From contig NZ_CP160403.1 of the NCBI RefSeq assembly GCF_040782645.1, positions 1,674,001 to 1,738,000 on the forward strand: 64,000 nt of DNA. Reading direction: 5' to 3'. This DNA comes from Streptomyces sp. HUAS ZL42. Lineage in GTDB: Bacteria; Actinomycetota; Actinomycetes; Streptomycetales; Streptomycetaceae. The notes beneath the pieces are model-generated. The model was not told where the DNA came from, ran no database searches, and was given only the letters and a program-made list of their open reading frames with translations. A program made the position numbers and the translations under genes. This document shows, in pieces, positions 1-64,000 of the stretch (the stretch's first letter is position 1; every line of letters begins with the position of its first letter).

Positions 1-420
1 CTCGATCCGGCCCGGGTCGTGGCGGAAGTCCACCGGGTCCTGCGGGACGACGGGCTCGTCTACGCCGAGACCCCGTTCCTGCAGCAAGTGCACGCCGGCG
101 CCCACGACTTCACGCGGTTCACCGCGAGCGGCCACCGCTATCTCTTCCGCCGCTTCGAGGAGCTCGCCGCCGGACCGGTGACCGGGCCCGGTACTCAACT
201 GCTGTGGAGCGCCGACCACCTGGTCCGCGGCCTGACCCGGTCCGCTCTCGCGGGCCGCGTGGCGCGCGGGCTGCTGTTCTGGCTGCGTGCCCTCGACCGC
301 CTGGTGCCGGCGAACTACGCGATGGACGACGCCACCGCCTACTACTTCCTGGGGCGCAAGCAGGACGGTGAGATGTCGGCCGCGGAGATCCTGACCTATT
401 ACCGCGGGGCACAGGTCTGA
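1..420 (+). CDS. Class I SAM-dependent methyltransferase, C-terminal part (5' end outside window)
   Basis: The reading frame is open from the first base and ends at a TGA, so only about the last 139 residues are present. The visible part reads EVHRVLRDDGLVYAETPF, the post-motif region of class I methyltransferases (the strand after the SAM site, ending in a leader, G-hL-Y-hE-P pattern). The SAM-binding glycine loop must lie upstream. A GTG at 19 is available but would leave no SAM site, so the gene is taken as truncated by the window edge. It is convergent with the polysaccharide epimerase gene and 13 bp from it. A sugar O-methyltransferase acting on the same polysaccharide is an inference from context only. 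Confidence 0.7.
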   Translation, partial: LDPARVVAEVHRVLRDDGLVYAETPFLQQVHAGAHDFTRFTASGHRYLFRRFEELAAGPVTGPGTQLLWSADHLVRGLTRSALAGRVARGLLFWLRALDRLVPANYAMDDATAYYFLGRKQDGEMSAAEILTYYRGAQV

Positions 421-433
421 CGCCGCCCGGCGG

Positions 434-1381
434 TCACGCGGCGGGCACCGGCCGGCCCGTGTGCGCGGCTGCCACCATCGCCGCGAGTCCGTCCCGTACG
501 CCTGTCTCGGGCCGAAAACCGAAGGCCTCACGAGCGACCGTGATGTCCGCAGCGGTACGACGGGCGTCTCCGGGCCGGCGGGGCACGCGCACCACACGGA
601 CGGAGGCGCCCAGCAGCCGGAGGAGACCGACGACCTGATTCATCGTCACTTCGGAGCCCCCGCCCACATTGGCCACCCCGCTCCATGACGAGAGCGCGGC
701 CTTGCGCATGGCGGTCACCACGTCCGCGACGTAGGTGAAGTCGCGGCTCTGCTCACCGTCTCCGTACAGCGTGAACGGCCGCTGGGTGAGGGCTGCCGCA
801 ACCAGCCGGGAGAACGCCATGTCGGGTCGCTGCCGGGGGCCGTAGACGCTGAACAAGCGGAGGGATACGGCGGGCACACCGAAAGCGGTGCGATACGTCT
901 CGCACAGGTGCTCCGCGGCCAGCTTGGTCACGCCGTACGGGGAGACGGGCCTCGGACGCACCGTCTCACTGGTCGGATACGTCTCGGCGTCCCCGTAGAC
1001 CGACGAACTGGAGGCGTACACGAGCCGACGCAGCCCGGTGGCGCGGGCCGTCTCGAGGACGCGCTGGGTGGCCAGGACGTTGCGTTCCACGTAGTCGGCG
1101 AACTCCGGGCCCCAGGAACCTCGCACACCGGGCTGCCCGGCCAGGTGGTAGACCGCGTCGGCGTCGGCGAAGAACGCCTCCAGGGGCGCTGCCAGCAGAT
1201 CCTCCTGCCGGAAGGTGAAACGGTCCCGGCCCAGCAGGGGGTGGAGGTTCTCCCGCTTGCGCGCGGGATCGTAGTAGTCCGTCATGGCGTCGACGCCTGT
1301 CACGTCGTCGCCACAGGACAGCAGGTGCTCGCAGAGATGGGAGCCGATGAACCCGGCTGCCCCGGTCACGACGGCGCGCAT
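434..1381 (-). CDS. NAD-dependent sugar epimerase/dehydratase (UDP-glucose/UDP-glucuronate 4-epimerase-like)
   Basis: An extended short-chain dehydrogenase of 315 residues, close to the usual family length. GAAGFIGSH at residues 7-15 is the NAD-binding GxxGxxG. A Ser-rich stretch near 124-127 and Y149-x3-K153 form the catalytic triad. It probably inverts or modifies a nucleotide sugar used for the exopolysaccharide. The ATG at 1381 was chosen because it forms a TGATG overlap with the stop of the upstream sugar transferase gene, implying translational coupling. A second ATG six bases upstream also exists. The exact sugar specificity cannot be read from sequence; UDP-glucuronate or UDP-glucose 4-epimerase is most likely. 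Confidence 0.85.
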   Translation of the reverse strand: MRAVVTGAAGFIGSHLCEHLLSCGDDVTGVDAMTDYYDPARKRENLHPLLGRDRFTFRQEDLLAAPLEAFFADADAVYHLAGQPGVRGSWGPEFADYVERNVLATQRVLETARATGLRRLVYASSSSVYGDAETYPTSETVRPRPVSPYGVTKLAAEHLCETYRTAFGVPAVSLRLFSVYGPRQRPDMAFSRLVAAALTQRPFTLYGDGEQSRDFTYVADVVTAMRKAALSSWSGVANVGGGSEVTMNQVVGLLRLLGASVRVVRVPRRPGDARRTAADITVAREAFGFRPETGVRDGLAAMVAAAHTGRPVPAA

Positions 1382-2106
1382 CAGCATCGGCCTCCCTCGG
1401 TGCGCAGCTTCTCCTCCCCGACCGCCCCGTCGCAGGAGGTCCCGGACCCCTCCCAGGCGGCGGACAGGAGGTACCACGGCGTGCGGGCGACGAAGAGAAT
1501 CACGGTGACCGGGGTGATGTGCGCGAGGAGCTTCGCGTCCATCGCGACCCGGCGCGGGACCATGACCTCGAGGTAGTACCGCTCGGGATCCGGACTGCCG
1601 TCGAACACCACCGCGTCGGAGCGCGAACGGAGTTGGCACGGTCCGGTGAGCCCGGGGCGGTGGCGGAACACCCAGTGGCACTCCGGCGGATAGCGGTGGG
1701 CCAGTTCGACGGCCTCCGGACGCGGACCCACCAGGGTCATGTCCCCGCGCAGGACGTTGAACAGTTGCGGCAGTTCGTCAAGGCCGAAGCGCCTGAGCTG
1801 CCGTCCCGTGCCGGTCACGCGCGGATCGGAGGTGCCGGTGAGCCCGGGACCCGCGGCGTCCTGCCGCATGGTGCGGAACTTGTAGAGAGTGAACTCCTGC
1901 GCGCCCTCACCCATGCGCCGCTGGCGGAAGATCGTCGGCCGACCGCTCGTGGCGCGCACCAGGACAGCGAGAAACAGCAGCAGGGGCGACAGCAGGACGA
2001 GCAGCACCAGCGACACGGCGACGTCCAGGGCGCGGCGCGGCCAGGTGAGGCGCACCGGGGTCATGAGCGGGAGAACCTGCTCTCGCAGGTGACCAGTGGT
2101 GTCCAT
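1381..2106 (-). CDS. Initiating sugar transferase (bacterial polyprenyl-phosphate glycosyl-1-phosphate transferase)
   Basis: It transfers a sugar-1-phosphate to undecaprenyl phosphate, the first membrane step of polysaccharide synthesis. The 241-residue protein has one hydrophobic segment at about 27-51 followed by the conserved cytoplasmic core: LYKFRTM at 74-80, then DELPQLFNVLRGDM at 110-123 and LVGPRP at 125-130. These are the hallmarks of the short (WecP/RfbP C-terminal-like) family; the N-terminal four-helix region of the long forms is absent. The ATG at 2106 was preferred over one 69 bases upstream because of the GGAAGGG just before it. It is the middle gene of a three-gene operon, 32 bp after the glycosyltransferase and overlapping the epimerase. 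Confidence 0.9.
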   Translation of the reverse strand: MDTTGHLREQVLPLMTPVRLTWPRRALDVAVSLVLLVLLSPLLLFLAVLVRATSGRPTIFRQRRMGEGAQEFTLYKFRTMRQDAAGPGLTGTSDPRVTGTGRQLRRFGLDELPQLFNVLRGDMTLVGPRPEAVELAHRYPPECHWVFRHRPGLTGPCQLRSRSDAVVFDGSPDPERYYLEVMVPRRVAMDAKLLAHITPVTVILFVARTPWYLLSAAWEGSGTSCDGAVGEEKLRTEGGRC

Positions 2107-2138
2107 GGATGGTGTCCCTTCCTTGCCTGCCGCCGCCG

Positions 2139-3209
2139 TCACGGCGCCCCTGGGAGTTCCAGAGCCGCCTTCCATCGGTGAAGCCAGGCGTCGTACGAGT
2201 AGCGCCGGCGGACGACGGCCCGGGCGCCGCGTCCCAGCCGCTCGCGGGCGGCGTCCGAGCCGTCGAGCAGCGCCCGGACCGCTTCGGTCCAGTCACCGTC
2301 GTCGCGGGCTGCCGGCATCCGGAACTGACGCAGGATGTCGGCGTTCACCCCGATCGGCGTGGCCACCGAGGGCACACCCGCGGCTCCGTACTGGAGCAGC
2401 TTGTAGCCGCACTTGCCCAGGCTGTAGGTGGTCGCGGGCAGGGGCATCAGACCGATGTCCATGTCGGCCAGTACGGTCCGCTCGCTGTGCGGGCTCCAGG
2501 CGACACGGTCGATGAAGGCCTCCAGACGGCCCAGGGAAGGCTGCGTCGTACCGACGAGTGTCAGGCGCGCGCCGCTGCTGCGGTGGATCTCTTCCAGCGC
2601 TCCCGCCACAAGAAGCAGGTACGCCTCGTTGTCGCGCGAGCCGATCCAGCCGAGCCGCGGTGGATCGTGCAGCGCGTAGGAGGTCTTCGGCGTGTAGTCC
2701 TCCGGCGCCACGCAGCTGGGGATCACCACGACGTCGCCGTGATGATGCGCCGCCCAGTCCCCGAGGATGTCGTTGCCCGCGATGACGCGGTCCGCGTGAC
2801 GCACGGCGGTCCGTGCCTTGTCGGCCTTGGGTGCCAGCCTGCGCGCCAGACCTCCGGCACCGTGATCCCACTGCAGGGCGTCGTCGAAGTCGTACACGGC
2901 GAATTCGGCGCTCGCGAGCAGGCGCCGCTCCCACCAGCCGCGGCTGAGCGGCGAGGCCTCCCGGTGCAGCAGCAGCCGCCTCGGCCGCGCGGTCACGAGC
3001 TGGTGCAGCCGGAGTTCCGCCTGCGCCACGGCCATGGGGTGCCGGGCAAGACGGGCGGGGGCGGCGTCGGCGAGTGAGGCATAGCTGCTGACGGTGAAGT
3101 CGGTGTCGACGCGGTCCAGCCATTCGAAGACGCGGACCCGCGAGCTGCCTGCCCGTCGGCTGTAAGGGGTGATCGCGCAGTGGTCCGGGCGACTGTCCGA
3201 GGCCCTCAT
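2139..3209 (-). CDS. Group 1 (GT4-like) glycosyltransferase
   Basis: A 356-residue GT-B-type glycosyltransferase. The C-terminal half has the recognisable nucleotide-sugar domain: LGWIGSRDNEAYL near the middle, a LTLVG strand, then DIGLMPLP and a GYKLLQYGAAGVPSVATP stretch corresponding to the donor-binding E-x7-E region of GT4 enzymes. The N-terminal half is divergent, so acceptor and sugar are unknown. It is the first gene of the operon glycosyltransferase-sugar transferase-epimerase. The start ATG at 3209 is preceded by CGGAG, and an AT-rich operator-like motif lies only about 25-38 bases upstream, so that motif probably overlaps its promoter. Confidence 0.82.
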   Translation of the reverse strand: MRASDSRPDHCAITPYSRRAGSSRVRVFEWLDRVDTDFTVSSYASLADAAPARLARHPMAVAQAELRLHQLVTARPRRLLLHREASPLSRGWWERRLLASAEFAVYDFDDALQWDHGAGGLARRLAPKADKARTAVRHADRVIAGNDILGDWAAHHHGDVVVIPSCVAPEDYTPKTSYALHDPPRLGWIGSRDNEAYLLLVAGALEEIHRSSGARLTLVGTTQPSLGRLEAFIDRVAWSPHSERTVLADMDIGLMPLPATTYSLGKCGYKLLQYGAAGVPSVATPIGVNADILRQFRMPAARDDGDWTEAVRALLDGSDAARERLGRGARAVVRRRYSYDAWLHRWKAALELPGAP

Positions 3210-3233
3210 ATCAGGCTCCGTCGATAGCGTATA

Positions 3234-3246
3234 TTTACATCGTAAA
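3234..3246. promoter_or_regulatory. Polysaccharide-locus operator-like motif, copy A
   Basis: TTTACATCGTAAA, a perfect 5-bp inverted repeat with a 3-bp spacer, in an AT-rich island of an otherwise very GC-rich region. Seen from the minus strand, the flank GTAAATATACGC is shared with copy C and nearly with copy B. It lies directly upstream of the glycosyltransferase operon ending at 434. A transcription-factor operator or a promoter element is inferred. Confidence 0.65.
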
Positions 3247-3289
3247 CTTGAATATGCCCCGTCGTGAGCACAGAGTCAAGCCCCGGTTT

Positions 3290-4282
3290 TCACGACACCC
3301 TTTGCTTCGACGCTTCAAGGGCCCGCAGATAATTGCTGTACCGAGGAGACAGGTAGTCCTGGTACGCGCCGTTCACCATCGCATCGCGAATCTCGCGCAC
3401 ACCGTCGACGACCCGGAAATCCTTCGTGAACGAGAGGCTCTGCCGTATGGGAGAGAAATCCACTCGGTAGTTCCGCGGATCGCACTCGTCCCCGAGGAGG
3501 TCGATCGTCGATCCGGGGACCTCCTGCAGGACCAGTTCGGCCAGATCCTTGATCAGGTAGTTCTCCTCGTTCGAGCCGCAGTTGTACACCGCGGCCAACG
3601 AGGCCGGCCTTCTTTTGAGGCATTTCAGGATCGCCGAAGCAGCGTCGCGGACGTGGAGGAAGGGACGCCACTGAGACCCTCCGTGGACGACGATCCGCCC
3701 CTGGGCGACAGCACCGGCCGTCATGATGTTCACGGCCAGGTCGAAGCGCATACGGGGAGACACACCGTGCAGCGTCGCGAAGCGCAGGATGCACGGCTCA
3801 GGTCCGGCATTGTGCGCCGAGAGGAGATAGTGCTCCGCAAGCACTTTGGTCTGCGCATAGACCGACTGGGGGTTGAGCGGGGACCAGATGTCGGCCTGTT
3901 CACCCTGGGTGCTGCCGTAGTTGCTGCACGTGGACGCGAAGATGATCCGGCCCACGCCGAATTTCCTGCACGCCTCCATGACCCGGATCGTGCCGAGGTA
4001 GTTCGTCGCCATCGCCAGATCCTCGTCCACGCCGCATGCGGGATCTCCGACGATCGCAGCGAGGTGGACCACGGAGTCGACGTCCGCCAGTACCGTCCGC
4101 CAGGACGCGGCATCCAGCACATCCCCTTGTACGTACGTGACATGAGGCAGGGCGGTTCGGGTGTCCGACACGTAGCCGCTGTCCAGTGAGACGACCTCAT
4201 ATCCGCTGCGGGACAACAACTCGTTGACAACAGAGCCGAGATAGCCTTGTCCCCCGGTGACGAGTACCCGTGTCAGTTTCAT
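3290..4282 (-). CDS. NAD-dependent epimerase/dehydratase of polysaccharide locus
   Basis: A 330-residue extended SDR protein. TGGQGYLGS at residues 9-17 is the dinucleotide-binding loop; S117/T118 and Y142-x3-K146 are the catalytic residues. It resembles nucleotide-sugar epimerases or reductases acting on dTDP-, GDP- or UDP-sugars; specificity is not evident. The ATG at 4282 is chosen over one 42 bases upstream because GGAAGGGGAG sits immediately before it and the protein then begins at the Rossmann strand. The gene follows the GT2 gene by 71 bp on the same strand. Base composition is visibly less GC-rich than the flanking housekeeping genes, in line with horizontal acquisition of the locus. 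Confidence 0.84.
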   Translation of the reverse strand: MKLTRVLVTGGQGYLGSVVNELLSRSGYEVVSLDSGYVSDTRTALPHVTYVQGDVLDAASWRTVLADVDSVVHLAAIVGDPACGVDEDLAMATNYLGTIRVMEACRKFGVGRIIFASTCSNYGSTQGEQADIWSPLNPQSVYAQTKVLAEHYLLSAHNAGPEPCILRFATLHGVSPRMRFDLAVNIMTAGAVAQGRIVVHGGSQWRPFLHVRDAASAILKCLKRRPASLAAVYNCGSNEENYLIKDLAELVLQEVPGSTIDLLGDECDPRNYRVDFSPIRQSLSFTKDFRVVDGVREIRDAMVNGAYQDYLSPRYSNYLRALEASKQRVS

Positions 4283-4334
4283 CTTCTCCCCTTCCGAATA
4301 CCTCGATGCGGCCGATTTGGTCAATCTGGGAGAG

Positions 4335-4348
4335 CCTCATGCATGAGG
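4335..4348. promoter_or_regulatory. 14-bp perfect palindrome between two polysaccharide genes
   Basis: CCTCATGCATGAGG is a perfect palindrome in the short gap between the GT2 gene and the downstream epimerase gene. It is unrelated to the TTTAC motif. It could be an operator or a chance palindrome; there is no U-tract, so a terminator is unlikely. Confidence 0.35.
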
Positions 4349-4353
4349 TGGGA

Positions 4354-5343
4354 TCAGCCGTCGGTCCCCGGTGGGGCGCCGGACGAAATCGGACCCGGCC
4401 GGCGGCGACAAAGCCGGCGGAGGAACTTCCAGTGGACTGCGAGTGAGGTCCGCAGTTCCGCACGCCGACCGCGAAGCACCGCCGCCGCCAGCCGCGCCAA
4501 CGGCTCCAGGGACAGGCTCAGGGCCGTCAGGAGCCACGCCTGAGGCCTGCTCCAGTGCAGGAACGCGTAACGGCTGCGGCTGCACAGCGTCAGATAGTGT
4601 CGCCAGGCCCCGAGTTGGGCCGAACTGACGCCCTCCGCGTGGTAGACCCGCGCTTCCCCGATGTAGTACGAGGGCCAGCCGAGACGGCGTGCCCGCAGAG
4701 CGAAGTCGACCTCTTCCAGGTACAGGAAGTACTGCTCGTCGAAGCCGTTCAGTTCGGTGAACAGCGGTCGGCGCACCAGGAAGAAGGCACCGATGACCTG
4801 GTCGACGGGACCCGACCCCGTCAACTCGTCCGGCCGCAGGTGGTGCGGCGGGAAGAGGGCGGGCACCACCCGGTCGAGCCCTGTCATGGCGCCGACGTAG
4901 ATGCGCAGGCTGGGGAATCTCGAGCAGGAGATCTCCGGGCGACCGAGTTCGTCCACCATGCGCGCCCCGAAGATACCGAAGCTCTCCGCGGTCGGCGTCC
5001 GCAGGAACCGGCCGACGACCCGCAAGGTGTCCGGATACAGCTTCGTGTCCGGGTTGAGGAAGAGCAGGAAGTCGCTGTCGCCCCGGGCGGCACCCTGATT
5101 GCAGGCGGCCGCGAAGCCCCGGTTGCGGGAGTTGCGCACCAGGTCGAGCGGGATGTCGCACGCGGGCAGACCGCAGAGGGAGTCGTCGCTGGAGGCGTTG
5201 TCCACAAGGATGATCCGCCGCACGCACAGCTCCGACTGGTCGGCTCCGGCGATCGCATCCAGACAGTCGCGCAGATGGTGCCCCGCGTTCCAGTTGACGA
5301 TCACGACGTCGGCCGTCAGCGAGGCATGAGCCGCTTCGATCAC
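4354..5343 (-). CDS. Family 2 glycosyltransferase (rhamnosyltransferase-like)
   Basis: A GT-A-fold inverting glycosyltransferase of about 329 residues. It opens with the typical strand VVIVNWNAG, followed by IILVDNASSDDS, RNRGFAAACNQG and FLLFLNPDT (the DxD-equivalent), then DEQYFLYLEEVDFALRAR, which contains the family's acidic catalytic region. The C-terminal segment is hydrophobic and basic and may sit on the membrane. The GTG at 5343 is preferred over an ATG 30 bases upstream because GAGGGAGG lies 6-8 bases before it. It faces the wzy-like gene across a 180-bp region holding motif copy B. It probably adds a rhamnose-like residue to the repeat unit. Confidence 0.85.
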   Translation of the reverse strand: MIEAAHASLTADVVIVNWNAGHHLRDCLDAIAGADQSELCVRRIILVDNASSDDSLCGLPACDIPLDLVRNSRNRGFAAACNQGAARGDSDFLLFLNPDTKLYPDTLRVVGRFLRTPTAESFGIFGARMVDELGRPEISCSRFPSLRIYVGAMTGLDRVVPALFPPHHLRPDELTGSGPVDQVIGAFFLVRRPLFTELNGFDEQYFLYLEEVDFALRARRLGWPSYYIGEARVYHAEGVSSAQLGAWRHYLTLCSRSRYAFLHWSRPQAWLLTALSLSLEPLARLAAAVLRGRRAELRTSLAVHWKFLRRLCRRRPGPISSGAPPGTDG

Positions 5344-5459
5344 GGCAGCCTCCCTCGAAGAACCAGGGAACACGGAAACTCACCACCCCGGACGGCGTCG
5401 CACCGGGCCACAGCGCGGCAGATCGGACAGCACTGGCCCCAAGGGCCCGATTAATGTAT

Positions 5460-5474
5460 GTTTACGACGTATAC
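5460..5474. promoter_or_regulatory. Polysaccharide-locus operator-like motif, copy B
   Basis: GTTTACGACGTATAC, a near-perfect inverted repeat (GTTTAC/GTATAC around GAC), with the extended flank ACGTACA shared exactly with copy C. It lies in the divergent interval between the GT2 gene (minus, 117 bases away) and the polymerase gene (plus, 50 bases away), so it could control both. Confidence 0.65.
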
Positions 5475-5523
5475 GTACAGTACCACGGACATGTCCGACT
5501 TGGTCAACGGGTGAGGTGAAGCG

Positions 5524-6849
5524 ATGAAGGAGTCAGGCGCGGCACCCTTGGACCGACGGTCCCGGATCGCACTCACGCTCACACTCATGGCCGCCGCGAT
5601 GCCCGTACGGGTACTGACCCCGGCATCGACGATCGAGGCGGTGTCCCTCCTCGACATCGTCATCGCCGCCATGGCGGTGACGCTCGTCGTCGACTGCGCG
5701 AGCCGGCCGCTGAATGTCGGATATCCCTGGCTCTTCGCGTTGCTGTGCATCCCGGCGCTCGTCTGCGCCCTGTCGATGCTGTGGACCCAGAGCAGGCTGA
5801 CGACGATGCGCGCGACGGCCAGTTACGTCGAAGGCCTCATCGCCTATCTGTTCGTCGTGCGAGAACTGGAAGGTGTGTCGCCGTCACGCGTCATGGTCTA
5901 TGTCAAGCGGTACGCCTACCTGGTCACCATTCCGGCGGTACTGCTTCTGCTGCACGTACCCGGGTTCGCCCCCCAGGATCTGGATCCCGACGCGGACTCC
6001 GGCGGCAATCTCACCTACTACAGCCGTCTGTCACATCCTGTACTCGGCAGGTCGAACAACCTGGCAACCGTTCTGGCGTTCTTCATCCCGCTGCTCTTCT
6101 ACTGGGGGCACGTCCACCGTGATCGCCGTTTCACCCGTGCCGGCTTCGTTCTGCTGATCGCGGTGGCCTTCACCCAGTCCAGAGGGGTGATCCTCGCCCT
6201 CGTCATCACGGCTCTGATCGCCGCCGCAGGGTCCGTTCTCCGCCGCCGCAGCATCGACAGCCGGACGCTGGGGAAAATCGCGGCGGCCGGAGCCGCGACG
6301 GCCACCGGAGTCGTCCTGCTGCACAGCTTCAATCCCTACACCAGGGAATTCTTCAAGAACCGGTTCAGCCCCACCAACCTCTTCCTCCGCGAGGATCTCG
6401 TTGACGCGGCCATGGACAAGCTGCCGGCTCGGCCTTTCCTCGGTTACGGCGGAGGTGTCGTACCGGACCAGGACCCGGAACTCCTGCTGGGTGTCCACAA
6501 CACTTATCTGCAGCAGATGCTGTCCTTCGGTCCGGTGCTCGGCGTCCTTGTCTCCGTGTCACTGATCGGGACAGCGGTCTTCTTCTTCTCCCGACGGCAG
6601 ACGAGGACGGTGTCACGCGTCATCGGTCTCACCCTGCTGGCTCAACTGCTGATCTTCTTCGCCGAGTCCAGCTTCGAAGGGGCGGTCCTGCGTACGCTCT
6701 TCTACCTGTCCATCGGTCTGGTGACCGCTCTGGCACGATCCTGCGAAGCCTTCGAAGCCCGGACCGGACATCAGCCGTCGGAGCGTCTGCCCGACGCGGC
6801 GGAGCGCACCGTGAGTGCGGCGAACCGCAACGTGTCCCGCAGCAGCTGA
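5524..6849 (+). CDS. wzy: Wzy/WaaL-type O-antigen polymerase or ligase, polytopic membrane protein
   Basis: A 441-residue protein made almost entirely of hydrophobic helices, with one large external loop at about residues 135-180 and a second around 270-320, the layout of the Wzy_C/O-antigen ligase superfamily. It would polymerise lipid-linked repeat units outside the membrane. It is the only plus-strand gene inside the cluster, starts from GAGGTGAAGCG-ATG, and is divergent from GT2 with motif B between them. Its last 79 bp overlap the 3' end of the convergent flippase gene. The sequence family is too divergent to separate polymerase from ligase; the presence of Wzx and Wzz nearby favours polymerase. 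Confidence 0.78.
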   Translation: MKESGAAPLDRRSRIALTLTLMAAAMPVRVLTPASTIEAVSLLDIVIAAMAVTLVVDCASRPLNVGYPWLFALLCIPALVCALSMLWTQSRLTTMRATASYVEGLIAYLFVVRELEGVSPSRVMVYVKRYAYLVTIPAVLLLLHVPGFAPQDLDPDADSGGNLTYYSRLSHPVLGRSNNLATVLAFFIPLLFYWGHVHRDRRFTRAGFVLLIAVAFTQSRGVILALVITALIAAAGSVLRRRSIDSRTLGKIAAAGAATATGVVLLHSFNPYTREFFKNRFSPTNLFLREDLVDAAMDKLPARPFLGYGGGVVPDQDPELLLGVHNTYLQQMLSFGPVLGVLVSVSLIGTAVFFFSRRQTRTVSRVIGLTLLAQLLIFFAESSFEGAVLRTLFYLSIGLVTALARSCEAFEARTGHQPSERLPDAAERTVSAANRNVSRSS

Positions 6850-8270
6850 CGCCGGAGGACGGCCAGCCCCACGACGAAGAGTCCCATGGCACAGCCACCG
6901 GAGAGGATCCCCGAAAGGAGATGCTCCCCCCAGCGCCGGCCGAGGTACCACCCGAACGAGGCCGAGACCACACCGACTCCGAGCGGGGCGAGAAGCGGGC
7001 GCAGCAACCTGGCACGCAGCCGCCGGGCGGTCGCACGGACGAGGACCGTCACTTCGCCCACCCCGGCTGCCACTCCGCCCATTCCGATCGAGGCGACCCC
7101 GATCACCGGAAGCAGCGGAAGCGTCACGGCGAACCAGAGGGCCGTGTGCAGCAACGCCGAGCGCAGGACGGCTCCCGCGTCCTCGACCGCGTAGAGATAT
7201 CCCTGTGTCGCCACCGAGACGGGCCCGCTGAGCGCCAGTCCGAAACAGACACCGGGGAATATCACGGTGGCCGGCTGCCACTGCTCGCCGAAAAGGCCCG
7301 GAATGAGTCCGGGAGCCGCGCCGACGAGACCGGTCAGCACGAAGCAGAGCCCGACCGCGGCCATACCGACCGCGCGCTCCACGAGATGCGACACGTCTTC
7401 CTTCGCCGCGACCAACCGGGACATGGTGGGGAACGAGACCCGCCACAGAGCCATGAGGACCTGGCGGGGAAGCTCCATCACTCGTCGGACGAGACTCCAC
7501 AGTCCCAGCGCCGCGACACCGCTGATCGCGGCCACGGACACGCTGAGAGCCTCGGTCCCGACCAGCCAGGTGGCGTTGACCGCCTGGAAACGCAACCCGA
7601 AGCCCACGAGAGGCCGGATGAGACGGATCGACCAGACGGGCCGCATCAGAGAGCCGGGACACGCCACCGCCACCGCGCCTGTCCCTATCGCGGCCCGCAC
7701 CACCGTTGCCGTGGCCAGCCCCCAGACTCCGAACCCGGCGATCACGGTGACCAGCGCCCAGGCGTAGAAGCCGACCACCTGCGTCACCTCGACCACTGCG
7801 AGACGCCGGTAGAGCAGGGCTCGTTCCAGCAGAATGCGACCCGGAAACTGCAGGGCGACCAGCGGCATGGACGCCACCATGACCGCCACGGTCCAGCCGA
7901 CCCGGTTGCCCAACGGTGCAGCGACCGCCACCGCCAGGAGCACGGCCGTCACCGTCACCCCGAGTTGCAGTGCCGTCAGCGCTCCGAGCTCGCTTCGGCT
8001 CGGCGGCTCCGGGCGCCTGATGAGACCGGCGCCGAGACCGCCGTCGGAGACGAGCTGGGCGAAGACGACGAACGACATGCCGATCGCCACCACACCGAAG
8101 TCGCTCGGTGTGAGAAGCCGGGCCAGGGCCAGGTTGCCGGCAAAGCCGACGAGGAGAATGACCATCCCGCGGGTGCTCACGATCAGAACACCGGCTGCGG
8201 CGCGTCGCTTCAGCTCGGCGCGCGGTATGGCGTCCTGCTGGTCGGGGGTCCGACCGCCGTCCACGGTCAT
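6771..8270 (-). CDS. wzx: Wzx-type polysaccharide flippase (MOP superfamily)
   Basis: A 499-residue polytopic protein with about 12-14 hydrophobic helices. The N-terminus LARLLTPSDFGVVAIGMSF is characteristic of the polysaccharide transport (PST) branch of the MOP exporters. It flips undecaprenyl-linked repeat units to the outer face of the membrane. The ATG at 8270 follows the stop of the GT8-like gene with one base between them (TGACATG), so it is co-translated. The frame is open for a further 360 bases upstream, but that extension is antisense-like coding shadow. It is the last gene of the minus-strand operon that begins with the aminotransferase. Confidence 0.85.
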   Translation of the reverse strand: MTVDGGRTPDQQDAIPRAELKRRAAAGVLIVSTRGMVILLVGFAGNLALARLLTPSDFGVVAIGMSFVVFAQLVSDGGLGAGLIRRPEPPSRSELGALTALQLGVTVTAVLLAVAVAAPLGNRVGWTVAVMVASMPLVALQFPGRILLERALLYRRLAVVEVTQVVGFYAWALVTVIAGFGVWGLATATVVRAAIGTGAVAVACPGSLMRPVWSIRLIRPLVGFGLRFQAVNATWLVGTEALSVSVAAISGVAALGLWSLVRRVMELPRQVLMALWRVSFPTMSRLVAAKEDVSHLVERAVGMAAVGLCFVLTGLVGAAPGLIPGLFGEQWQPATVIFPGVCFGLALSGPVSVATQGYLYAVEDAGAVLRSALLHTALWFAVTLPLLPVIGVASIGMGGVAAGVGEVTVLVRATARRLRARLLRPLLAPLGVGVVSASFGWYLGRRWGEHLLSGILSGGCAMGLFVVGLAVLRRQLLRDTLRFAALTVRSAASGRRSDG

Positions 8271-8271
8271 G

Positions 8272-9261
8272 TCACCCGGTGGCGTGACCGGCGCGCCACT
8301 TGGCCAGACGGGTCCGGATGCCGAGTCGGTGCATCCACAGCAGCTCCTCGCGGATGCCGTCGGCCAGATCCGCACGTGCTCGGTCGACGGAGGCCAACCG
8401 CCCGTGACGCAGCCGCAGGGGCACCTGCTGCGGCTCGAGTCGAAGAGCGACGTCCGGGGCGAGGAGGAGCCTCGACAAGAGCCTGGAGTAGACGTTGCTG
8501 GCGGTGGCCCGCAGCCAGGGCTTCGCGGTGATGTGATGGAGGACGAACGGTTCGGTTCCGTCGGGGTACCTGCAGAGCAGGCGCCGTTCGTCGACGCAGC
8601 GCAGCCCGGGGAACGGTGGGTGCGGAGCAAGCCGGTGTTCCAGAAGCGCCGACTCCTCCTCGGTGAACCGTGAGGCGAGCAGCGCGTTGATCATGTCCTG
8701 GTCACCGAAGTAGAAGGGGGTCAGCTCCTTTGCCCCGCCGTACTTGGTCTGTCGTACGTCGACGGTCTGCTGGGCTTGCGTCAACATCGGCAGCAGCCGA
8801 TCGCCCAGCGACTCCGGGAAGGCAAGCATTCCCGCGTTGAGATATGGATGCCGACGCAGCGGACCCAGACCGAGGGCGGTCTGCCACTCGGGGTGGAATC
8901 TGTCCTTCAGGGGATCGACGAACGCCACGATCCTGCCGTCCCGCGCGTCTTGTACGAGGCTGGTGAGCGGCCGAGTGACGATGATGTCGGCGTCGATCAC
9001 CACCATCACGTCGGCGGGGAGGCGCATCGGTCCCACCGGAAACAGGTAGTACGACACCGTGTCCGACGGGGCGGGGAGGAGCGTGACGTGTCCGGTGAGG
9101 AGCTGTCGCTGCTCTGTCGTCAACCCGGCGTCCACGACGACCACGGGTTCGTCATGGCCCATGAGGCGCAGGGAGTTGAGCAGGCCCACCAGGCCGAGGA
9201 AATACCGTCGGTCCGAAACGGTGTAGAACGCCACGCTGGGTTTCGCTGTGTCAGAGCCCAT
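8272..9261 (-). CDS. GT8-like glycosyltransferase
   Basis: A 329-residue GT-A-type protein. The N-terminus (VAFYTVSDRRYFLGLVGLLNSL) and MVVIDADIIVTRPL, which carries the DxD metal/nucleotide site, match glycosyltransferases of the GT8/nucleotide-diphospho-sugar group. Later YLNAGMLAFP and FGDQDMINALL give the second half of the active site, and the final VLHHITAKPW is the usual C-terminal His motif. It overlaps the upstream Wzz-like gene by 11 bp and is followed at once by wzx, so it belongs to the aminotransferase-led operon. Sugar donor and acceptor cannot be told. Confidence 0.8.
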   Translation of the reverse strand: MGSDTAKPSVAFYTVSDRRYFLGLVGLLNSLRLMGHDEPVVVVDAGLTTEQRQLLTGHVTLLPAPSDTVSYYLFPVGPMRLPADVMVVIDADIIVTRPLTSLVQDARDGRIVAFVDPLKDRFHPEWQTALGLGPLRRHPYLNAGMLAFPESLGDRLLPMLTQAQQTVDVRQTKYGGAKELTPFYFGDQDMINALLASRFTEEESALLEHRLAPHPPFPGLRCVDERRLLCRYPDGTEPFVLHHITAKPWLRATASNVYSRLLSRLLLAPDVALRLEPQQVPLRLRHGRLASVDRARADLADGIREELLWMHRLGIRTRLAKWRAGHATG

Positions 9262-10774
9262 GGCCCGCCTCCCTGTTGACCTTCGACGCCATGTTGTCGT
9301 CGAAACGAAAGTGCGAGCCGGAAACGGCCGCCACCTTGTGATCGGGATCGAAGGGAGCCGAGGCGGGGGCACGTTCCCTCGCTGTGTGCGGAGTCGCCGG
9401 CGGTGTCTCCCGTTCCCGCGTGTCGTAACCCGCTTGACCGAACGCGCCGTTACCCATGCGGTCTCGCCGATGTGTCGCCCCGAAGAGGGCGGTCCCGAGA
9501 ACGGGGGCACCGATGTTGCGGAGGCAGTGGACGGCCCTGCGAACCTCATGGTCGAGGGTCTTGTTCTGATCGGCCACGATCACGGCCTGTCCGGCGACGC
9601 GGGCCAGGAGCACCGCGTCGGCGCCCGTCAGCACGGGTGGCGAGGCGAAGATCACGGCATCCGCTCGCTGTTCGAGTTCTTCGCAGAGCGGGATGAGGTC
9701 GTTCTGCCGCAGGACCGTCGGCGCGGGAGCCGTGCCGGGGGACGATTCGGGACCGGCCAGCACACGAAGGGAGACTCCTTCACGCCACTCCTGAAGAGCG
9801 GAGTCGAGCGGCAGCCGACCGGTCAGTACGTCGGTGAGGCCCTCGGGCCCCGACAGTTTCAGCAGCCGGGCCACACTCGGGCTGGTGAGATCGGCGTCGA
9901 CGAGTATCACCGACTGTCCACTGTGCGCCAGGGCGATCGCCAGGCCCACGGCGGCGCACGGCGCTCCGTCGCCGCCCCTCGGAGAGGCCACGGCGTAGGA
10001 GTGATCCCCGGATTCCGGGAGGCGGGACTGCAGGTTGAGCGCGAACAGCCGATAACCCTCGACGACCTCGGAGGGGGCTCCGCCGGGCAGTGAGGCCATC
10101 TCCCGGATGGCCTGCCGGCCGCGGACGACGCCGAGAACCGGCACGTCGCAGGCCCGCATCAGGTCCTCGGCATCGCGTACGCGCCGGTTGGAGAGCTCAC
10201 GGAGCACCGACCAGACAAGTCCGACAAGGAGCCCCAGGGCCCCGCCCAGAGCGGCGTTGAAGGCTGTGGATCGCGGTACCTGCCTCGCCACGGCACTGCC
10301 GGGGTCCAAGGTTGTCACCCGGACACTGGAATCGCTGCTCTCCGCCTCGTTGATGGTGGCGGAGAGGGCCGGTCCCAGTCCGTCGGCAATGGCCTTCGCG
10401 CGCTGGGGCGACCTGTCTTCGACCGCGACATTGATGGCCGCGGACTCGGCGGGGTTGGCGGCTCTGATCTCACCGCGGAGTCTGTCCGGCGAATACGGGA
10501 GGTTCAGGTCCTTGATGAGCCTGTTGAGCACGGCGTCAGAGGTGAGCACCGGGGTGTAGGCCTGCGCGCGCTTCTGCGCGAGGAGCGCACCCTGGTAGTC
10601 CTCTTCGAGGTCGGAGCCGCGGCTCGATGCCGTCACGATCATCTCGGACTTCGCCTCGTACGGCGGCGGCTGAGCATAGGCCAGCGCGACACCGCTGGCC
10701 GCCCCGAACACCGTCAGGAGGAACAGGGTGACCCAGTGCAGGCGCAGCAGCCGAAAGTACTCCCTGATGTCCAT
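9251..10774 (-). CDS. Wzz-type chain-length regulator fused to a BY-kinase-like domain with lost Walker A
   Basis: A 507-residue protein. Residues about 1-200 are a Wzz domain with membrane helices at 16-33 and 172-190 around an external loop. Residues about 200-440 are a CpsD/CapB-like P-loop ATPase domain: the Walker A' strand VILVDADL (289-296) is intact, but the Walker A site reads SPRGGDGAP at 264-272 where the family has G-x4-GKS/T, so the catalytic lysine and the Ser/Thr are gone. The C-terminal tail is Pro/Ala/Arg-rich with a single Tyr rather than a tyrosine cluster. It should still set chain length; kinase activity is doubtful. It lies between two glycosyltransferase genes in a coupled operon. 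Confidence 0.82.
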   Translation of the reverse strand: MDIREYFRLLRLHWVTLFLLTVFGAASGVALAYAQPPPYEAKSEMIVTASSRGSDLEEDYQGALLAQKRAQAYTPVLTSDAVLNRLIKDLNLPYSPDRLRGEIRAANPAESAAINVAVEDRSPQRAKAIADGLGPALSATINEAESSDSSVRVTTLDPGSAVARQVPRSTAFNAALGGALGLLVGLVWSVLRELSNRRVRDAEDLMRACDVPVLGVVRGRQAIREMASLPGGAPSEVVEGYRLFALNLQSRLPESGDHSYAVASPRGGDGAPCAAVGLAIALAHSGQSVILVDADLTSPSVARLLKLSGPEGLTDVLTGRLPLDSALQEWREGVSLRVLAGPESSPGTAPAPTVLRQNDLIPLCEELEQRADAVIFASPPVLTGADAVLLARVAGQAVIVADQNKTLDHEVRRAVHCLRNIGAPVLGTALFGATHRRDRMGNGAFGQAGYDTRERETPPATPHTARERAPASAPFDPDHKVAAVSGSHFRFDDNMASKVNREAGHGL

Positions 10775-10783
10775 GTCACTCCT

Positions 10784-11938
10784 TCACATGGTGGTGTCGT
10801 CGGCCAGCACGGATTCCAGGGGGCGCAGTGTCATGTCCCAACTGAGCTGCTGTGCCTGCGTATACGCCTGATCACTCGCCGACTGCCATTCGTGCTGGAC
10901 AGCGAGGGAGTCGATGACGTCTGTGAACGTCTCCTCCGTGTAAGGGACAGAGCCCTTCAGCAGTTCCAGATGGTTCCGCCAGGCGGGAACCAGGACCGGA
11001 AGCCCGTACGCGAGATACTGCGGGTGTTTCGCGGAGAATCCGTTGCTTCTCAGTGCATCCCGAGTACAGGTGATCAAACCGAACTGGTAGTTCTTCACGA
11101 CGTCAGCAGACGCATAGCCGCGATAGCGCAGACCTAGGCGCGGATCTGGGGGTGGTCCACCGTAGACGTCGATCGGGTAGCGCTGGGAGAGACGTGCGAG
11201 GAGGGGCAGGTCGATGAATCGGGAGCTCAGAGAACCCAGATAGACGATCCGCGGCGGGGCCGCGAAGTGGGCGCGCTCGGGCGAGGGGTCGCACCCCCAG
11301 TCGAGGCGCACCATGTTCCGGCCCGAGATGCCGTAGTGCTCGACGGCGTATTGCGCATACGTCACCCAGAAGTACGACAGTACGTCGACCTTTTCCAGGA
11401 GCCTGATTTCCCGGCGGCGAAGCCTGCGATGCTGCCGGTCGGTCAGCTTGCCCTCGTTGTACAGCTCGTCCGAGAACGGGGTGGGGCAGTCGTACCACGT
11501 GCGAGCGGAGGTGACGCCGGTCAGCACCTCAGCGGCGCACGGGTGGACGCACATGACCAGGTCGAAGGCGTCGAGCGGCAGGCGCGCCCTCAAGAGGGCA
11601 CGGCGCAGGCTGAGACCGGCGGTCAGCGCGTAGTACGAGAGGAAGCGTCTGCCGGGTCCCCCATGGCGCGTGATCAGCGAGGACACCGCCTCGGTCGCGT
11701 ACAGCGCGACTTGGCGGGGACGGGGGCCCGGGAGCCTTCTGCCGAACAGTGAGCCCGCGCTGGGTGTGACGGCCAAGTCCGCAACGTCGAACAGGTGCAC
11801 CTCGTGCCCGCGTCGTCGCAGGAAGCGGTGGATCTCGGTGGGCCTCACCGTGTTCGAGTAGCCGTCCAGTTCACAGATCACCAGGACGCGCTTGCGGTGT
11901 GTGGGCGCAGCGGCGTCGGCCGGCTTGGTCGCGTTCAC
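10784..11938 (-). CDS. Glycosyltransferase, GT-B fold (GT4-like)
   Basis: A 384-residue protein. It has an N-terminal acceptor domain with VLVICELDG and GHEVHLFDVAD strands, then a donor domain with RIVYLGSLSS and a long segment SNGFSAKHPQYLAYGLPVLVP that fits the donor-binding loop of GT4-like enzymes. The start is the GTG at 11938, which overlaps the LCP gene's stop as GTGA and has AGGAGA upstream; a longer start exists but lies inside the LCP gene. The next gene, the Wzz protein, begins 9 bp after its stop. It probably adds one residue of the repeat unit. Confidence 0.8.
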   Translation of the reverse strand: MNATKPADAAAPTHRKRVLVICELDGYSNTVRPTEIHRFLRRRGHEVHLFDVADLAVTPSAGSLFGRRLPGPRPRQVALYATEAVSSLITRHGGPGRRFLSYYALTAGLSLRRALLRARLPLDAFDLVMCVHPCAAEVLTGVTSARTWYDCPTPFSDELYNEGKLTDRQHRRLRRREIRLLEKVDVLSYFWVTYAQYAVEHYGISGRNMVRLDWGCDPSPERAHFAAPPRIVYLGSLSSRFIDLPLLARLSQRYPIDVYGGPPPDPRLGLRYRGYASADVVKNYQFGLITCTRDALRSNGFSAKHPQYLAYGLPVLVPAWRNHLELLKGSVPYTEETFTDVIDSLAVQHEWQSASDQAYTQAQQLSWDMTLRPLESVLADDTTM

Positions 11939-12966
11939 GGTGGATCTCCTGCCTCGGTCCTCTGGCACAGTGCGCGCAGCTTGCCCCTGTCGAGAATCAG
12001 CACGTACTGGCCGTCGATCCGGTCCGGCCGGACGATCGGCGCGGTCGTGAAGCGAGCGTCCGCGGTGTGCAGGTGGCGCAGGCCGAGCGCCAGGTCGCGC
12101 AGGTCGCCGTTGGACATACGGTCGTCCACGCTCACGGTCCGGGTGATCGCATCGAGCGTCCGGTTGATCTTCAGCGGGTTGGTGATGCTCACGTCGCCGC
12201 GGATCTCACCGACGAGGGCCCGCAGGAACTGCTGCTGCCGTTTGATCCGGTCCAGCTCCCCGCCCGGCAGGCCGTGGCGCTGACGGACGTAGGAAAGCGC
12301 TTCGTCGCCGTTCATGGTGTGGGTGCCCGCGGTGAAGTGCCGTTGCTGCTCCGGGTCGTAGGAGTTCTCGTGCACGGCCACGGGCACGCCACCGACCGCG
12401 TCGGTGAGGGACTTGAAGCCGTGCCAGTCGATGACGGCGAAGTGGTCGACCTTGACTCCGGTGAGATGCTCGACCGTCTGGATGAGGAGCGGCGGGCCGC
12501 CCCAGGAGAACGCGGCGTTGATCTTCGCGGAACCGTGCCCGGGGATGGGCACCCAGCTGTCGCGGGGGATCGAGACCGTGTACGACGCGTGCTCACCGGG
12601 GGCGAGATGCACCAGCATGAGGGTGTCGCTGCGCTGCGCACCGAACTTCCACAGGGAGGCCTCGGCGTCCTCGCCGGTGGTCGGCTTCGCAGAGCGGCTG
12701 TCGACACCGGCCAGCAGGAAGGTGGTACCGCCACCGCTTCCGTCCTCGGGCCGCGGTCCGTCCGGGAAGGCGTCGGGTATCCGGGTGACCTGGTCACCGT
12801 AGTGGTTCGTCGCCCACCAGACACCGCCGACACCGAGCCCGAGCAGGGCGAGCACGGCAACCGCCAGGCATATCAGCACGCGGCCCAGCAGTCGGCGACG
12901 CGGCCGGGTGCCCGTCCGGAGGCTTCGCCTCGACGGCCACCCGGACCACCGGCGGCGCGGGGACAT
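11935..12966 (-). CDS. LytR-CpsA-Psr (LCP) family glycopolymer transferase
   Basis: A 343-residue membrane-anchored protein. It has a very basic cytoplasmic N-terminus, a single transmembrane helix at about 29-50, then the extracellular LCP domain with FLLAGVDSRS, RSDTLMLVHL and SIPRDSWVPIPG, which include the Arg/Asp residues that bind the pyrophosphate of lipid-linked polymer. LCP enzymes attach undecaprenyl-linked glycopolymers to peptidoglycan. Its place inside this operon suggests the exopolysaccharide becomes wall-bound. The ATG at 12966 overlaps the aminotransferase stop as TGATG, and its own stop overlaps the next GTG as GTGA. Confidence 0.9.
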   Translation of the reverse strand: MSPRRRWSGWPSRRSLRTGTRPRRRLLGRVLICLAVAVLALLGLGVGGVWWATNHYGDQVTRIPDAFPDGPRPEDGSGGGTTFLLAGVDSRSAKPTTGEDAEASLWKFGAQRSDTLMLVHLAPGEHASYTVSIPRDSWVPIPGHGSAKINAAFSWGGPPLLIQTVEHLTGVKVDHFAVIDWHGFKSLTDAVGGVPVAVHENSYDPEQQRHFTAGTHTMNGDEALSYVRQRHGLPGGELDRIKRQQQFLRALVGEIRGDVSITNPLKINRTLDAITRTVSVDDRMSNGDLRDLALGLRHLHTADARFTTAPIVRPDRIDGQYVLILDRGKLRALCQRTEAGDPP

Positions 12967-14294
12967 CAGGGGTCCTCCGGGTGGACGCCCACCATGACGG
13001 CAGGTGGCGAGGCCGTCGGGCTCACAAGGGAGTGCGGTCTGCCGGCCGGTCGCGGTGCGAGCCGGATCAGCTCCCCGCAGACCCGGTCGACCGCCTGATC
13101 GGTGAGCCCGGGGTGCAGGGGCAGGGACAGCAGTTGGGGGAACAGCGTGTCCGCTCCCGCCAGGCCGCCCGGTGGAGTGGTCGCGGTGCGCCGGAAGTGC
13201 GGCAGGTGGTGCAGCGGGATGAAGTGGACCGAGGTGCCGATGCCACGGTCCGCGAGCTGGTCGATCAGTTCGTCGCGCCCGGTCCCGTACTCCTCCAGTA
13301 CCCGCACGACGTACAGGTGGTGGGCGTGCCGCCCCGGGGTGGGAACGTCCAGCGGCTCGAGGCCGGGGACGGCCTCCAGCGCCGCCGCGTACCGTTCGGC
13401 CACTGCCCTGCGTCGTCGCTGCCAGTCGTCGAAGTGACGGAACTGGGCCCGTCCTATGGCGGACTGTATGTCCGTCATGTTGGCCTTCAGGCCGGCCTCG
13501 TCGACGGTGTACCGCCAGTTGCGGCCGGGCTGGTGCCGCCGCCATGCGTCGGTGGACATTCCGTGCAGCCTCGCGCGGCGGACCCGCAGGGCGAGCTCCG
13601 GGTCGTCCGTGGTCACCATGCCGCCCTCACCGATGGGCAGGTTCTTGGTGGCGTAGAAGCTGAAGCAGGTCGCCGCTGACAGGTTCCCCACAGGCCGGTC
13701 GCCCACCGACGTGCCCAGGGCGTGTGCGGCGTCCTCGACGACGTGGGACAAGGGCAGGCGCGCGGCCCGCGCCAACTCGGCGACCGGTGCCGGGGCCCCG
13801 GCGTAGTGCAGGACCATCATCGCCTGGGGGCATCCGCACGCCCGGGCCGCCCGGGCAACGGTGGCCGGGGTCGGCATCGCCGTACGTGGATCGACGTCGA
13901 CCAGCACAGGCCGCAGCCCGGCGTGCAGGATCGCCTGGGCAGCGCCGCAGAACGTCACGGCGGGGACCAGGACCGTCCCGCCGGCCGGCAGCCGCAGGGC
14001 CCGCAGCGCCAGTTCGAGCGCTGCCGTGCACGAACTCACCGCGATCGCGTGCTCGGCCTCGACACGGGCTGCGAACTCGCTCTCGAAGAGTTCCGTCTCG
14101 TGGCCGGTGGTCACCCAGCCCGAGGCCAGCACACGCTGCGCGGCGCGCCGCGCTTCGTGGCTGATCCGGGTCACGGCGAAGGGCACGTCCGGTTCCCTCG
14201 CACGGCCCGCGCCGACGGCACGGCCGGAGGTCACGCCGTACAGGGCGCGCGAGGCGTGGGCGACTGGTTGCTGCCGGAGGCGATGAACTGTCAT
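12966..14294 (-). CDS. DegT/DnrJ/EryC1/StrS-family PLP sugar aminotransferase
   Basis: A fold-type I aminotransferase of 442 residues. It has the PLP-phosphate segment (AVSSCTAALELAL, about 85-97), VEDAAHALG at 186-194 with the cofactor-binding Asp and His, and the Schiff-base lysine K217 in FYATKNLPIGEGG. It makes an amino sugar from a 3- or 4-keto nucleotide sugar. The ATG at 14294 is preceded by GGGGAG. It heads the minus-strand operon aminotransferase-LCP-glycosyltransferase-Wzz-GT8-Wzx. Motif copy C lies 68-80 bases upstream, and a TetR gene diverges from the same interval. Confidence 0.88.
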   Translation of the reverse strand: MTVHRLRQQPVAHASRALYGVTSGRAVGAGRAREPDVPFAVTRISHEARRAAQRVLASGWVTTGHETELFESEFAARVEAEHAIAVSSCTAALELALRALRLPAGGTVLVPAVTFCGAAQAILHAGLRPVLVDVDPRTAMPTPATVARAARACGCPQAMMVLHYAGAPAPVAELARAARLPLSHVVEDAAHALGTSVGDRPVGNLSAATCFSFYATKNLPIGEGGMVTTDDPELALRVRRARLHGMSTDAWRRHQPGRNWRYTVDEAGLKANMTDIQSAIGRAQFRHFDDWQRRRRAVAERYAAALEAVPGLEPLDVPTPGRHAHHLYVVRVLEEYGTGRDELIDQLADRGIGTSVHFIPLHHLPHFRRTATTPPGGLAGADTLFPQLLSLPLHPGLTDQAVDRVCGELIRLAPRPAGRPHSLVSPTASPPAVMVGVHPEDP

Positions 14295-14361
14295 GTACTT
14301 GCTCCCCGCTTCTTGCGTCCTTGGGGAACGGAGACGTCTCAGCGAGTCTCCATGGCGTATA

Positions 14362-14374
14362 TTTACGTCGTATA
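14362..14374. promoter_or_regulatory. Polysaccharide-locus operator-like motif, copy C
   Basis: TTTACGTCGTATA inside a longer AT-rich stretch (14356-14380) that matches copy B at most positions and shares GCGTATATTTAC with copy A. It lies between the aminotransferase operon (minus) and the TetR gene (plus), 68 and 76 bases from their starts. It is a candidate binding site for that TetR protein or for a common activator. Confidence 0.65.
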
Positions 14375-14449
14375 CGTACACTTTGCGCCCGGAAGCGCAT
14401 AGAGTCAACACGTACAGGAACTGAACGGCTGACTCTCGGGAGGCTGGGC

Positions 14450-15193
14450 ATGGCGAAGGAGCAGGCCGGGGCTCGACGCAACGGCGAGGGAACCGACGAT
14501 CCCGCGCGTCGCGCGAGCGATCGCGGCCGCTACGGCCGGCTGAGCCGGGAGCGCGTGCTGGCCAGCGCTCTGGAGCTGGTGGACCGGGAGGGCCTCAGCG
14601 CGCTGAGCATGCGCCGACTGGGGTCCGAGCTCGGCGTGGAGGCAATGGCGCTCTACCGGTACGCAGCCAGCAAGGACGCTCTCCTCGACGGCCTGGTCGA
14701 AGCTCTCTACCTGGAGCTCGAGGAACGCCTGACCGCGGAGCCCGCGGCGGCCGAGGGCACATGGCGCGCCGAGCTCCACCGCATCGCGCGGTCGATGTAC
14801 GAGGTCTGCCTCGCCCACCCCCAGGCGGTGCCGCTGCTCGCCACCCGCATGCTGGCGGTCCCGCTGGCTCGGCGGCCCCTCGCCGTACTGCGCGACCACG
14901 AGCGCGTGCTCGCACTCCTCCGGGGTGCCGGCCTCGACGAGGCCCGCGCCTCCGCCGTCTTCCGGGCGTTCACCGCCTGGCTCCTCGGCTATGTGTCCAT
15001 GGAACTGCGCCCCATGGTCGACAACCCCGAAGAAACGGACCCCGCCTTCCGTATGGGCCTGCACCGCCTCTCACCCCAGGAACTGCCCACCTTGCGGGAA
15101 ATCGCCACCGCGCTCGCCGAGCCCGGCGGACCCGAAGGCCTGGCCACCGGACTCGACGCACTGCTCGACCGATTCGCGGGAACAGAAGACTGA
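14450..15193 (+). CDS. TetR/AcrR-family transcriptional regulator with TetR-like C-terminal domain
   Basis: A 247-residue one-component regulator. An Arg/Gly-rich leader is followed by LSRERVLASALELVDREG and the helix-turn-helix SMRRLGSELGVEAMALYRY, which has the canonical Y-x-Y/H recognition helix, then KDALLDGLVEALY. The C-terminal two thirds is the all-helical ligand-binding domain of the TetR_C_1 type. The ATG at 14450 has CGGGAGG before it; a longer in-frame start would run through motif copy C. It diverges from the polysaccharide operon and is convergent with the aldo/keto reductase, so the polysaccharide cluster and/or itself are the likely targets (inference). Confidence 0.88.
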   Translation: MAKEQAGARRNGEGTDDPARRASDRGRYGRLSRERVLASALELVDREGLSALSMRRLGSELGVEAMALYRYAASKDALLDGLVEALYLELEERLTAEPAAAEGTWRAELHRIARSMYEVCLAHPQAVPLLATRMLAVPLARRPLAVLRDHERVLALLRGAGLDEARASAVFRAFTAWLLGYVSMELRPMVDNPEETDPAFRMGLHRLSPQELPTLREIATALAEPGGPEGLATGLDALLDRFAGTED

Positions 15194-15206
15194 CCGTACG
15201 GAGCGC

Positions 15207-16193
15207 TCAGTGCGCCGCGTCCAGCCTCTGCCGCTGCTCCCCCGTCAGCTCGAGATCCACCGCAGCCAGATTCTCCTCCAACTGCGCCACCGACGACGCC
15301 CCGACCAGCGGAATGATCGGCGCCTCCCCGCCCAGCTGCCAGGCCAGCACGACCTGGTTGACGGTCGCGCCCGTCTCGCGGGCCACGTCGTTCAGGGCGG
15401 CGAGCCGGGCCAAGGTGCCGGGGTGGTCGTAGTCGGGCGGCAGGGGCTTGTCCGGGCGCGTGTAGGCGCCGGTGAGCAGGGGTGAGTACGCGATCAGGGT
15501 CAGACCGGGCTCGGCCCGCAGGTAGCTCTGCAGTTCGGCGCCCGCGTGGCCGAGACTGCCGTCGGGGAAGAGGTCGCCGGGTATGTCGGTGCGCGGGCGC
15601 AGGTGGCTGTGCTGGTACTGGAGGACCTCGTAGCCGGGCAGTCCGGCCGCTGCGGCGAGCGCGCGGGCCCGTTCCACCCGCCAGATCGCGTGGTTGCTGA
15701 CGCCCAGCAGGCCGACGGTGCCCTCGGCGACGAGTGCGGCGAAGCCCTCGACGGTCTCGCGGAGGGGGACGGTGTGGTCCTCGATGTGCGCGTACAGCAG
15801 GTCCAGCCTCTCCACCCCCAGGCGCTCCCGGCTGCGCTCGGCCGACTCGCGGATCGTCTTCGCCGACAGGCCCTCCGCGTTGTCGACGTAGCTGGTGCCC
15901 GGGGCCAGGGGGCGGGCGCCGAGTTTGGTGGCCATGACGATCTCGTCGCCGATGCCGCGGCTGCGCCGCCAGCGTCCGAGCAGTTCCTCGCTCTGGCCGC
16001 CCTGACTTCCGTCCACCCAGAAGGCGTAGTTGTCGGAGGTGTCGATGAAGGTGCCGCCCGCCTCGACGTAGCGGTCGAGGACGGCGAAGGAGGTCTCCTC
16101 GTCCGTCCGTGAGCCGAACAGCATCGCGCCCAGCGCGAGCACGCTCACCTCTCGGCGGGTGGCGGGATCGGTGCCGATGGTGCGGTACTTCAT
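15207..16193 (-). CDS. Aldo/keto reductase
   Basis: A 328-residue NADPH-dependent TIM-barrel oxidoreductase. The catalytic tetrad is visible as D51 and Y56 in DTSDNYAF, K90 in ATKLG and H136 in YAHIEDH. The C-terminal GASSVAQLEENL is the usual NADP-phosphate-binding segment. It would reduce aldehydes or ketones in the cytoplasm; substrate unknown. The ATG at 16193 is preceded by a GGGAGGATTCACC-like site. The upstream interval carries a perfect CTTGAAG-CGCA-CTTCAAG inverted repeat of the MerR-operator kind, suggesting induction by an electrophile through a regulator encoded elsewhere. Confidence 0.9.
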   Translation of the reverse strand: MKYRTIGTDPATRREVSVLALGAMLFGSRTDEETSFAVLDRYVEAGGTFIDTSDNYAFWVDGSQGGQSEELLGRWRRSRGIGDEIVMATKLGARPLAPGTSYVDNAEGLSAKTIRESAERSRERLGVERLDLLYAHIEDHTVPLRETVEGFAALVAEGTVGLLGVSNHAIWRVERARALAAAAGLPGYEVLQYQHSHLRPRTDIPGDLFPDGSLGHAGAELQSYLRAEPGLTLIAYSPLLTGAYTRPDKPLPPDYDHPGTLARLAALNDVARETGATVNQVVLAWQLGGEAPIIPLVGASSVAQLEENLAAVDLELTGEQRQRLDAAH

Positions 16194-16246
16194 GGTGAAT
16201 CCTCCCGTTCGGCCGGTGTGCGGCGGCTGGAACGGGAGTCTTCAGC

Positions 16247-16264
16247 TTGAAGCGCACTTCAAGT
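16247..16264. promoter_or_regulatory. MerR-type operator candidate
   Basis: CTTGAAG-CGCA-CTTCAAG, a perfect 7-bp inverted repeat with a 4-bp spacer, 54-71 bases before the aldo/keto reductase start. MerR-family sites are typically such dyads located between the -35 and -10 elements. No merR gene is in the window. Confidence 0.6.
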
Positions 16265-16273
16265 CAAGGACTT

Positions 16274-17176
16274 TCATGCCCTGTGCCGCTGCACGTACGG
16301 CACCGGCTGCCCCGTGAAGGCGTCCAGCAGCAACCGGTCGCCCATCGGCCGGCTCAGTTTCACCGTCATTTCCTTGCCGAGCAGCTGCATGGTGCAGTCA
16401 CCGTCGCCGGTCCCCACGACGGACGCCGACAGCACCACGCTGCCGTCCGTCTCCAGCACGTCCACGGCGGGGCCGTCGTCACAGGCTCCGTGTTCGGCGA
16501 CCACGGTGACGGACCGGCCGTCTCCGGCGACCCGGACCAGCCCGCGCAGCGGCCACAACGCGTCACCGGGAACCTCAGCGGCCTCCCCGATCGGAGGCGC
16601 GGGCAGTTTCGAAGGGCTGAGGGCGATCCGCCTGAGCGGGGTGTCGTATCCCTCCAGGGTGAACAGCCAGGCCGGGACGGTGGCGGGGCCGCGGCTGGTG
16701 GTGAGGGTCGTCTCGCCGAGCTTCGCCCCGGTCACGGTGAGGTGCGGTCCGTCGTCGCCGCCGCCGGCGAGAGTCTCGTACGCCGACCGGGCATCCATCA
16801 GAGGCAGTGTGAGCGAGCCTCCGCTCCGCCACTTGATCTGCCCGTCCGCGGGCGCTTCGGCGGGGAGTTCGCCCAGCAGGACGAAGTTCCGCCTCGCGTA
16901 CGCCTCCTTGTCGTCGGAGTCGTGGAAGGCGTCCTCGGGCAGCTGGACGACGTCCCCCATCGGGTAGTAGCCCTGCCGCCATGTCTCGGCGGCCGGGGAG
17001 CCGTCCCAGGCGTCGGCGACCTGGCGGGCCCGGACCGCAGGGTCCGGGGCCTGCTCCGCGTCACGGGCCCCGCCGCCGGCCCTCTCACTGCCGCAACCCG
17101 CCACGGCGCCGACGGTACCGGTCAACAGGGCGAGGACAACAAGCAGTCGGGCCGTGCGTGCGGTGGGTGTGCGCAT
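16274..17176 (-). CDS. Putative secreted lipoprotein, unknown function
   Basis: A 300-residue protein with a twin-Arg-poor signal peptide, hydrophobic stretch 11-26 and a lipobox AVAGC, giving lipidated C28. The mature part is Gly/Asp-rich, beta-like, with three further cysteines (ACDD and DCTM among them) but no family I recognise. The ATG at 17176 is preceded by GGGGGAC; a longer frame extends upstream without a better site. It lies upstream of the MerR-type dyad and the aldo/keto reductase on the same strand, but its stop is 80 bp from that gene's start, so co-transcription is unclear. Confidence 0.7.
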   Translation of the reverse strand: MRTPTARTARLLVVLALLTGTVGAVAGCGSERAGGGARDAEQAPDPAVRARQVADAWDGSPAAETWRQGYYPMGDVVQLPEDAFHDSDDKEAYARRNFVLLGELPAEAPADGQIKWRSGGSLTLPLMDARSAYETLAGGGDDGPHLTVTGAKLGETTLTTSRGPATVPAWLFTLEGYDTPLRRIALSPSKLPAPPIGEAAEVPGDALWPLRGLVRVAGDGRSVTVVAEHGACDDGPAVDVLETDGSVVLSASVVGTGDGDCTMQLLGKEMTVKLSRPMGDRLLLDAFTGQPVPYVQRHRA

Positions 17177-17290
17177 GGGTCCCCCAGGAGCCGACGTGAC
17201 GAGCGGCAGCCGTGCCGGGTGCCGCTCGGGCCGTACCACTCCTGTGACGCACCAAACCCGTTCGGCGTTCGCAACGTCAGCGAACCGTTG

Positions 17291-17490
17291 TCACTCCGCG
17301 TCGGGCGTCCCGGACGCGGGCTCGGCCCCGAGGGAGTCCAGCAGCCGCCGCGACGCCTGAAGTGCCGTGCGCTGCATCAGGTCCACCACGCCGCGCGTTC
17401 CCGCCAGCTCCGATCCTCCGCCGGCCCTGCCGGGGCCGCCGTGCTTCAGGGCGGGGAGCGGGGAGCCGTGGCCGGTGGCCTGTGCCATGT
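17291..17490 (-). pseudogene. 3' remnant of a PaaN/PaaZ-type aldehyde dehydrogenase gene
   Basis: Only about 65 residues remain. They carry the C-terminal signature of the phenylacetate-pathway aldehyde dehydrogenase family: TGHGSPLP, then HGGPGRAGGG, RGVVDLMQRTALQ. A full-length member is about 500-680 residues. The frame runs on upstream for 120 residues but there it is antisense to the neighbouring dehydrogenase remnant and unrelated. The missing 5' part lies exactly where the other truncated gene begins, so both were cut by one event. No function is expected. Confidence 0.75.
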
Positions 17491-17499
17491 TCGTCGAGT

Positions 17500-17861
17500 C
17501 CAGCGTCGTCACCTCGGCGCTGGGCAAGCAGGTGATCCGCCCGCAGGACCGGGCCGGCTTCGTGGTGAACGCCCTGCTGGTGCCGTGCCTGCTCTCCGCG
17601 ATCCGCATGCTGGAGTCGGGCTTCGCCTCCGCGGAGGACATCGACACCGGCATGGTCCTCGGCTGCGCCCACCCCCCGGGCCCGCTGAGCCTGGCCGACC
17701 TGATCGGCCTGGACACCCTCGCCGCGATCGCCGAGGCGATGTACACGGAGTTCAAGGACCCGCTGCACGCCGCCCCGCCACTGTTGCTGCGCATGGTGGA
17801 GGCCGGCCTCCTCGGCCGGAAGTCGGGCCGCGGCTTCCACGACTGTCCCGATACCAAGTAG
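17500..17861 (+). pseudogene. 3' remnant of a 3-hydroxybutyryl-CoA dehydrogenase gene
   Basis: About 115 residues matching the C-terminal dimerisation/substrate domain of FadB2/PaaH-type dehydrogenases: LGKQVIRPQDRAGFVVNALL, SAIRMLESGFA, GPLSLADLIGLDTLAAI, LLRMVEAGLLGRKSGRGF. The N-terminal NAD-binding half of about 180 residues, with GxGxxG, is missing. An ATG at 17488 exists, but a product would have neither cofactor site nor catalytic His. It points away from the PaaN remnant, so the two truncated genes were once divergent neighbours. Confidence 0.8.
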
Positions 17862-18000
17862 CCAGGAGGCGAGCTGGGGTGCTTCTGCGCCGATGGCGGT
17901 GCTGTCTCCGCCTGTCGGAGCCCTGGGCTAGAGTCGGCGCCGCCCCGGCCGCACGTCCTGCTGCCGGGGGGTTGGGCTGGGGCTGGGGGCTGAAGGCACG

Positions 18001-19617
18001 ATGCGGTTCGAAGACGTGGAACTGTCCGGTTACGCGATCCAAGAGGTCCTGGGCCAGGGCGGTTTCGCCACGGTGTACCGGGCGCACCAGCTCGCCGTGG
18101 GCCGGGAGGTGGCCCTCAAGGTCGACAGCAGGGTGCTGGCCTCGCCCCGCGACCGGCAGCGCTTCATGCGGGAGGTCACGGCGGCCGGGCAGCTGTCCGG
18201 TCACCCGCACGTGGTCTCCGTGTACGACGCCGGGGTACTCGGTGACAACCGCCCTTACATGGTGCTGGAGTTGTGCCCCGGCGGCTCTCTGGGCGAGCGC
18301 CTTCAGCGCCAGGGCCCGCTGCCCGTCAAGGAGGCGCGCGACATCGGCGTGGGCATAGCCGACGCGGTGGCCGCGGCGCACGCCGCCGGGGTCCTGCACC
18401 GCGACATCAAGCCCGGCAACATCATGATCAATCGGTACGGCGGTGTGGCCCTGGCCGACTTCGGGCTGGCCGCCATGCCCCGCCCCGGCCGGGAACTGTC
18501 GGTCACGCGGGAGGCGTTGACTCCCGCATACGCGCCGCCCGAGGCCTTCCACATGGCCGAACCGGCTCCGGCCGGCGACGTGTACTCACTCGCCGCGACG
18601 GTCTACGCCCTTGTGCTGGGCCGCCCGCCGCACTTCCCGGAGGACGGCGGCCAGCTCGGTCTGGCCGAGCTCATCGTGCGGCACACCTGGCCCTACCCCG
18701 ACCTCGCCGGGGTCCCGGCGTCCCTGAACGAGGTGCTCCGGCACGCCCTGGCGGCGGACCCGGCGCACCGTATGTCCGACGCCGCGGTGCTGCGCGACGC
18801 CCTCGCCGCCGTGGACGTGGACGTCCGCCCGGGCGGCTTCGGACCGGCGCCCAGCATGTACACCGTCCCGGCGTACCGGGATGCCGCTCCGTCGGCGCCT
18901 CCGTACGCCCCTCATGACAGCGTTCCGTCCGCGACGGTGGCTCCCGGGCACCCCGGCGGGGCGGTGGGTGCCACGTCCGCCAACCCGGCGACGCAGGACC
19001 GGAAGGCGAAGAAACGCCGCTCCCTGCTGATCGCCGTGCCGGCGGCGGTGGCGGTCTCGGTAGCCGTGTCGGTCACCGTGATCGTCAATCAGGACCAGCC
19101 GCCGGAGGACTCCGGTTCGTCCTCGACGGCGTCTGCGTCATCAGGCCGCGGAAACCAGGGGCCGGCCGACGGGAAAGCGGGCTTCGGTGGGGTGGCGACC
19201 ACGACCAAGGGCTGCCCGGCCTCATCGGTCGAGGGCGTTGGCGGCCGGTGCGTCACCACCCCCGAGTGCTGGAGCGGCATCACCGACATCTCGGGCACGA
19301 TCACCGTCAGCGCCGCGGACTGCCACGCGAAACACGTCTGGGAGACCTTCGCCATCGCCCCGCTGCCCGCGGACGGCATGACGAACAATGCCCGGGACCT
19401 GATCAAACACCCCGACGTCAAGGCGCTGTGCTCGCAGCAGATCATGGCGAAGTCCAGAACGGCCGCCGGCCGGGAGGCCGCCGCGGAATGGAACGTGGAC
19501 ATCCTGCCGCCGACCGCCTCCCAGTGGGACAACGGGCTGCGGGTCTTCCGGTGTGTCGCGGCAGCGGTCACGGAGGACGGCGAGACGACGGGGAGCCACT
19601 TCGAGGTGGGCGCCTGA
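18001..19617 (+). CDS. Membrane-anchored eukaryotic-type Ser/Thr protein kinase
   Basis: A 538-residue protein. The kinase domain spans residues about 11-270 with the Gly loop GQGGFATVY (18-26), K40 (VALK), HRDIKPGN with D135, DFG at 153-155 and YAPPEAF as the APE motif, so it should be active. A Pro-rich juxtamembrane region follows, then one transmembrane helix at about 341-362 after RKAKKRR. The external domain (about 395-538) has at least six cysteines and an H-x2-E-type stretch like septum-formation domains (PF13845); no PASTA repeats. The stop is two bases before the ATG of the GH43 gene, so the two are probably co-translated. Confidence 0.9.
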   Translation: MRFEDVELSGYAIQEVLGQGGFATVYRAHQLAVGREVALKVDSRVLASPRDRQRFMREVTAAGQLSGHPHVVSVYDAGVLGDNRPYMVLELCPGGSLGERLQRQGPLPVKEARDIGVGIADAVAAAHAAGVLHRDIKPGNIMINRYGGVALADFGLAAMPRPGRELSVTREALTPAYAPPEAFHMAEPAPAGDVYSLAATVYALVLGRPPHFPEDGGQLGLAELIVRHTWPYPDLAGVPASLNEVLRHALAADPAHRMSDAAVLRDALAAVDVDVRPGGFGPAPSMYTVPAYRDAAPSAPPYAPHDSVPSATVAPGHPGGAVGATSANPATQDRKAKKRRSLLIAVPAAVAVSVAVSVTVIVNQDQPPEDSGSSSTASASSGRGNQGPADGKAGFGGVATTTKGCPASSVEGVGGRCVTTPECWSGITDISGTITVSAADCHAKHVWETFAIAPLPADGMTNNARDLIKHPDVKALCSQQIMAKSRTAAGREAAAEWNVDILPPTASQWDNGLRVFRCVAAAVTEDGETTGSHFEVGA

Positions 19618-19619
19618 CG

Positions 19620-20621
19620 ATGCGGCTTCCCGACATGCCACTGCACGATCCGTTCGTCGTCGCCGACAGCAGGACCCGCTCCTACCACCTGTACACGTCC
19701 AACGACCCGTCCGTGTCCGGCGTGGACGGCGTCGGCACGATGGTCTACCGCAGCCAGGACCTGCGCGACTGGATGCGCCCCGTCGTGGTCTTCCTGACCG
19801 CCGAGCAGAGGGGAATCTGGGCGACCGACGGCGGATGGGCGCCGGAGGTGCACGAATGGGGAGGCAGGTACTACCTGTTCACCACGCTGCACAACCAGGA
19901 CAGGCCGCTCCCGGTACCGCGACCCAACCGATGGGGCGTCCCGTTCCAGATCCCGAACCACATGCGGGGCACGATCATCGCCGTGTCCGACTCGCTGCTG
20001 GGCCCCTTCACCGTCATCGACCCGGCACGCCCCACCCCGCCCGACAACCTCATGACCCTCGACGGCACGCTCTACGTCGACCCGTCCGGACAGCCCTGGA
20101 CGGTCTACGCACACGAGTGGCTGCAGACCATCGACGGAACCATGGAAGCGATCCGGCTGGCCCCCGACCTGTCGAGGACGATCGGAGATCCGGTCCTCCT
20201 GTTCAAGGCCTCGGACGCGTCCTGGATCACCGAGCAGATCCCCGGCGGCGTACCTCACCAGCTGCCGCCCTACATCACCGACGGCCCGCAGCTGTACCGC
20301 ACCCCCGACGACTCCCTGCTCATGCTGTGGTCGACGTACGAGAAGAACGTGACCGGCCAGGACGGCACCGTCAGCGGCGGCTATGTGCAGACGTACGCCG
20401 TCTCGAAGTCCGGCGACCTCAAGGGGCCGTGGCAACAGCACCGGCCGCTGGTCCGGGACGACAGCGGTCACGGCATGCTGTTCCACACGTTCGACGGCCG
20501 GCTGATGATGATCCTGCACCGTCCGTTCGACAACGCGCGGGGCAAGCTGTACGAGATGGAGCTCATCGGTCACGAGCTGCGCGTGCTGCGCCGACGCGCG
20601 GATCTCGACGGCGGCGGATGA
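19620..20621 (+). CDS. Glycoside hydrolase family 43-like protein
   Basis: A 333-residue five-bladed beta-propeller protein. HDPFVVAD at the N-terminus gives the catalytic-base Asp, DGTLYVDPSG supplies the pKa-modulating Asp and the following HEW the probable acid Glu; DGPQLYR and GHGMLFHTFDG are typical blade motifs. Such enzymes release arabinose, xylose or galactose from oligosaccharides. There is no signal peptide, so it should act in the cytoplasm. The ATG at 19620 was chosen because it begins two bases after the kinase stop and gives a complete first blade; the longer open frame is a shadow. Its pairing with a kinase gene is unusual. Confidence 0.82.
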   Translation: MRLPDMPLHDPFVVADSRTRSYHLYTSNDPSVSGVDGVGTMVYRSQDLRDWMRPVVVFLTAEQRGIWATDGGWAPEVHEWGGRYYLFTTLHNQDRPLPVPRPNRWGVPFQIPNHMRGTIIAVSDSLLGPFTVIDPARPTPPDNLMTLDGTLYVDPSGQPWTVYAHEWLQTIDGTMEAIRLAPDLSRTIGDPVLLFKASDASWITEQIPGGVPHQLPPYITDGPQLYRTPDDSLLMLWSTYEKNVTGQDGTVSGGYVQTYAVSKSGDLKGPWQQHRPLVRDDSGHGMLFHTFDGRLMMILHRPFDNARGKLYEMELIGHELRVLRRRADLDGGG

Positions 20622-20796
20622 CTCCGTCCACTCGGCTGTTGGCGGACTCGCCGCTGCCGGATCAGCCCATTTCTTTCGAGCACCCGCCACTGAACGAAAC
20701 CTTGTCGCCGTTGCCGCGTTATACCTAAAATGATTTCGCCGCTTCTCGGGTTCGACGAAGAATATTCTGTGAACGCCTATCGAGAGTAGGTGCCTC

Positions 20797-22137
20797 ATGA
20801 CGGTTGCTGCTGTGTCGACGGTCCACCCGGACGAGGTGCACGAGAGGCTCGGCCGCCATGTGCTGACCGACGGTTTCAAACTTGTGCTCGACCCGCTCGC
20901 CAGTCAGGGCTCGTGGATCATCGACGCGCGCACCGGTGAGAAGTTCCTCGACCTCTACTCGTTCTTCGCGTCCGCTCCGCTGGGGCTCAACGCGCGGGGC
21001 ATCGTGGACGATCCGGATTTCATGGCCCTGCTGGCGCAGGTGGCGGCGAACAAGCCCGCCAACCCCGACATCTACACCACCCACTACGCCGAGTTCGTCG
21101 AGACGTTCGCCCGGGTGCTGGGCGATCCGGACCTGCCGAGACTGTTCTTCGTCGAGGGTGGGGCGCTGGCCGTCGAAAACGCGCTGAAGACGGCGTTCGA
21201 CTGGAAGAGCCGCCGCAACGAGGCCGCAGGCCGCTCACCCGAGCTCGGCGCCAAGGTGCTCCACCTTCGGCGGGCGTTCCACGGCCGCAGCGGTTACACC
21301 CTCTCGCTGACCAACACCGAACCCAACAAGACGGCCCGCTTCCCGAAGTTCGACTGGCCGCGCATCGACGTACCCGCTGTGCGGTTCCCCCTCGAGCACC
21401 ACCTCGCCGAGGTCGAGGAGGCCGAGCGCCGGGCCCTCGAGCAGGCGCGTCGAGCGTTCGAGGACAACCCGCACGACGTCGCCTGCTTCATCGCCGAGCC
21501 GATCCAGGGCGAGGGCGGCGACAACCACATGCGCCCGGAGTTCCTGCAGGCGATGCAGGCGCTCTGTCACGAGTACGACGCGCTGTTCGTGCTCGACGAG
21601 GTGCAGACCGGGGTGGGGATCACCGGCACCACCTGGGCCTACCAGCAACTCGGCCTCGAGCCGGATATCGTCGCCTTCGCCAAGAAGGTCCAGCTCGGCG
21701 GCATCATGGCCGGCCGCCGTGTCGACCAGGTACGCGACAACGTCCTCCGGGTCTCCGGGCGGATCAATTCCACCTGGGGAGGCGGGCTGGTCGACATGGT
21801 CCGGGCGCGCCGCATCCTGGAGATCATCGAAAGGGACGGCCTGGTGGCCAATGCCGCCACCATGGGTGCGTGGTTCCTGGCCGAGCTACGCGATCTGGAG
21901 GTCCGACACGCACCGGTGGCGTCGAACTCGCGGGGGCGCGGGCTGATGAGCGCCTTCGATCTGACCGACAGCGGCGTCCGCGACGAGGTGGTACGCCGGC
22001 TGCGAACCGAGGAGCAGGTGATCGCATTGCCGTGCGGTGAGCGTTCGGTGCGCTTCCGCCCCGCCCTGTCCATCACCCAGGACGAGCTCGGGTTCGCCCT
22101 GCGGGCCCTCGACCGGGTGCTCGCCGGCCTGCACTGA
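20797..22137 (+). CDS. lat: L-lysine 6-aminotransferase
   Basis: A class III PLP aminotransferase of 446 residues, the length of known Lat proteins. It converts lysine and 2-oxoglutarate to 2-aminoadipate 6-semialdehyde (piperideine-6-carboxylate) and glutamate. It has the family's N-terminus (ASQGSWIIDARTGEKFLDLYS), FHGRSGYTLSLTNT, the cofactor Asp in LDEVQTG (267-272) and the Schiff-base lysine in AFAKKVQLGG (K296 or K297). About 175 bp of non-coding DNA precedes it and should hold the operon promoter. It is the first gene of a lysine-catabolic set with the aldehyde dehydrogenase and the E1 gene. Confidence 0.9.
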   Translation: MTVAAVSTVHPDEVHERLGRHVLTDGFKLVLDPLASQGSWIIDARTGEKFLDLYSFFASAPLGLNARGIVDDPDFMALLAQVAANKPANPDIYTTHYAEFVETFARVLGDPDLPRLFFVEGGALAVENALKTAFDWKSRRNEAAGRSPELGAKVLHLRRAFHGRSGYTLSLTNTEPNKTARFPKFDWPRIDVPAVRFPLEHHLAEVEEAERRALEQARRAFEDNPHDVACFIAEPIQGEGGDNHMRPEFLQAMQALCHEYDALFVLDEVQTGVGITGTTWAYQQLGLEPDIVAFAKKVQLGGIMAGRRVDQVRDNVLRVSGRINSTWGGGLVDMVRARRILEIIERDGLVANAATMGAWFLAELRDLEVRHAPVASNSRGRGLMSAFDLTDSGVRDEVVRRLRTEEQVIALPCGERSVRFRPALSITQDELGFALRALDRVLAGLH

Positions 22138-22166
22138 CCCCGTACCAGCCGACAAGGAGCAAAGTC

Positions 22167-23720
22167 ATGGCCCGTTCCGTCGCCTCGATCGTTGCCGGCC
22201 ACCTGGTCGCCGGCGCTCCCGGCGGGACTCTTCAGCGCCCCAATCCCGGCCGTACCGCCGAGCTGCTCACCGAGGTCTCGCTCGGAGACGCCTCGACGTT
22301 CGTCGAGGCCGCAAAGGCCGCGAAGGCGGCTGAGCGGTCCTGGGCGGACACCCCGGCGCCGGTGCGCGGATCCGCGATCGGAAAGATCGGCCGGCTCGTC
22401 GAAGCCAACAAGGACCGGCTCGCCCGCATCGTGACCGAAGAGATCGGCAAGCCGCTCGCGGAGGCACTCGGCGAGGTCCAGGAGATCATCGACACCTGCG
22501 ACTTCTTCCTGGGCGAGGGCCGCCGGCTGTACGGGCAGACGGTGCCCTCGGAGATGCCCGACAAGCAGTTGTTCACCTTCCGCAACCCCGTCGGCACGGT
22601 CGCGGTGATCACCGCGGGCAACTTCCCGGTGGCCGTGCCGTCCTGGTACCTCGTGCCGGCGCTCGTGACCGGCAACACCGTGGTGTGGAAGCCCGCCGAG
22701 TACGCCGCCGCGAGTGCCAAGGCCCTCTTCGAGCTGTTCGTGCACGGAGGCGGTCTGCCCGACGGCGTACTCAACCTCGTCCTCGCCGACGGGGAGCAGA
22801 CCTACGCCGGTCTGGAGGCCTCCCTCGAGGCCGGGCTGGTCGACAAGGTCGGCTTCACGGGGTCCACGCTCGTCGGCCGGAAGATCGGCGCCCTGTGCGG
22901 AAGCCACCTGCAGACCCCGTGCCTGGAGCTGGGCGGCAAGAACCCCCAGGTGGTCACCCCGAGCGCGAACCTCGACCTGGCGGTCGAGGGGGCGCTGTTC
23001 TCCGGCTTCGGCACCGCGGGGCAGCGCTGCACCTCCCTCGGGACGGTCATCGTCCACGAGTCGGTGCACCAGGACTTCCTCGCCCGTTTCGACGCCGCGA
23101 GCCGCGCGGCCCGGATCGGCGACGCGTTCGAGGACGTCCTCTACGGCCCGATGCTCGACGAGCGGTTCGCGCGGCGCTACGAGACCTTCCTCGGGTGGAT
23201 CAAGGACCACCACCGCACGTACGGCTCCGACGGCACCGGGCGGATCACGGCCGGCAACCCGCGCAAGGGCTTCGTCGGGGACCCCGAAGCCGGCATGTTC
23301 TACCACCCGGTGATCGTCGACGGTGTGCGCCGCGACGACGACCTGTTCCTCACCGAGACGTTCGGCCCCATCGTCTCAGTGACCACCTACCGGGACTTCG
23401 ACGAGGCCCTCGACCTGGCCAACGCCCACGGTTACGGGCTGTCCGCCGCGATCTACACCACCGATCCGCACGAGGTGTGGACGTTCCGGCGCGGCATTTC
23501 CGCGGGCATGGTCAGCGTCAACAACACCACCTCCGGAGCCGAGGCTCACCTGCCGTTCGGCGGCAACGGCAAGTCGGGCAACGGCAGTCGACAGTCGGGG
23601 CAGTGGGTGCTCGACCAGTTCACCCGCTGGCAGTCGATGAACTGGGACCACTCCGGCCGGCTGCAGAAGGCGCAGATGGACGTGGCCATGCTCGAGCCCG
23701 ACATGTCTTTCCGCCTGTGA
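22167..23720 (+). CDS. pcd: Piperideine-6-carboxylate (2-aminoadipate semialdehyde) dehydrogenase
   Basis: An aldehyde dehydrogenase of 517 residues. NPVGTVAVITAGNFPVAVPSWY, GNTVVWKPAEY and FTGSTLVGR form the NAD site; the Glu in CLELGGKNPQ and the Cys in AGQRCTS are catalytic. Placed 29 bp after lat, it is expected to oxidise the Lat product to 2-aminoadipate, as Pcd does in cephamycin producers and in mycobacterial lysine breakdown. The ribosome site AAGGAGCAAAGTC precedes the ATG. Its TGA overlaps the next gene's GTG. Lat-linked context, more than residues alone, supports the substrate. Confidence 0.85.
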   Translation: MARSVASIVAGHLVAGAPGGTLQRPNPGRTAELLTEVSLGDASTFVEAAKAAKAAERSWADTPAPVRGSAIGKIGRLVEANKDRLARIVTEEIGKPLAEALGEVQEIIDTCDFFLGEGRRLYGQTVPSEMPDKQLFTFRNPVGTVAVITAGNFPVAVPSWYLVPALVTGNTVVWKPAEYAAASAKALFELFVHGGGLPDGVLNLVLADGEQTYAGLEASLEAGLVDKVGFTGSTLVGRKIGALCGSHLQTPCLELGGKNPQVVTPSANLDLAVEGALFSGFGTAGQRCTSLGTVIVHESVHQDFLARFDAASRAARIGDAFEDVLYGPMLDERFARRYETFLGWIKDHHRTYGSDGTGRITAGNPRKGFVGDPEAGMFYHPVIVDGVRRDDDLFLTETFGPIVSVTTYRDFDEALDLANAHGYGLSAAIYTTDPHEVWTFRRGISAGMVSVNNTTSGAEAHLPFGGNGKSGNGSRQSGQWVLDQFTRWQSMNWDHSGRLQKAQMDVAMLEPDMSFRL

Positions 23721-25906
23721 GCGGCGTCGAGGACCTGGACCGGCACTTCCGCGAGGCGGTGGCCGGTCTCCGGTCTGCGGACGCGGTGCGTCGGCTGCAC
23801 GCCGGCGGACTGGACGCCCGCACCCTGCTGGACCTGTTCGACGCCCAACTGGAGAGCCGGCACACCGACGCCGCCGCACGCTGGATGCAGCAGCAGGGCC
23901 GTGGCTACTACACCATCGGATCCAGCGGGCACGAAGGCAACGCCGCACTCGCCCTCGCGTTGCGCCCCACCGACCCGGCGTTGCTGCACTACCGGTCCGG
24001 CGCCTTCTACTGCGCCCGCGCCAGGCAGGCCGGCGGCGTCGACGCGGTCAGGGACATGCTGCTGGGGGTGGCCGCCGGGGCCGACGAGCCGATCGCCGGC
24101 GGACGGCACAAGGTGTACGGGCGCCGTGAACTGGCCGTCATCCCGCAGACGTCGACCATCGCCTCCCACCTGCCCCGGGCCGTCGGGGTGGCCTGGAGCA
24201 TCGCCCGCGCCAAGCGGCTCGGGGCCGAGTGCGCCTGGCCCGGCGATGCCGTCGTCTGCTGTTCCTTCGGCGACGCCTCGGTCAACCACTCCACGGCGGC
24301 AGGCGCCATCAACAGCGCCTGCCACGCGGCCTACCAGGGCCTGCCGATGCCCGTGCTGTTCGTCTGCGAGGACAACGGCCTGGGGATCAGCGTGCCGACA
24401 CCGCACGACTGGGTGCGGCTCGCCTACGGCAACCGGCCTTCTCTCGCCTACTTCGCCGCGGACGGGTGTGATCCGTCAGCCGCCTTCGACGCCGCGCGCG
24501 AGGCGGTGGCCCATGTGCGGGGGCGCCGGCAACCCGCGTTCCTGCACCTGTCGATGGTGCGATTCCTCGGCCATGCGGGCTCGGACGCCGAAGCCGCCTA
24601 CCGGATGCCTTCCGAAGTCGCCGCGGATCTGCGACGCGACCCGCTGCTGGCCACTGCCCGGCTGCTCACAGCGGCAGGCGACCTCACCGAGCAGCAGGTT
24701 CTCGACCGGTACGACGAGGTGGGCGGACGGGTGTTCGCCGTTGCCAAGGAGGCCCTCGAGAGTGAGCCCCTGACCACCGCCACGCAGATCGCCGCCCCCA
24801 TCGCACCCCGCCGTCCCGACCTCGTGGCTGCTGCGGCACGCCGTACGAGCGAACCACCCGCAGTGCCCGTGGGCGAACCCGTCACCGTCGCCCAGGCCAT
24901 CACCCACACACTCGCCGACCTGCTCGGCAGTCACCCGGAGATGGTGGTCTTCGGCGAGGACGTCGGCCGCAAGGGCGGGGTCTACGGACTGACCCGGGGA
25001 CTGCAGCGGCGTTTCGGCACCGCTCGGGTCTTCGACACCCTGCTCGACGAGCAGGCCATCCTCGGCCTCGCGCTGGGAGCGGGGCTGTCCGGGCTGCTGC
25101 CGGTGGCAGAGATCCAGTACCTTGCGTACCTGCACAACGCCGAGGACCAGCTGCGCGGTGAGGCCGCCACGCTCCAGTTCTTCTCCCAGGGCCAGTACCG
25201 CAACCCCCTCGTGGTCCGCATCGCCGGCTACGGCTACCAGCGCGGGTTCGGCGGTCACTTCCACAACGACAACGCACTGGGTGTCCTGCGTGACATTCCC
25301 GGTCTGGTCATCGCCTCCCCGTCCCGCCCCGACGACGCCGCCGCGATGCTTCGCACGTGTGTGGCGGCGGGGAAGGTGGACGGAACGGTCAGCACCTTCC
25401 TGGAGCCGATCGCGCTCTACCACACGCGAGATCTCCACGCGGAGGGGGACAACGCCTGGCTGGCCACGTACCCGTCACCTGCAGAGCACGTACCGATCGG
25501 CCGGGCACGCACCCATGGCACAGGCACGGACCTGACCCTCGTGACATTCGGCAACGGCCTGCGCATCGCGCTGCGAGCCGTACGCCGGCTGGAGCGGCAG
25601 GGCATCGCGTGCCGGGTCGTCGACCTGCGCTGGCTGGCGCCCCTGCCGGTCGACGACCTGCTGCGGGAAGCCCGTGCGACGGGACGCGTCCTCGTGGTCG
25701 ACGAGACCCGCCGTACGGGAGGCGTGTCGGAGGGAGTCGTCGCCGCCCTGGTCGATGCCGGATTCACCGGCGCCGTCCGACGGGTCGCCGGCGTGGACAG
25801 CTTCGTCCCGCTGGGAAAGGCAGCGCAGTTGGTGCTCGTGTCCGAGGCCGACATCGAGCGCGCCGCCGGCGAGCTGCTCTCAGCAGGCCCGCACGCTCAC
25901 GGGTGA
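23717..25906 (+). CDS. 2-oxo acid dehydrogenase E1, alpha and beta fused in one chain
   Basis: A thiamine-diphosphate enzyme of 729 residues. The first ~380 residues are an E1-alpha domain: SSGHEGNAALALAL, HYRSGAFYCAR, and the ThDP motif starting CSFGDASVNHSTAAG and ending CEDNGLG. The last ~330 are an E1-beta domain: VVFGEDVGRKGGVYGLTRGL, LDEQAILGLALGAGLSGLLPVAEIQYLAYLHNA and the GYGYQRGFGGHFHN loop. It decarboxylates a 2-oxo acid and transfers the acyl group to a lipoyl E2, which is not encoded here. GTGA overlap with pcd and the pathway order suggest 2-oxoadipate as substrate, giving glutaryl-CoA (inference). Branched-chain 2-oxo acids are the alternative. Confidence 0.85.
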   Translation: MSGVEDLDRHFREAVAGLRSADAVRRLHAGGLDARTLLDLFDAQLESRHTDAAARWMQQQGRGYYTIGSSGHEGNAALALALRPTDPALLHYRSGAFYCARARQAGGVDAVRDMLLGVAAGADEPIAGGRHKVYGRRELAVIPQTSTIASHLPRAVGVAWSIARAKRLGAECAWPGDAVVCCSFGDASVNHSTAAGAINSACHAAYQGLPMPVLFVCEDNGLGISVPTPHDWVRLAYGNRPSLAYFAADGCDPSAAFDAAREAVAHVRGRRQPAFLHLSMVRFLGHAGSDAEAAYRMPSEVAADLRRDPLLATARLLTAAGDLTEQQVLDRYDEVGGRVFAVAKEALESEPLTTATQIAAPIAPRRPDLVAAAARRTSEPPAVPVGEPVTVAQAITHTLADLLGSHPEMVVFGEDVGRKGGVYGLTRGLQRRFGTARVFDTLLDEQAILGLALGAGLSGLLPVAEIQYLAYLHNAEDQLRGEAATLQFFSQGQYRNPLVVRIAGYGYQRGFGGHFHNDNALGVLRDIPGLVIASPSRPDDAAAMLRTCVAAGKVDGTVSTFLEPIALYHTRDLHAEGDNAWLATYPSPAEHVPIGRARTHGTGTDLTLVTFGNGLRIALRAVRRLERQGIACRVVDLRWLAPLPVDDLLREARATGRVLVVDETRRTGGVSEGVVAALVDAGFTGAVRRVAGVDSFVPLGKAAQLVLVSEADIERAAGELLSAGPHAHG

Positions 25907-26119
25907 CGGCTCGTCAGCCCCGGTGATCTTGAGGCGCTCGCGGGCGAGAGCGGTGTAGTGGTGGAGCTGGTCAAGGTGGCCGATGAGGTATCGGACGCAG
26001 GCGTCGGCACCCTCACGTTTCACCCCGCGCGCAGTGTGCCGATGCGGCTGCCGCGACACGCAGCGCCAACAGCTCGGCGCCCACTGCCCCCGCAGACACG
26101 AAGAAGGCCGCCTTCCCAT
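25880..26119 (-). other. Unidentified small ORF or gene fragment next to tRNA-Pro
   Basis: The 250 bp between the E1 gene and the tRNA holds only a 79-codon minus-strand frame. Its C-terminal half ([33 protein letters not shown]) looks like a genuine helical protein end, whereas the N-terminal half is Arg/Cys-rich and looks non-coding. It overlaps the last 27 bases of the E1 gene. It may be the tail of a degraded gene. I do not recognise the family; no integrase motif is visible. Confidence 0.3.
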
Positions 26120-26153
26120 CGCTGAGAAAACGGCCTCCGACCTGCATCAGAGC

Positions 26154-26230
<77 letters not shown>

Positions 26231-26324
26231 GTGCTCTCGCGCGGTGAACCGCGTGATCGCGGACAGCACTTTACCCCACGCGGAGCGGTGGGCCGAAGCG
26301 GGCACGGGGCGGGACAATCGGCGT

Positions 26325-26867
26325 ATGGGCGAAACAGGGCGTACCAGCGGCGCATCCTCGGCTCGGCCGGCCGGGGCGCGGGACCGGGACAGCGAGGGGC
26401 GGGCGCGCAACGCGCGGCCGCGGGACGGACTCGGGCGGCCCCTGCCGTACGGCGCGGACGGTGTGGAGCGTCAGCCCGAGGGCGTCGCACGCACGCCGGA
26501 GGAGACCGTCGCCGAGGCACAGGCGCTGCTGGACGAGGGGAAGCCGTTCCATGCGCACGAGGTCTTCGAGGACGCCTGGAAGTCGGGCCCCGAGGAGGAA
26601 CGCGCCCTGTGGCGCGGGCTCGCGCAGCTCGCGGTGGGGCTCACGCACACGGCCCGGGGGAACCTCACGGGCGGGGCGCGGCTGCTGCGCCGCGGGGGCG
26701 GGGCCGTCGAGGAATGGGTGGCGTCGAGGGCCGGGCGGTGGCGGCCGTACGGGATGGATCTCGACGGAGTGATCGACTGGGCGCGGGAGCTGGCGGAGGC
26801 GGTGGAGCGCGGCGCCGGGCCCGTGGATGCGAAGGAGCGGGCGCCGCGGCTGCGGGGAAGTGACTGA
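26325..26867 (+). CDS. DUF309 domain protein
   Basis: A 180-residue cytoplasmic protein. The first ~55 residues are a low-complexity Arg/Gly/Ala leader. The DUF309 core follows with [25 protein letters not shown], containing the conserved H-x-H-E-V-x-E-x-x-W pattern, then [20 protein letters not shown]. The family is small, all-helical and of unknown function; the clustered His/Glu suggest a metal or nucleotide site. The ATG at 26325 was taken although the leader is unusual; a start nearer the core is possible. It precedes cobF by 63 bp on the same strand, with no obvious functional link. Confidence 0.8.
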
Positions 26868-26930
26868 CGTTCCCCCCGGCCGGGCGGACGCGGTGCGGTC
26901 ACTGTCAGTGGCGTACGGCAGACTCGGGGC

Positions 26931-27704
26931 GTGCGAAAGATTCATGTCATCGGTATCGGTGCGGGCGACCCCGACCAGCTGACCCTGCAGGCGGTCCGGG
27001 CGCTGCGGAGCACGGACGTGTTCTTCATCCTGGACAAGGGTGAGGTGAAGAGCGATCTCACGGAGCTTCGCCGGGACATGCTCGACGCGCACATACCGGA
27101 GGGGACGTACCGGCTGGTGGAGGCGCGCGACCCGGAGCGGGACCGGAGCGCGGGCGGCTCCGCCTACTCCCCTGCCGTCGGGGACTGGCGCAGTGCCCGC
27201 GCGGACATCTACGAGCGGCTGATCGCCGAGGAGCTCGGGGAGGACGAGAGCGGCGCGTTCCTGGTGTGGGGCGACCCCGCTCTGTACGACAGCACGCTCG
27301 CGATCCTCGAGGAGGTGCTGGAGCGGCGTGGGGTGGCGTTCGAGTACGACGTCGTGCCGGGCATCAGCAGTGTCTCGGCGCTCGTCGCCCGTCACCGCAC
27401 GGGGCTGAACCGGGTGGCACGGCCGGTGCAGATCACCACCGGGCGGCGGCTCGCCGAGGGGTTCCCGGAGGGCGTGGACGACGTGGTCGTGATGCTCGAC
27501 GCCCACCAGACCTTCCGGCAGTACGCCGACCAGGACATCGACATCTACTGGGGCGCCTACATAGGCACCCCGGACGAGATCCTCGCCTCCGGCCCGATCG
27601 CCGAGGCCGCGCCCCGTATCGAGCGACTGCGCGCCGAGGCGCGCGAGCGCAAGGGCTGGATCATGGACACGTACCTGCTGCGCCGCAACCCCGGCGAACG
27701 GTAG
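26931..27704 (+). CDS. cobF: Precorrin-6A synthase (deacetylating)
   Basis: A SAM-dependent C-1 methyltransferase of aerobic cobalamin biosynthesis, 257 residues as usual for CobF. HVIGIGAGDPDQLTLQAV at the N-terminus is the tetrapyrrole-methylase signature. FLVWGDPALYDST and YDVVPGISSVSALVARH are the second and third conserved blocks. It methylates precorrin-5 at C-1 with loss of acetate, giving precorrin-6A. The start is GTG 26931. It is convergent with cobK, the reductase that uses its product, with only three bases between their stop codons. No cobalamin riboswitch was recognised upstream. Confidence 0.93.
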   Translation: MRKIHVIGIGAGDPDQLTLQAVRALRSTDVFFILDKGEVKSDLTELRRDMLDAHIPEGTYRLVEARDPERDRSAGGSAYSPAVGDWRSARADIYERLIAEELGEDESGAFLVWGDPALYDSTLAILEEVLERRGVAFEYDVVPGISSVSALVARHRTGLNRVARPVQITTGRRLAEGFPEGVDDVVVMLDAHQTFRQYADQDIDIYWGAYIGTPDEILASGPIAEAAPRIERLRAEARERKGWIMDTYLLRRNPGER

Positions 27705-27707
27705 GTG

Positions 27708-28454
27708 TCATCGCGGCCCGAGGCCCAACCGGTCGAGAACCCCGGCCACGTCGGGCACCGCCGCCACGCCCTCCGGCAACGGCGGCCGTCGTACGACCAC
27801 CACCGGGAGGCCCAGTTCGCGTGCCGCCGTCAGTTTGGCGGCCGTCGCCTCTCCCCCGCTGTCCTTCGTGACCAGCACGTCGATGCGGTGCCGGCGCAGG
27901 AGCGTCGACTCGTCGGTGACGGTGAACGGACCGCGCGCCAGTAGGACACGCAAGTCCGGCGGCATGGGTGGAGTGGGCGGCTCCACGGACCGTACGACGA
28001 AGTGAAGGTCCGTCAGGGGCGCGAAGACGGCGAGGCCCAGGCGGCCCGTGGTGAGGAACACCCGGCGGCCCACGGCCGGGAGGAGATCCGCGGCCGCCTC
28101 CAGCGAGGCGACGTCGTGCCACCGGTCCCCCGGTCCCGGTCGCCAGCCCGGGCGGCGCAGCACGACCAGCGGGAGCCCGGTCGCCGCCGCGGCCTGTGCC
28201 GCGTTCGCGGTGATGCCCGCGGCGAAGGGGTGCGTGGCGTCGACCACCGCGTCCACGTGCCGTTCGCGCAGCCATGCCGCGAGGCCCTCGGCTCCGCCGA
28301 AGCCTCCGATCCGTACGTCTCCCGCCAGCGGGCCCGGCCGCTCGACACGGCCCGCCAGGGACGTGGTCACGCGGACGCCGGGCCGCGCCGCCAGCTCGGT
28401 GGCGAGGCGCCGTGCCTCGGTGGTGCCGCCGAGGACCAGGACGTGCGAGGGCAT
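27708..28454 (-). CDS. cobK: Precorrin-6A reductase
   Basis: A 248-residue CobK/CbiJ-family reductase. VLVLGGTTEARRLATEL at the N-terminus is the NADPH-binding loop; VDATHPFAAGITANA is the conserved substrate-pocket segment; LVTKDSGGEATAAKLTAA is the C-terminal signature. It reduces precorrin-6A to precorrin-6B (or the cobalt form). The stop lies three bases from the stop of cobF, which makes its substrate, so the two genes form a tail-to-tail functional pair. Other cobalamin genes are not in this window. Confidence 0.93.
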   Translation of the reverse strand: MPSHVLVLGGTTEARRLATELAARPGVRVTTSLAGRVERPGPLAGDVRIGGFGGAEGLAAWLRERHVDAVVDATHPFAAGITANAAQAAAATGLPLVVLRRPGWRPGPGDRWHDVASLEAAADLLPAVGRRVFLTTGRLGLAVFAPLTDLHFVVRSVEPPTPPMPPDLRVLLARGPFTVTDESTLLRRHRIDVLVTKDSGGEATAAKLTAARELGLPVVVVRRPPLPEGVAAVPDVAGVLDRLGLGPR

Positions 28455-28552
28455 GGCGTCGAGCGTACGAGGCCCGTGGGCGGCGACGGGGCCCGGGGTC
28501 GTGGCCCGCCGTCCTCCCGATCGGTCGTCGACCCCGGCGTTATCGTCCAGGC

Positions 28553-29347
28553 ATGGATTCAGTGCGTGCCGTTCTGATCGACATCGACGGGGTCCTCACC
28601 GTCTCGTGGCAGCCGCTGCCGGGTGCGGTCGGGGCGTTGCGCCGGATCCGCGACGCGGGGCTCGCGGTCGCCCTGGTCACCAACACGACGTCCCGGACTC
28701 GGGCGTCGATCGCCGAGACGCTGGGGGACGCCGGGTTCCCGGTGGCCGCCGAGGACATCCTCACCGCGCCCGCCGTCACCGCCGTCCACCTCGCCGAGCG
28801 GTTCCCGGGGGCGCGGTGCACGCTGCTGAACAGCGGGGAGATCGGGGACGATCTCGCGGGAGTCACCGTGGCCGACGACGGTGACGGCGATGGTGACGTC
28901 GACGTCGTCATCGTCGGCGGCGCCGGACCCGAGTTCGGATACGAGGCGCTGAACCGGGCCTTCGGGCATCTGCAGCGGGGTGCGCGGCTCGTGGCCATGC
29001 ACCGCAATCTGTACTGGCGTACGGAGCGCGGCCTGCAGCTCGACTCCGGTGCCTTCCTGGCGGGGCTGGAGGCGGCCGCGCAGGTGGAGGCCGAGGTGAC
29101 CGGGAAGCCGTCGCCCGCCTTCTTCGAGGCTGCCCTGAGGCAGCTCGGGGCCGGTGCGGGCGAGGCGGTGATGGTGGGCGACGACATCGAGTCGGACGTA
29201 CTGGCCGCACAGCAAGCCGGGCTCACCGGAGTCCTGGTCAGGACGGGGAAGTACCTGCCGGAGACCCATCGGGCGGCCAGTGGCACGCCCGACCATGTCG
29301 TCGACTCCTTCGCGGACCTTCCGGCGCTGCTGGGACTGCCCGAATAG
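28553..29347 (+). CDS. HAD-superfamily hydrolase, subfamily IIA (phosphatase)
   Basis: A 264-residue phosphatase. Motif I is DIDGVLT with the nucleophile and acid/base Asp; motif II is LVTNTTSR; motif III is the Lys of TGKPSPAFF; motif IV is VGDDIESDVLAAQQAG. The C2A-type cap lies between, as in NagD and LHPP-like enzymes, which hydrolyse sugar phosphates, pNPP or phosphohistidine. The ATG at 28553 starts directly at the first strand. It diverges from cobK. A short acidic repeat DDGDGDGDVDVV in the cap is unusual. Substrate unknown. Confidence 0.87.
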   Translation: MDSVRAVLIDIDGVLTVSWQPLPGAVGALRRIRDAGLAVALVTNTTSRTRASIAETLGDAGFPVAAEDILTAPAVTAVHLAERFPGARCTLLNSGEIGDDLAGVTVADDGDGDGDVDVVIVGGAGPEFGYEALNRAFGHLQRGARLVAMHRNLYWRTERGLQLDSGAFLAGLEAAAQVEAEVTGKPSPAFFEAALRQLGAGAGEAVMVGDDIESDVLAAQQAGLTGVLVRTGKYLPETHRAASGTPDHVVDSFADLPALLGLPE

Positions 29348-29374
29348 CCGACGGCAGCCGCCACGGCGGCCCGT

Positions 29375-30148
29375 CTACTTCAGCAGCAGCTGTACGCCGC
29401 CGACCACCGTCGCCGCGATCACCAGTTGTTCGAAGAGGCGCTGGTTGATTCTGTTCACAGCCCATTTGCCGAACAACGCACCCGGCACGACGAACACCGC
29501 GAGCGCGGCGTCGAGGAGCAGCGAGCGGCCGTCGATCAGGCCGAGGCCCGCGCTGAACGGCACCTTCGACAGGTTCACGATGAGGAAGAAGAACGCCGAC
29601 GTGCCCAGGAAGCCCAGTTTCCGGAAGCCCGCCGACAGCAGGTACATCGACATCACCGGGCCACCCGCGTTGGCGACCATCGTGGTGAAGCCGCCGAGGA
29701 CGCCGTACGAGCGGGCCTTGATCCGGCCGGACCGGGAGGTGACCGAGTCCGGGTCCTCGTCCTGGTCGGCCGTTCGGCGTCGCCACACGGTCACCCCGGC
29801 CATCAGCAGCAGGATCGCGCCGATCGAGGTCCGTACGATCCCGTCGTCGGCCCACATCAGGAACAGCGTCCCGGCGACCACGCCCGCGGCGACGGCGGGG
29901 AACAGCCGCCACAGTGTGGGCCAGTGGGCGTGCCGACGGTAGGTGAGGACGGCGAGTACGTCACCGGCGATCAGGACCGGCAGCAGGACGCCGGTGGACG
30001 CGCGGGCGGGCAGCACCGCCGCGAAGATCGCCAGGCTGACCGTGTTGGCCCCGCTCACGGCGGTCTTCGAGAAACCGACGAGCACGGCCGCGAAGGCGAG
30101 CGCGGCGAACCCCCACGGGGTGATGTGCCACAGAGTCATCGTGTTCAT
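29375..30148 (-). CDS. TauE/SafE-family membrane permease
   Basis: A polytopic protein of 257 residues with about eight hydrophobic helices in two repeated halves. The N-terminal half has VLVGFSKTAVSGANTVSLAIFAAVLPA, and the second half GGFTTMVANAGGPVMSMYLL, the duplicated signature of the family. Members export sulfite, sulfonates or other organic anions. The start is uncertain: ATG 30148 is taken, GTG 30169 is also in frame, and neither has a clear ribosome site. It lies about 100 bp downstream of the thiolase gene on the same strand. Confidence 0.82.
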   Translation of the reverse strand: MNTMTLWHITPWGFAALAFAAVLVGFSKTAVSGANTVSLAIFAAVLPARASTGVLLPVLIAGDVLAVLTYRRHAHWPTLWRLFPAVAAGVVAGTLFLMWADDGIVRTSIGAILLLMAGVTVWRRRTADQDEDPDSVTSRSGRIKARSYGVLGGFTTMVANAGGPVMSMYLLSAGFRKLGFLGTSAFFFLIVNLSKVPFSAGLGLIDGRSLLLDAALAVFVVPGALFGKWAVNRINQRLFEQLVIAATVVGGVQLLLK

Positions 30149-30250
30149 GCGGAGACTGATGCTACGCACAGCTAACGGAGGCTTGTAAGGAGCGTCTCGA
30201 CAGGTGGCCGGTGTTGGGCTGGGCCTCGGCCGGGCCGGTCGTCCTGGTAC

Positions 30251-31438
30251 CTAGTGCCTCTCGACCAGGACCGCCGTCCCCTGCCCCACTCCCACACACA
30301 TCGTCGCCAGCCCCCGGCCCGCTCCCGTCCGCCGCATCCGGTGCAGGAGGGTTGTGAGGATGCGAGCCCCGGAGCACCCCAGCGGATGCCCCAGCGCGAT
30401 CGCGCCCCCGCTCGGGTTGACCAGCTCCGGATCGATGCCCAGGCGGTCGACGCACGCCAGGGCCTGTGCCGCGAACGCCTCGTTGAACTCGGCCTCTTCG
30501 ATGTCGCCCACGGTCCAGTCGGCTCGGGCCAGCGCCTTCTGCGTGGCCGGGACCGGGCCGATGCCCATCACGTCGGGGTGGACGCCGGCCGAGGCGCCGG
30601 CGACATAGCGGCCCATGGACTCCAGGCCCAGGTCGTTCAGGGCCTCCTCGCTGACGAGGAGCAGACCCGCCGCGCCGTCGTTCATCGGTGAGGCGTTGCC
30701 CGCGGTGACCGTGCCGCCCGCGCGGAAGACCGGCTTCAACCGCGAGAGCTTCTCGTACGAGGTGTCCTCGCGGATGCATTCGTCCGCGTCGACGACCACA
30801 CCGTCGGGGCGTTCCACCGGCAGGATCTCGTCGTCGAAGTGACCGTTCTTGCGGGCCAGGGCGGCCCGTTGGTGGCTGCGCAGGGCGAACTCGTCCTGGC
30901 GTTCGCGCGGGACGCCGTGGCGCTCGGCGACCTCCTCCGCCGTCTCGCCCATGGAGAGGAGACCGTGGAACTCCTTCATCGCGGGGTTGACCAGGCGCCA
31001 GCCGAGGCGGGTGTCGACGGTTTCGATGCGGTGCGGGAGGGCCTCGTCGGGGCGGGGCAGGACGAAGGGGGCGCGGCTCATCGACTCGGAGCCGCCGGCC
31101 AGCACGATGTCGGCCTCGCCGGCGGCGATCGTGCGTGCCGCGAGGGTGACGGCCTCGAGGCCGGAGGCGCACAGCCGGTTGACCGTGGCGCCGGGCACGG
31201 ACTCGGGGAGGCCGGCGAGCAGGGCGGCCATGCGGGCGACGTTGCGGTTGTCCTCGCCCGCCTGGTTGGCGGCGCCCCAGTAGACGTCGTCGATGCGGGC
31301 CGGGTCGAGCGCGGGCACGTCGGCCACCAGGCCGCGGATCACCGTCGCGGCGAGGTCGTCGGGCCGCACGGCCGAGAGGGCTCCGCGCAGCTTGCCGAGG
31401 GGGGTGCGGCGGGCGGCCGCGAAGTGGACGGGGCGCAC
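30251..31438 (-). CDS. Acetyl-CoA C-acyltransferase (thiolase)
   Basis: A 395-residue thiolase-fold enzyme. The nucleophile is C90 in NRLCASGLEA. The signature GGAIALGHPLGCSGAR carries the catalytic His, and the C-terminal MCVGVGQG the second Cys, so the active site is complete. It cleaves 3-oxoacyl-CoA or condenses acetyl-CoA. Similarity to 3-oxoadipyl-CoA thiolases is possible but not decisive. The GTG at 31438 is the start. A 17-bp dyad (31464-31480) typical of TetR-type regulators lies about 26 bases upstream, so substrate-dependent repression is likely. It is divergent from the lipase gene. Confidence 0.9.
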   Translation of the reverse strand: MRPVHFAAARRTPLGKLRGALSAVRPDDLAATVIRGLVADVPALDPARIDDVYWGAANQAGEDNRNVARMAALLAGLPESVPGATVNRLCASGLEAVTLAARTIAAGEADIVLAGGSESMSRAPFVLPRPDEALPHRIETVDTRLGWRLVNPAMKEFHGLLSMGETAEEVAERHGVPRERQDEFALRSHQRAALARKNGHFDDEILPVERPDGVVVDADECIREDTSYEKLSRLKPVFRAGGTVTAGNASPMNDGAAGLLLVSEEALNDLGLESMGRYVAGASAGVHPDVMGIGPVPATQKALARADWTVGDIEEAEFNEAFAAQALACVDRLGIDPELVNPSGGAIALGHPLGCSGARILTTLLHRMRRTGAGRGLATMCVGVGQGTAVLVERH

Positions 31439-31463
31439 GACTGGACTCCTGACCTGGCTTCTT

Positions 31464-31480
31464 AATTAGCAGTGCTAGTT
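31464..31480. promoter_or_regulatory. Dyad operator candidate between thiolase and lipase genes
   Basis: AATTAGCA-G-TGCTAGTT: left and right arms match at seven of eight positions. The AT-rich dyad stands out from its surroundings and lies between the divergent thiolase and lipase genes. The shape fits TetR-family regulators of acyl-CoA metabolism. No such regulator gene is adjacent. Confidence 0.5.
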
Positions 31481-31552
31481 TTGGACTATAGACCGCGGCC
31501 CGGCTCCCTGAAAAGATCCCCGGGACCCTTCGCCGACGCAGCTGGAGGAGCC

Positions 31553-32362
31553 ATGGCCCACGCCCGTGAGCACGCCCTGACCGGGACCCGCGGCATGATC
31601 ACCGCATGCGAGTGGCCGAACGAGGCGGCGCGGTACGTCGTCCTCCTCGTGCACGGCTACGGCGAGCACGTCCGCCGGTACGAGGCGGTGGCCGACGTGC
31701 TGGTGGCGCACGGGGCGGCCGTGTACGGGCCGGACCACATCGGACACGGGAAGTCCGCGGGCGAGCGGGTGATGGTCGAGGACTTCGAGGACGTGGTCAC
31801 CGATGTGCGCTCCGTGGCCGAGACGGCGGCAGCCGCCCATCCAGGCCTTCCCGTCGTCGTGGTCGGGCACTCCATGGGCGGGCTGATCGCGGCCCGGTAT
31901 GCCCAGCGGTACGGCGACGAGCTCGCCGCGCTCGTACTGTCCGGGCCGGTGATCGGCGCCTGGGAGACTCCGGGACGGCTGCTCGCGCACGCCGAGATCC
32001 CCGAGATCCCCGTCAGCCCGGCCGCGCTGTCCCGCGACCCGGCGGTCGGTGCCGACTACGCCGCGGATCCGCTGGTCTGGCACGGTGCGATGAAGCGGCC
32101 GACGCTCGAGGCCTTCGTACGGACCCTGGAGACCGTCGCCAAGGGCGGTGACGTCGGCCCGCTCCCGCTGCTGTGGCTGCACGGCGACGACGACCGGCTG
32201 GTTCCGCTCGCCGGGAGCCGCGTGGGGATCGAGCGGCTCAGCGGGGGCCGGCTGACCGAGCGGATCTACCCCGGTGCCCGGCACGAGGTCTTCAACGAGA
32301 CGAACGCGCAGGAGGTGTTCGCGGACCTGACCCGCTTCCTGGACGGTGTGCTCGCACGGTGA
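31553..32362 (+). CDS. Monoacylglycerol lipase-like alpha/beta hydrolase
   Basis: A 269-residue serine hydrolase. HGYGEHVRRY near residue 34 is the oxyanion-hole segment of monoacylglycerol lipases, S107 lies in GHSMGG, the acid is in LHGDDDRLVP and the His in GARHEVFNE. There is no signal peptide, so it should act inside the cell on monoacylglycerols or short esters. The ATG at 31553 was chosen because CTGGAGGAG precedes it; the longer frame runs into the promoter. It is divergent from the thiolase and may share its regulation, consistent with a lipid-use pair. Confidence 0.87.
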   Translation: MAHAREHALTGTRGMITACEWPNEAARYVVLLVHGYGEHVRRYEAVADVLVAHGAAVYGPDHIGHGKSAGERVMVEDFEDVVTDVRSVAETAAAAHPGLPVVVVGHSMGGLIAARYAQRYGDELAALVLSGPVIGAWETPGRLLAHAEIPEIPVSPAALSRDPAVGADYAADPLVWHGAMKRPTLEAFVRTLETVAKGGDVGPLPLLWLHGDDDRLVPLAGSRVGIERLSGGRLTERIYPGARHEVFNETNAQEVFADLTRFLDGVLAR

Positions 32363-32408
32363 GACACGGCGGTGTTTTGCCCGGTTCGCCCTGGGCACCC
32401 GCGCCCCC

Positions 32409-32666
32409 ATGGAGTGGTTGCGCAGTGCCGCCTGCGTGGGTGAGGACCCCGAGCTGTTCTTCCCCGTGGGCACGACAGGACCGGCCTTGCGGGACATCGC
32501 GGCCGCCAAGCGCGTCTGTGCCCGCTGCCCGGTGATCATCCAGTGTCTGGGCTTCGCTCTCAGCAGCGGACAGACCTCGGGCGTGTGGGGTGGGACCTGC
32601 GAGGAGGAACGTGCCGCACTGCTCCGTACCGCCAGAGACCACGCCACAAGGAGAAGCACGGTATGA
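32409..32666 (+). CDS. WhiB-like iron-sulfur transcription factor
   Basis: An 85-residue Wbl protein. It has the four cluster ligands C9 (SAACVG), C37, C40 (VCARC) and C46 (QCLGFA) in the standard C-xn-C-x2-C-x5-C spacing, followed by the GVWGG turn (58-62) and a short basic tail. Such proteins hold a [4Fe-4S] cluster and bind the primary sigma factor. The ATG at 32409 gives the normal N-terminus (MEWLRSAACVGEDPELFF). Its TGA overlaps the ATG of the dps gene (ATGA), so the two are translationally coupled. The ribosome site is weak, so the start is slightly uncertain. Confidence 0.9.
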   Translation: MEWLRSAACVGEDPELFFPVGTTGPALRDIAAAKRVCARCPVIIQCLGFALSSGQTSGVWGGTCEEERAALLRTARDHATRRSTV

Positions 32667-33145
32667 CTGTCATGAAGAGCCCGCTTCCCGACGAGGCCCG
32701 TCAGGTCACCGGGGATGCGTTGCAGAGCACTCTCGTGGATCTTCTGGGGCTTTCCTTGATCGGGAAGCAGGCGCACTGGAACATCGTGGGCCCGCGGTTC
32801 CGCTCGATCCACTTCCAGCTCGACGAGGTGGTGGCGACCGCGCGGTCGTACGCCGACACGGTTGCGGAGCGCGCCGCGGCGCTCGGAGTGCCGCCGGACG
32901 GGCGCCCCGAGACGATCGCCTCGGCGCTCACACTGCCCGGTGCGAAGGACGGCCGGCTGCGCGACACGGAGGTCGTGCAGTTGCTCGTCGAGACGCTGGA
33001 GGCGGCCATCGGGCGGCTGCGCGAGCGTATCGACGCGACCGAGAAGCACGATCTCGTCACGCAGGACCTGTTCATCGGGATCACCCGCGAGCTGGAGAAG
33101 CAGCGGTGGATGTTCGACGCGGAGAACTGGCCGCGTGACGACTGA
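32663..33145 (+). CDS. dps: Dps-family ferritin-like DNA-protection protein
   Basis: A 160-residue four-helix-bundle protein. The inter-subunit ferroxidase ligands are present: H38 in QAHWNIVG, H50 in SIHFQLDE, and D65 and E69 in the D-x3-E pair ADTVAERA. Dodecamers oxidise and store iron with H2O2 and can coat DNA. The N-terminal tail is short and only mildly basic. The ATG at 32663 has AAGGAG-type sequence upstream within the WhiB gene and overlaps its stop by ATGA. Direct coupling to an iron-sulfur regulator fits redox control. Confidence 0.92.
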   Translation: MTVMKSPLPDEARQVTGDALQSTLVDLLGLSLIGKQAHWNIVGPRFRSIHFQLDEVVATARSYADTVAERAAALGVPPDGRPETIASALTLPGAKDGRLRDTEVVQLLVETLEAAIGRLRERIDATEKHDLVTQDLFIGITRELEKQRWMFDAENWPRDD

Positions 33146-33168
33146 CGTACCCAGGGAAGGGGCCGACG

Positions 33169-33501
33169 ATGACCGACGCCCTCGAACTCGACGCGCTGTG
33201 GGAGGACTTCCACCGCGTGGTGAACATGACCTCGCAGGAGCTGGCCGCCTGGCTGCGGGTCCGTGACGCCGACGAGGACACGGAGCCGCTGCCGGAGGAG
33301 GCGGGCACGCCCACCGGGCAGCACGTCCTCGCGATCCTGCAGAAGCGGCGCACCGACCTGACCGACGACGACATCCGGGTGATGTACGAGGTCGTGGACA
33401 CGGTCACCGCGCAGACCGACATGGAGAACGAACCCGAGGCCGAGGAGACCGCTCGCAGGCACCGGCTGATGACCATCGGCCACGACCCTCTCAAGCCATG
33501 A
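33169..33501 (+). CDS. DUF3140 family protein
   Basis: A 110-residue acidic cytoplasmic protein. LWEDFHRVVNMTSQELAAWL at residues about 10-29 and the LTDDDIRVMYEVVDTV segment are characteristic of DUF3140, a family of small actinobacterial and cyanobacterial proteins often encoded near DNA- or stress-related genes; the function is unknown. AAGGGG lies before the ATG. It follows dps by 23 bp, and its stop overlaps the ATG of the next, broken gene (ATGA), so a wbl-dps-DUF3140-endonuclease transcript is likely. Confidence 0.8.
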   Translation: MTDALELDALWEDFHRVVNMTSQELAAWLRVRDADEDTEPLPEEAGTPTGQHVLAILQKRRTDLTDDDIRVMYEVVDTVTAQTDMENEPEAEETARRHRLMTIGHDPLKP

Positions 33502-34206
33502 CCGGCAACGAGGGTGTGCGGCGCGAACTCGTCCGCGCGCACGGGCGGACGTACGTGGAGGAGGCGGGCATCCGGCTCAAGGACACCCCGCAGCCGCTCT
33601 ACCGGCTGCTGGTGCCGGCCGTCCTGCTCGGCGCCCGTATCCGCGCCTCGGTCGCGGTCGCCGCCGCACGGGCCCTGCACGAGGCGGGGCTGCGCGATCC
33701 GCGCCGGACGGCCGAGGCGGACTGGCAGCAGCGCGTGGACGCGCTGGGCCGCGGCGGCTACCGGCGCTACGACGAGCGCAACGCCACCCTCCCCCGTAGC
33801 CCTTCGGGCACGGGCGGTACCCCCATTCGCTCCGGCTTCGCTCCGCTCGGTGACGGGGCCCAGCTGTTGACCGAACGCCGGGCGGTGATCTACGGCGGTT
33901 GCGGGCGGAGGCGGACGGCGACGTCTCCGCGCTGCGCCGGCTGCTGCGGGAGGTTCCGGGCATGGGCCCGGCCGGCGCCGGCATCTTCCTGCGCGAGGCC
34001 CAGCGGGTGTGGCCGGAAGTGGCGCCCCACCTCGACGACAAGGCCCTCTCGGGCGCGGAGCGACACGGTCTGCCGAAGGATCCGGACCGCCTGCTGAAGC
34101 TCGCCGGCGAGACCGAACCGGCCGTGCCGGCGGCCGCGTTGGTGCGTGCGGCACTGGACAAGGGGACAAGGAGGTGGCCGAGGACAGCCTCCGCCGGGCC
34201 GCATGA
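33498..34206 (+). pseudogene. Broken endonuclease/HhH-GPD-like gene with two frameshifts and a 57-bp insertion
   Basis: The intact protein would be about 210 residues. Frame 1 reads RELVRAHGRTYVEEAGIRL and LYRLLVPAVLLGARIRASVA. Frame 2, from about 33885, reads RLRAEADGDVSALRRLLREVPGMGPAGAGIF, containing the helix-hairpin-helix-like VPGMGPAG. Frame 3 supplies the last 15 residues to the TGA at 34206. Lesions: a 57-bp in-frame hairpin-forming insertion (33789-33845), loss of one base near 33878, and an 8-bp tandem duplication GGACAAGG at 34156-34171. Endonuclease-type annotation is by resemblance to actinobacterial HhH proteins. It no longer encodes a full product. Confidence 0.75.
33789..33845. 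repeat. 57-bp GC-rich hairpin insertion inside the broken endonuclease gene
   Basis: The segment starts CTCCCCCGTAGCCCTTCG and folds as CCCGT-A-GCCC / GGGCACGGG around TTC, followed by GGTACCCCC and an imperfect CGCTCCGGCTTCGCTCCG repeat. It interrupts the protein between ERNAT and LGDGAQLL, exactly in frame. It resembles the short dispersed hairpin elements seen in Streptomyces genomes; copy number cannot be judged from this window. Confidence 0.5.
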
Positions 34207-34230
34207 CCAGGGCCGGGATCCCGCCGCCTG

Positions 34231-35472
34231 TCACGTCAGCCGGCTCAGCGCCGCCGACACCAGCGTCCGCACGCCCGGCACGACCACCGACAGGTCGGGT
34301 GCGAACAACGGGCTGTGATTGCCCGGCACGTTGTCGATCTTCTCGGACAGGTCCTCGCCGGGCGCCGCCTCCCAGACGTCGGCGGGGGTGGAGGTCACGA
34401 ACCAGTAGTCGTAGGGCACGCCCTGCGGAGCGAGGCGCGAGAAGTCCTCGCTGCCCATCGCCGGGCCGAAGTCGAAGACGCTGTGCTCGCCGAACAGTGC
34501 GCGGTGGACGGCGGCGATCTCGCCGTCCAGGGCAGCGTCGTTGACGGTGTTGGGGTAGCCGGGCCGCACCGTGATCTCGGGTGGCACCCGGCAGCCGGCG
34601 GCCTGGCACTCCCCTTCGACGATGCGCCGTACCGCGGCCAGGATGCGTGTGCGACTCCCCGAGGACTGGGTGCGCAGGTTGACCGCGAGCCGCGCCTCGG
34701 CGGGGATCACATTGGGCTTCGTGCCTGCGTGGAACTCCCCCACCGTCAGCACCGCGGACTCCCTGGGCGCGACCTCGCGGGAGACGACGGTCTGGAGCCG
34801 GGTGACGATGTACGCGGCGGTCACGACCGGGTCGACGGTCGACTCGGGGCGTGAGCCGTGGCCGCCGACGCCGTGCACGACGACGTCGACCTCGTCGGAT
34901 GCCGACATGATCAGGCCCGGGGTGTGCGGGTAGAACCCGGCGAGCCCGGGTGCGACGTGCTGGCCGAACAGCACGTCCGGGCGCGGGAACCGCTCGTGGA
35001 CCCCGTCGGCGGCCATCACGCCCGCGCCGCTGCCCGCCTCCTCGGCGGGCTGCCCGACCACCACGAGCGTGCCCGACCAGGTCTCGCGGGCGGAGGCGAG
35101 TGCCTCGGCGGCGCCGGCGAGCCAGGTGACGTGCAGGTCGTGGCCGCAGGCGTGCATCACGCCGTCGACCGTGGAGGCGTAGTCGAGGCCGGTGGCCTCC
35201 CGCACGGGCAGCGCGTCCATGTCGCCGCGCAGCCACACCACCGGCCCGTCGCCGTTGGCGAGGACCCCGACCACACCGGTGCGGGCGACGCCCTCCGTCA
35301 CCGCGTACCCGGCGGCACGAAGCCGCGCGGCCAGTCTGGCTGCGGTGCGGTGCTCCTGGAACGACAGCTCGGGATGGCGGTGCAGGTCCCGGTAGAAGTC
35401 CTCCAGGTCGGCGGCCTTCAGCCCGGAGGTCAGCTCCCGGGCGAGGCCTGCGACGGCGGCGGGTTCGGTCAC
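34231..35472 (-). CDS. M20-family amidohydrolase (aminoacylase/carboxypeptidase-like)
   Basis: A 413-residue metal-dependent hydrolase. DLHRHPELSFQEHRTA near the N-terminus, GDMDALP, HACGHDLH, PAEEAGSGA and NHSPLFAPD mark the M20D/IAA-amino-acid-hydrolase subfamily, with Cys/His/Glu metal ligands in place. It removes an acyl group from N-acyl amino acids or conjugates. The GTG at 35472 (GGGGACGCC upstream) is preferred over another GTG 24 bases earlier. It is the last gene of the minus-strand series that begins with the XRE-cupin regulator, 36 bp after the LysE gene. A linked deacylation-export role is possible. Confidence 0.85.
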   Translation of the reverse strand: MTEPAAVAGLARELTSGLKAADLEDFYRDLHRHPELSFQEHRTAARLAARLRAAGYAVTEGVARTGVVGVLANGDGPVVWLRGDMDALPVREATGLDYASTVDGVMHACGHDLHVTWLAGAAEALASARETWSGTLVVVGQPAEEAGSGAGVMAADGVHERFPRPDVLFGQHVAPGLAGFYPHTPGLIMSASDEVDVVVHGVGGHGSRPESTVDPVVTAAYIVTRLQTVVSREVAPRESAVLTVGEFHAGTKPNVIPAEARLAVNLRTQSSGSRTRILAAVRRIVEGECQAAGCRVPPEITVRPGYPNTVNDAALDGEIAAVHRALFGEHSVFDFGPAMGSEDFSRLAPQGVPYDYWFVTSTPADVWEAAPGEDLSEKIDNVPGNHSPLFAPDLSVVVPGVRTLVSAALSRLT

Positions 35473-35508
35473 GGCGTCCCCTATTCTCCATGTCACATGT
35501 CGCGGTCG

Positions 35509-36156
35509 TCAGTGGTCGGACAGTGCCAGCTCCACACCGAAGCCGATGAGTACCGTTCCCGTCACCGCGTCCATCGAACGCCGCGCCGTGCGCCGGTCGA
35601 TGCGCAGGCGTCGCAGCAGGGCCTTGAGGCGTTCCGCCCCGAGGATCAGCAGGGTGAACCAGGCCATCGCCTCGAGGTCGTGAACGAGCGCGAGGAGCAG
35701 GCCCATGGCCAGGTGCGGGGTGTGTTCCGGGATGAACTGCGGCAGCGCGGCCGTGTAGAAGACGCCGACCTTGGGGTTGAGCAGGTTGGTGGTGAATCCG
35801 CGCCGGAACGCCCTGGACAGTGGCTCCGCCTGCGGCTCCCGGCCGAGGGCGGGGCCGCTCTCCCGGCGGCGCAGGGCGCGCAGCAGACCGATGCCCATCC
35901 ACAGCAGGTAGGCCGCGCCGGCGATGCGCAGCGCGGTGTAGGCGGTCTGCGAGACCGTCAGCAGGGCGGTCGCGCCGCCGGCCGCCGCCGCGCCCCACAG
36001 CAGGGCCCCGGTGTTGATGCCGAGCGCGGTGGCGAAGGCGTGCGCGCGGCCCCGGACCGCGACGCTGCGCAGCACCAGTGCCGTGTCCAGGCCCGGTACG
36101 AGCGTGAGCAGACCGGCGACGACGGCGAAGGACGCGAGGGCGGAGGTCACGGTCAT
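35509..36156 (-). CDS. LysE-family amino-acid exporter
   Basis: A 215-residue membrane protein with about six helices. LTLVPGLDTALVLRSVAVRGR at about 17-37 is the LysE/RhtB signature (GPD-type motif with PGLDT), and GFTTNLLNPKVGVFYTAALPQFI in the middle is the second conserved block. Family members export basic or neutral amino acids and related metabolites. It follows the SDR gene by 71 bp and precedes the M20 gene by 36 bp on the same strand, so it may be in the same operon and remove a toxic amino-acid-like intermediate (inference). Confidence 0.87.
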   Translation of the reverse strand: MTVTSALASFAVVAGLLTLVPGLDTALVLRSVAVRGRAHAFATALGINTGALLWGAAAAGGATALLTVSQTAYTALRIAGAAYLLWMGIGLLRALRRRESGPALGREPQAEPLSRAFRRGFTTNLLNPKVGVFYTAALPQFIPEHTPHLAMGLLLALVHDLEAMAWFTLLILGAERLKALLRRLRIDRRTARRSMDAVTGTVLIGFGVELALSDH

Positions 36157-36227
36157 GGGGGCATTGTGACCGAGCGCCGTACCGGCGCGTCACGGGATGT
36201 CACAGGGTGGTCCTCCGCCCGCGCCGC

Positions 36228-36917
36228 TCAGCCCAGCAGCCAACCACCGTCCACGTTCAGATCCACCGCGTTGACCGCCGGGTTGCGCAGCAGGAAGTCC
36301 ACCGCGTCCACCACGTCCGCCATGGCGGCCAGCCGCCCGGTGGGCGTCTTCGCGCGCAGCCCCGCGAGGACCTCCTGGGGCTTGCCGGCCCAGTGCGGGC
36401 TGTCGCCGACGACGCCCGGGTGGACGGCGTTGACCCGGATGGGGGCGAGCTCGACGGCGAGGCTGTGCACCAGGCCGGTGACCCCTGCGTTGACCGTGGC
36501 CACGGTCGTGGCCCCCGGGTAGGGGCGTTCCTTGGCCTGCCCGCCGAACAGCACGATCGCGCTGTCGTCGTGCAGCCGGGTCCGCAGCGCGTGGACGACC
36601 TCGGTGTAGCCGACGAGTTTGAGCGTGACGAGGTGGAGCGCGGCGTCGATGTCGTAGGCGTCGACCCGGTTGTCGTCCCTGGAGATACCCGCGAGGACCA
36701 GGTGGTCGACCCGTCCGACGCCGTTCAGGGCGGCCGCGACCTCCCGGGGGCGCGCGAGGTCGAGGGCGAGCCCGCGCGCGCCGATCTCCTTGGCCACGGT
36801 GCCGCTGCGGTGGGCGTCGCGCCCGGTGATCACCACCTCGTCGCCGCGCTCCGCACGCACGCGGGCGAACTCACGGCCGATGCCCGACGTCCCGCCGATC
36901 ACCACCACACTGCTCAT
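36228..36917 (-). CDS. Divergent short-chain dehydrogenase/reductase lacking YxxxK
   Basis: A 229-residue Rossmann protein. VVIGGTSGIGREFARV is an intact cofactor loop and the C-terminal PIRVNAVHPGVVGDSPHW is typical of classical SDRs. The catalytic region is not: where YAASK would be it reads TVATVNAG, so Tyr and Lys are replaced, and the Ser strand reads VLFGGQAKERP. Either the chemistry differs or the protein is not a dehydrogenase. The ATG at 36917 overlaps the bicupin stop (ATGA), which ties it firmly to the catabolic operon. Confidence 0.82.
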   Translation of the reverse strand: MSSVVVIGGTSGIGREFARVRAERGDEVVITGRDAHRSGTVAKEIGARGLALDLARPREVAAALNGVGRVDHLVLAGISRDDNRVDAYDIDAALHLVTLKLVGYTEVVHALRTRLHDDSAIVLFGGQAKERPYPGATTVATVNAGVTGLVHSLAVELAPIRVNAVHPGVVGDSPHWAGKPQEVLAGLRAKTPTGRLAAMADVVDAVDFLLRNPAVNAVDLNVDGGWLLG

Positions 36918-37795
36918 CGTGTCTCCCTCAGTGCCTCGCGCAGGTACTCCCAGTCCCGCGTGAACCGGTAGGAGTGACGCGGCGGCGGCTGCGGCGCCTG
37001 CGTCTCCAGCCAGCGCACCGGCCCTTCTCCGGCGTTGGCGAACCCGTGCACGCACCCGGCGCCCGCCCAGGCGCAGTCGCCGGGCCCCAACCGGTGCCGC
37101 TCGCCGTCGAACACGGCGTCCACCAGGCCTTCGAGGATCAGATACGTCTCCTCGAAGGGGTGGTCGTGCGTGCCCGCGACGCCGTCCGGCGCGTACTGCA
37201 CCATGAACATCGTCGAGGCCACGGCGCCCAGGTCGCTGTCGACCATCATCTTCACCGTGATGCCGCTGTAGACGAGCAGTGCGGTGCGCATGCTCGCGGA
37301 CACGGCGAGCAGGTCCTGGGACTGCTTGCCGGGGTCCATCTGCGCGGGCTCGAAGTGGCCGAAGGACCGGGTGCGCGGGTCGCGGACGTCGATGCGGACG
37401 GGGTCCCTCCGGGGTAGGGGCGGTACCTGCTGGGTGTCGTACCCGTAGCGGGCCCTCGGCAGGGGTGCGAGCATGTCCGCCCAGCGCGCGCCGGTGTTCC
37501 CTGCACAGCGCCAGGCGTGCGGAACGCCGGTGGGCAGCAGACCGTAGTCGCCCTCTTCGAGCAGGTACGAGCCCTCCGGCACATCCAGGATCACGGCGCC
37601 GTCGAGCACGTGGAAGCTCTCCTCGTACGAGTGGACGTGCGCCGCGACCGTTCCGTCCGGCCGCAGCTCGCAGACACCGAAGCCGGTGTGCACGCTGCCG
37701 TCGTCCTCGCCGACCAGCGCCCGCCGCCGGTAACCGTGTTCGTCGTAGGGCGGCTCCGGGACGTCCGTGGTCCGGCGCACCAGGTGGTTCGTCAT
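36914..37795 (-). CDS. Bicupin protein (ureidoglycine aminohydrolase-like fold)
   Basis: A 293-residue protein with two cupin domains. Domain 1 (about residues 40-120) has AAHVHSYEESFHVLDG and TGVPHAW; domain 2 (about 190-270) has GTHDHPFEETYLILEG and GAGCVHGFAN. Each keeps a full H-x-H-x(3-4)-E...H metal site, so two metals may bind. The arrangement recalls (S)-ureidoglycine aminohydrolase and bicupin dioxygenases or decarboxylases. Start and stop both overlap neighbours by ATGA, between the amidohydrolase and the SDR. The reaction is unknown; no other allantoin genes are present. Confidence 0.8.
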   Translation of the reverse strand: MTNHLVRRTTDVPEPPYDEHGYRRRALVGEDDGSVHTGFGVCELRPDGTVAAHVHSYEESFHVLDGAVILDVPEGSYLLEEGDYGLLPTGVPHAWRCAGNTGARWADMLAPLPRARYGYDTQQVPPLPRRDPVRIDVRDPRTRSFGHFEPAQMDPGKQSQDLLAVSASMRTALLVYSGITVKMMVDSDLGAVASTMFMVQYAPDGVAGTHDHPFEETYLILEGLVDAVFDGERHRLGPGDCAWAGAGCVHGFANAGEGPVRWLETQAPQPPPRHSYRFTRDWEYLREALRETR

Positions 37796-39144
37796 ACGGC
37801 GGGCTTCGCCTCCTTCGCCGCCAGGAGCCGGTCGCGGGACTCCTCGACGAGCCGGCGGGCGCGTGCGACGTCGGCCACCAGCCTGCCGTCGCGCTTGCGG
37901 ACCACACCGTCCACGAGGACGGTGTCCACGTTGGACACGTCCGCGCACAGCGTCACCGCGGCCGCCGCGTCGTGCACCGGCGCCACGTTCAGGGCGGTGG
38001 CGTCGATCGCGACGACGTCGGCGCGCTTGCCGGGGGTCAGGGAGCCGGTGCGGTCCTCGACGCCCGCGACGTGCGCGCCGTTGGCCGTGGCGATGCCGAG
38101 CATCTGACGTGCCGTCAGCATGGTTTCGGGCACCGGCAGGTTGGCCTGCCAGCAGTCGGCGTTGACCCGGGCGCGCTCGGCGCCGAAGGCGGAGCGGATC
38201 TGGGTGAACATGTCGCCGGGCACGGTGGTGACGACGTCGATGCTCAGGGACGGCCGCAGCCCGTGCTCGATCGCGGTCATCACAGGCGGCCAGCCATGCC
38301 CCATCTGTGTCTCCACCTGCGGCGCGACGGACACCGTACCGCCGCTGTCGGCGACCAGCCGCCACTCCTCCTCGCTGAAGTAGCAGCAGTGGATGTAGGT
38401 GGTGTCGGGGCCGAGGAGGCCGAGGCCGTGGAGCTGCTTCACCATGCCGAAGCGGCCGGCGAGCCGCCCCATCGCCACGTGCACCGTGATCGGGATGTCC
38501 AGCTCGCGCGCGAGCGCCCACTCGGCGGTGACGACGTCGTTGACGCAGAAGCCGGGGCCGCGGGTGGCCAGCGCCATGGTGAGCAGACCGCTGTCGGAGG
38601 AGAAGTACTCGGCACGGATCCGCCGTACGTCGTCGCCCGGAATCGCGATCTTGCTCTCGAACCAGTAGTCGGCGAGCGAGGTGTTGGCGCTGCCGTAGGC
38701 GTACTGCGCGCGGATGCCGCTCTCCGTCAGCGCCTGGATCGCGGCGTCCGGGTGCTCGGGCGTGTTGTTGATGTGCGACCAGTCGACGAGCGTGGTGATG
38801 CCCGCGTTGAGGCACTCCAGGGCGCCCGCGAGGTTGGCCGCGTACACGTCCTCGGGGGTGTAGAGCGGCGCGAAGGTGTCGAGGACGTCGACGAAGTAGT
38901 CGTCGAGGGTCGCGTCGGGCGCCACGCCCCGGATCGAGGCCTCCCAGGTGTGCCGGTGGCTGTCGACGAAGCCGGGGATCACGATGCGGCCGGTCATGTC
39001 GAGGACTTCGGCGTCCGCGCTGATCTCCGGCTGTACGGCCGCGATACGTCCGTCCTCGATGAGGACGTCCCCCTGGGGCAGGTCCCCGATGTCGGGGTCC
39101 ATCGAGACTATGTGGCCCGCGCGCAGAAGTGTCCGATCGGTCAT
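37792..39144 (-). CDS. TrzA/AtzA-like amidohydrolase (deaminase-type)
   Basis: A 450-residue TIM-barrel amidohydrolase. PGFVDSHRHTWEASIRG provides the H-x-H metal pair. Further ligands are likely in ITVHVAMG, YIHCCYFSEEE and LSIDVVTTVPGD. The N- and C-terminal beta-sandwich (LRAGHIVSMDPDIGDL and TPGKRADVVAIDA) is typical of the cytosine deaminase/chlorohydrolase group, which deaminates or dehalogenates N-heterocycles. The ATG at 39144 has GGAGGAAGGGCG upstream. It follows the E1-beta gene by 22 bp and overlaps the bicupin start. A nitrogen heterocycle or guanidino-type substrate is a reasonable inference. Confidence 0.83.
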   Translation of the reverse strand: MTDRTLLRAGHIVSMDPDIGDLPQGDVLIEDGRIAAVQPEISADAEVLDMTGRIVIPGFVDSHRHTWEASIRGVAPDATLDDYFVDVLDTFAPLYTPEDVYAANLAGALECLNAGITTLVDWSHINNTPEHPDAAIQALTESGIRAQYAYGSANTSLADYWFESKIAIPGDDVRRIRAEYFSSDSGLLTMALATRGPGFCVNDVVTAEWALARELDIPITVHVAMGRLAGRFGMVKQLHGLGLLGPDTTYIHCCYFSEEEWRLVADSGGTVSVAPQVETQMGHGWPPVMTAIEHGLRPSLSIDVVTTVPGDMFTQIRSAFGAERARVNADCWQANLPVPETMLTARQMLGIATANGAHVAGVEDRTGSLTPGKRADVVAIDATALNVAPVHDAAAAVTLCADVSNVDTVLVDGVVRKRDGRLVADVARARRLVEESRDRLLAAKEAKPAV

Positions 39145-39166
39145 CGCCCTTCCTCCCATGGGGTGT

Positions 39167-40147
39167 TCAGTACGCCGTGAGGTGCCGGACGGCCGTCACG
39201 ACCTTGTCTGCGGTGGGGATGACCTCCTCCTCGAGCGCGTCGGCGAACGGCAGCGGCACGCACTCCCCCGCCACCCGCCGGACGGGCGCGTCCAGGAGGC
39301 CGAATCCTTCGTCGGCGACGACCGAGACGACAGTGGCGCCCCAGCCGCCCTGGTACGGGTTCTCCTCGACGGTGACGAGGCGCGAGGTCCTGGCGAGTGA
39401 GGCGAGGACGGTGGCGGTGTCCAGCGGGACCAGGCTGCGCAGGTCGACGACCTCGGCCGAGACACCCTCCCGGGCCAGGTCGTCCGCGGCCTTCAGGGCC
39501 ACCGGCACCATCGAGGCGAGGGCCACGAGTGTCACGTCGGCGCCCTCCCGGACGACGGCCGCGCGGCCGAGCTCGACGACGTGGCCGGCCGGCGCGGGCG
39601 CGCCCTTGCTCGCCAGCAGGCCCTTGTGCTCGAAGAAGACGACCGGGTCGTCGCTGCGGATCGCCGCCGCCATCATGCCGGTCACGTCGGACGGGGTCGC
39701 CGGTGCCGCGATCTTCAGGCCGGGCACGGTGAACGCCCAGTTCTCGGTGGCCTGGGAGTGCTGGGCGCCGAAGCCGAGTCCGCCGCCGTTGGCGGTGCGC
39801 ACGACGAGCGGCACGGTCACCTGACCGCCCGTCATGTACCGCACCTTCGGTATCTCGTTGGCGAGGTAGTCCCAGCAACAGGCCAGGAAGTCCGAGAACA
39901 TGATCTCGGCGACGGGCCGCATCCCGGTCATCGCGGCGCCCATCGCCGCACCCACGATGGCCTGTTCCGAGATGGGCGTGTCCCACACCCGCTCGGGCCC
40001 GAACTCCTTCAGCAGCCCCACGGTCGTCTTGAACACCCCGCCGGCCTCGCCGATGTCCTCGCCCAGGCACACCACCGCGGGATCGCGCCGCATCTCCCGC
40101 GCGATGCCCTCGGCGACCGCCTCCCGGTACGTGATCACGTCCGCCAT
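39167..40147 (-). CDS. 2-oxo acid dehydrogenase E1 beta subunit (acetoin/pyruvate type)
   Basis: A 326-residue transketolase-like subunit. VVCLGEDIGEAGGVFKTTVGLL, DTPISEQAIVGAAMGAAM and AEIMFSDFLACCWDYLANE are the ThDP- and interface-binding blocks of the PdhB/AcoB family; VPLVVRTANGGGLGFGAQHSQ is the E1-beta loop. It pairs with the upstream alpha subunit, whose 3' end it overlaps by 13 bp. The E2 acyltransferase and E3 that such E1 enzymes normally need are not encoded nearby; they may be borrowed from the central complexes. The physiological 2-oxo acid or acyloin is unknown. Confidence 0.88.
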   Translation of the reverse strand: MADVITYREAVAEGIAREMRRDPAVVCLGEDIGEAGGVFKTTVGLLKEFGPERVWDTPISEQAIVGAAMGAAMTGMRPVAEIMFSDFLACCWDYLANEIPKVRYMTGGQVTVPLVVRTANGGGLGFGAQHSQATENWAFTVPGLKIAAPATPSDVTGMMAAAIRSDDPVVFFEHKGLLASKGAPAPAGHVVELGRAAVVREGADVTLVALASMVPVALKAADDLAREGVSAEVVDLRSLVPLDTATVLASLARTSRLVTVEENPYQGGWGATVVSVVADEGFGLLDAPVRRVAGECVPLPFADALEEEVIPTADKVVTAVRHLTAY

Positions 40148-41115
40148 GCGGCACCCCCGTCGGCCCATACGTCGGTCAGCGCCTCGCGCGGATCGGGCGG
40201 CGGCGCGGCCTTCGCCGCCTCGACGGCCCGCTGTACGACGTCCCGTGCGCGTTCGTCGGCGGCGGCGACCGTCTCCGGCGGCACGCCCAGTTCGCTCAGC
40301 CGCCCGCGTGCGACGTCCAACGGGTCGTGCTTGAGCCAGCGTTCGACCTCCTCGGCCGGGCGATAGGTGGCCGGGTCGGCGCGGCTGTGCCCGAAGTGCC
40401 GGTAGGTCAGCGCCTCCAGCAGGGCGGGCCCGTCTCCCGCCCGGGCCCGCCGTGCGAACCGCGTCACCGCCTCCCGGACGGCCTCGACGTCGTTGCCGTC
40501 GACGGTCTCGCCCGGGATGCCGTACGCGGGAGCCCGGTCGGCGGCGGGCCGGGGGACCGCCGTGACGTCGGCGATGGGCGTGTACTCCATGTAGAGGTTG
40601 TTCTCGCACACGAACAGCACGGGCAGCTTCCACACGGCGGCCAGGTTGAGCGACTCGTGGAAGGCGCCGATGTTGGTCGCGCCGTCGCCGAAGAAGGCGA
40701 CCGCGATCTGCCCGGTGCCGCGCAGCCGGGCGGACCAGGCGGCGCCGACCGCCATCGGCAGATGGGCGCCGACGATGGCGTACGAGCCGAGCATGTGCGT
40801 GGACGCCTTGGTCAGGTGCATGGAGCCGCCCTTGGCCCTGCACAGTCCCGTGGCCCGGCTCATGAGTTCCGCGAGGCACTCCTCGGGAGTGGCTCCCCGT
40901 GCGAGCGCGTGGTGGTGGCCCCGGTAGGTGGCGAAGACGTAGTCGTCGGCGCGCAGGGCGGCGCTCGCGCCCACGGCGACGGCCTCCTGACCGGCGGCGA
41001 GGTGGGTGGTGCCCTTGACCAGCCCGGACAGGAACAGGTCGTGGGCGGCCTTCTCCGTACGGCGAACGACGGCCATCCGCTCGTACAGGGCGAGGAGTTC
41101 GTCGCGGTCGGCCAT
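40135..41115 (-). CDS. 2-oxo acid dehydrogenase E1 alpha subunit (acetoin/pyruvate type)
   Basis: A 326-residue ThDP-binding subunit of the PdhA/AcoA family. It contains THLAAGQEAVAVGASAAL, YRGHHHALARG, KGGSMHLTK, and the ThDP motif that starts FFGDGATNIGAFHESL and ends FVCENNLY; YRHFGHSRADP is the C-terminal phosphoryl-loop equivalent. The ATG at 41115 forms a TGATG overlap with the stop of the M24 gene, so synthesis is coupled. It works with the beta subunit encoded next. The position between an M24 protein and an amidohydrolase suggests it handles a 2-oxo acid released late in the pathway (inference). Confidence 0.88.
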   Translation of the reverse strand: MADRDELLALYERMAVVRRTEKAAHDLFLSGLVKGTTHLAAGQEAVAVGASAALRADDYVFATYRGHHHALARGATPEECLAELMSRATGLCRAKGGSMHLTKASTHMLGSYAIVGAHLPMAVGAAWSARLRGTGQIAVAFFGDGATNIGAFHESLNLAAVWKLPVLFVCENNLYMEYTPIADVTAVPRPAADRAPAYGIPGETVDGNDVEAVREAVTRFARRARAGDGPALLEALTYRHFGHSRADPATYRPAEEVERWLKHDPLDVARGRLSELGVPPETVAAADERARDVVQRAVEAAKAAPPPDPREALTDVWADGGAAWRT

Positions 41116-42449
41116 CAAGAACCCCCGTTCCCACGGGTGTTGAGGTGGGACTGTGCCTCGCGCCGGGTGTTCAGCTCGCCGCCGACCGTCCAGTACTTGC
41201 GGCCCGCGACCAGCAGTTCCTCGGCGGGGAACTTGGTGATGACCTCGCAGCCGTCGGCGGTGACGACCAGTTCCTCCTCGATCCGGGCCGCGGACCAGCC
41301 GTCGGCGGCCGGCCAGTACGTCTCCAGGGCGAACACCATGCCCTCTTCGAGGACTTCGGGGTGGTCGAGCGAGACGAGGCGGCTGAAGATGGGCTTCTCC
41401 CAGATGGACAGTCCGACGCCGTGGCCGTACTGGAGGGCGAAGGCGGCGGTCTCGTCGGGGAAGCCGAACTCCTCGGCGCGCGGCCAGACCTGGACGATGT
41501 CGGCGGTGGTGGCGCCGGGCCTGACCAGGGCGATGGCCTGGTCCATGTACTCCCGGCAGCGCACATACGCGTCCCGTTGCGCGCGGGAGGCGCTGCCGAC
41601 GGCGAAGGTGCGGTAGTAGCAGGTGCGGTAGCCGAGGTGGCTGTGCAGGATGTCGAAGAAGGCGGGGTCGCCGGGGCGGATCAGACGGTCGCTGTAGACG
41701 TGCGGGTGCGGTGAACAGCGTTCCCCCGAGATGGCGTTGACACCCTCGACGTACTCGCTGCCGAGGTCGTACAGAACCTTGCTCACGAGCCCGACGCACT
41801 CGTTCTCGCGCACGCCGGGGCGCAGGTACCCGTACAGCTCCTCGTACGCCGCGTCGACCATCGCGCACGCCTGGGTGAGCAGGCCGATTTCGTCGCCGGT
41901 CTTGAGGCGCCGGGCCTCGAGGAAGACCTGCTGTCCGTCGACCACGTCGATGCCCTCGGCACGCAGGGCGGTGAGGACGGGCATCTCGGCGACATCGATG
42001 CCGAGCGGCTCACCCGCCACGCCGTGCTCGCGCAGCTCGCCGGCGATCTTACGGGCGACGTCCTGGGCGATCCCGGCGTCCGGGTGGAAGGCGCCGCGCA
42101 GGGTGGAGATGCCGGCGCGGGCGCCGGTGGGCGGGCCGCCCTTGCCGTCGCTGTAGTCGAGCCAGGGGTTGTAGAGCTGGTGGTGGCGCGCGGCGGAGCC
42201 GAAGTCCCAGACGACGGGCTCGCCGCCGCGCACCAGCAGGGCGAAGCGGATCAGCTTGTCCATCGCCCAGGTGCCGATGTGCGTGGCCGTCATGTAGCGG
42301 ATGTTGGCGAAGTCGAAGCCGAGCACCGCGCCCAGCTCGGAGCGGTTCAGGGTCTCGTGCAGCCGGGCCAGGCGCTGTCTGCGCAGCCGGTCCAGGTCGA
42401 TGCGCTCTTCCCAGTCGACGGCGCTGGGTCCGAATGTGCGGATCGCCAT
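41115..42449 (-). CDS. M24-family (pita-bread fold) protein with altered metal site
   Basis: A 444-residue protein with a creatinase-like N-terminal domain and an M24 catalytic domain. Expected ligands: the first Asp in AFFDILHSHLGYRT, the His in YGHGVGLS, and Glu in FALETYW and EEELVVT are present. The second Asp, 11 residues after the first, is Cys (YRTCYYRTF instead of a D-x-T-R-T-F pattern). Classical aminopeptidase P chemistry is therefore unlikely; creatinase, ectoine hydrolase and DMSP-lyase DddP are known non-peptidase relatives. The ATG at 42449 (after MGVVA) was taken. It is the first enzyme gene of the operon, 45 bp after the regulator. Confidence 0.83.
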   Translation of the reverse strand: MAIRTFGPSAVDWEERIDLDRLRRQRLARLHETLNRSELGAVLGFDFANIRYMTATHIGTWAMDKLIRFALLVRGGEPVVWDFGSAARHHQLYNPWLDYSDGKGGPPTGARAGISTLRGAFHPDAGIAQDVARKIAGELREHGVAGEPLGIDVAEMPVLTALRAEGIDVVDGQQVFLEARRLKTGDEIGLLTQACAMVDAAYEELYGYLRPGVRENECVGLVSKVLYDLGSEYVEGVNAISGERCSPHPHVYSDRLIRPGDPAFFDILHSHLGYRTCYYRTFAVGSASRAQRDAYVRCREYMDQAIALVRPGATTADIVQVWPRAEEFGFPDETAAFALQYGHGVGLSIWEKPIFSRLVSLDHPEVLEEGMVFALETYWPAADGWSAARIEEELVVTADGCEVITKFPAEELLVAGRKYWTVGGELNTRREAQSHLNTRGNGGS

Positions 42450-42494
42450 GGCGACCACCCCCACTTCGGAGTGAACGTCCGCACCCCGGAGGTG

Positions 42495-43136
42495 TCAAGT
42501 GTTACTGAACACGCACCAGACACCCACGGCGGGCTTCTCACCATCGTTGCGGTAACGGTGCGGGGTCGTCGACTCGAAGCACACCGCGTCGCCGGGACGC
42601 AGTGTGTACTCGTCGAAACCGAGGGTGAGGAGGAGTTCGCCCGAGGTCAGATAGCCGTACTCGGTGCCCGAGTGCCGCATCAGACCGCCCGAACCGGAGG
42701 AGGAGCCGCCCGGGCGGTAGGTCACCAGCAGGAAGTCGACGTCCGCGCCCGGCACATGACCGAGCCGCTCCCACACCACGCCGGAGTCCAGCTCCAGCGC
42801 CTCCCGCTCGTCCGGGCCGGTCAGCGGGCCTATCCGGCGGCCGGGGTCGGCGGCGAACGCGGCGAGGGCGTGCAGCACGGCGCCGGGTGGACCGGCGGCC
42901 CGCGGTGGCCCGGTGTCGCCGTCCTGCGCGTCGAACAGGGACTCCACGGAGATGCCGAGCGCCGTCGTGATCGCGTACAGCGTGCTCACGGAAGGCTGGC
43001 TCTTGCCGGTCTCGATCTGGGAGACGAGGCTCGCGGAGACCCCGATCTCCCGCGCGAGACCGCGCAGGCTCAGCGCCCGCTCGAGGCGCGCCTGCCGGAT
43101 CCGCGCGCCGAGCGACGGCACGGCGGCAGGGGACAC
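42495..43136 (-). CDS. XRE-family regulator with C-terminal cupin domain
   Basis: A 213-residue regulator. The helix-turn-helix spans about residues 10-65: LSLRGLAREIGVSASLVSQ is the HTH and IETGKSQPSVSTLYAI completes it. The cupin sensor lies at about 120-210 with FLLVTYRPGG, SGTEYGYLTSGELLL and TPHRYRN. Such proteins (PuuR-like) repress catabolic operons until a small metabolite binds the cupin. The start is the GTG at 43136 with GAGGAG upstream. It is encoded immediately before the M24 gene on the same strand and probably controls the whole operon and itself. Confidence 0.9.
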   Translation of the reverse strand: MSPAAVPSLGARIRQARLERALSLRGLAREIGVSASLVSQIETGKSQPSVSTLYAITTALGISVESLFDAQDGDTGPPRAAGPPGAVLHALAAFAADPGRRIGPLTGPDEREALELDSGVVWERLGHVPGADVDFLLVTYRPGGSSSGSGGLMRHSGTEYGYLTSGELLLTLGFDEYTLRPGDAVCFESTTPHRYRNDGEKPAVGVWCVFSNT

Positions 43137-43249
43137 GGGCGGCTCCTCTCTCTGCCGGACATGTGCAGCTTCATTGAACAGCCGATGGTCGTCGCGGCAC
43201 CAGATCGGCGGGCGAGAGCGCTCACGTTCCCCGTGGGCGGCAGCGCCCC

Positions 43250-44392
43250 TCAGGCCTTCCCCGCGGGAAACAGCGCCCGGACCTCCCAGCCGTCCCCGGC
43301 CCGCGGACCGGCCCGCAGTTCCCCGCCCAGTGCGGTCACCCGCTCCTTCAGGCCGACGAGGCCGAAGCCGCCGCTGTGCGCGGCGTCCGGGAGTTGGGTG
43401 CCGCCGCGGCCGTCGTCGCACACGGTCACCTCCAGGTGGTCGTCGCCCTGCCGCAGACGGACGGCGATCTGCGTGGCGTCGGCCGCGTGCCGCCGTACGT
43501 TGGTCAGTGCCTCCTGGACGACGCGGAAGGCCGCGGCCTGGACCTCTTGCGGGACGTCGCCGGACAGGGCGGGGTCGCGGTGCAGGGCGACGTCTGGCCC
43601 GGCGCCGCGAAGCCGTCGGTGAGGTCGGCGTGCCCGCCAGGTCGCCCACCGGGCGGCGGTCGGCCGCCTCCGGGCCGGTGTCCCACAGCACCCCGACCGT
43701 GCGGCGCATGGAGGCCAGGGCCTCGGTGGCGGCGCGTTCGATGCCGGCCAGGACGGGGTCCAGCTCCTGCGGCTGGGTGGCCGCCATCATGCGGGCCATC
43801 TGGGTCTGCACGAGGATGCCGGTGACATGGTGGGCGACGAAGCCGTGCAGGTCGGCGGCGATGGCGAGACGTTCCGCCCGGCGTGTCTCGCTCACCGCGA
43901 CGGCGCGGCGGTAGTCCTGGGAACGCAGGAAGGCGCCGAGCCCGGCGATCAGGCCGATCAGCAGCAGGCCGAGGGCCATGAAGCCCTGCGCGTCACCTCC
44001 CGCCGACCCGTACGTCCGTACCGGCAGGAGCAGCAGGGCGCCCACGTCGAGGGCGCCGCACACCATGGCCCAGCGCGGTGGGCAGTGCCGTACGGCGACG
44101 AACAGCAGGCACAGCAGGATCACGACCTCGCCCGGCCCGAAAAGGTTCTCTGCTCCGGACAGCAGCGAGATCCCCGTGTAGAGGGCCGAGAGGAGAGCGG
44201 GTACGGCGGTGCGCACCTGCGGGGTGAGCCACTCGGGTCGTTGCCGGACCGGCCACAGCAGGGCGGCCAGCCCCACGAGCAGCACGGCCGAGGCCGGCCA
44301 GACGGCGCTCCGGCTGGCCGCCCGGAACCGCGTGGAGATCGCGGTGTGGGCCTGGCAGCACGGGCAGGCGCAGCCGCCTCCGTGAGGGCTCG
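43250..44392 (-). pseudogene. Broken NarL-type sensor histidine kinase gene
   Basis: The N-terminal part has about five hydrophobic segments, then the HisKA_3 region ERLAIAADLHGFVAHHVTG with the phospho-accepting His. After GPEAADRRPVGDLAG the reading frame shifts twice (near 43630 and 43600). The ATPase domain continues in a third frame: EVQAAAFRVVQEALTNVRRH, VTVCDDGRGG, GGFGLVGLKERV, ending at 43250. The three pieces lie in three different frames, so one error cannot explain it. No start codon with a good ribosome site is seen near 44390, and no response-regulator gene is adjacent. Sequencing error is possible but would need two events. Confidence 0.75.
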
Positions 44393-44395
44393 GTG

Positions 44396-45250
44396 TCAGA
44401 GGTCCAGGACGCGGGCGATGGTGCGCAGGACGCCGTCCTCGTTGTTGGACGGGGCCAGATGGCGGGCCCGCCGGACGACCTCGGGATGGGCGTTGGCCAT
44501 GGCGAACGACCACTCGGCGGCGTCCATCATCTCCAGGTCGTTGAGGTAGTCGCCGAACACCATGGTCTGCGCGGGCGTGATGCCCAGCTCCGCCTGAAGC
44601 CTGCGCAGGGCGGCGCCCTTGTTGGCGGTCCGGTTCATGACGTCGACCCAGTGCTCGCCGGAGACGACGACCTGGTGGGTGGCGGTGAAGGCCTCCAGGG
44701 CCGGCGCGGTGGAGCGTTCCGCGGCCCCGAAATCGAAGAGAGCCACCTTGGTGATCCCGTCCTCGACGGCGGTGACGTCCTCGACGATCCGGTGCTCGAC
44801 GTAGTACTTGCGCACTTCCGCCAGAAACGCCTCGTCGGTCCACTCGACGTAGGCGGACCTCTTGCCGCACACGACGGCTCCCACGTCGACACCGTCGGCG
44901 ACGAGTCGCCGTACGGTCCGTACGACGTCGGCGGCGGCGCCGGGATCGAGCGGGTCCGAGCTCAGCTCCACCCCGTCCCGCACGACGTACGCCCCGTTCT
45001 CCGCGATGAACACCATGCCCTCGGCCACGTCGGCGAACTCCCGTGCCAGCGTTGCGTACTGGCGCCCGCTCGCCGGACTGAACAGCACGCCCCGCTCCCG
45101 CAACTGCTTCAGGACGTCCCGAAGTCCGGCCGGGGCCCGCTTGTCGTCGTCCAGGAGCGTGCCGTCGATGTCGGTGACTATGAGCCGGATGTCGGCGGCG
45201 ACGGCGGGGAGGTCCACCGGCGCGAGGAGGGGCGAGGGCGTGTGGGGCAT
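44396..45250 (-). CDS. HAD-superfamily Cof-type phosphatase
   Basis: A 284-residue hydrolase. Motif I is IVTDIDGTLLDDD, motif II is FSPASGRQYATL, the Lys is in NKGAALRRLQAELGI, and motif IV is VFGDYLNDLEMMDAAEWSFAMANAHPEV, the classic Cof/HAD-IIB ending. Members dephosphorylate sugar phosphates, FMN or PLP-type substrates in the cytoplasm. The ATG at 45250 gives a short Pro-rich leader. It is divergent from the methyltransferase gene across 156 bp and ends just before the broken sensor kinase. Substrate unknown. Confidence 0.88.
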   Translation of the reverse strand: MPHTPSPLLAPVDLPAVAADIRLIVTDIDGTLLDDDKRAPAGLRDVLKQLRERGVLFSPASGRQYATLAREFADVAEGMVFIAENGAYVVRDGVELSSDPLDPGAAADVVRTVRRLVADGVDVGAVVCGKRSAYVEWTDEAFLAEVRKYYVEHRIVEDVTAVEDGITKVALFDFGAAERSTAPALEAFTATHQVVVSGEHWVDVMNRTANKGAALRRLQAELGITPAQTMVFGDYLNDLEMMDAAEWSFAMANAHPEVVRRARHLAPSNNEDGVLRTIARVLDL

Positions 45251-45406
45251 GTCCTGCTTCCGGGACGGGAACGGGCCGCTCGTCACCCTACCCGGGGTGT
45301 TCGTCCGCTCCGCGGCCCGCCCGCCTCGGCCGATTCCCGGGACATGCTGATCATCGGACGGCACAATGGCGGCGGAACCCGGCGCGGAAGAGGAGAGGGA
45401 AGAGAC

Positions 45407-46204
45407 GTGACCGACGAGGCAAGGGCGCGACTCAACACCGGTGTGGCGCACAACGCACGGGTCTGGAACTACTGGATCGGCGGCAAGGACAACTACGAGG
45501 TCGACCAGCAGGTCGGCGAGCACGTCGCCGGTATGTTCCCGCTGATCCGGGAGATCGCGCGCGCGGACCGCTGGTTCCTGGGGCGGGCGGTGACGTTCCT
45601 GGCCGGGGAGCGCGGGGTGCGGCAGTTCCTCGACATCGGCACCGGGCTGCCCACGGCGGACAACACCCACGAGATAGCGCAGCGCATAGCGCCGGACGCG
45701 CGGATCGTGTACGTCGACAACGACCCGATCGTGCTCGCCCACGCCCGCACCCTGCTGACCGGCACCGCCGACGGTGCCACGGACTACATCGACGCGGACG
45801 TGCACGACCCGGACGCCATCCTCGAACGGGCCGGGGAGATCCTCGACTTCGACCGGCCGGTCGCGGTCATGCTGCTCGGCATCCTGAACTTCGTGCTCGA
45901 CGCCGAGAAGGCGCTGGACATCGTGCGCCGCGTCATGGCCGCGGTGCCGTCCGGCAGTTACCTCGTGCTGACCCACCCCACCCACGACTCCGAGGTCGGC
46001 GGCGAGGGCCAGATCCCGGCGATGAAGTTCTGGAACGAGAACGCCACTCCGCCGATCACCGCCCGCAGCGGCGAGGAGATCGCCGCCTTCTTCGAGGGTC
46101 TCGAGCTGCTCGAACCGGGCCTGGTGTCATGTTCTCAATGGCGTGCCGAGCCCGGCTCCCCGGCCGTGGTGCCGCAGTACGGCGGGGTGGCCGTGAAACC
46201 CTGA
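45407..46204 (+). CDS. PF04672 (DUF574) SAM-dependent methyltransferase
   Basis: A 265-residue protein of the actinobacterial S-adenosyl-methyltransferase family PF04672. The N-terminus ARVWNYWIGGKDNYEVDQ is the family hallmark. FLDIGTGLPTADNTHE is the SAM loop and VYVDNDPIVLAHAR the acidic strand that holds the ribose. Streptomyces carry many paralogues; targets are largely unknown. The GTG at 45407 is preceded by GAGGAGAGGGA. It is followed 30 bp later by the glutamine-synthetase-like gene, so co-transcription is possible without an evident functional link. Confidence 0.85.
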   Translation: MTDEARARLNTGVAHNARVWNYWIGGKDNYEVDQQVGEHVAGMFPLIREIARADRWFLGRAVTFLAGERGVRQFLDIGTGLPTADNTHEIAQRIAPDARIVYVDNDPIVLAHARTLLTGTADGATDYIDADVHDPDAILERAGEILDFDRPVAVMLLGILNFVLDAEKALDIVRRVMAAVPSGSYLVLTHPTHDSEVGGEGQIPAMKFWNENATPPITARSGEEIAAFFEGLELLEPGLVSCSQWRAEPGSPAVVPQYGGVAVKP

Positions 46205-46234
46205 CGGGCAGGACCTGCGGACCGTGGAGGACGT

Positions 46235-47638
46235 ATGACCACCCTGGCCGACCCCGTGCCCGGCGGACGCCCCGGCGACGCCGAGCGGGCCACCGCGCTG
46301 AGCGGGGAGCTGACCGGGCGGGGCGTGCACGGGATCGTCCTGGCGTACGTCGACACCGCCGGCATCGGCCGGGTGAAGACGGTCCCCACGGCCCGGCTGG
46401 CCTCGGCCGCGGCCTGGGGCGTCGGGATGTCACCGGTGTTCGACACCTTCCTGGCCAATGACCACATCGTCACGACCGACGTGCTCGGCTCCCCCGACGG
46501 CGATCTGCGCCTCTACCCCGACCTCGGCCGGCTGGTCGTGCTGGCCGGGCAGCCGGGGTGGGCGTGGGCGCCGGTGGACCGGATCACTCAGGAGGGCGAG
46601 CGGCATCCCGGGTGCAGCCGGACCTTCCTGCGCAGGGTCGTCGCCGACGCCGCCCAGGAGCACGGCCTCACCTTCCGCGCGGGCATCGAGATCGAGTGGG
46701 CGGTGGGGCTGGGTTCGGCGCCCGACGGGGAGTTCGTGCCGGCGGTGTCGGGTCCGGCGTACGGGGCCACCCGGCAGGTGGAGCTGAGCGACTACCTCGC
46801 CGACCTCCTGGCGGCGCTCGCGGCGCAGGGGGTGGACGTCGACCAGGTTCATCCCGAGTACGCGGCCGGGCAGTTCGAGATCTCGGTGGGCGCGCTCGAC
46901 CCGGTGGCGGCGGCCGACCGCAGTGTGCTGGTGCGGCAGACCGTCCGAGCGGTGACGCAACGCCACGGGCTGAAGGTGTCCTTCTCCCCCGCCGTCTTCG
47001 CCGAGGGCGTCGGCAACGGCGGCCACGTCCACCTCTCCGCCTGGCACGGCGACTCCAACCTCCACTCCGGCGGCGACCGCCGCCACGGCATGACGGCCGA
47101 CGCCGAGTCCTTCGCGGCCGGTGTCCTCGCCCACCTCCCCGCCCTGACGGCCGTCACCGCGCCGAGCCCCGCCAGCTATCTGCGGCTCAAACCCTCCCAG
47201 TGGGCGGGCGTGTTCACCGCCTGGGGCCTGGAGACCCGCGAGTCCGCGCTGCGCGTCGTCACCGGCACCGCCGGCCACCGCGACCAGCAGGCGAACCTCG
47301 AGGTGAAGCCCGTCGACCTGGCCGCCAACCCGTATCTAGCGCTCGGCTGCCTCATCACCGCGGGCCTGGACGGACTGGCGTCGGCGGCGCCCCTGCCAGG
47401 CGAGATCACCGGGGATCCGGTCCGGTTCGGCGCCGAGGAGGCGGCGGCCCGCGGAGTGCGCCGGCTGCCGGTCTCGCTGGCGGAGGCCGTCGAGGAGTTC
47501 CGCAAGGACGAACGGCTGCGGTCCGCGCTCGGCCCCGTCCTCGCGGACGCGGTGATCGCCGTACGCCAGGGGGAGATCGCGGCCGTGCAGGGGCTGGACG
47601 ACGAGCAGGTGGCGGCGGCGTACCGCTGGAAGTACTGA
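46235..47638 (+). CDS. Glutamine synthetase-like protein (GlnA3/GlnA4-type)
   Basis: A 467-residue member of the glutamine synthetase superfamily. The beta-grasp N-domain (VLAYVDTAGIGRVKTV) is followed by the catalytic barrel with RAGIEIEWAVG (metal Glu), EYAAGQFEIS, VGNGGHVHLS (ammonium/ATP side) and HRDQQANLEVKPVDLAANPYLAL with the Arg/Glu cluster. It lacks a recognisable adenylylation Tyr loop, as in GlnA-like gamma-glutamylation enzymes for polyamines or ethanolamine rather than true glutamine synthetase. Its stop is directly followed by the GTG of a FluG-like amidohydrolase gene. The amine substrate is unknown. Confidence 0.85.
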   Translation: MTTLADPVPGGRPGDAERATALSGELTGRGVHGIVLAYVDTAGIGRVKTVPTARLASAAAWGVGMSPVFDTFLANDHIVTTDVLGSPDGDLRLYPDLGRLVVLAGQPGWAWAPVDRITQEGERHPGCSRTFLRRVVADAAQEHGLTFRAGIEIEWAVGLGSAPDGEFVPAVSGPAYGATRQVELSDYLADLLAALAAQGVDVDQVHPEYAAGQFEISVGALDPVAAADRSVLVRQTVRAVTQRHGLKVSFSPAVFAEGVGNGGHVHLSAWHGDSNLHSGGDRRHGMTADAESFAAGVLAHLPALTAVTAPSPASYLRLKPSQWAGVFTAWGLETRESALRVVTGTAGHRDQQANLEVKPVDLAANPYLALGCLITAGLDGLASAAPLPGEITGDPVRFGAEEAAARGVRRLPVSLAEAVEEFRKDERLRSALGPVLADAVIAVRQGEIAAVQGLDDEQVAAAYRWKY

Positions 47639-47639
47639 C

Positions 47640-48761
47640 GTGAGCGCGGTCCACGAGGCCCTGGGCGAGCTGAGGCTGGTCGACCACCACTGCCACGGCG
47701 TGGTCACCGCCGACCTGGACCGGGCGGGCTTCGAGTCGCTGCTCACCGAGGGCGAGGCCTGGCCCGGCGTCTCGGCCTTCGACAGCCCGGTGGGCGTGGC
47801 CGTGCGCCGGCACTGCGCGCCCCTGCTGGACCTGGCACGTCACGCCCCCGCCGACGAGTACACGGCACGACGGGCCGAGCTGGGCTGGCGCGAGGTGAAC
47901 CGGCGGTTCCTCGCCGCCTCGGGCACCGGCACGTTCTGTGTCGACACCGGGTACGTCCCCGACCGCATCACCACCCCGGCCGAGCTCGCGGGGGACGATG
48001 CCTACGAGGTCGTACGGCTGGAAAACGTCGCCGAGGCGGTGGCCGCGAAAGGCGTCGAACCGGACGAGTACGCCGAGGCGTTCCGCGCTGCCGCCCAGGA
48101 AGCGGTACGGCGGCCGGGGGTGGTCGGTGTGAAGTCCGTCGCCGCGTACCGCACCGGCTTCGACCTGGCCCCGGCCCGCCCGTCGGACACGGAGGTCACG
48201 GAGGCGGCGCGACGGTGGCTCGCGGAGGGGGGCGGCCGGCTGGCCGATCCGGTCCTCGTACGGCATCTGCTGTGGACCGCGGTCGAACTCGGGCTGCCGC
48301 TCCAGCTCCACACCGGCTTCGGCGACAACGACATCCGGCTGCACCGGGTGGATCCCACCCACCTCACCGACTGGCTTCATCTCACTGCCGGCACGATCCC
48401 GGTGCTGCTTCTGCACTGCTGGCCCTACCAGCGTCAGGCCGCCTATCTGGCCGCGGTCTTCGAGCAGGTGTACCTCGACGTCGGCCTCACCCTGCACCAC
48501 GTCGGCCCGGCCCGGGCACGGGCGGTGCTGGAGGAAGCACTCGAGATCACCCCGTTCCGCAAACTGCTGTACAGCTCCGACGCCTACGGTGTGGCCGAGT
48601 TCTACTGGCTCGGCGCGCTGTCCTTCCGCCGGGGCCTGGCCGAGCTGCTCCAGGACCGGGTGGACACCGACGAGCTGAGCCTGCCCGACGCGCTGCGGAT
48701 CGCGGAGTGGGCGGGAGCACACAATGCGCGCCAGGTCTACCGTCTTTCCGGCCCCTCCTGA
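47640..48761 (+). CDS. FluG-type amidohydrolase (amidohydrolase 2 family)
   Basis: A 373-residue TIM-barrel hydrolase. LVDHHCHG at residues about 13-20 provides the first metal ligands, LQLHTGFGDND and LLLHCWPY add two His, and LLYSSDAYG the catalytic Asp. The combination with a glutamine-synthetase-like gene one base upstream mirrors fungal FluG, where both domains lie on one chain. It would hydrolyse a gamma-glutamyl or similar amide made or used by the partner (inference). The GTG at 47640 was chosen because it begins right after the partner's stop and at the first strand. Confidence 0.84.
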   Translation: MSAVHEALGELRLVDHHCHGVVTADLDRAGFESLLTEGEAWPGVSAFDSPVGVAVRRHCAPLLDLARHAPADEYTARRAELGWREVNRRFLAASGTGTFCVDTGYVPDRITTPAELAGDDAYEVVRLENVAEAVAAKGVEPDEYAEAFRAAAQEAVRRPGVVGVKSVAAYRTGFDLAPARPSDTEVTEAARRWLAEGGGRLADPVLVRHLLWTAVELGLPLQLHTGFGDNDIRLHRVDPTHLTDWLHLTAGTIPVLLLHCWPYQRQAAYLAAVFEQVYLDVGLTLHHVGPARARAVLEEALEITPFRKLLYSSDAYGVAEFYWLGALSFRRGLAELLQDRVDTDELSLPDALRIAEWAGAHNARQVYRLSGPS

Positions 48762-48776
48762 AAGTATGATCAAGCA

Positions 48777-49316
48777 ATGTCTGACACGACTGAGACCACG
48801 CCCGGTTGGCTGACGCCCGACGAGCTCGAACTGGCACGCGCCCGCATGCCGATCCTGTACGTCGAGGCCGTGCCCGTGCGCGTCGACGACAGCGGTGAAG
48901 TCACCAGCATCGGACTGCTGCTCCGCATCGGACCGGACGGCAATGTCAACCGGACCCTGGTCTCGGGGCGGGTGCTGCACCACGAGCGGGTCCGCGACGC
49001 ACTCCTGCGCCACCTGGAGAAGGACCTCGGTCCGGTGGCCCTGCCCCGCGTCCCGACCTCGCTGCAGCCCTTCACCGTCGCCGAGTACTTCCCGACGCAG
49101 GGCATCACGCCGTACCACGACCCGCGTCAGCACGCGGTGTCCCTCGCCTACATCGTCCCGGTGACCGGCGACTGCCGGCCCCGGCAGGACGCCCTCGACC
49201 TGGTGTGGTTCAGCCCGCAGGAGGCGGCGTCGCCGGCGGTGCAGAGCGAGATGCCGGGCGGGCACGGCTTCCTCCTCCGGCAGGCTCTGGCCCACGTCGG
49301 CCTGTCGGCGTCCTGA
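48777..49316 (+). CDS. DUF4916 (Nudix-like) protein
   Basis: A 179-residue protein of the actinobacterial DUF4916/NUDIX-related family. The start PGWLTPDELELARARMPILYVEAVPVRVDDSG is highly characteristic. The fold is Nudix-like, but a proper Nudix box G-x5-E-x7-R-E-U-x-E-E is not seen; LVSGRVLHHERVRDALLRHLEKDLG occupies its place. Hydrolase activity is thus uncertain. It follows the amidohydrolase gene after 15 bp and precedes the ferredoxin-like gene by 2 bp on the same strand. Confidence 0.82.
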   Translation: MSDTTETTPGWLTPDELELARARMPILYVEAVPVRVDDSGEVTSIGLLLRIGPDGNVNRTLVSGRVLHHERVRDALLRHLEKDLGPVALPRVPTSLQPFTVAEYFPTQGITPYHDPRQHAVSLAYIVPVTGDCRPRQDALDLVWFSPQEAASPAVQSEMPGGHGFLLRQALAHVGLSAS

Positions 49317-49318
49317 AC

Positions 49319-49723
49319 GTGAGCCGGTCCGCGATACGGGCCGGGCAGCGGCCGTGCACCCTCGTGGTGTGCCGGGGCTGCTGCTGCGGCAACCCCCGCA
49401 AGTATCCGGACGACGATCACGTCTGGCAGCTCGACCGGCTGCGCGCCGGCGCGGCCGCCTCGGACGGACGATTCACCGTCCGTACGACGGACTGCCTGGG
49501 CCCCTGCGACCAGGCCAACGTGGTCGTCGTACAGCCCTCCACGGCCGGGCGCCTGGCGGGGGCCCGGCCCGTCTGGATCGGCTTCGCGTCGGGCGAGGAC
49601 TGCACGGACGACCTGCTGGACTGGGCCGCCGCGGGCGGGCCCGGCGTCGCCGAGCCTCCGGTCACGCTGGAGCTGCAGTTCGTCCGGCCGCCGCGCGAGG
49701 CACGGGCCCGGACGCGCCGGTGA
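49319..49723 (+). CDS. (2Fe-2S) thioredoxin-like ferredoxin domain protein
   Basis: A 134-residue protein. CTLVVCRGCCCGNPRKYPD near the N-terminus and TTDCLGPCDQANVVVV about 45 residues later give the C-x(n)-C...C-x3-C ligand pattern of thioredoxin-like [2Fe-2S] ferredoxins (NuoE-type fold). The first cluster region has extra adjacent cysteines. It probably carries electrons or binds a cluster in metabolism of cobalamin- or sulfur-type substrates, as small relatives do, but the partner is not known. The GTG at 49319 lies two bases after the DUF4916 stop. Confidence 0.78.
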   Translation: MSRSAIRAGQRPCTLVVCRGCCCGNPRKYPDDDHVWQLDRLRAGAAASDGRFTVRTTDCLGPCDQANVVVVQPSTAGRLAGARPVWIGFASGEDCTDDLLDWAAAGGPGVAEPPVTLELQFVRPPREARARTRR

Positions 49724-49724
49724 C

Positions 49725-50445
49725 TCACCGCGCCGCCGCTCCGTTCGCCTCGGCCAGCAGGTCCATGAGGGTCGCCCGGGCCCGGGCGACACGGGAGCGG
49801 ACCGTGCCGACCGGGCAGTCGCTCAGCTGCGCGGCCTCCGCGTAGGGCAGACCGAGCAGTTGCGTCAGGACGAACGCCTCCCGGCGCTCGTCCGGCAGCG
49901 CCGCCAGCAGATCCAGCAGAGCGACGCCGTCGTCGAAGCCGGGCAGACCGCGCGGTTGCGCCAGCTCCACGGCCAGCGTCCAGTCCGCCACGTCCGACAA
50001 CCGCGGCCGGGCGGCGGAGCGCCGATAGCTGTCGATCACCGCGCGCCGCGCGATGGATGGACAGCAGCCAGGACCGGGCCGACGAGCGCCCCTCGAACCG
50101 GTGCAGGCCCGTCAACGCACGCAGGAACGTGTCCTGTACGAGGTCGTCCGCCGCCTGCGGATCAGCGCACAGATGGACGACGTACCGCAGCACGTCACGG
50201 TGCAGGGAGCGCACGAAACGGTCGACGGCGTCCCCGTCACCGGTACGGGCGGCCAGCGCCCACGCGGTCGCCGACTCGTCGGTCCTCGCACCCTTCTCGG
50301 ACTTCTCGAAGGTCGTCGTCTTCCGGGGTTCTCTGCTTTCCCCGCCTTGGCGGCCCTGCGATGTCCGGCGGCCTTCGCGTACTGGGAGGGCGGGGCAGTG
50401 GGAGTCGTCACGGGCCTCATCGTGGCAGCCCGTTCCTGGCGTCAC
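49725..50445 (-). pseudogene. ECF sigma factor gene disrupted by a 4-bp tandem duplication
   Basis: Two frames together give one SigE/SigM-like ECF factor. The upstream frame carries region 2 (DVLRYVVHLCADPQAADDLVQDTFLRAL and FEGRSSARSWLLSI), the downstream frame region 4 (LAALPDERREAFVLTQLLGL, then YAEAAQLSDCPVGTVRSRVARAR). The break lies where the minus strand reads ATC-CATC-GCG: the four bases GATG are repeated at 50052-50059. Removing one copy restores ARSWLLSIARRAVIDSYRR. The 5' boundary is uncertain, as no good ribosome site is visible. It is inactive unless the duplication is a sequencing error. Confidence 0.78.
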
Positions 50446-50490
50446 GGGCGGTTGGGGGAACCCACAGGATGCCCCGGCTCACTGCCGGTT

Positions 50491-51441
50491 TCAGGAGGGC
50501 CGGGCGAGTGCGGTGAGTACCTCGGCGCAGATCGCCAGGGCCGTCTCCGCGGGGGTGCGGGCGCCGACGTCGAGGCCGATCGGGCCGTGGATGCGGCGCA
50601 GTTGCTCCTCGTTCAGGCCCGCCTCGAGGAGCGCGCCGGCGCGGCGGTCCTGGGTGTGGCGGGAGCCCAGCGCCCCGACATAGGGGATGCCGGTGCCGAG
50701 CGCGGTGTGCAGTGCGGGGACATCGAGGTCGGGCTCGTGGCTGAGCACGATCAGACAGGCGGCGGCCGGGCGGTCGGCGAGCAGATCGCGGACCTGCTGC
50801 TCGGCGGTGGTGACCGTGGCCTCCCAGCCCAGCAAGTGTGCCTGGGCGACGAGGAGTTCGGCGAGCTCGCCCTCGCCGACGACGACCAGGTGCAAAACGG
50901 CCGGGCAGGTCTCGATCAGGACGAACCCGGCGTCCGTGGGCCCGGCCTCGCGCCCGGCTCGGTGCCGGGCGAGCAGCCGGCGGGCCTTCTCGGCGGCCCG
51001 GTCGTCCCCCTCCGGTGGGCCGGGGACGACGACCGTGCTGACGGCCCGGGTCCGGTCGTCGTCCAGTTCGGTGACCAGCGCGGCGTCGGCACCCTCGGCC
51101 AGCAGGTCCCACCAGCGGGCGGGCACGGTGTGCAGGGCCTGAAGCAGGATCTCGGCCTGTCCGCCACAGGTCAGCCGTGCCTCCTTGACCGCGTCGTCGT
51201 GCACGGCCACCTCGCAGACACGGGCGCCTGCGCCGCTCTCCACGAGCGCGGCCGCCTCCGCGACCAGCTGGCGGTCGAAGGCCCCGCGGTACAGACTGCC
51301 TCGGCAGTGTCCCGCCTCGTCGACCAGGAGCGCGTCCTCGGGCCGCTTGGGGCCGAAACCCTTCTCGGTGAGCGGCCGGGCGAGGACGGCCGTTCGTCCC
51401 TCGGCCGCCCACCGCCGTGCCGTGTCCGCCACCTCGCGCAT
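50491..51441 (-). CDS. XdhC/CoxI-family protein (molybdoenzyme maturation)
   Basis: A 316-residue protein. The N-terminal XdhC domain has TAVLARPLTEKGFGPKRPED and RGSLYRGAFDRQLVAEA; CGGQAEILLQAL is the conserved Cys-Gly-Gly segment. The C-terminal Rossmann part has VLHLVVVGEGELAELLVAQAHLLG, LIVLSHEPDLDVPAL and YVGALGSRHTQDRR. Such proteins bind molybdopterin cofactor, sulfurate it and insert it into xanthine-dehydrogenase-like enzymes. No molybdoenzyme gene is in the window. The ATG at 51441 has GAGGAGG upstream. It lies 80 bp after pyruvate carboxylase on the same strand. Confidence 0.87.
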   Translation of the reverse strand: MREVADTARRWAAEGRTAVLARPLTEKGFGPKRPEDALLVDEAGHCRGSLYRGAFDRQLVAEAAALVESGAGARVCEVAVHDDAVKEARLTCGGQAEILLQALHTVPARWWDLLAEGADAALVTELDDDRTRAVSTVVVPGPPEGDDRAAEKARRLLARHRAGREAGPTDAGFVLIETCPAVLHLVVVGEGELAELLVAQAHLLGWEATVTTAEQQVRDLLADRPAAACLIVLSHEPDLDVPALHTALGTGIPYVGALGSRHTQDRRAGALLEAGLNEEQLRRIHGPIGLDVGARTPAETALAICAEVLTALARPS

Positions 51442-51520
51442 GATCGTGGGCCTCCTCGTCACCGGCGGAGTTCACCGACCGGCAGGTCGTTGATCAGCGT
51501 ACTCGGCCGGGACGGGCACC

Positions 51521-54500
51521 TCACTCGATGGCGACGAGCAGATCACCGCCCTCGACCTGCTGGATCCTGTTGATGGCCAGCCTGGTGACCCGGCCCGCGT
51601 TCGGGGCGGTGATCGCGGCCTCCATCTTCATCGCCTCGATGGTGGCCACGGTGGCGCCGGCCGCCACCTCGTCGCCCTCGGCCACCGAGAGCGTGACGAC
51701 ACCGGCGAACGGCGCGGCGACATGGCCCGGGTTGGTCCGGTCGGCCTTCTCGGTCACCGGCATGTCGGAGGCCGCCGCCTTGTCCCGGACCTGGATGGGC
51801 CGCAGCTGGCCGTTCAGGGTGGACATCACGGTGCGCATACCGCGTTCGTCGGCCTCGCCGACCGCCTGCAGCTCGATCAGCAGCCGCACGCCGGGTTCGA
51901 GGTCGACGGCGTACTCCTTCCCGGGACGCAGTCCGTAGAAGAAGTCCTTGCTGTCCAGCACGCTGGTGTCGCCGAAGTTCTGGCGGTGGTTCTCGTACTC
52001 GCGCGTCGGCCCGGGGAAGAGCAGCCGGTTGAGCGTGGCGCGACGCTCCTTGGCAAGACCCGTGCGGTCGTCCGCGGACAGCTCCTGCACGGGCTTGGGG
52101 TCGGCACGGCCCTCCAGGGCCTTGGTGCGGAACGGCTCCGGCCAGCCGCCGGGCGGGTTGCCCAGCTCGCCGCGCAGGAAGCCGATGACGGAGTCGGGGA
52201 TGTCGAACCTGTTCGGTGTCGCCTCGAAGTCGTCGGGGGCCACATCGGCGCCCACCAGGTGCAGGGCCAGGTCTCCGACCACCTTCGAGGACGGGGTGAC
52301 CTTCACCAGGCGGCCGAGGATCCGGTCGGCGGCGGCGTACATCGCCTCGATGGCCTCGAAGCGGTCGCCGAGACCGAGGGCGATGGCCTGGGTGCGCAGG
52401 TTGGAGAGCTGCCCGCCGGGGATCTCGTGGTGGTAGACGCGCCCGGTCGGCGAGGCCAGGCCCGCCTCGAAGGGGGCGTAGATCTTGCGGACGCTCTCCC
52501 AGTACGGCTCCAGGTCGCCGACCGCCTGCAGGTCGAGGCCGGTGGGCCGTTCGGAGTGGTCGGTCGCGGCGACGATCGCCGACAGCGACGGCTGCGAGGT
52601 GGTGCCGGCCATGGAGGCCACCGCGCCGTCGACCGCGTCCGCGCCGGCCTGGATCGCGGCGAGGTAGGTGGCGAGCTGGCCGCCCGCGGTGTCGTGGGTG
52701 TGCAGGTGCACGGGGAGGTCGAACTCCCTGCGCAGCGCGGACACGAGCTTCGCTGCGGCCGGGGCGCGCAGCAGGCCCGCCATGTCCTTGACGGCCAGGA
52801 CGTGGGCGCCCGCCTCGACGATCTGCTCGGCGAGGCGGAGGTAGTAGTCGAGGGTGTAGAGGCGCTCGTTCGGGTCGGACAGGTCGGAGGTGTAGCAGAG
52901 GGCGACCTCGGCGATCGCCGTTCCGGTCTCGCGTACGGCGTCGATGGCGGGGCGCATCTGGCCGACGTCGTTGAGGGCGTCGAAGATGCGGAAGATGTCG
53001 ATGCCGGTGGCGGCGGCCTCCTGCACGAAGGCGTCGGTCACCTCCGTCGGGTACGGGGTGTAGCCCACGGTGTTGCGGCCGCGCAGCAGCATCTGCAGGC
53101 AGATGTTGGGTACGGCCTCGCGCAGGGCGGCCAGGCGCTCCCAGGGGTCCTCGGCGAGGAAGCGCAGCGCCACGTCGTAGGTGGCGCCGCCCCAGCACTC
53201 GAGGGACAGCAGCTGGGGCAGGGTGCTCGCCACCGTGGGGGCGACGGCGAGCAGGTCCTTGGTGCGGACGCGGGTGGCCAGCAGCGACTGGTGGGCGTCG
53301 CGGAAGGTGGTGTCGGTGACGCCGATGGTGGGCGACTCCCGCAGCCACCGGGCGAACCCCTCCGGGCCGAGCTCGGCGAGCCGCTGCCGGGAGCCGGCCG
53401 GCGGCTCGCCGACGGGAACGGGCGGCAGCTTGGTGATCGGCTCGATCAGCTCGGGGCGTTCGCCGTGCGGCTTGTTCACCGTGACGTCGGCCAGGTAGGT
53501 GAGCAGCTTGGTGCCGCGGTCGGCGGAGTGGCGGGCGGTGAGCAGGTGCGGGCGCTGTTCGATGAACGACGTGGTGACCTGGCCGGCCTGGAAGTCCGGG
53601 TCGTCGAGGACGGCCTGCAGGAACGGGATGTTCGTGGCCACGCCACGGATGCGGAACTCGGCCACGGCACGCCGGGCGCGGCCGATCGCGGCCTGGAAGT
53701 CGCGGCCCCGGCAGGTGAGCTTGACCAGCATCGAGTCGAAGTGCGCGCTGATCTCCGTACCGGCGTGGGTGGTGCCGCCGTCGAGACGGATGCCCGAGCC
53801 GCCGGGTGAGCGGTAGGCGCTGATACGGCCGGTGTCCGGGCGGAAGCCGTTGGCGGGGTCCTCGGTGGTGATACGGCACTGCAGTGCGGCGCCGCGCAGG
53901 GTGACCGTCTCCTGGGACAGGCCGAGGTCGTCCAGCGTCTCGCCGGAGGCGATGCGCAGCTGCGCCTGCACGAGGTCGACGTCGGTGACCTCCTCGGTCA
54001 CCGTGTGCTCGACCTGGATGCGCGGGTTCATCTCGATGAAGACGTGGTTGCCGTCGCGGTCGAGCAGGAACTCCACGGTGCCGGCGTTGCGGTAGCCGAT
54101 CTCCCGGGCGAACCGTACGGCGTCGGCGCAGATGCGCTCGCGCAGTGCCGGGTCGAGGTTCGGGGCGGGCGCCAGCTCGATGACCTTCTGGTGGCGGCGC
54201 TGCACCGAACAGTCGCGCTCGAACAGGTGGATGACGTTGCCCTGCCCGTCGGCGAGGATCTGCACCTCGATGTGGCGGGGTTCGACGACGGCCTTCTCCA
54301 GGAAGACGGTCGCGTCGCCGAAGGCGGACGCCGCCTCGCGGGCGGCCGCCTCGATGGACTCGCGCAGCTGGGCCGGGTCCTCCACCCGCCGCATTCCGCG
54401 CCCGCCGCCGCCGGCGACCGCCTTGACGAACACCGGGAAGCCGATGTCCTCGGCGGCACGGACCAGCTCGTCGACGTCGGTGGAGGGCGCCGAGGAGCCC

Positions 54501-54895
54501 AGCACCGGTACACCGGCCGCGCGGGCGGCGGCCACCGCGCGCGCCTTGTTCCCGGTGAGCTCGAGCGTGTCCGCGCTCGGCCCGACGAAGGTGATGCCCG
54601 CCTCCTCGCAGGCGCGCGCGAGCTCCGGGTTCTCGGAGAGGAACCCGTAGCCGGGATAGACCGCGTCCGCTCCCGCCCGGCGTGCGGCACGCACTATCTC
54701 GTCGACGGAGAGGTAGGCCCGCACGGGGTGCCCCGGCTCGCCGATCTCGTAGGCCTCGTCGGCCTTCAGCCGGTGCAGCGAGTTGCGGTCCTCGTGCGGG
54801 AAGACGGCGACCGTCCTCGCGCCCAGCTCATAGCCTGCGCGGAACGCACGAATCGCGATCTCACCGCGGTTGGCTACCAGCACCTTGCGGAACAT
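51521..54895 (-). CDS. pyc: Pyruvate carboxylase
   Basis: A 1124-residue single-chain biotin enzyme that makes oxaloacetate from pyruvate, bicarbonate and ATP. Domains in order: biotin carboxylase (about 1-450) with VLVANRGEIAIRAFRA, GGGGRGMR and FIEMNPRIQVEHTVTE; carboxyltransferase (about 520-800) with TDTTFRDAHQSLLATRVRT and LHLHTHDTAGGQ; an allosteric linker; and the biotinyl domain at the end with the biotin Lys in IEAMKMEAAI. Length and order match actinobacterial Pyc. The ATG at 54895 gives the canonical MFRKVLVANRGE. It stands apart from its neighbours and is probably its own transcription unit. Confidence 0.97.
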   Translation of the reverse strand: MFRKVLVANRGEIAIRAFRAGYELGARTVAVFPHEDRNSLHRLKADEAYEIGEPGHPVRAYLSVDEIVRAARRAGADAVYPGYGFLSENPELARACEEAGITFVGPSADTLELTGNKARAVAAARAAGVPVLGSSAPSTDVDELVRAAEDIGFPVFVKAVAGGGGRGMRRVEDPAQLRESIEAAAREAASAFGDATVFLEKAVVEPRHIEVQILADGQGNVIHLFERDCSVQRRHQKVIELAPAPNLDPALRERICADAVRFAREIGYRNAGTVEFLLDRDGNHVFIEMNPRIQVEHTVTEEVTDVDLVQAQLRIASGETLDDLGLSQETVTLRGAALQCRITTEDPANGFRPDTGRISAYRSPGGSGIRLDGGTTHAGTEISAHFDSMLVKLTCRGRDFQAAIGRARRAVAEFRIRGVATNIPFLQAVLDDPDFQAGQVTTSFIEQRPHLLTARHSADRGTKLLTYLADVTVNKPHGERPELIEPITKLPPVPVGEPPAGSRQRLAELGPEGFARWLRESPTIGVTDTTFRDAHQSLLATRVRTKDLLAVAPTVASTLPQLLSLECWGGATYDVALRFLAEDPWERLAALREAVPNICLQMLLRGRNTVGYTPYPTEVTDAFVQEAAATGIDIFRIFDALNDVGQMRPAIDAVRETGTAIAEVALCYTSDLSDPNERLYTLDYYLRLAEQIVEAGAHVLAVKDMAGLLRAPAAAKLVSALRREFDLPVHLHTHDTAGGQLATYLAAIQAGADAVDGAVASMAGTTSQPSLSAIVAATDHSERPTGLDLQAVGDLEPYWESVRKIYAPFEAGLASPTGRVYHHEIPGGQLSNLRTQAIALGLGDRFEAIEAMYAAADRILGRLVKVTPSSKVVGDLALHLVGADVAPDDFEATPNRFDIPDSVIGFLRGELGNPPGGWPEPFRTKALEGRADPKPVQELSADDRTGLAKERRATLNRLLFPGPTREYENHRQNFGDTSVLDSKDFFYGLRPGKEYAVDLEPGVRLLIELQAVGEADERGMRTVMSTLNGQLRPIQVRDKAAASDMPVTEKADRTNPGHVAAPFAGVVTLSVAEGDEVAAGATVATIEAMKMEAAITAPNAGRVTRLAINRIQQVEGGDLLVAIE

Positions 54896-55031
54896 CCTGG
54901 ATCCCTTCGCCTGCCGGTGACGTCCACCATGGTGTCGGCGACGCCCGCGACACGCCATGTGAGCCGGGCCACTCATGTGGAGACACCGGCAGCGCCGGGC
55001 GCTGCCGGGGAGAGTTCCGTGAACGTCATGG

Positions 55032-55847
55032 TCACGCCGATGGCCGCTCCGAGAGCATCCTGGTGAACGGCGTGACGGGGCGCTCCAGGCGTTCGCCGTC
55101 GACGGTGATGTCGACCGCCTCGTTGTAGAAGGCGAGCAGTCCCTTGATCGGGCCGACCGCCGGCAGCGGGGCCGGGTAGCTCCAGACGACGTTCGGCGGC
55201 ACATCGGCGGCGCCCTGCCACGACCAGTACTCGGCCGTTCCCTTGTAGGGGCAGCCGGTGCTGTTGTCGGTGGGTTCGAGCAGGTCGAGGCGGACGTCCT
55301 CGCGCGGGATGTAGTACCGCGTGGGCAGGCCGGTCTCGAAGAGCAGCACCGGGCGGCGGGTGTCGGCGACGACCGTGCCGTCGATCTCCACGCTCACGTG
55401 GCGGCTGCTGGGGATGGCGTCCACCCGTTTGTGCGGGTCGCGGGGGTGGATGAAGATCTCTTCCTCCTCCTCGTACCAGTGGTCCAGCCCCCGGCCGACG
55501 CGCCGGAACCACTCGAAGGCGATGTGGTCGGCCAGGTCGGGCGCGGGGAACGTCCAGGCGGCGTTCTCCAGCAGGTCGCCCTCGATCTCGAGGTCGTAGA
55601 AGACCTGTGATCCGGTGTGGGCGCCCGTCGGCGGGTTCTTCGCGGGGCGGAGCAGGTCCTCACGGACGTCCGCGCGGGGGAACGCGTACAGCGGGACGGG
55701 GACACCCGGTTCCCAGACGAGGACGGGGTGCCGGCTGTCGACGACGGTCACCTGGCCCTTGCGTCCGCGTACCCAGCGCTCGCTGGGCTCCCACAGCAGG
55801 CCTTCCGGGGTGGTCCTGACGGCGCGTGCGGTGGGGAATGTGGTCAT
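55032..55847 (-). CDS. Tandem DUF427 protein
   Basis: A 271-residue protein with two DUF427 repeats. Repeat 1 (about 20-115) holds VTVVDSRHPVLVWEPG, YAFPRADVREDLL and SQVFYDLEIEG; repeat 2 (about 150-250) holds VSVEIDGTVVADTRRPVLLFETG, YYIPREDVRLDLL and CPYKGTAEYWSW. The linker is very acidic (WYEEEEEIFIHPRD). The fold is a small beta-barrel of unknown function; the conserved CPYKG turn is present only in repeat 2. It is 38 bp after the FAD oxidoreductase gene on the same strand, so the two may form an operon. Confidence 0.85.
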   Translation of the reverse strand: MTTFPTARAVRTTPEGLLWEPSERWVRGRKGQVTVVDSRHPVLVWEPGVPVPLYAFPRADVREDLLRPAKNPPTGAHTGSQVFYDLEIEGDLLENAAWTFPAPDLADHIAFEWFRRVGRGLDHWYEEEEEIFIHPRDPHKRVDAIPSSRHVSVEIDGTVVADTRRPVLLFETGLPTRYYIPREDVRLDLLEPTDNSTGCPYKGTAEYWSWQGAADVPPNVVWSYPAPLPAVGPIKGLLAFYNEAVDITVDGERLERPVTPFTRMLSERPSA

Positions 55848-55885
55848 GACCGGTTCTCCTTCGGCTTGCGTCGGCTGACGGGAAC

Positions 55886-57070
55886 TCACACCACGTGGGC
55901 TTCGGGACGGGCCTCGGCCCCGGTCCGGAAGCGGTCGGCGTTGAGCGGGGAGATGTCGACGAACGGTTCGCGCTCCAGGCACAGGTCGCGCATGATCTCG
56001 CCGACGGCGGGGGCCTGGAGGAAGCCGTGGCCGGAGAACCCCGTGGCGTAAAGGAAGTTGGGCAGTTCGCCGGAGCGGCCGATGAGGGCGTTGTGGTCGG
56101 GGGTGACCTCGTACAGTCCGGCCCAGCCGCCGGCCGTCCGCATGGCGGCCAGCTCGGGGGCCCGATGGCGTACGACGTCCCGGAAGAGCTCCAGCCACCG
56201 CGGGGTCCAGGTGGTGTCGAAGCCGTCCGGCTGGTCGGGGTCGGCCAGGCCGAACAGCAGGCCGTCGTCGCTGTTGTGGAAGTAGGCCGACGACGAGAAG
56301 TCGATGGTGAAGGGGATGCGGGGCGCCGGGGGCGTGAGCGGCTCGGTGAAGGCGAGCTGGCGGCGCACCGGCCGCACCGGCAGGTCGACGCCGGCCATGT
56401 CGCCGATCCGGGCCGACCAGGCGCCCGCCGTACAGATGACGGTGGAACAGGCGATGCGGCCGCGGTCGGTGTGGACGGCGGTGACCCGGTCGCCGGCCGT
56501 GTCGATGCCGGTCACTTCGGTGCGCGTGGCGAAAACGACGCCGGCCCGGGCCGCGGCGTCGGCGTATCCGTGGACGACCAGGCCGGGGCGGGCGTGTCCG
56601 TCGGTGGGCGAGTAGGTGGCGGCGACCAGACCCTCGGTGCTGATGTAGGGGCACAGGCGTCGCGCCTCCTCGGGGCCGATCATGCGGCTCGGGACGCCCA
56701 GTCCGTTCTGGATCCCGACACCTGCCTCGAAGTCGGCGGCCTGCCGGTCGGTGGTGAGCAGGAAGAGGTAGCCCACGCTGTCGAGGCGGATGTCGGCGCC
56801 GGGACGGTGCGGGAAGTCCTGGAAGGCGCGCAGGCTCCGGCTGCCCAGTTCGATGTTGAGCGGATCGGAGAACTGGGCGCGCACCCCGCCGATCGGTTTG
56901 CCCGAGCTGCCGCAGGCGAGGTCCCCGCGCTCGACCACGACGATGTCGGTCACGCCGGCCTCGGCGAGGTGGAAGGCGGTGCCGGCACCCATCACCCCAC
57001 CGCCGACGATCACGACGTCGGCGGTCGGCGGAACGGTGCGGAAGGCGGCTGAGGTGGGCAAGGGGACCAT
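55886..57070 (-). CDS. FAD-dependent amine/amino-acid oxidoreductase (DAO family)
   Basis: A 394-residue flavoprotein. VVIVGGGVMGAGTAFHLAEAG at residues about 19-39 is the dinucleotide-binding loop; DLACGSSGKPIGGVRAQFS is the FAD-contacting block; GGWAGLYEVTPDHNALIG and ATGFSGHGFLQAPAVGE near the C-terminus are the sarcosine-oxidase-beta/glycine-oxidase signatures. It oxidises a secondary amine or D-amino acid with release of imine. The ATG at 57070 has GGAAGGGATGGTCC-like upstream sequence. A LysR-type remnant on the same strand lies upstream and may once have regulated it. Substrate unknown. Confidence 0.87.
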   Translation of the reverse strand: MVPLPTSAAFRTVPPTADVVIVGGGVMGAGTAFHLAEAGVTDIVVVERGDLACGSSGKPIGGVRAQFSDPLNIELGSRSLRAFQDFPHRPGADIRLDSVGYLFLLTTDRQAADFEAGVGIQNGLGVPSRMIGPEEARRLCPYISTEGLVAATYSPTDGHARPGLVVHGYADAAARAGVVFATRTEVTGIDTAGDRVTAVHTDRGRIACSTVICTAGAWSARIGDMAGVDLPVRPVRRQLAFTEPLTPPAPRIPFTIDFSSSAYFHNSDDGLLFGLADPDQPDGFDTTWTPRWLELFRDVVRHRAPELAAMRTAGGWAGLYEVTPDHNALIGRSGELPNFLYATGFSGHGFLQAPAVGEIMRDLCLEREPFVDISPLNADRFRTGAEARPEAHVV

Positions 57071-57225
57071 CCCTTCCGAAGGCCGGCGCCGGAGCCGGGG
57101 AGGCGTCCGTCCGGGGCGCGGCACGGGCTGTGAGTGGGTCGAGAGACACTGACCAGCCATCTGCCCGCGGCCGTGACCAGTCCAACATACGGCTCGGGTC
57201 GGCTCCGCTGCCCTCGCGTGACGGA

Positions 57226-57700
57226 TCAGCCGGTGCGGTACGGGGTGGTGAGCAGTTCGATCGGCGCCCGGGTCGCGGGGTGCAGCCGTCCCGCGACGGG
57301 CTCCGCGTCCCCCACGGGCCGGTGGACGACGCCGGGCCGCGGGTACTGGTGGGCGGTCGACTCGGCCGTCATGCCGAGGCGGCGGCCGCTGGAGCGGCGG
57401 TGGCGGAGTCGACCCGGACGAGGTGGAGGTCCGTCTCGGGGTGGGCCTGGGCCCAGCGGCGCCGGAAGGCGGCGGTGCGGCGGCCCGGCGCCGACCAGGC
57501 ATGGCCGATCCGCAGGCTCGCATGGCCCGACGTGGCCTCGTGCACCAGGTCCTCGACCGCGCCGAGCACCCGCGCGGCCTGTGCGACCACCCGCAGGCCC
57601 GCGCCGGTGGGTGTCACCTGGCGGAAGGTGCGGCGCAATTCGGGTCCTTCCAGCGCCCACCGGTTCACCGAGTCCGCGCCCAGCGCCGCGGCCCCTCCGC
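57226..57700 (-). pseudogene. Remnant of a LysR-family regulator gene
   Basis: Two frames contain pieces of one LysR protein. In the first, FRQVTPTGAGLRVVAQ is the end of the HTH domain, followed by the helix and the start of the effector domain (ASLRIGHAWSAPGRRT, HLVRVDSATA). In the second, from about 57360, TAESTAHQYPRPGVVHRPV and TRAPIELLTTPYRTG are the C-terminal end. Roughly 90-100 residues between them and most of the HTH are missing. It is a decayed gene in the 770-bp interval between the FAD oxidoreductase and the binding-protein gene; nothing else was seen there. Confidence 0.7.
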
Positions 57701-57837
57701 CGTCGTACTCCGCCTGGTCTGCCCCCGCGGCACAGGCCGACGTCGCGGCCCGCGACCTGCAAGTCTTACCCTCGGTAGTGAGGGCGGGCGGTGGCCGGCC
57801 TCTCGACCGACGCCCGCCTCGTCGAAAGGAGGCGGAC

Positions 57838-59094
57838 ATGAAGACGACAGTACGGCGGTCCGCGATCTTCGCAAGCGCGGCGGCGCTGCTGCTGACGGCA
57901 TGCGGCGGGACGAACGGCGCGCAGGCCGGGGCCCCGGCGGACGAAGACGGTGAGCTCAAATTCGGCTACGTACTGCCGGAGACCGGGCAACTCGCCTTCC
58001 TCGGACCGCCTCAGATCGAGGCCCTGAAGCTCGCGATCAAGACGATGAACGACGCGGGCGGCGTCCTCGGCAAGCCGGTTCCGGCCCCGGTCGGCGGCGA
58101 CGAGGCCGGTCAGGAAGCCGTCGCGGCCCAGTCTGCCGACCGGGTCCTCAACTCCGGCGTGGACGCGCTCATCGGCGCGGCCGCCTCCGGGATGTCGCTG
58201 GCCTTCATAGACCGGGTCACCGGAGCCGGCGTGGTCCAGTGCTCGGGGTCGAACACGGCACCCACCTTCACCGACTACGACGACGGCGGGTTCTACTTCC
58301 GCACCGCGCCGAGCGACGTGCTGCAGGCACCGGTCCTGGCGAAGGTCATCCGCGGCGACGGCCACAACCGGGTGGCGCTGATCGGGCGGGCCGACGACTA
58401 CGGGAAGGGACTGGTGGACTCCACCAAGAAGGAGCTGGAGGACGCCGGTGCGACCGTGACACTCGCCGAGACCTACGACCCGAAGGCGACGAACTTCGAC
58501 CAGATCGTGCAGAAGGTGAAGGACTCCAACCCGGACGCGGTCGGGGTGATCGCCTTCGAGGAAGGCACCCAGGTCCTGCAGGGTCTGATCGAGGCGGGGC
58601 TCGGTCCTGACCAGGTCGGCGTGTACGGCGCCGACGGTCTGCGCAGCGAGGAACTGCCCTCGCTCGTCGCCCCCGGCAACCCTGAGCGGCTCGCCGGCAT
58701 GAAGGGGACGGCCCCCGCATCGGCGAGCAACCCGCAGTTCGTGAAGGAGCTGAAGAAGTTCGCGCCCAACCTGAAGGAGCTGCAGTTCGCGCCGCAGGTG
58801 TTCGACTGTGCGACGGCCATCGCCCTGGCCGCGGAGCAGGCGAAGACCGACAACTCCGAGGACTTCGCCGAGGAGATCGTCGGGATCACCAAGGACGGCG
58901 AGAAGTGCACCACCTTCGACGCGTGCAAGAAGCTGATCGCGGCCGGGAAGGACATCGACTACGACGGCGTGAGCGGCCCGCTGGACTTCACCGACAAGGG
59001 CGAGCCGGGCCAGGCCACGATCGAGGTCTACGCGTACGACGACCAGGGCAAGCTGCGCACCGTCCGGACCGAGGTCAGCACCGCCCAGGACTGA
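57838..59094 (+). CDS. Branched-chain amino acid-type ABC transporter substrate-binding lipoprotein
   Basis: A 418-residue type I periplasmic-binding-fold lipoprotein. The signal peptide ends in LLLTAC, so C22 is lipidated. The mature part starts LKFGYVLPETGQLAFLGPPQIEALKLA, followed by VDALIGAAASGMSLAFI, the ligand-contacting loop GAGVVQCSGSNTAPTFTDYDDGG and RVALIGRADDYGKGLVDS. It delivers an amino acid, amide or urea-like ligand to the LivHMGF system encoded convergently 25 bp away. AAGGAGGCGG sits before the ATG at 57838. The specificity is not known. Confidence 0.9.
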   Translation: MKTTVRRSAIFASAAALLLTACGGTNGAQAGAPADEDGELKFGYVLPETGQLAFLGPPQIEALKLAIKTMNDAGGVLGKPVPAPVGGDEAGQEAVAAQSADRVLNSGVDALIGAAASGMSLAFIDRVTGAGVVQCSGSNTAPTFTDYDDGGFYFRTAPSDVLQAPVLAKVIRGDGHNRVALIGRADDYGKGLVDSTKKELEDAGATVTLAETYDPKATNFDQIVQKVKDSNPDAVGVIAFEEGTQVLQGLIEAGLGPDQVGVYGADGLRSEELPSLVAPGNPERLAGMKGTAPASASNPQFVKELKKFAPNLKELQFAPQVFDCATAIALAAEQAKTDNSEDFAEEIVGITKDGEKCTTFDACKKLIAAGKDIDYDGVSGPLDFTDKGEPGQATIEVYAYDDQGKLRTVRTEVSTAQD

Positions 59095-59118
59095 GTGCCG
59101 AAGGAGGACCCGGGAGGT

Positions 59119-59859
59119 TCAGCGGACGCGGGCGAGGGTGCCGAGGTAGAGCTCGATCACCTTCTCGTCGTGCAGGAGGTGCGACCCCGTACCGGTGTAG
59201 GCGTTCCGGCCCTGGTCCAGAACGTAGCCGCGGTCGCAGATCTGCAGGCACCTGCGGGCGTTCTGCTCGACCATGAGCACGGCGACTCCCGCGCCGTTGA
59301 TCTCCTTCACCCGCTCGAACACGAGATCCTGGTGGGCCGGGGACAGTCCCGCGGACGGCTCGTCGAGCAGCAGCAGCCGCGGCTCCATCATCAGCGCCCG
59401 CGCCATGGCGAGCATCTGCCGCTCGCCGCCCGACATCGATCCGGCCTTCTGCTTCCGGCGGGCGGCCAGCACGGGGAAGAGCTCCTGCACCTCGGCGACC
59501 CGCCGAGCGAAGGCCCTGGGCCGCAGATAGATCCCCATCCGCAGGTTCTCCTCGACGGTCAGCGCCGGGAAGACGTTCTGCAGCTGCGGTACGTACCCCA
59601 CGCCGCGGCGGACCTGCTCGTGCGCGGGCCTGTTGGTGACGTCCTCGTCGAGCAGCCGTACCGTCCCGTCGCGCACGCGCAGCAGGCCGAAGACCGCCTT
59701 GATCAGGGTCGACTTGCCGGCTCCGTTGGGGCCGATCACGCCGACCAGTTCGCCGGGCTCCACCCGGACACTGCATCCGCGCAGCACGTCGACGCCGGTG
59801 ATGTACCCGGCGACGATGTCCTCGGCCGCCAGCACCGGTGTCCGTTCGTCGGCCGACAT
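59119..59859 (-). CDS. livF: ABC transporter ATP-binding protein, LivF type
   Basis: A 246-residue ATPase. Walker A is GPNGAGKST, the Q-loop region YVPQLQNVFPALTVEENLRMG, the signature MSGGERQMLAMARAL and Walker B LLLLDEPSAGLSP; the switch His position reads VLMVEQNA, as in all LivF proteins. It energises the HAAT-type importer with the LivG subunit. It is the last gene of the operon livH-livM-livG-livF, five bases after livG. A clear inverted terminator before the convergent binding-protein gene was not seen in the 24-bp gap. Confidence 0.93.
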   Translation of the reverse strand: MSADERTPVLAAEDIVAGYITGVDVLRGCSVRVEPGELVGVIGPNGAGKSTLIKAVFGLLRVRDGTVRLLDEDVTNRPAHEQVRRGVGYVPQLQNVFPALTVEENLRMGIYLRPRAFARRVAEVQELFPVLAARRKQKAGSMSGGERQMLAMARALMMEPRLLLLDEPSAGLSPAHQDLVFERVKEINGAGVAVLMVEQNARRCLQICDRGYVLDQGRNAYTGTGSHLLHDEKVIELYLGTLARVR

Positions 59860-59864
59860 GGGCG

Positions 59865-60746
59865 TCACTCCTCGTCCCGGGGTGTTACGGGTTCGTCGTG
59901 CCGTTTGCCCAGATAGGCGTCCACCACGGCGGTGTTCTGCGCGATCGTGTGCGGGGGCCCCTCCGCCACCAGCCGGCCGTCGGCCATGACGGCCACCCAG
60001 TCGCTGATGCCCATCACCACGTCCATGTCGTGTTCGACGAAGCAGACGGTCATTCCCTCGTCGCGCAACTCGGTGATGTGGCCGAGCAGGCTCTGGGTCA
60101 GTGCCGGGTTGACGCCGGCCATCGGCTCGTCGAGCAGGACCATGACGGGCCGGGCCATCAACGCGCGGGCCAGTTCGAGCAGTTTGCGCTGCCCTCCGGA
60201 CAGCGTGCCGGCGTGTTCGTCGCGCAGCCGCGCGAGCCTGAACCGCTCCAGCAGCTCGTCCGCCCTGTGTGCTTCCTCCCGCTCCTGTCCGTGCCACAAC
60301 GGCCGCAGCAGGGCGCGCAGCAGCCGCTCACCGCGTTGCGCGGGGGCCGCGAGCATCATGTTCTCGTGCACGGTCAGCCGGGGAATCACCCTCGTGAGCT
60401 GGAACGTACGGACCAGGCCGTGGCGCGCCACCCGGTGCGCGGGGCGGCCCGCGAGGGGATGTCCGTCGAACCACCAGCGGCCGCCGTCGGCCCTGTCGAA
60501 TCCGCTCACGATGTTGAACAGCGTCGTCTTGCCGGCGCCGTTGGGACCGATGAGCGCCGTGATGGCTCCCCGCTGCACCTCCAGATGGTCCACCCGTACG
60601 GCGGCGAGCCCACCGAAGCTGCGGGTCACCCGGTCCAGGACGAGCAGGGCGTCCGGCTTGGGCACCCCCGGCTCGGGCGTGGTCGCGGCGAGCCGCGCGC
60701 CGGCCTCGGCGGACGCGTCGGCGTTCGGTGCGTGGTCATCGCTCAC
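59865..60746 (-). CDS. livG: ABC transporter ATP-binding protein, LivG type
   Basis: A 293-residue ATPase with an unusual 35-residue Ala/Pro-rich leader before the domain starts at LLVLDRVTRSFGG. Walker A is GPNGAGKTT, the following LFNIVSGFDRADGG and VRTFQLTRVIPRLTVHENMML are LivG-specific, the signature is LSGGQRKLLELARAL, Walker B VMVLLDEPMAGVNP and the switch VCFVEHDMDVV has its His. The start is GTG 60746, overlapping livM by 11 bp. The leader could mean a later true start near residue 30, but GTG 60746 fits the coupling. Confidence 0.92.
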   Translation of the reverse strand: MSDDHAPNADASAEAGARLAATTPEPGVPKPDALLVLDRVTRSFGGLAAVRVDHLEVQRGAITALIGPNGAGKTTLFNIVSGFDRADGGRWWFDGHPLAGRPAHRVARHGLVRTFQLTRVIPRLTVHENMMLAAPAQRGERLLRALLRPLWHGQEREEAHRADELLERFRLARLRDEHAGTLSGGQRKLLELARALMARPVMVLLDEPMAGVNPALTQSLLGHITELRDEGMTVCFVEHDMDVVMGISDWVAVMADGRLVAEGPPHTIAQNTAVVDAYLGKRHDEPVTPRDEE

Positions 60747-61728
60747 TGAGCAGCATCTCCTTCCGGCTGCCGAGGATGCCCTGCGGCCGGAACACGATCA
60801 GCAGGATCAGTGCGAGACCGACCAGCGCGAAGCGCACGGCCCCGATCTCGGACGTGCTGATCACGTCGGACGAGATGTACTCGGCGTCGATGGCCTGCCG
60901 CAGCGCGCTGTCGAGGAAGGTCAGCACGAACCAGAACAGGATCGACCCGACGACCGGCCCGAGAATCCGCCCGGCACCTCCCAGCACCAGCAGCGTGTAC
61001 AGGAAGAAGGTGACGCCCGGGTCGAAGCTGTCGGGGTTCACCGACTGCACCTGGATGGCCTGCAGCATGCCGGCGACCGCCCCGATCACTCCTCCCAGCA
61101 CCAGACTCTGCATCTTGTACGCGTAGACGTTCTTGCCCAGGCTGCGGGGGGCGGCCTCGTCGTCACGGATGGAGCGGATGACGCGGCCCCACGGGCTGTG
61201 CACCAGCAGGGCGAGCAGCACCCCCACCAAGGCCACGAGTCCCCATCCGACGATCAGCACCCACAGGTCCCGGGCGTTGAACTCCACCGTCCACACCCCG
61301 TAGGTGCCCCGCGCTATCGGACTGAGGTCGTAGAAGTCGTTCGCGAACCGCTGCAGTCCGAACACCCCGCCGGTGACGTCCTCGGCCCAGCTGGACCGGT
61401 AGAACAGCCGGAGCGTCTCCCCGGCGGCGATCGTGGTGATCGCGAGGTAGTCGGCCCGCAGCCGCAGGGTGGGGACACCCAGCAGGAGGGCCAGCACTAT
61501 GGCGCAGGCGAGTCCGGCCAGCACGCCGAGCCACATGGAACCGTCGTAGGTCGACACGGTGACCGCCAGCCCGTAGCCGCCCACCAGCATGAAGCCGACC
61601 TGGCCGAAGTTGAGCAGGCCGGTGTATCCGAAGTGCAGGTTCAGCCCCATCGCGGCGAGCGCGTAGATTGCGGCGATGGGTCCGATGCCGGACCGCAGCG
61701 CGTCGGAGAGGATGACCGACCAGTCCAT
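60736..61728 (-). CDS. livM: ABC transporter permease, LivM type
   Basis: A 330-residue polytopic membrane protein with about nine hydrophobic helices. AAMGLNLHFGYTGLLNFGQVGFMLVGGY is the hallmark N-terminal block of LivM permeases; PTLRLRADYLAITTIAAGETLRL and RSIRDDEAAPRSLGKNVYAYK, the cytoplasmic coupling helix, follow. The end GLALILLIVFRPQGILG is also typical. It forms the transmembrane channel with LivH, encoded 12 bp upstream, and its stop overlaps the GTG of livG. The start ATG at 61728 begins directly before the first helix. Confidence 0.93.
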   Translation of the reverse strand: MDWSVILSDALRSGIGPIAAIYALAAMGLNLHFGYTGLLNFGQVGFMLVGGYGLAVTVSTYDGSMWLGVLAGLACAIVLALLLGVPTLRLRADYLAITTIAAGETLRLFYRSSWAEDVTGGVFGLQRFANDFYDLSPIARGTYGVWTVEFNARDLWVLIVGWGLVALVGVLLALLVHSPWGRVIRSIRDDEAAPRSLGKNVYAYKMQSLVLGGVIGAVAGMLQAIQVQSVNPDSFDPGVTFFLYTLLVLGGAGRILGPVVGSILFWFVLTFLDSALRQAIDAEYISSDVISTSEIGAVRFALVGLALILLIVFRPQGILGSRKEMLLSER

Positions 61729-61740
61729 GGGCCCGCCTCC

Positions 61741-62736
61741 TCATCCCACGCGTTCCCGGCGGCCGAGGATGCCCTGCGGCCGTACGAGGAGGACGACGAT
61801 GAGGACCAGCAGCGCCCAGGCGTACTGCAGGTCGACCGGGAACCACAGGCTGGACACCTGGGCGACGATCCCGATGACCAGGCTGCCCACCATCGCGCCG
61901 TAGGCGGAGCCCAGGCCGCCCAGGATGATTCCGGCGAACATGAGCAGCAGCAGCTTGAACCCCATGTCCCAGGTGATGATCTCCTCCAGTCCGAAGAAGA
62001 CCCCGCCGAGGGCGGCCAGGGCCCCGCCGAGCATCCACACCACCAGCACGACCCGCTGCACGTTGATGCCGGAGGCCTCGGCGAGGTCGCGGTTGACGGA
62101 GACGGCGCGGACGGCCGTGCCGATCCGGGTCCGCTGGAGCACGGCTGCGACGCCGAACAGCACCAGGACGGAGAGCAGGGTCACCGTGAGGTCCCGCGGG
62201 GTGATGCCGACCGGCCCGAGGTCGAACGCCTTCTGGATGTCGTACTGGGCGTAGGAGGCGGGCCGCGTCCCGAACAGGATGAGGACGACGTGCCGCAGCA
62301 GGAGCGACAGACCGATCGTGACGATGAACAGATTGATCAGGCCGGTGCCACGCGCCCGCAGCGGACGCCAGATGGTGCGGTCCACCGCCCCGCCGAGAAG
62401 CGCTCCGAGGAGGACCGCCACGATCGCGGACGGCACGAGGTGCCACCCGGGCCCCGCCGGCGAGACGTTGAGGAAGAACGCGAACGTGGCGCCGATGGTG
62501 ACGAACTCGCCGTGCGCGAAGTTGATCAGGTGGATGGTGCCGAAGATCAGCGACAGGCCCACGGCGGTGATGGCGATGATGACGCCGAACTGGACACCGT
62601 CGATCAGCGCCTGCAGGAACCGCGCACCGAACCCCCGGCCGTGGGGGACCTCCTCGCCCTGTCCCCGAGCGGGGGATGCGAGCAGCACCACGACTGCCAG
62701 AGCGAGCGCCGGAAGGAGAATGCGCGGACGGCACAT
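61741..62736 (-). CDS. livH: ABC transporter permease, LivH type, with N-terminal signal-like extension
   Basis: A 331-residue permease. The core has FLQALIDGVQFGVIIAITAVGLSLIFG, then INFAHGEFVTIGA, the classic LivH start, FIVTIGLSLLLRH, SVNRDLAEASGINVQRV and GGLGSAYGAMVGSLVIG. Before the core lies a cleavable-looking signal peptide (PALALAVVVLLASPARG) and a short polar stretch of about 15 residues, which LivH proteins normally lack; similar extensions occur in urea-type UrtB. The ATG at 62736 is used; a later start is possible but would lie within a helix. The glycerol kinase gene ends 80 bp upstream on the same strand. Confidence 0.9.
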   Translation of the reverse strand: MCRPRILLPALALAVVVLLASPARGQGEEVPHGRGFGARFLQALIDGVQFGVIIAITAVGLSLIFGTIHLINFAHGEFVTIGATFAFFLNVSPAGPGWHLVPSAIVAVLLGALLGGAVDRTIWRPLRARGTGLINLFIVTIGLSLLLRHVVLILFGTRPASYAQYDIQKAFDLGPVGITPRDLTVTLLSVLVLFGVAAVLQRTRIGTAVRAVSVNRDLAEASGINVQRVVLVVWMLGGALAALGGVFFGLEEIITWDMGFKLLLLMFAGIILGGLGSAYGAMVGSLVIGIVAQVSSLWFPVDLQYAWALLVLIVVLLVRPQGILGRRERVG

Positions 62737-62816
62737 GATGCCCCCGGTATGCCCGGAATGCCCCTGTCACTCAGTGTAAAGGTCATCGGCGCCCAACAGG
62801 ATGTCGGGCCGCGGCG

Positions 62817-64000
62817 TCACGTGCGCTTCCGCGGCTGGATCCATCCCAGGGACCGCTCGACGGCCCGCTGCCAGCTCTCGTACTCCCACTCCCGTCGTTC
62901 GGGGTCCATGTCCGGCAGCCACTGGGCGGCCATGTGCCAGTTGCGGCGCAGGACCTGCAGATCCGGCCAGTAGCCGGCCGCGAGCCCGGCCGCGTAGGCG
63001 GCGCCCAGCGACACCGTCTCGTGGACCAGGGGCCGTACCACGGGAACGTCGAGCACATCGGCCAGGATCTGCATGAGCAGGTGGTCGGACGTCATGCCAC
63101 CGTCCACCTTGAGCTGCTTCAGGGCGAGCGCGGAGTCGGCGTTCATGGCGTCGACGACCTCCCGGGTCTGCCAGCCGGTGGCCTCCAGGACGGCACGGGC
63201 CAGGTGGCCCTTCGTGATGTACGACGTGAGGCCGACGATGACGCCGCGGGCGTCGCTGCGCCAGTGGGGTGCGAACAGACCGGAGAACGCGGGGACGATG
63301 TAGCAGCCGCCGTTGTCCTCGACGGTGCGCGCCAGCGTCTCGATCTCGGGTGCGCTGTTGATCAGGCCGAGACGGTCGCGGAACCACTGGACCAGCGAGC
63401 CGGTGACGGCGATCGGGCCCTCCAGGGCGTAGACCGTGGGCTGGTTCGCGATCTTGTACGCGACGGTGGTGAGCAGCCCGTGCCGCGACCGTACGACGTC
63501 GGGACCGGTGTTCATCATCAGGAAACTGCCGGTCCCGTACGTGCATTTGGCCTCGCCGGGCGAGAAGCAGGTCTGCCCGAACAGGGCGGCCTGCTGGTCG
63601 CCGAGGGCCGCCGTGAGGGGAACGCCGGGGAGCACCGAGCGCGCCTCGCCGTAGCTCTCGGCCGAGGAGCGGATCTCCGGCAGCATCGGGCGCGGGACTC
63701 CGAAGAAGTCCATCAGCGCTTCGTCCCAGGTCAGATTGCGGATGTCGATGAGCATGGTGCGGCTGGCGTTGGTGGCGTCGGTGATGTGCAGGCCGCCGTC
63801 CGTACCGCCGGTGAGGTTCCAGAGCAGCCAGCTCTCGATCGTGCCGAACAGCACCTCACCGTCGTGGGCGCGCCGCTCCAGTCCGTCGACGTGGTCGAAC
63901 AGCCAGCGGATACGGGGCGCCGAGAAGTAGGTCGAAGGGGGCAGGCAGCAGCGCTCGAGGAAGAACTCGTCTCCGGGCTCCCTCCTCAGCTCTTCGACGA
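62817..64000 (-). CDS. glpK: Glycerol kinase, C-terminal part (5' end outside window)
   Basis: The frame is open to the window end, giving the last ~394 residues of an FGGY kinase that is normally ~505. LPPSTYFSAPRIRWLFDHVDG, GTIESWLLWNLTGG, ALGDQQAALFGQTCFSPGEAKCTYGTGSFLMMNTG and VPAFSGLFAPHWRSDARG identify glycerol kinase; VDGGMTSDHLLMQILADVL is the ADP-binding segment near the C-terminus. It phosphorylates glycerol to sn-glycerol 3-phosphate. It could be co-transcribed with livHMGF, 80 bp downstream. The missing N-terminal ~110 residues hold the phosphate-binding loop. Confidence 0.93.
   Translation of the reverse strand, partial: VEELRREPGDEFFLERCCLPPSTYFSAPRIRWLFDHVDGLERRAHDGEVLFGTIESWLLWNLTGGTDGGLHITDATNASRTMLIDIRNLTWDEALMDFFGVPRPMLPEIRSSAESYGEARSVLPGVPLTAALGDQQAALFGQTCFSPGEAKCTYGTGSFLMMNTGPDVVRSRHGLLTTVAYKIANQPTVYALEGPIAVTGSLVQWFRDRLGLINSAPEIETLARTVEDNGGCYIVPAFSGLFAPHWRSDARGVIVGLTSYITKGHLARAVLEATGWQTREVVDAMNADSALALKQLKVDGGMTSDHLLMQILADVLDVPVVRPLVHETVSLGAAYAAGLAAGYWPDLQVLRRNWHMAAQWLPDMDPERREWEYESWQRAVERSLGWIQPRKRT

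Follow-up and report, generated by a model that had tools for sequence, protein, structure and literature searches.

A predicted SimR/ActR-like TetR-family repressor with a dispersed exopolysaccharide regulon in Streptomyces

IcaR of staphylococci is a TetR-family repressor encoded beside, and divergently from, the ica polysaccharide operon, and it serves that one neighbouring operon. In Streptomyces, SimR (PDB 2y2z, 3zql) and ActR (PDB 2opt, 3b6a) are TetR-family repressors, and the target of SimR is a divergent efflux pump gene. More generally, a divergent neighbour within 200 bp of a TetR-family regulator is predicted to be repressed by it (PMC3511530); that survey takes the neighbouring gene as the target, and its main text makes no use of the word polysaccharide. 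In the soil Streptomyces described here, one short sequence sign precedes many sugar-polymer gene groups, and very probably marks their joint repression by a neighbouring repressor:

14450..15193, + strand: putative TetR-family repressor P0001, 247 aa, Pfam TetR_N and TetR_C_1; proposed operator reader

P0001 has the TetR N-terminal helix-turn-helix domain (PF00440, 36.8 bits against a cut-off of 24) and a TetR-type ligand-binding C-terminal domain (PF02909, 45.4 bits against 21). Its predicted structure is all-helical with a pLDDT of 86, and the top PDB matches, among those listed, are TetR-family proteins. Identity to SimR and ActR in structure alignments is 24-26%, and to a relative in S. 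davaonensis, BN159_1545, it is 82%. P0001 has a SimR-like arm ahead of the helix-turn-helix, which is conserved (9 of the 11 residues 20-30 at 0.89 or above over 77-79 sequences) and aligns with SimR. No curated NCBIfam TetR equivalog model reached its cut-off, the best scoring 58.2 bits against 265. Unlike the efflux repressors, P0001 faces a divergent gene for a DegT aminotransferase, and its targets would be eight dispersed glycan units; by analogy it may work as those repressors do, but we do not file it among them. The aminotransferase start (14294) lies 155 bp from the TetR start, within the 200-bp rule, by which the aminotransferase would be predicted to be repressed (PMC3511530). Compared by description only, the arrangement resembles that of IcaR in having a TetR-family gene divergent from a polysaccharide operon, but the sites here are spread over 6.5 Mb instead of serving a single neighbouring operon.

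Operator sites in the polysaccharide locus and across the chromosome

The window, that is the whole 64-kb stretch of DNA analysed, contains three copies of a 25-bp palindrome with the core TTTACNNNGTAAA:

3228..3252, no strand: operator A, palindrome of 25 bp, centre 3240, core 3234-3246
5455..5479, no strand: operator B, palindrome of 25 bp, centre 5467, core 5461-5473
14356..14380, no strand: operator C, palindrome of 25 bp, centre 14368, core 14362-14374

The pattern TTTACNNCGTAWA matches exactly three times in the window, at these cores. With up to two mismatches there are six window matches, the same three palindromes on both strands, while 100 shuffles gave a mean of 1.05 and at most 5. 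Genome-wide, the exact 13-mer occurs in three places only, all in the window, and the reversed control pattern has four matches; the 13-mer by itself is therefore not significant genome-wide. We also built a 25-bp matrix, using as training set only those sites that precede orthologues of the adjacent TetR gene in other Streptomyces. This foreign-trained matrix gave 30.5 bits for A, 47.8 for B and 49.3 for C; in 3 Mb of order-3 Markov sequence, scored on both strands, every position stayed below 14 bits. The three shared sites proposed in a sequence-only reading of this DNA are real, with site B at 5461-5473 rather than 5460-5474; operator A indeed lacks the right flank that had been ascribed to B and C alone, and the matrix scan bears out the statement that the 64 kb hold no further copy.

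Around the operators lie the following genes:

434..1681, - strand: NAD-dependent sugar epimerase/dehydratase (longest ORF; true start probably near 1381)
1381..2175, - strand: initiating sugar-phosphate transferase, Bac_transf
2139..3209, - strand: group 1 glycosyltransferase, first behind operator A, ATG at 3209
3290..4324, - strand: sugar epimerase, behind operator B
4354..5373, - strand: GT2 glycosyltransferase, first behind operator B; start codon at 5373, 5343 or 5304
5524..6849, + strand: Wzy-type polymerase/ligase, in the operator B intergenic region; no TTGAC promoter toward wzy
6771..8630, - strand: Wzx-type flippase, Polysacc_synt_3 (longest ORF)
8272..9549, - strand: GT8-like glycosyltransferase, a weak match (E 0.0074, below the Pfam cut-off; longest ORF)
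9251..10774, - strand: Wzz chain-length determinant with a tyrosine-autokinase-like ATPase part
10784..11968, - strand: glycosyltransferase, weak GT4 match
11935..13545, - strand: LCP-family glycopolymer transferase (longest ORF; domain at residues 305-448)
12966..14294, - strand: DegT-type sugar aminotransferase, first behind operator C, ATG at 14294

Bac_transf, Polysacc_synt_3, Wzy_C and Wzz are all present, as in a Wzx/Wzy-type locus.

Eight strong sites are present in the 9.87-Mb genome, and the foreign-trained matrix recovers them all, at 24.3-49.3 bits. A fourth site (47.3 bits) lies ~640 bp left of the window, before a GT4/UDP-glucose-dehydrogenase operon. Four more stand elsewhere: one before a galE operon that carries a GGDEF-EAL c-di-GMP enzyme, one before each of two GT2 genes, and one before a glycosyltransferase gene that stands alone, the remotest being up to 6.5 Mb off. 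One GT2 of the set is sortase-linked. The best-scored site beyond the eight, C1:8240248 (16.6 bits), was excluded as doubtful. The search of this genome reached up to three mismatches, so that more divergent sites would escape it, and C1:8589070, 9119502, 9264426, 7550912 and 7974759, which came with no locus sequence, were left out of the matrix scoring. The sequence-only reading had proposed a genome scan in which matches at this locus and few others would support a dedicated regulator. That scan is positive and an operator common to the polysaccharide locus is supported, but the regulon is not the compact one envisaged: its eight strong sites are scattered and include genes outside the locus. 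The earlier interpretation is thus partly supported.

Promoter geometry at the operators

TTGAC is found on exactly one side of all eight sites, 37-45 nt from the operator centre, and is followed after 17-18 bp by NANNNT in six of the eight (absent at B and at C1:6482813). In the window, the attached TTGAC points in each case to a minus-strand operon:

3251..3279, - strand: promoter of operator A, TTGACT (3279-3274), 17 bp, CATATT (to 3251); toward the GT1 operon
5479..5507, - strand: promoter of operator B, TTGACC (5507-5502), 17 bp, GGTACT, no NANNNT; toward GT2-epimerase
14380..14408, - strand: promoter of operator C, TTGACT (14408-14403), 17 bp, CAAAGT; toward the aminotransferase operon

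The claim of a copy at each visible transcription unit holds for the minus-strand operons fronted by A, B and C, but a TTGAC promoter facing wzy or the TetR gene was looked for at this genome's sites and none was found; the supposed divergent starts likewise give way to promoters that are each one-directional. Relatives have the same geometry, with TTGAC on one side in 95 of 123 sites and on both sides in none, against 72 of 14,600 random flanks, although an exact TTGAC is missing at the remaining 28 of 123, which, like the two sites of this genome without NANNNT, counts against our preferred explanation. NANNNT stands 16-18 bp downstream in 88 of the 95 TTGAC-bearing sites versus 189 of 1206 TTGAC occurrences in the same loci. 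At sites upstream of TetR in relatives, the promoter is directed away from TetR in 58 of 72 and toward it in 0 of 72, and so gives no sign of autoregulation. The operator adjoins the -10 end of a TTGAC/~17 bp/-10 promoter, and a bound repressor would therefore cover the start point.

Motif and TetR across Streptomyces

Among 246 Streptomyces genomes, the motif occurs in 32, the TetR in 44 and both in 30 (Fisher 1.6e-25), and the reversed motif pattern has no match in any of them. Two observations count against the preferred explanation: a strict motif match is lacking in 14 of the 44 genomes with the TetR, and the TetR was not found in two motif genomes, G099 and G197. In 78 loci, chosen via their TetR and drawn from related species that are non-independent samples, the 400 bp ahead of the TetR orthologue contain an operator in 59 when up to one mismatch is allowed and in 69 when up to two are; five of the 78 have no site of at least 20 bits. 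The palindrome is conserved upstream of tetR and is proposed to be the operator of a TetR dimer. The GT2 orthologue has the operator in 5/5 TetR-positive genomes (this one included) and in 0/2 TetR-negative ones, and the galE orthologue was found in 33 genomes, 31 of them TetR-positive. Promoter-facing genes in relatives belong to glycan families in 76 of 79 cases, as called by a simple base-composition heuristic that found no facing gene at 13 of the 95 promoter-bearing sites; the random control gene set itself contains at least two galE genes that lie behind a site. The upstream sites, the co-occurrence and the GT2 pattern support the earlier suggestion that the adjacent TetR is the likeliest operator reader.

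Repression by the TetR and other readings

Our best reading is a predicted SimR/ActR-like TetR repressor with a dispersed exopolysaccharide regulon. We put at roughly 85% the probability that the motif serves as operator for the TetR-family protein at 14450-15193, which would repress the dispersed polysaccharide units together until a ligand opens them. A TetR dimer would bind the palindrome; the operator would start where the -10 region ends and overlie the likely transcription start, and TetR bound there would exclude RNA polymerase. We infer that a ligand exists which frees the repressor, so that operons of one sugar-polymer pathway, for an exopolysaccharide or a wall polymer, would open jointly: the three operons of the window, another immediately to its left, and four further genes or operons, one with the c-di-GMP enzyme.

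Some other regulator might read the operators, with the TetR a mere neighbour; no TTGAC promoter faces the TetR gene, and the two motif genomes in which TetR was not found fit this as well. The nearest candidate is a GntR/UTRA gene (L112:6454-7239) directly upstream of the galE site, adjoining that operator in this genome. However, the GntR protein is present in 215 of 246 genomes, so it does not track the motif as the TetR does and is unlikely as the operator reader, and the motif lies upstream of TetR in most of the 78 loci. We regard another reader as improbable. We think it quite improbable, too, that the TetR binds the sites but activates, or chiefly limits its own transcription. TetR-family activators exist, AtrA being named as one (PMC3511530). 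In this genome and in foreign ones, however, the operators lie downstream of TTGAC, beside or across the -10 and the presumed start, where an activator would not be expected to bind, and in PMC3511530 all five divergent TetR proteins spaced by less than 200 bp were repressors.

It is scarcely credible that the sites are AT-rich intergenic stretches that look alike by chance, or ordinary promoter sequence with no regulator. The exact 13-mer does no better than its reversed control, and a relaxed palindrome with up to three mismatches has 18 genome matches per strand against 26 for the control. Such an origin is nevertheless disfavoured by the cross-species matrix, with scores far above the null, and by the fixed phasing to TTGAC, as well as by conservation upstream of TetR and the absence of the motif from most TetR-negative genomes.

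If joint repression by the TetR holds, a single sequence sign labels the members of a Streptomyces sugar-polymer pathway, among them lone glycosyltransferase genes far from clusters, whose neighbours give no clue to their role, and the switch, which also holds a c-di-GMP enzyme, can be tested. No paper on such a regulon was among the matches listed in the open-access literature (subscription papers fall mostly outside its scope), where the one paper that contains the motif strings is unrelated. The word epimerase is absent from the main texts of the c-di-GMP papers PMC7911125 and PMC13232838. A bolder and more doubtful possibility is that the evolving unit is a portable promoter-operator cassette, one TetR co-controlling the cluster and remote glycan genes, with a polymer-pathway intermediate as ligand. 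TTGAC, ~17 bp, a -10 and an operator over +1 would then stand before differing glycan genes in different Streptomyces, and the remote co-controlled genes would include the sortase-linked GT2 and the galE/GGDEF-EAL operon, whose enzyme would tie the polymer to c-di-GMP, the second messenger in development. The window glycosyltransferase at 10784..11968 shares 60% identity with the remote gene that follows the site C1:8161270.

A long palindrome and its sites in the genome

The sequence-only reading had placed three 13-mers in the window, and a pattern search found all three there. They are the central part of a palindrome that extends over 25 bp and has the consensus GTATATTTACGACGTATACGTACAC, taken from sites upstream of TetR genes in other species. 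The window features concerned are:

3240 (centre), operator A, before the minus-strand GT1 operon
5467 (centre), operator B, before the minus-strand GT2-epimerase operon
14368 (centre), operator C, before the minus-strand aminotransferase operon
14450-15193, plus strand, TetR-family gene

On its own the 13-mer is weak genome-wide evidence, because the exact word has three matches in the 9.87-Mb genome versus four for its reversed control. Relaxed palindrome matches (≤3 mismatches) are also weak by themselves, at 18 per strand versus 26 for the control. The long palindrome form is strong evidence: a matrix built from 59 foreign sites scored A, B and C at 30.5, 47.8 and 49.3 bits, while 3 Mb of Markov sequence gave one position at ≥12 bits and none at ≥14. 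When the strain's own genome was searched with an 18-mer and the palindrome, each at ≤3 mismatches, eight places scored at least 24 bits, namely A, B, C and five chromosomal (C1) sites beyond the window:

C1:1673358, some 640 bp outside the window's left edge, before a GT4 glycosyltransferase gene followed by UDP-glucose dehydrogenase
C1:1662287
C1:1628127
C1:6482813
C1:8161270, before a glycosyltransferase gene 60% identical to window gene 10784-11968

The proposed regulon, earlier taken to be compact, is thus dispersed. The other three outside sites precede a galE-like epimerase gene followed by one for a PAS-GGDEF-EAL protein, a GT2 gene, and a GT2 gene followed by a sortase gene; at all five the operator ends ~17-63 nt before a start codon. 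Relatives of the GT2-sortase pair adjoin TetR, with sites, in three fetched loci (L037, L070, L078), so the remote site here is probably a target that has been relocated. The PAS-GGDEF-EAL protein, a c-di-GMP enzyme, is encoded left of the window (L112:8401-11637; C1:1663401-1666637), directly 3' of the operator-fronted galE, and has relatives (≥45% identity over more than half of the length) in 21/78 loci.

Promoter geometry

All eight own sites have TTGAC, read toward the operator, on one flank and not on the other, 37-45 nt away from the operator centre. The −10-like signature NANNNT follows 17-18 bp later in six of the eight and is absent at that spacing at B and C1:6482813. Among 123 relatives' sites with enough flank, TTGAC was on one side in 95, both in none and neither in 28, against 72 of 14,600 random flanks; NANNNT stood at 16-18 bp in 88 of the 95, versus 189 of 1206 TTGAC of the same loci. 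With TTGAC at −40 the signature ended at −12 in 56/56 sites; at −41 (n=19) this end shifted one base earlier in 89%, and at −38 (n=8) the fit was poorer. By this geometry promoter and operator are a single element, in which the presumed transcription start lies under the operator. The promoters of A, B and C are each directed to the minus-strand operon. Of 72 TetR-upstream sites in relatives, 58 have the promoter pointing away from TetR and none toward it; at 14 no promoter was found.

TetR as the candidate reader

The best reading, to which we give a probability of about 0.85, is a dedicated TetR repressor of a dispersed sugar-polymer regulon. A core site lies ≤400 bp upstream of TetR in 59 (≤1 mismatch) or 69 (≤2) of 78 Streptomyces loci, which were recruited through TetR itself; a count across 246 Streptomyces genomes is less biased. 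There the motif (21-mer, ≤1 mismatch) occurred in 32, TetR (E ≤ 1e-60) in 44 and both in 30 (Fisher 1.6e-25), and the reversed 21-mer had no match. Of the 33 genomes with a galE orthologue (E ≤ 1e-165), 31 also have TetR (Fisher 1.1e-26), and the operator was present in 20 of 30 fetched galE loci; in the other ten galE may be a later gene in an operon, since by coordinates a TetR match is ~2 kb away. The GntR regulator adjoining galE occurs in 215/246 genomes.

The GT2 orthologue was found in eight genomes, with the operator in 5/5 that have TetR (own included) and in neither TetR-negative G137 nor G194. G099, a draft of ~1020 contigs, has the GT2 operator, and no TetR was found. Nor was TetR found in G197, where an operator before a shortened galE (L169:5491-6200) is an apparent regulon relict.

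The product of 14450-15193 is classed as a TetR-family member, nothing narrower. Its predicted structure (pLDDT 86.0, pTM 0.79) is nearest to TetR-family proteins, including SimR and ActR among the matches listed. Residues 20-30 form a conserved arm that aligns with the SimR extension, in a region where the model is poor (pLDDT <50 for residues 6-20). The proposed action at DNA is like that of SimR and ActR, but this TetR is not an efflux repressor; its purpose would be like that of IcaR.

On one S. coacervatus contig (L062, L081), two TetR copies lie ~12 kb apart with operators upstream of both, and these paralogues probably use one common operator. The aldo/keto reductase gene adjoining TetR (15207-16193) has relatives within the fetched locus in 20/78.

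Genes behind the promoters in relatives

A facing gene could be called at 82 of the 95 promoter-bearing sites, giving 79 distinct genes. By cluster and Pfam match of cluster representatives, 76/79 belong to glycan families, including three GH15 glycosidases, in a sample of related and hence non-independent species; two sortases and a FAD oxidoreductase fall outside them. In a one-by-one scan, Epimerase matched 22/79 facing versus 3/79 random genes of the same loci, and PF13641 28/79 versus at most 2/79, not being among the 25 of 95 families listed. Agd3-like deacetylases also stand behind operators, some of them paired (L081:7625-9727, L091, L094). The Agd3 family is associated with galactosaminogalactan, a hint at the polymer type in some species.
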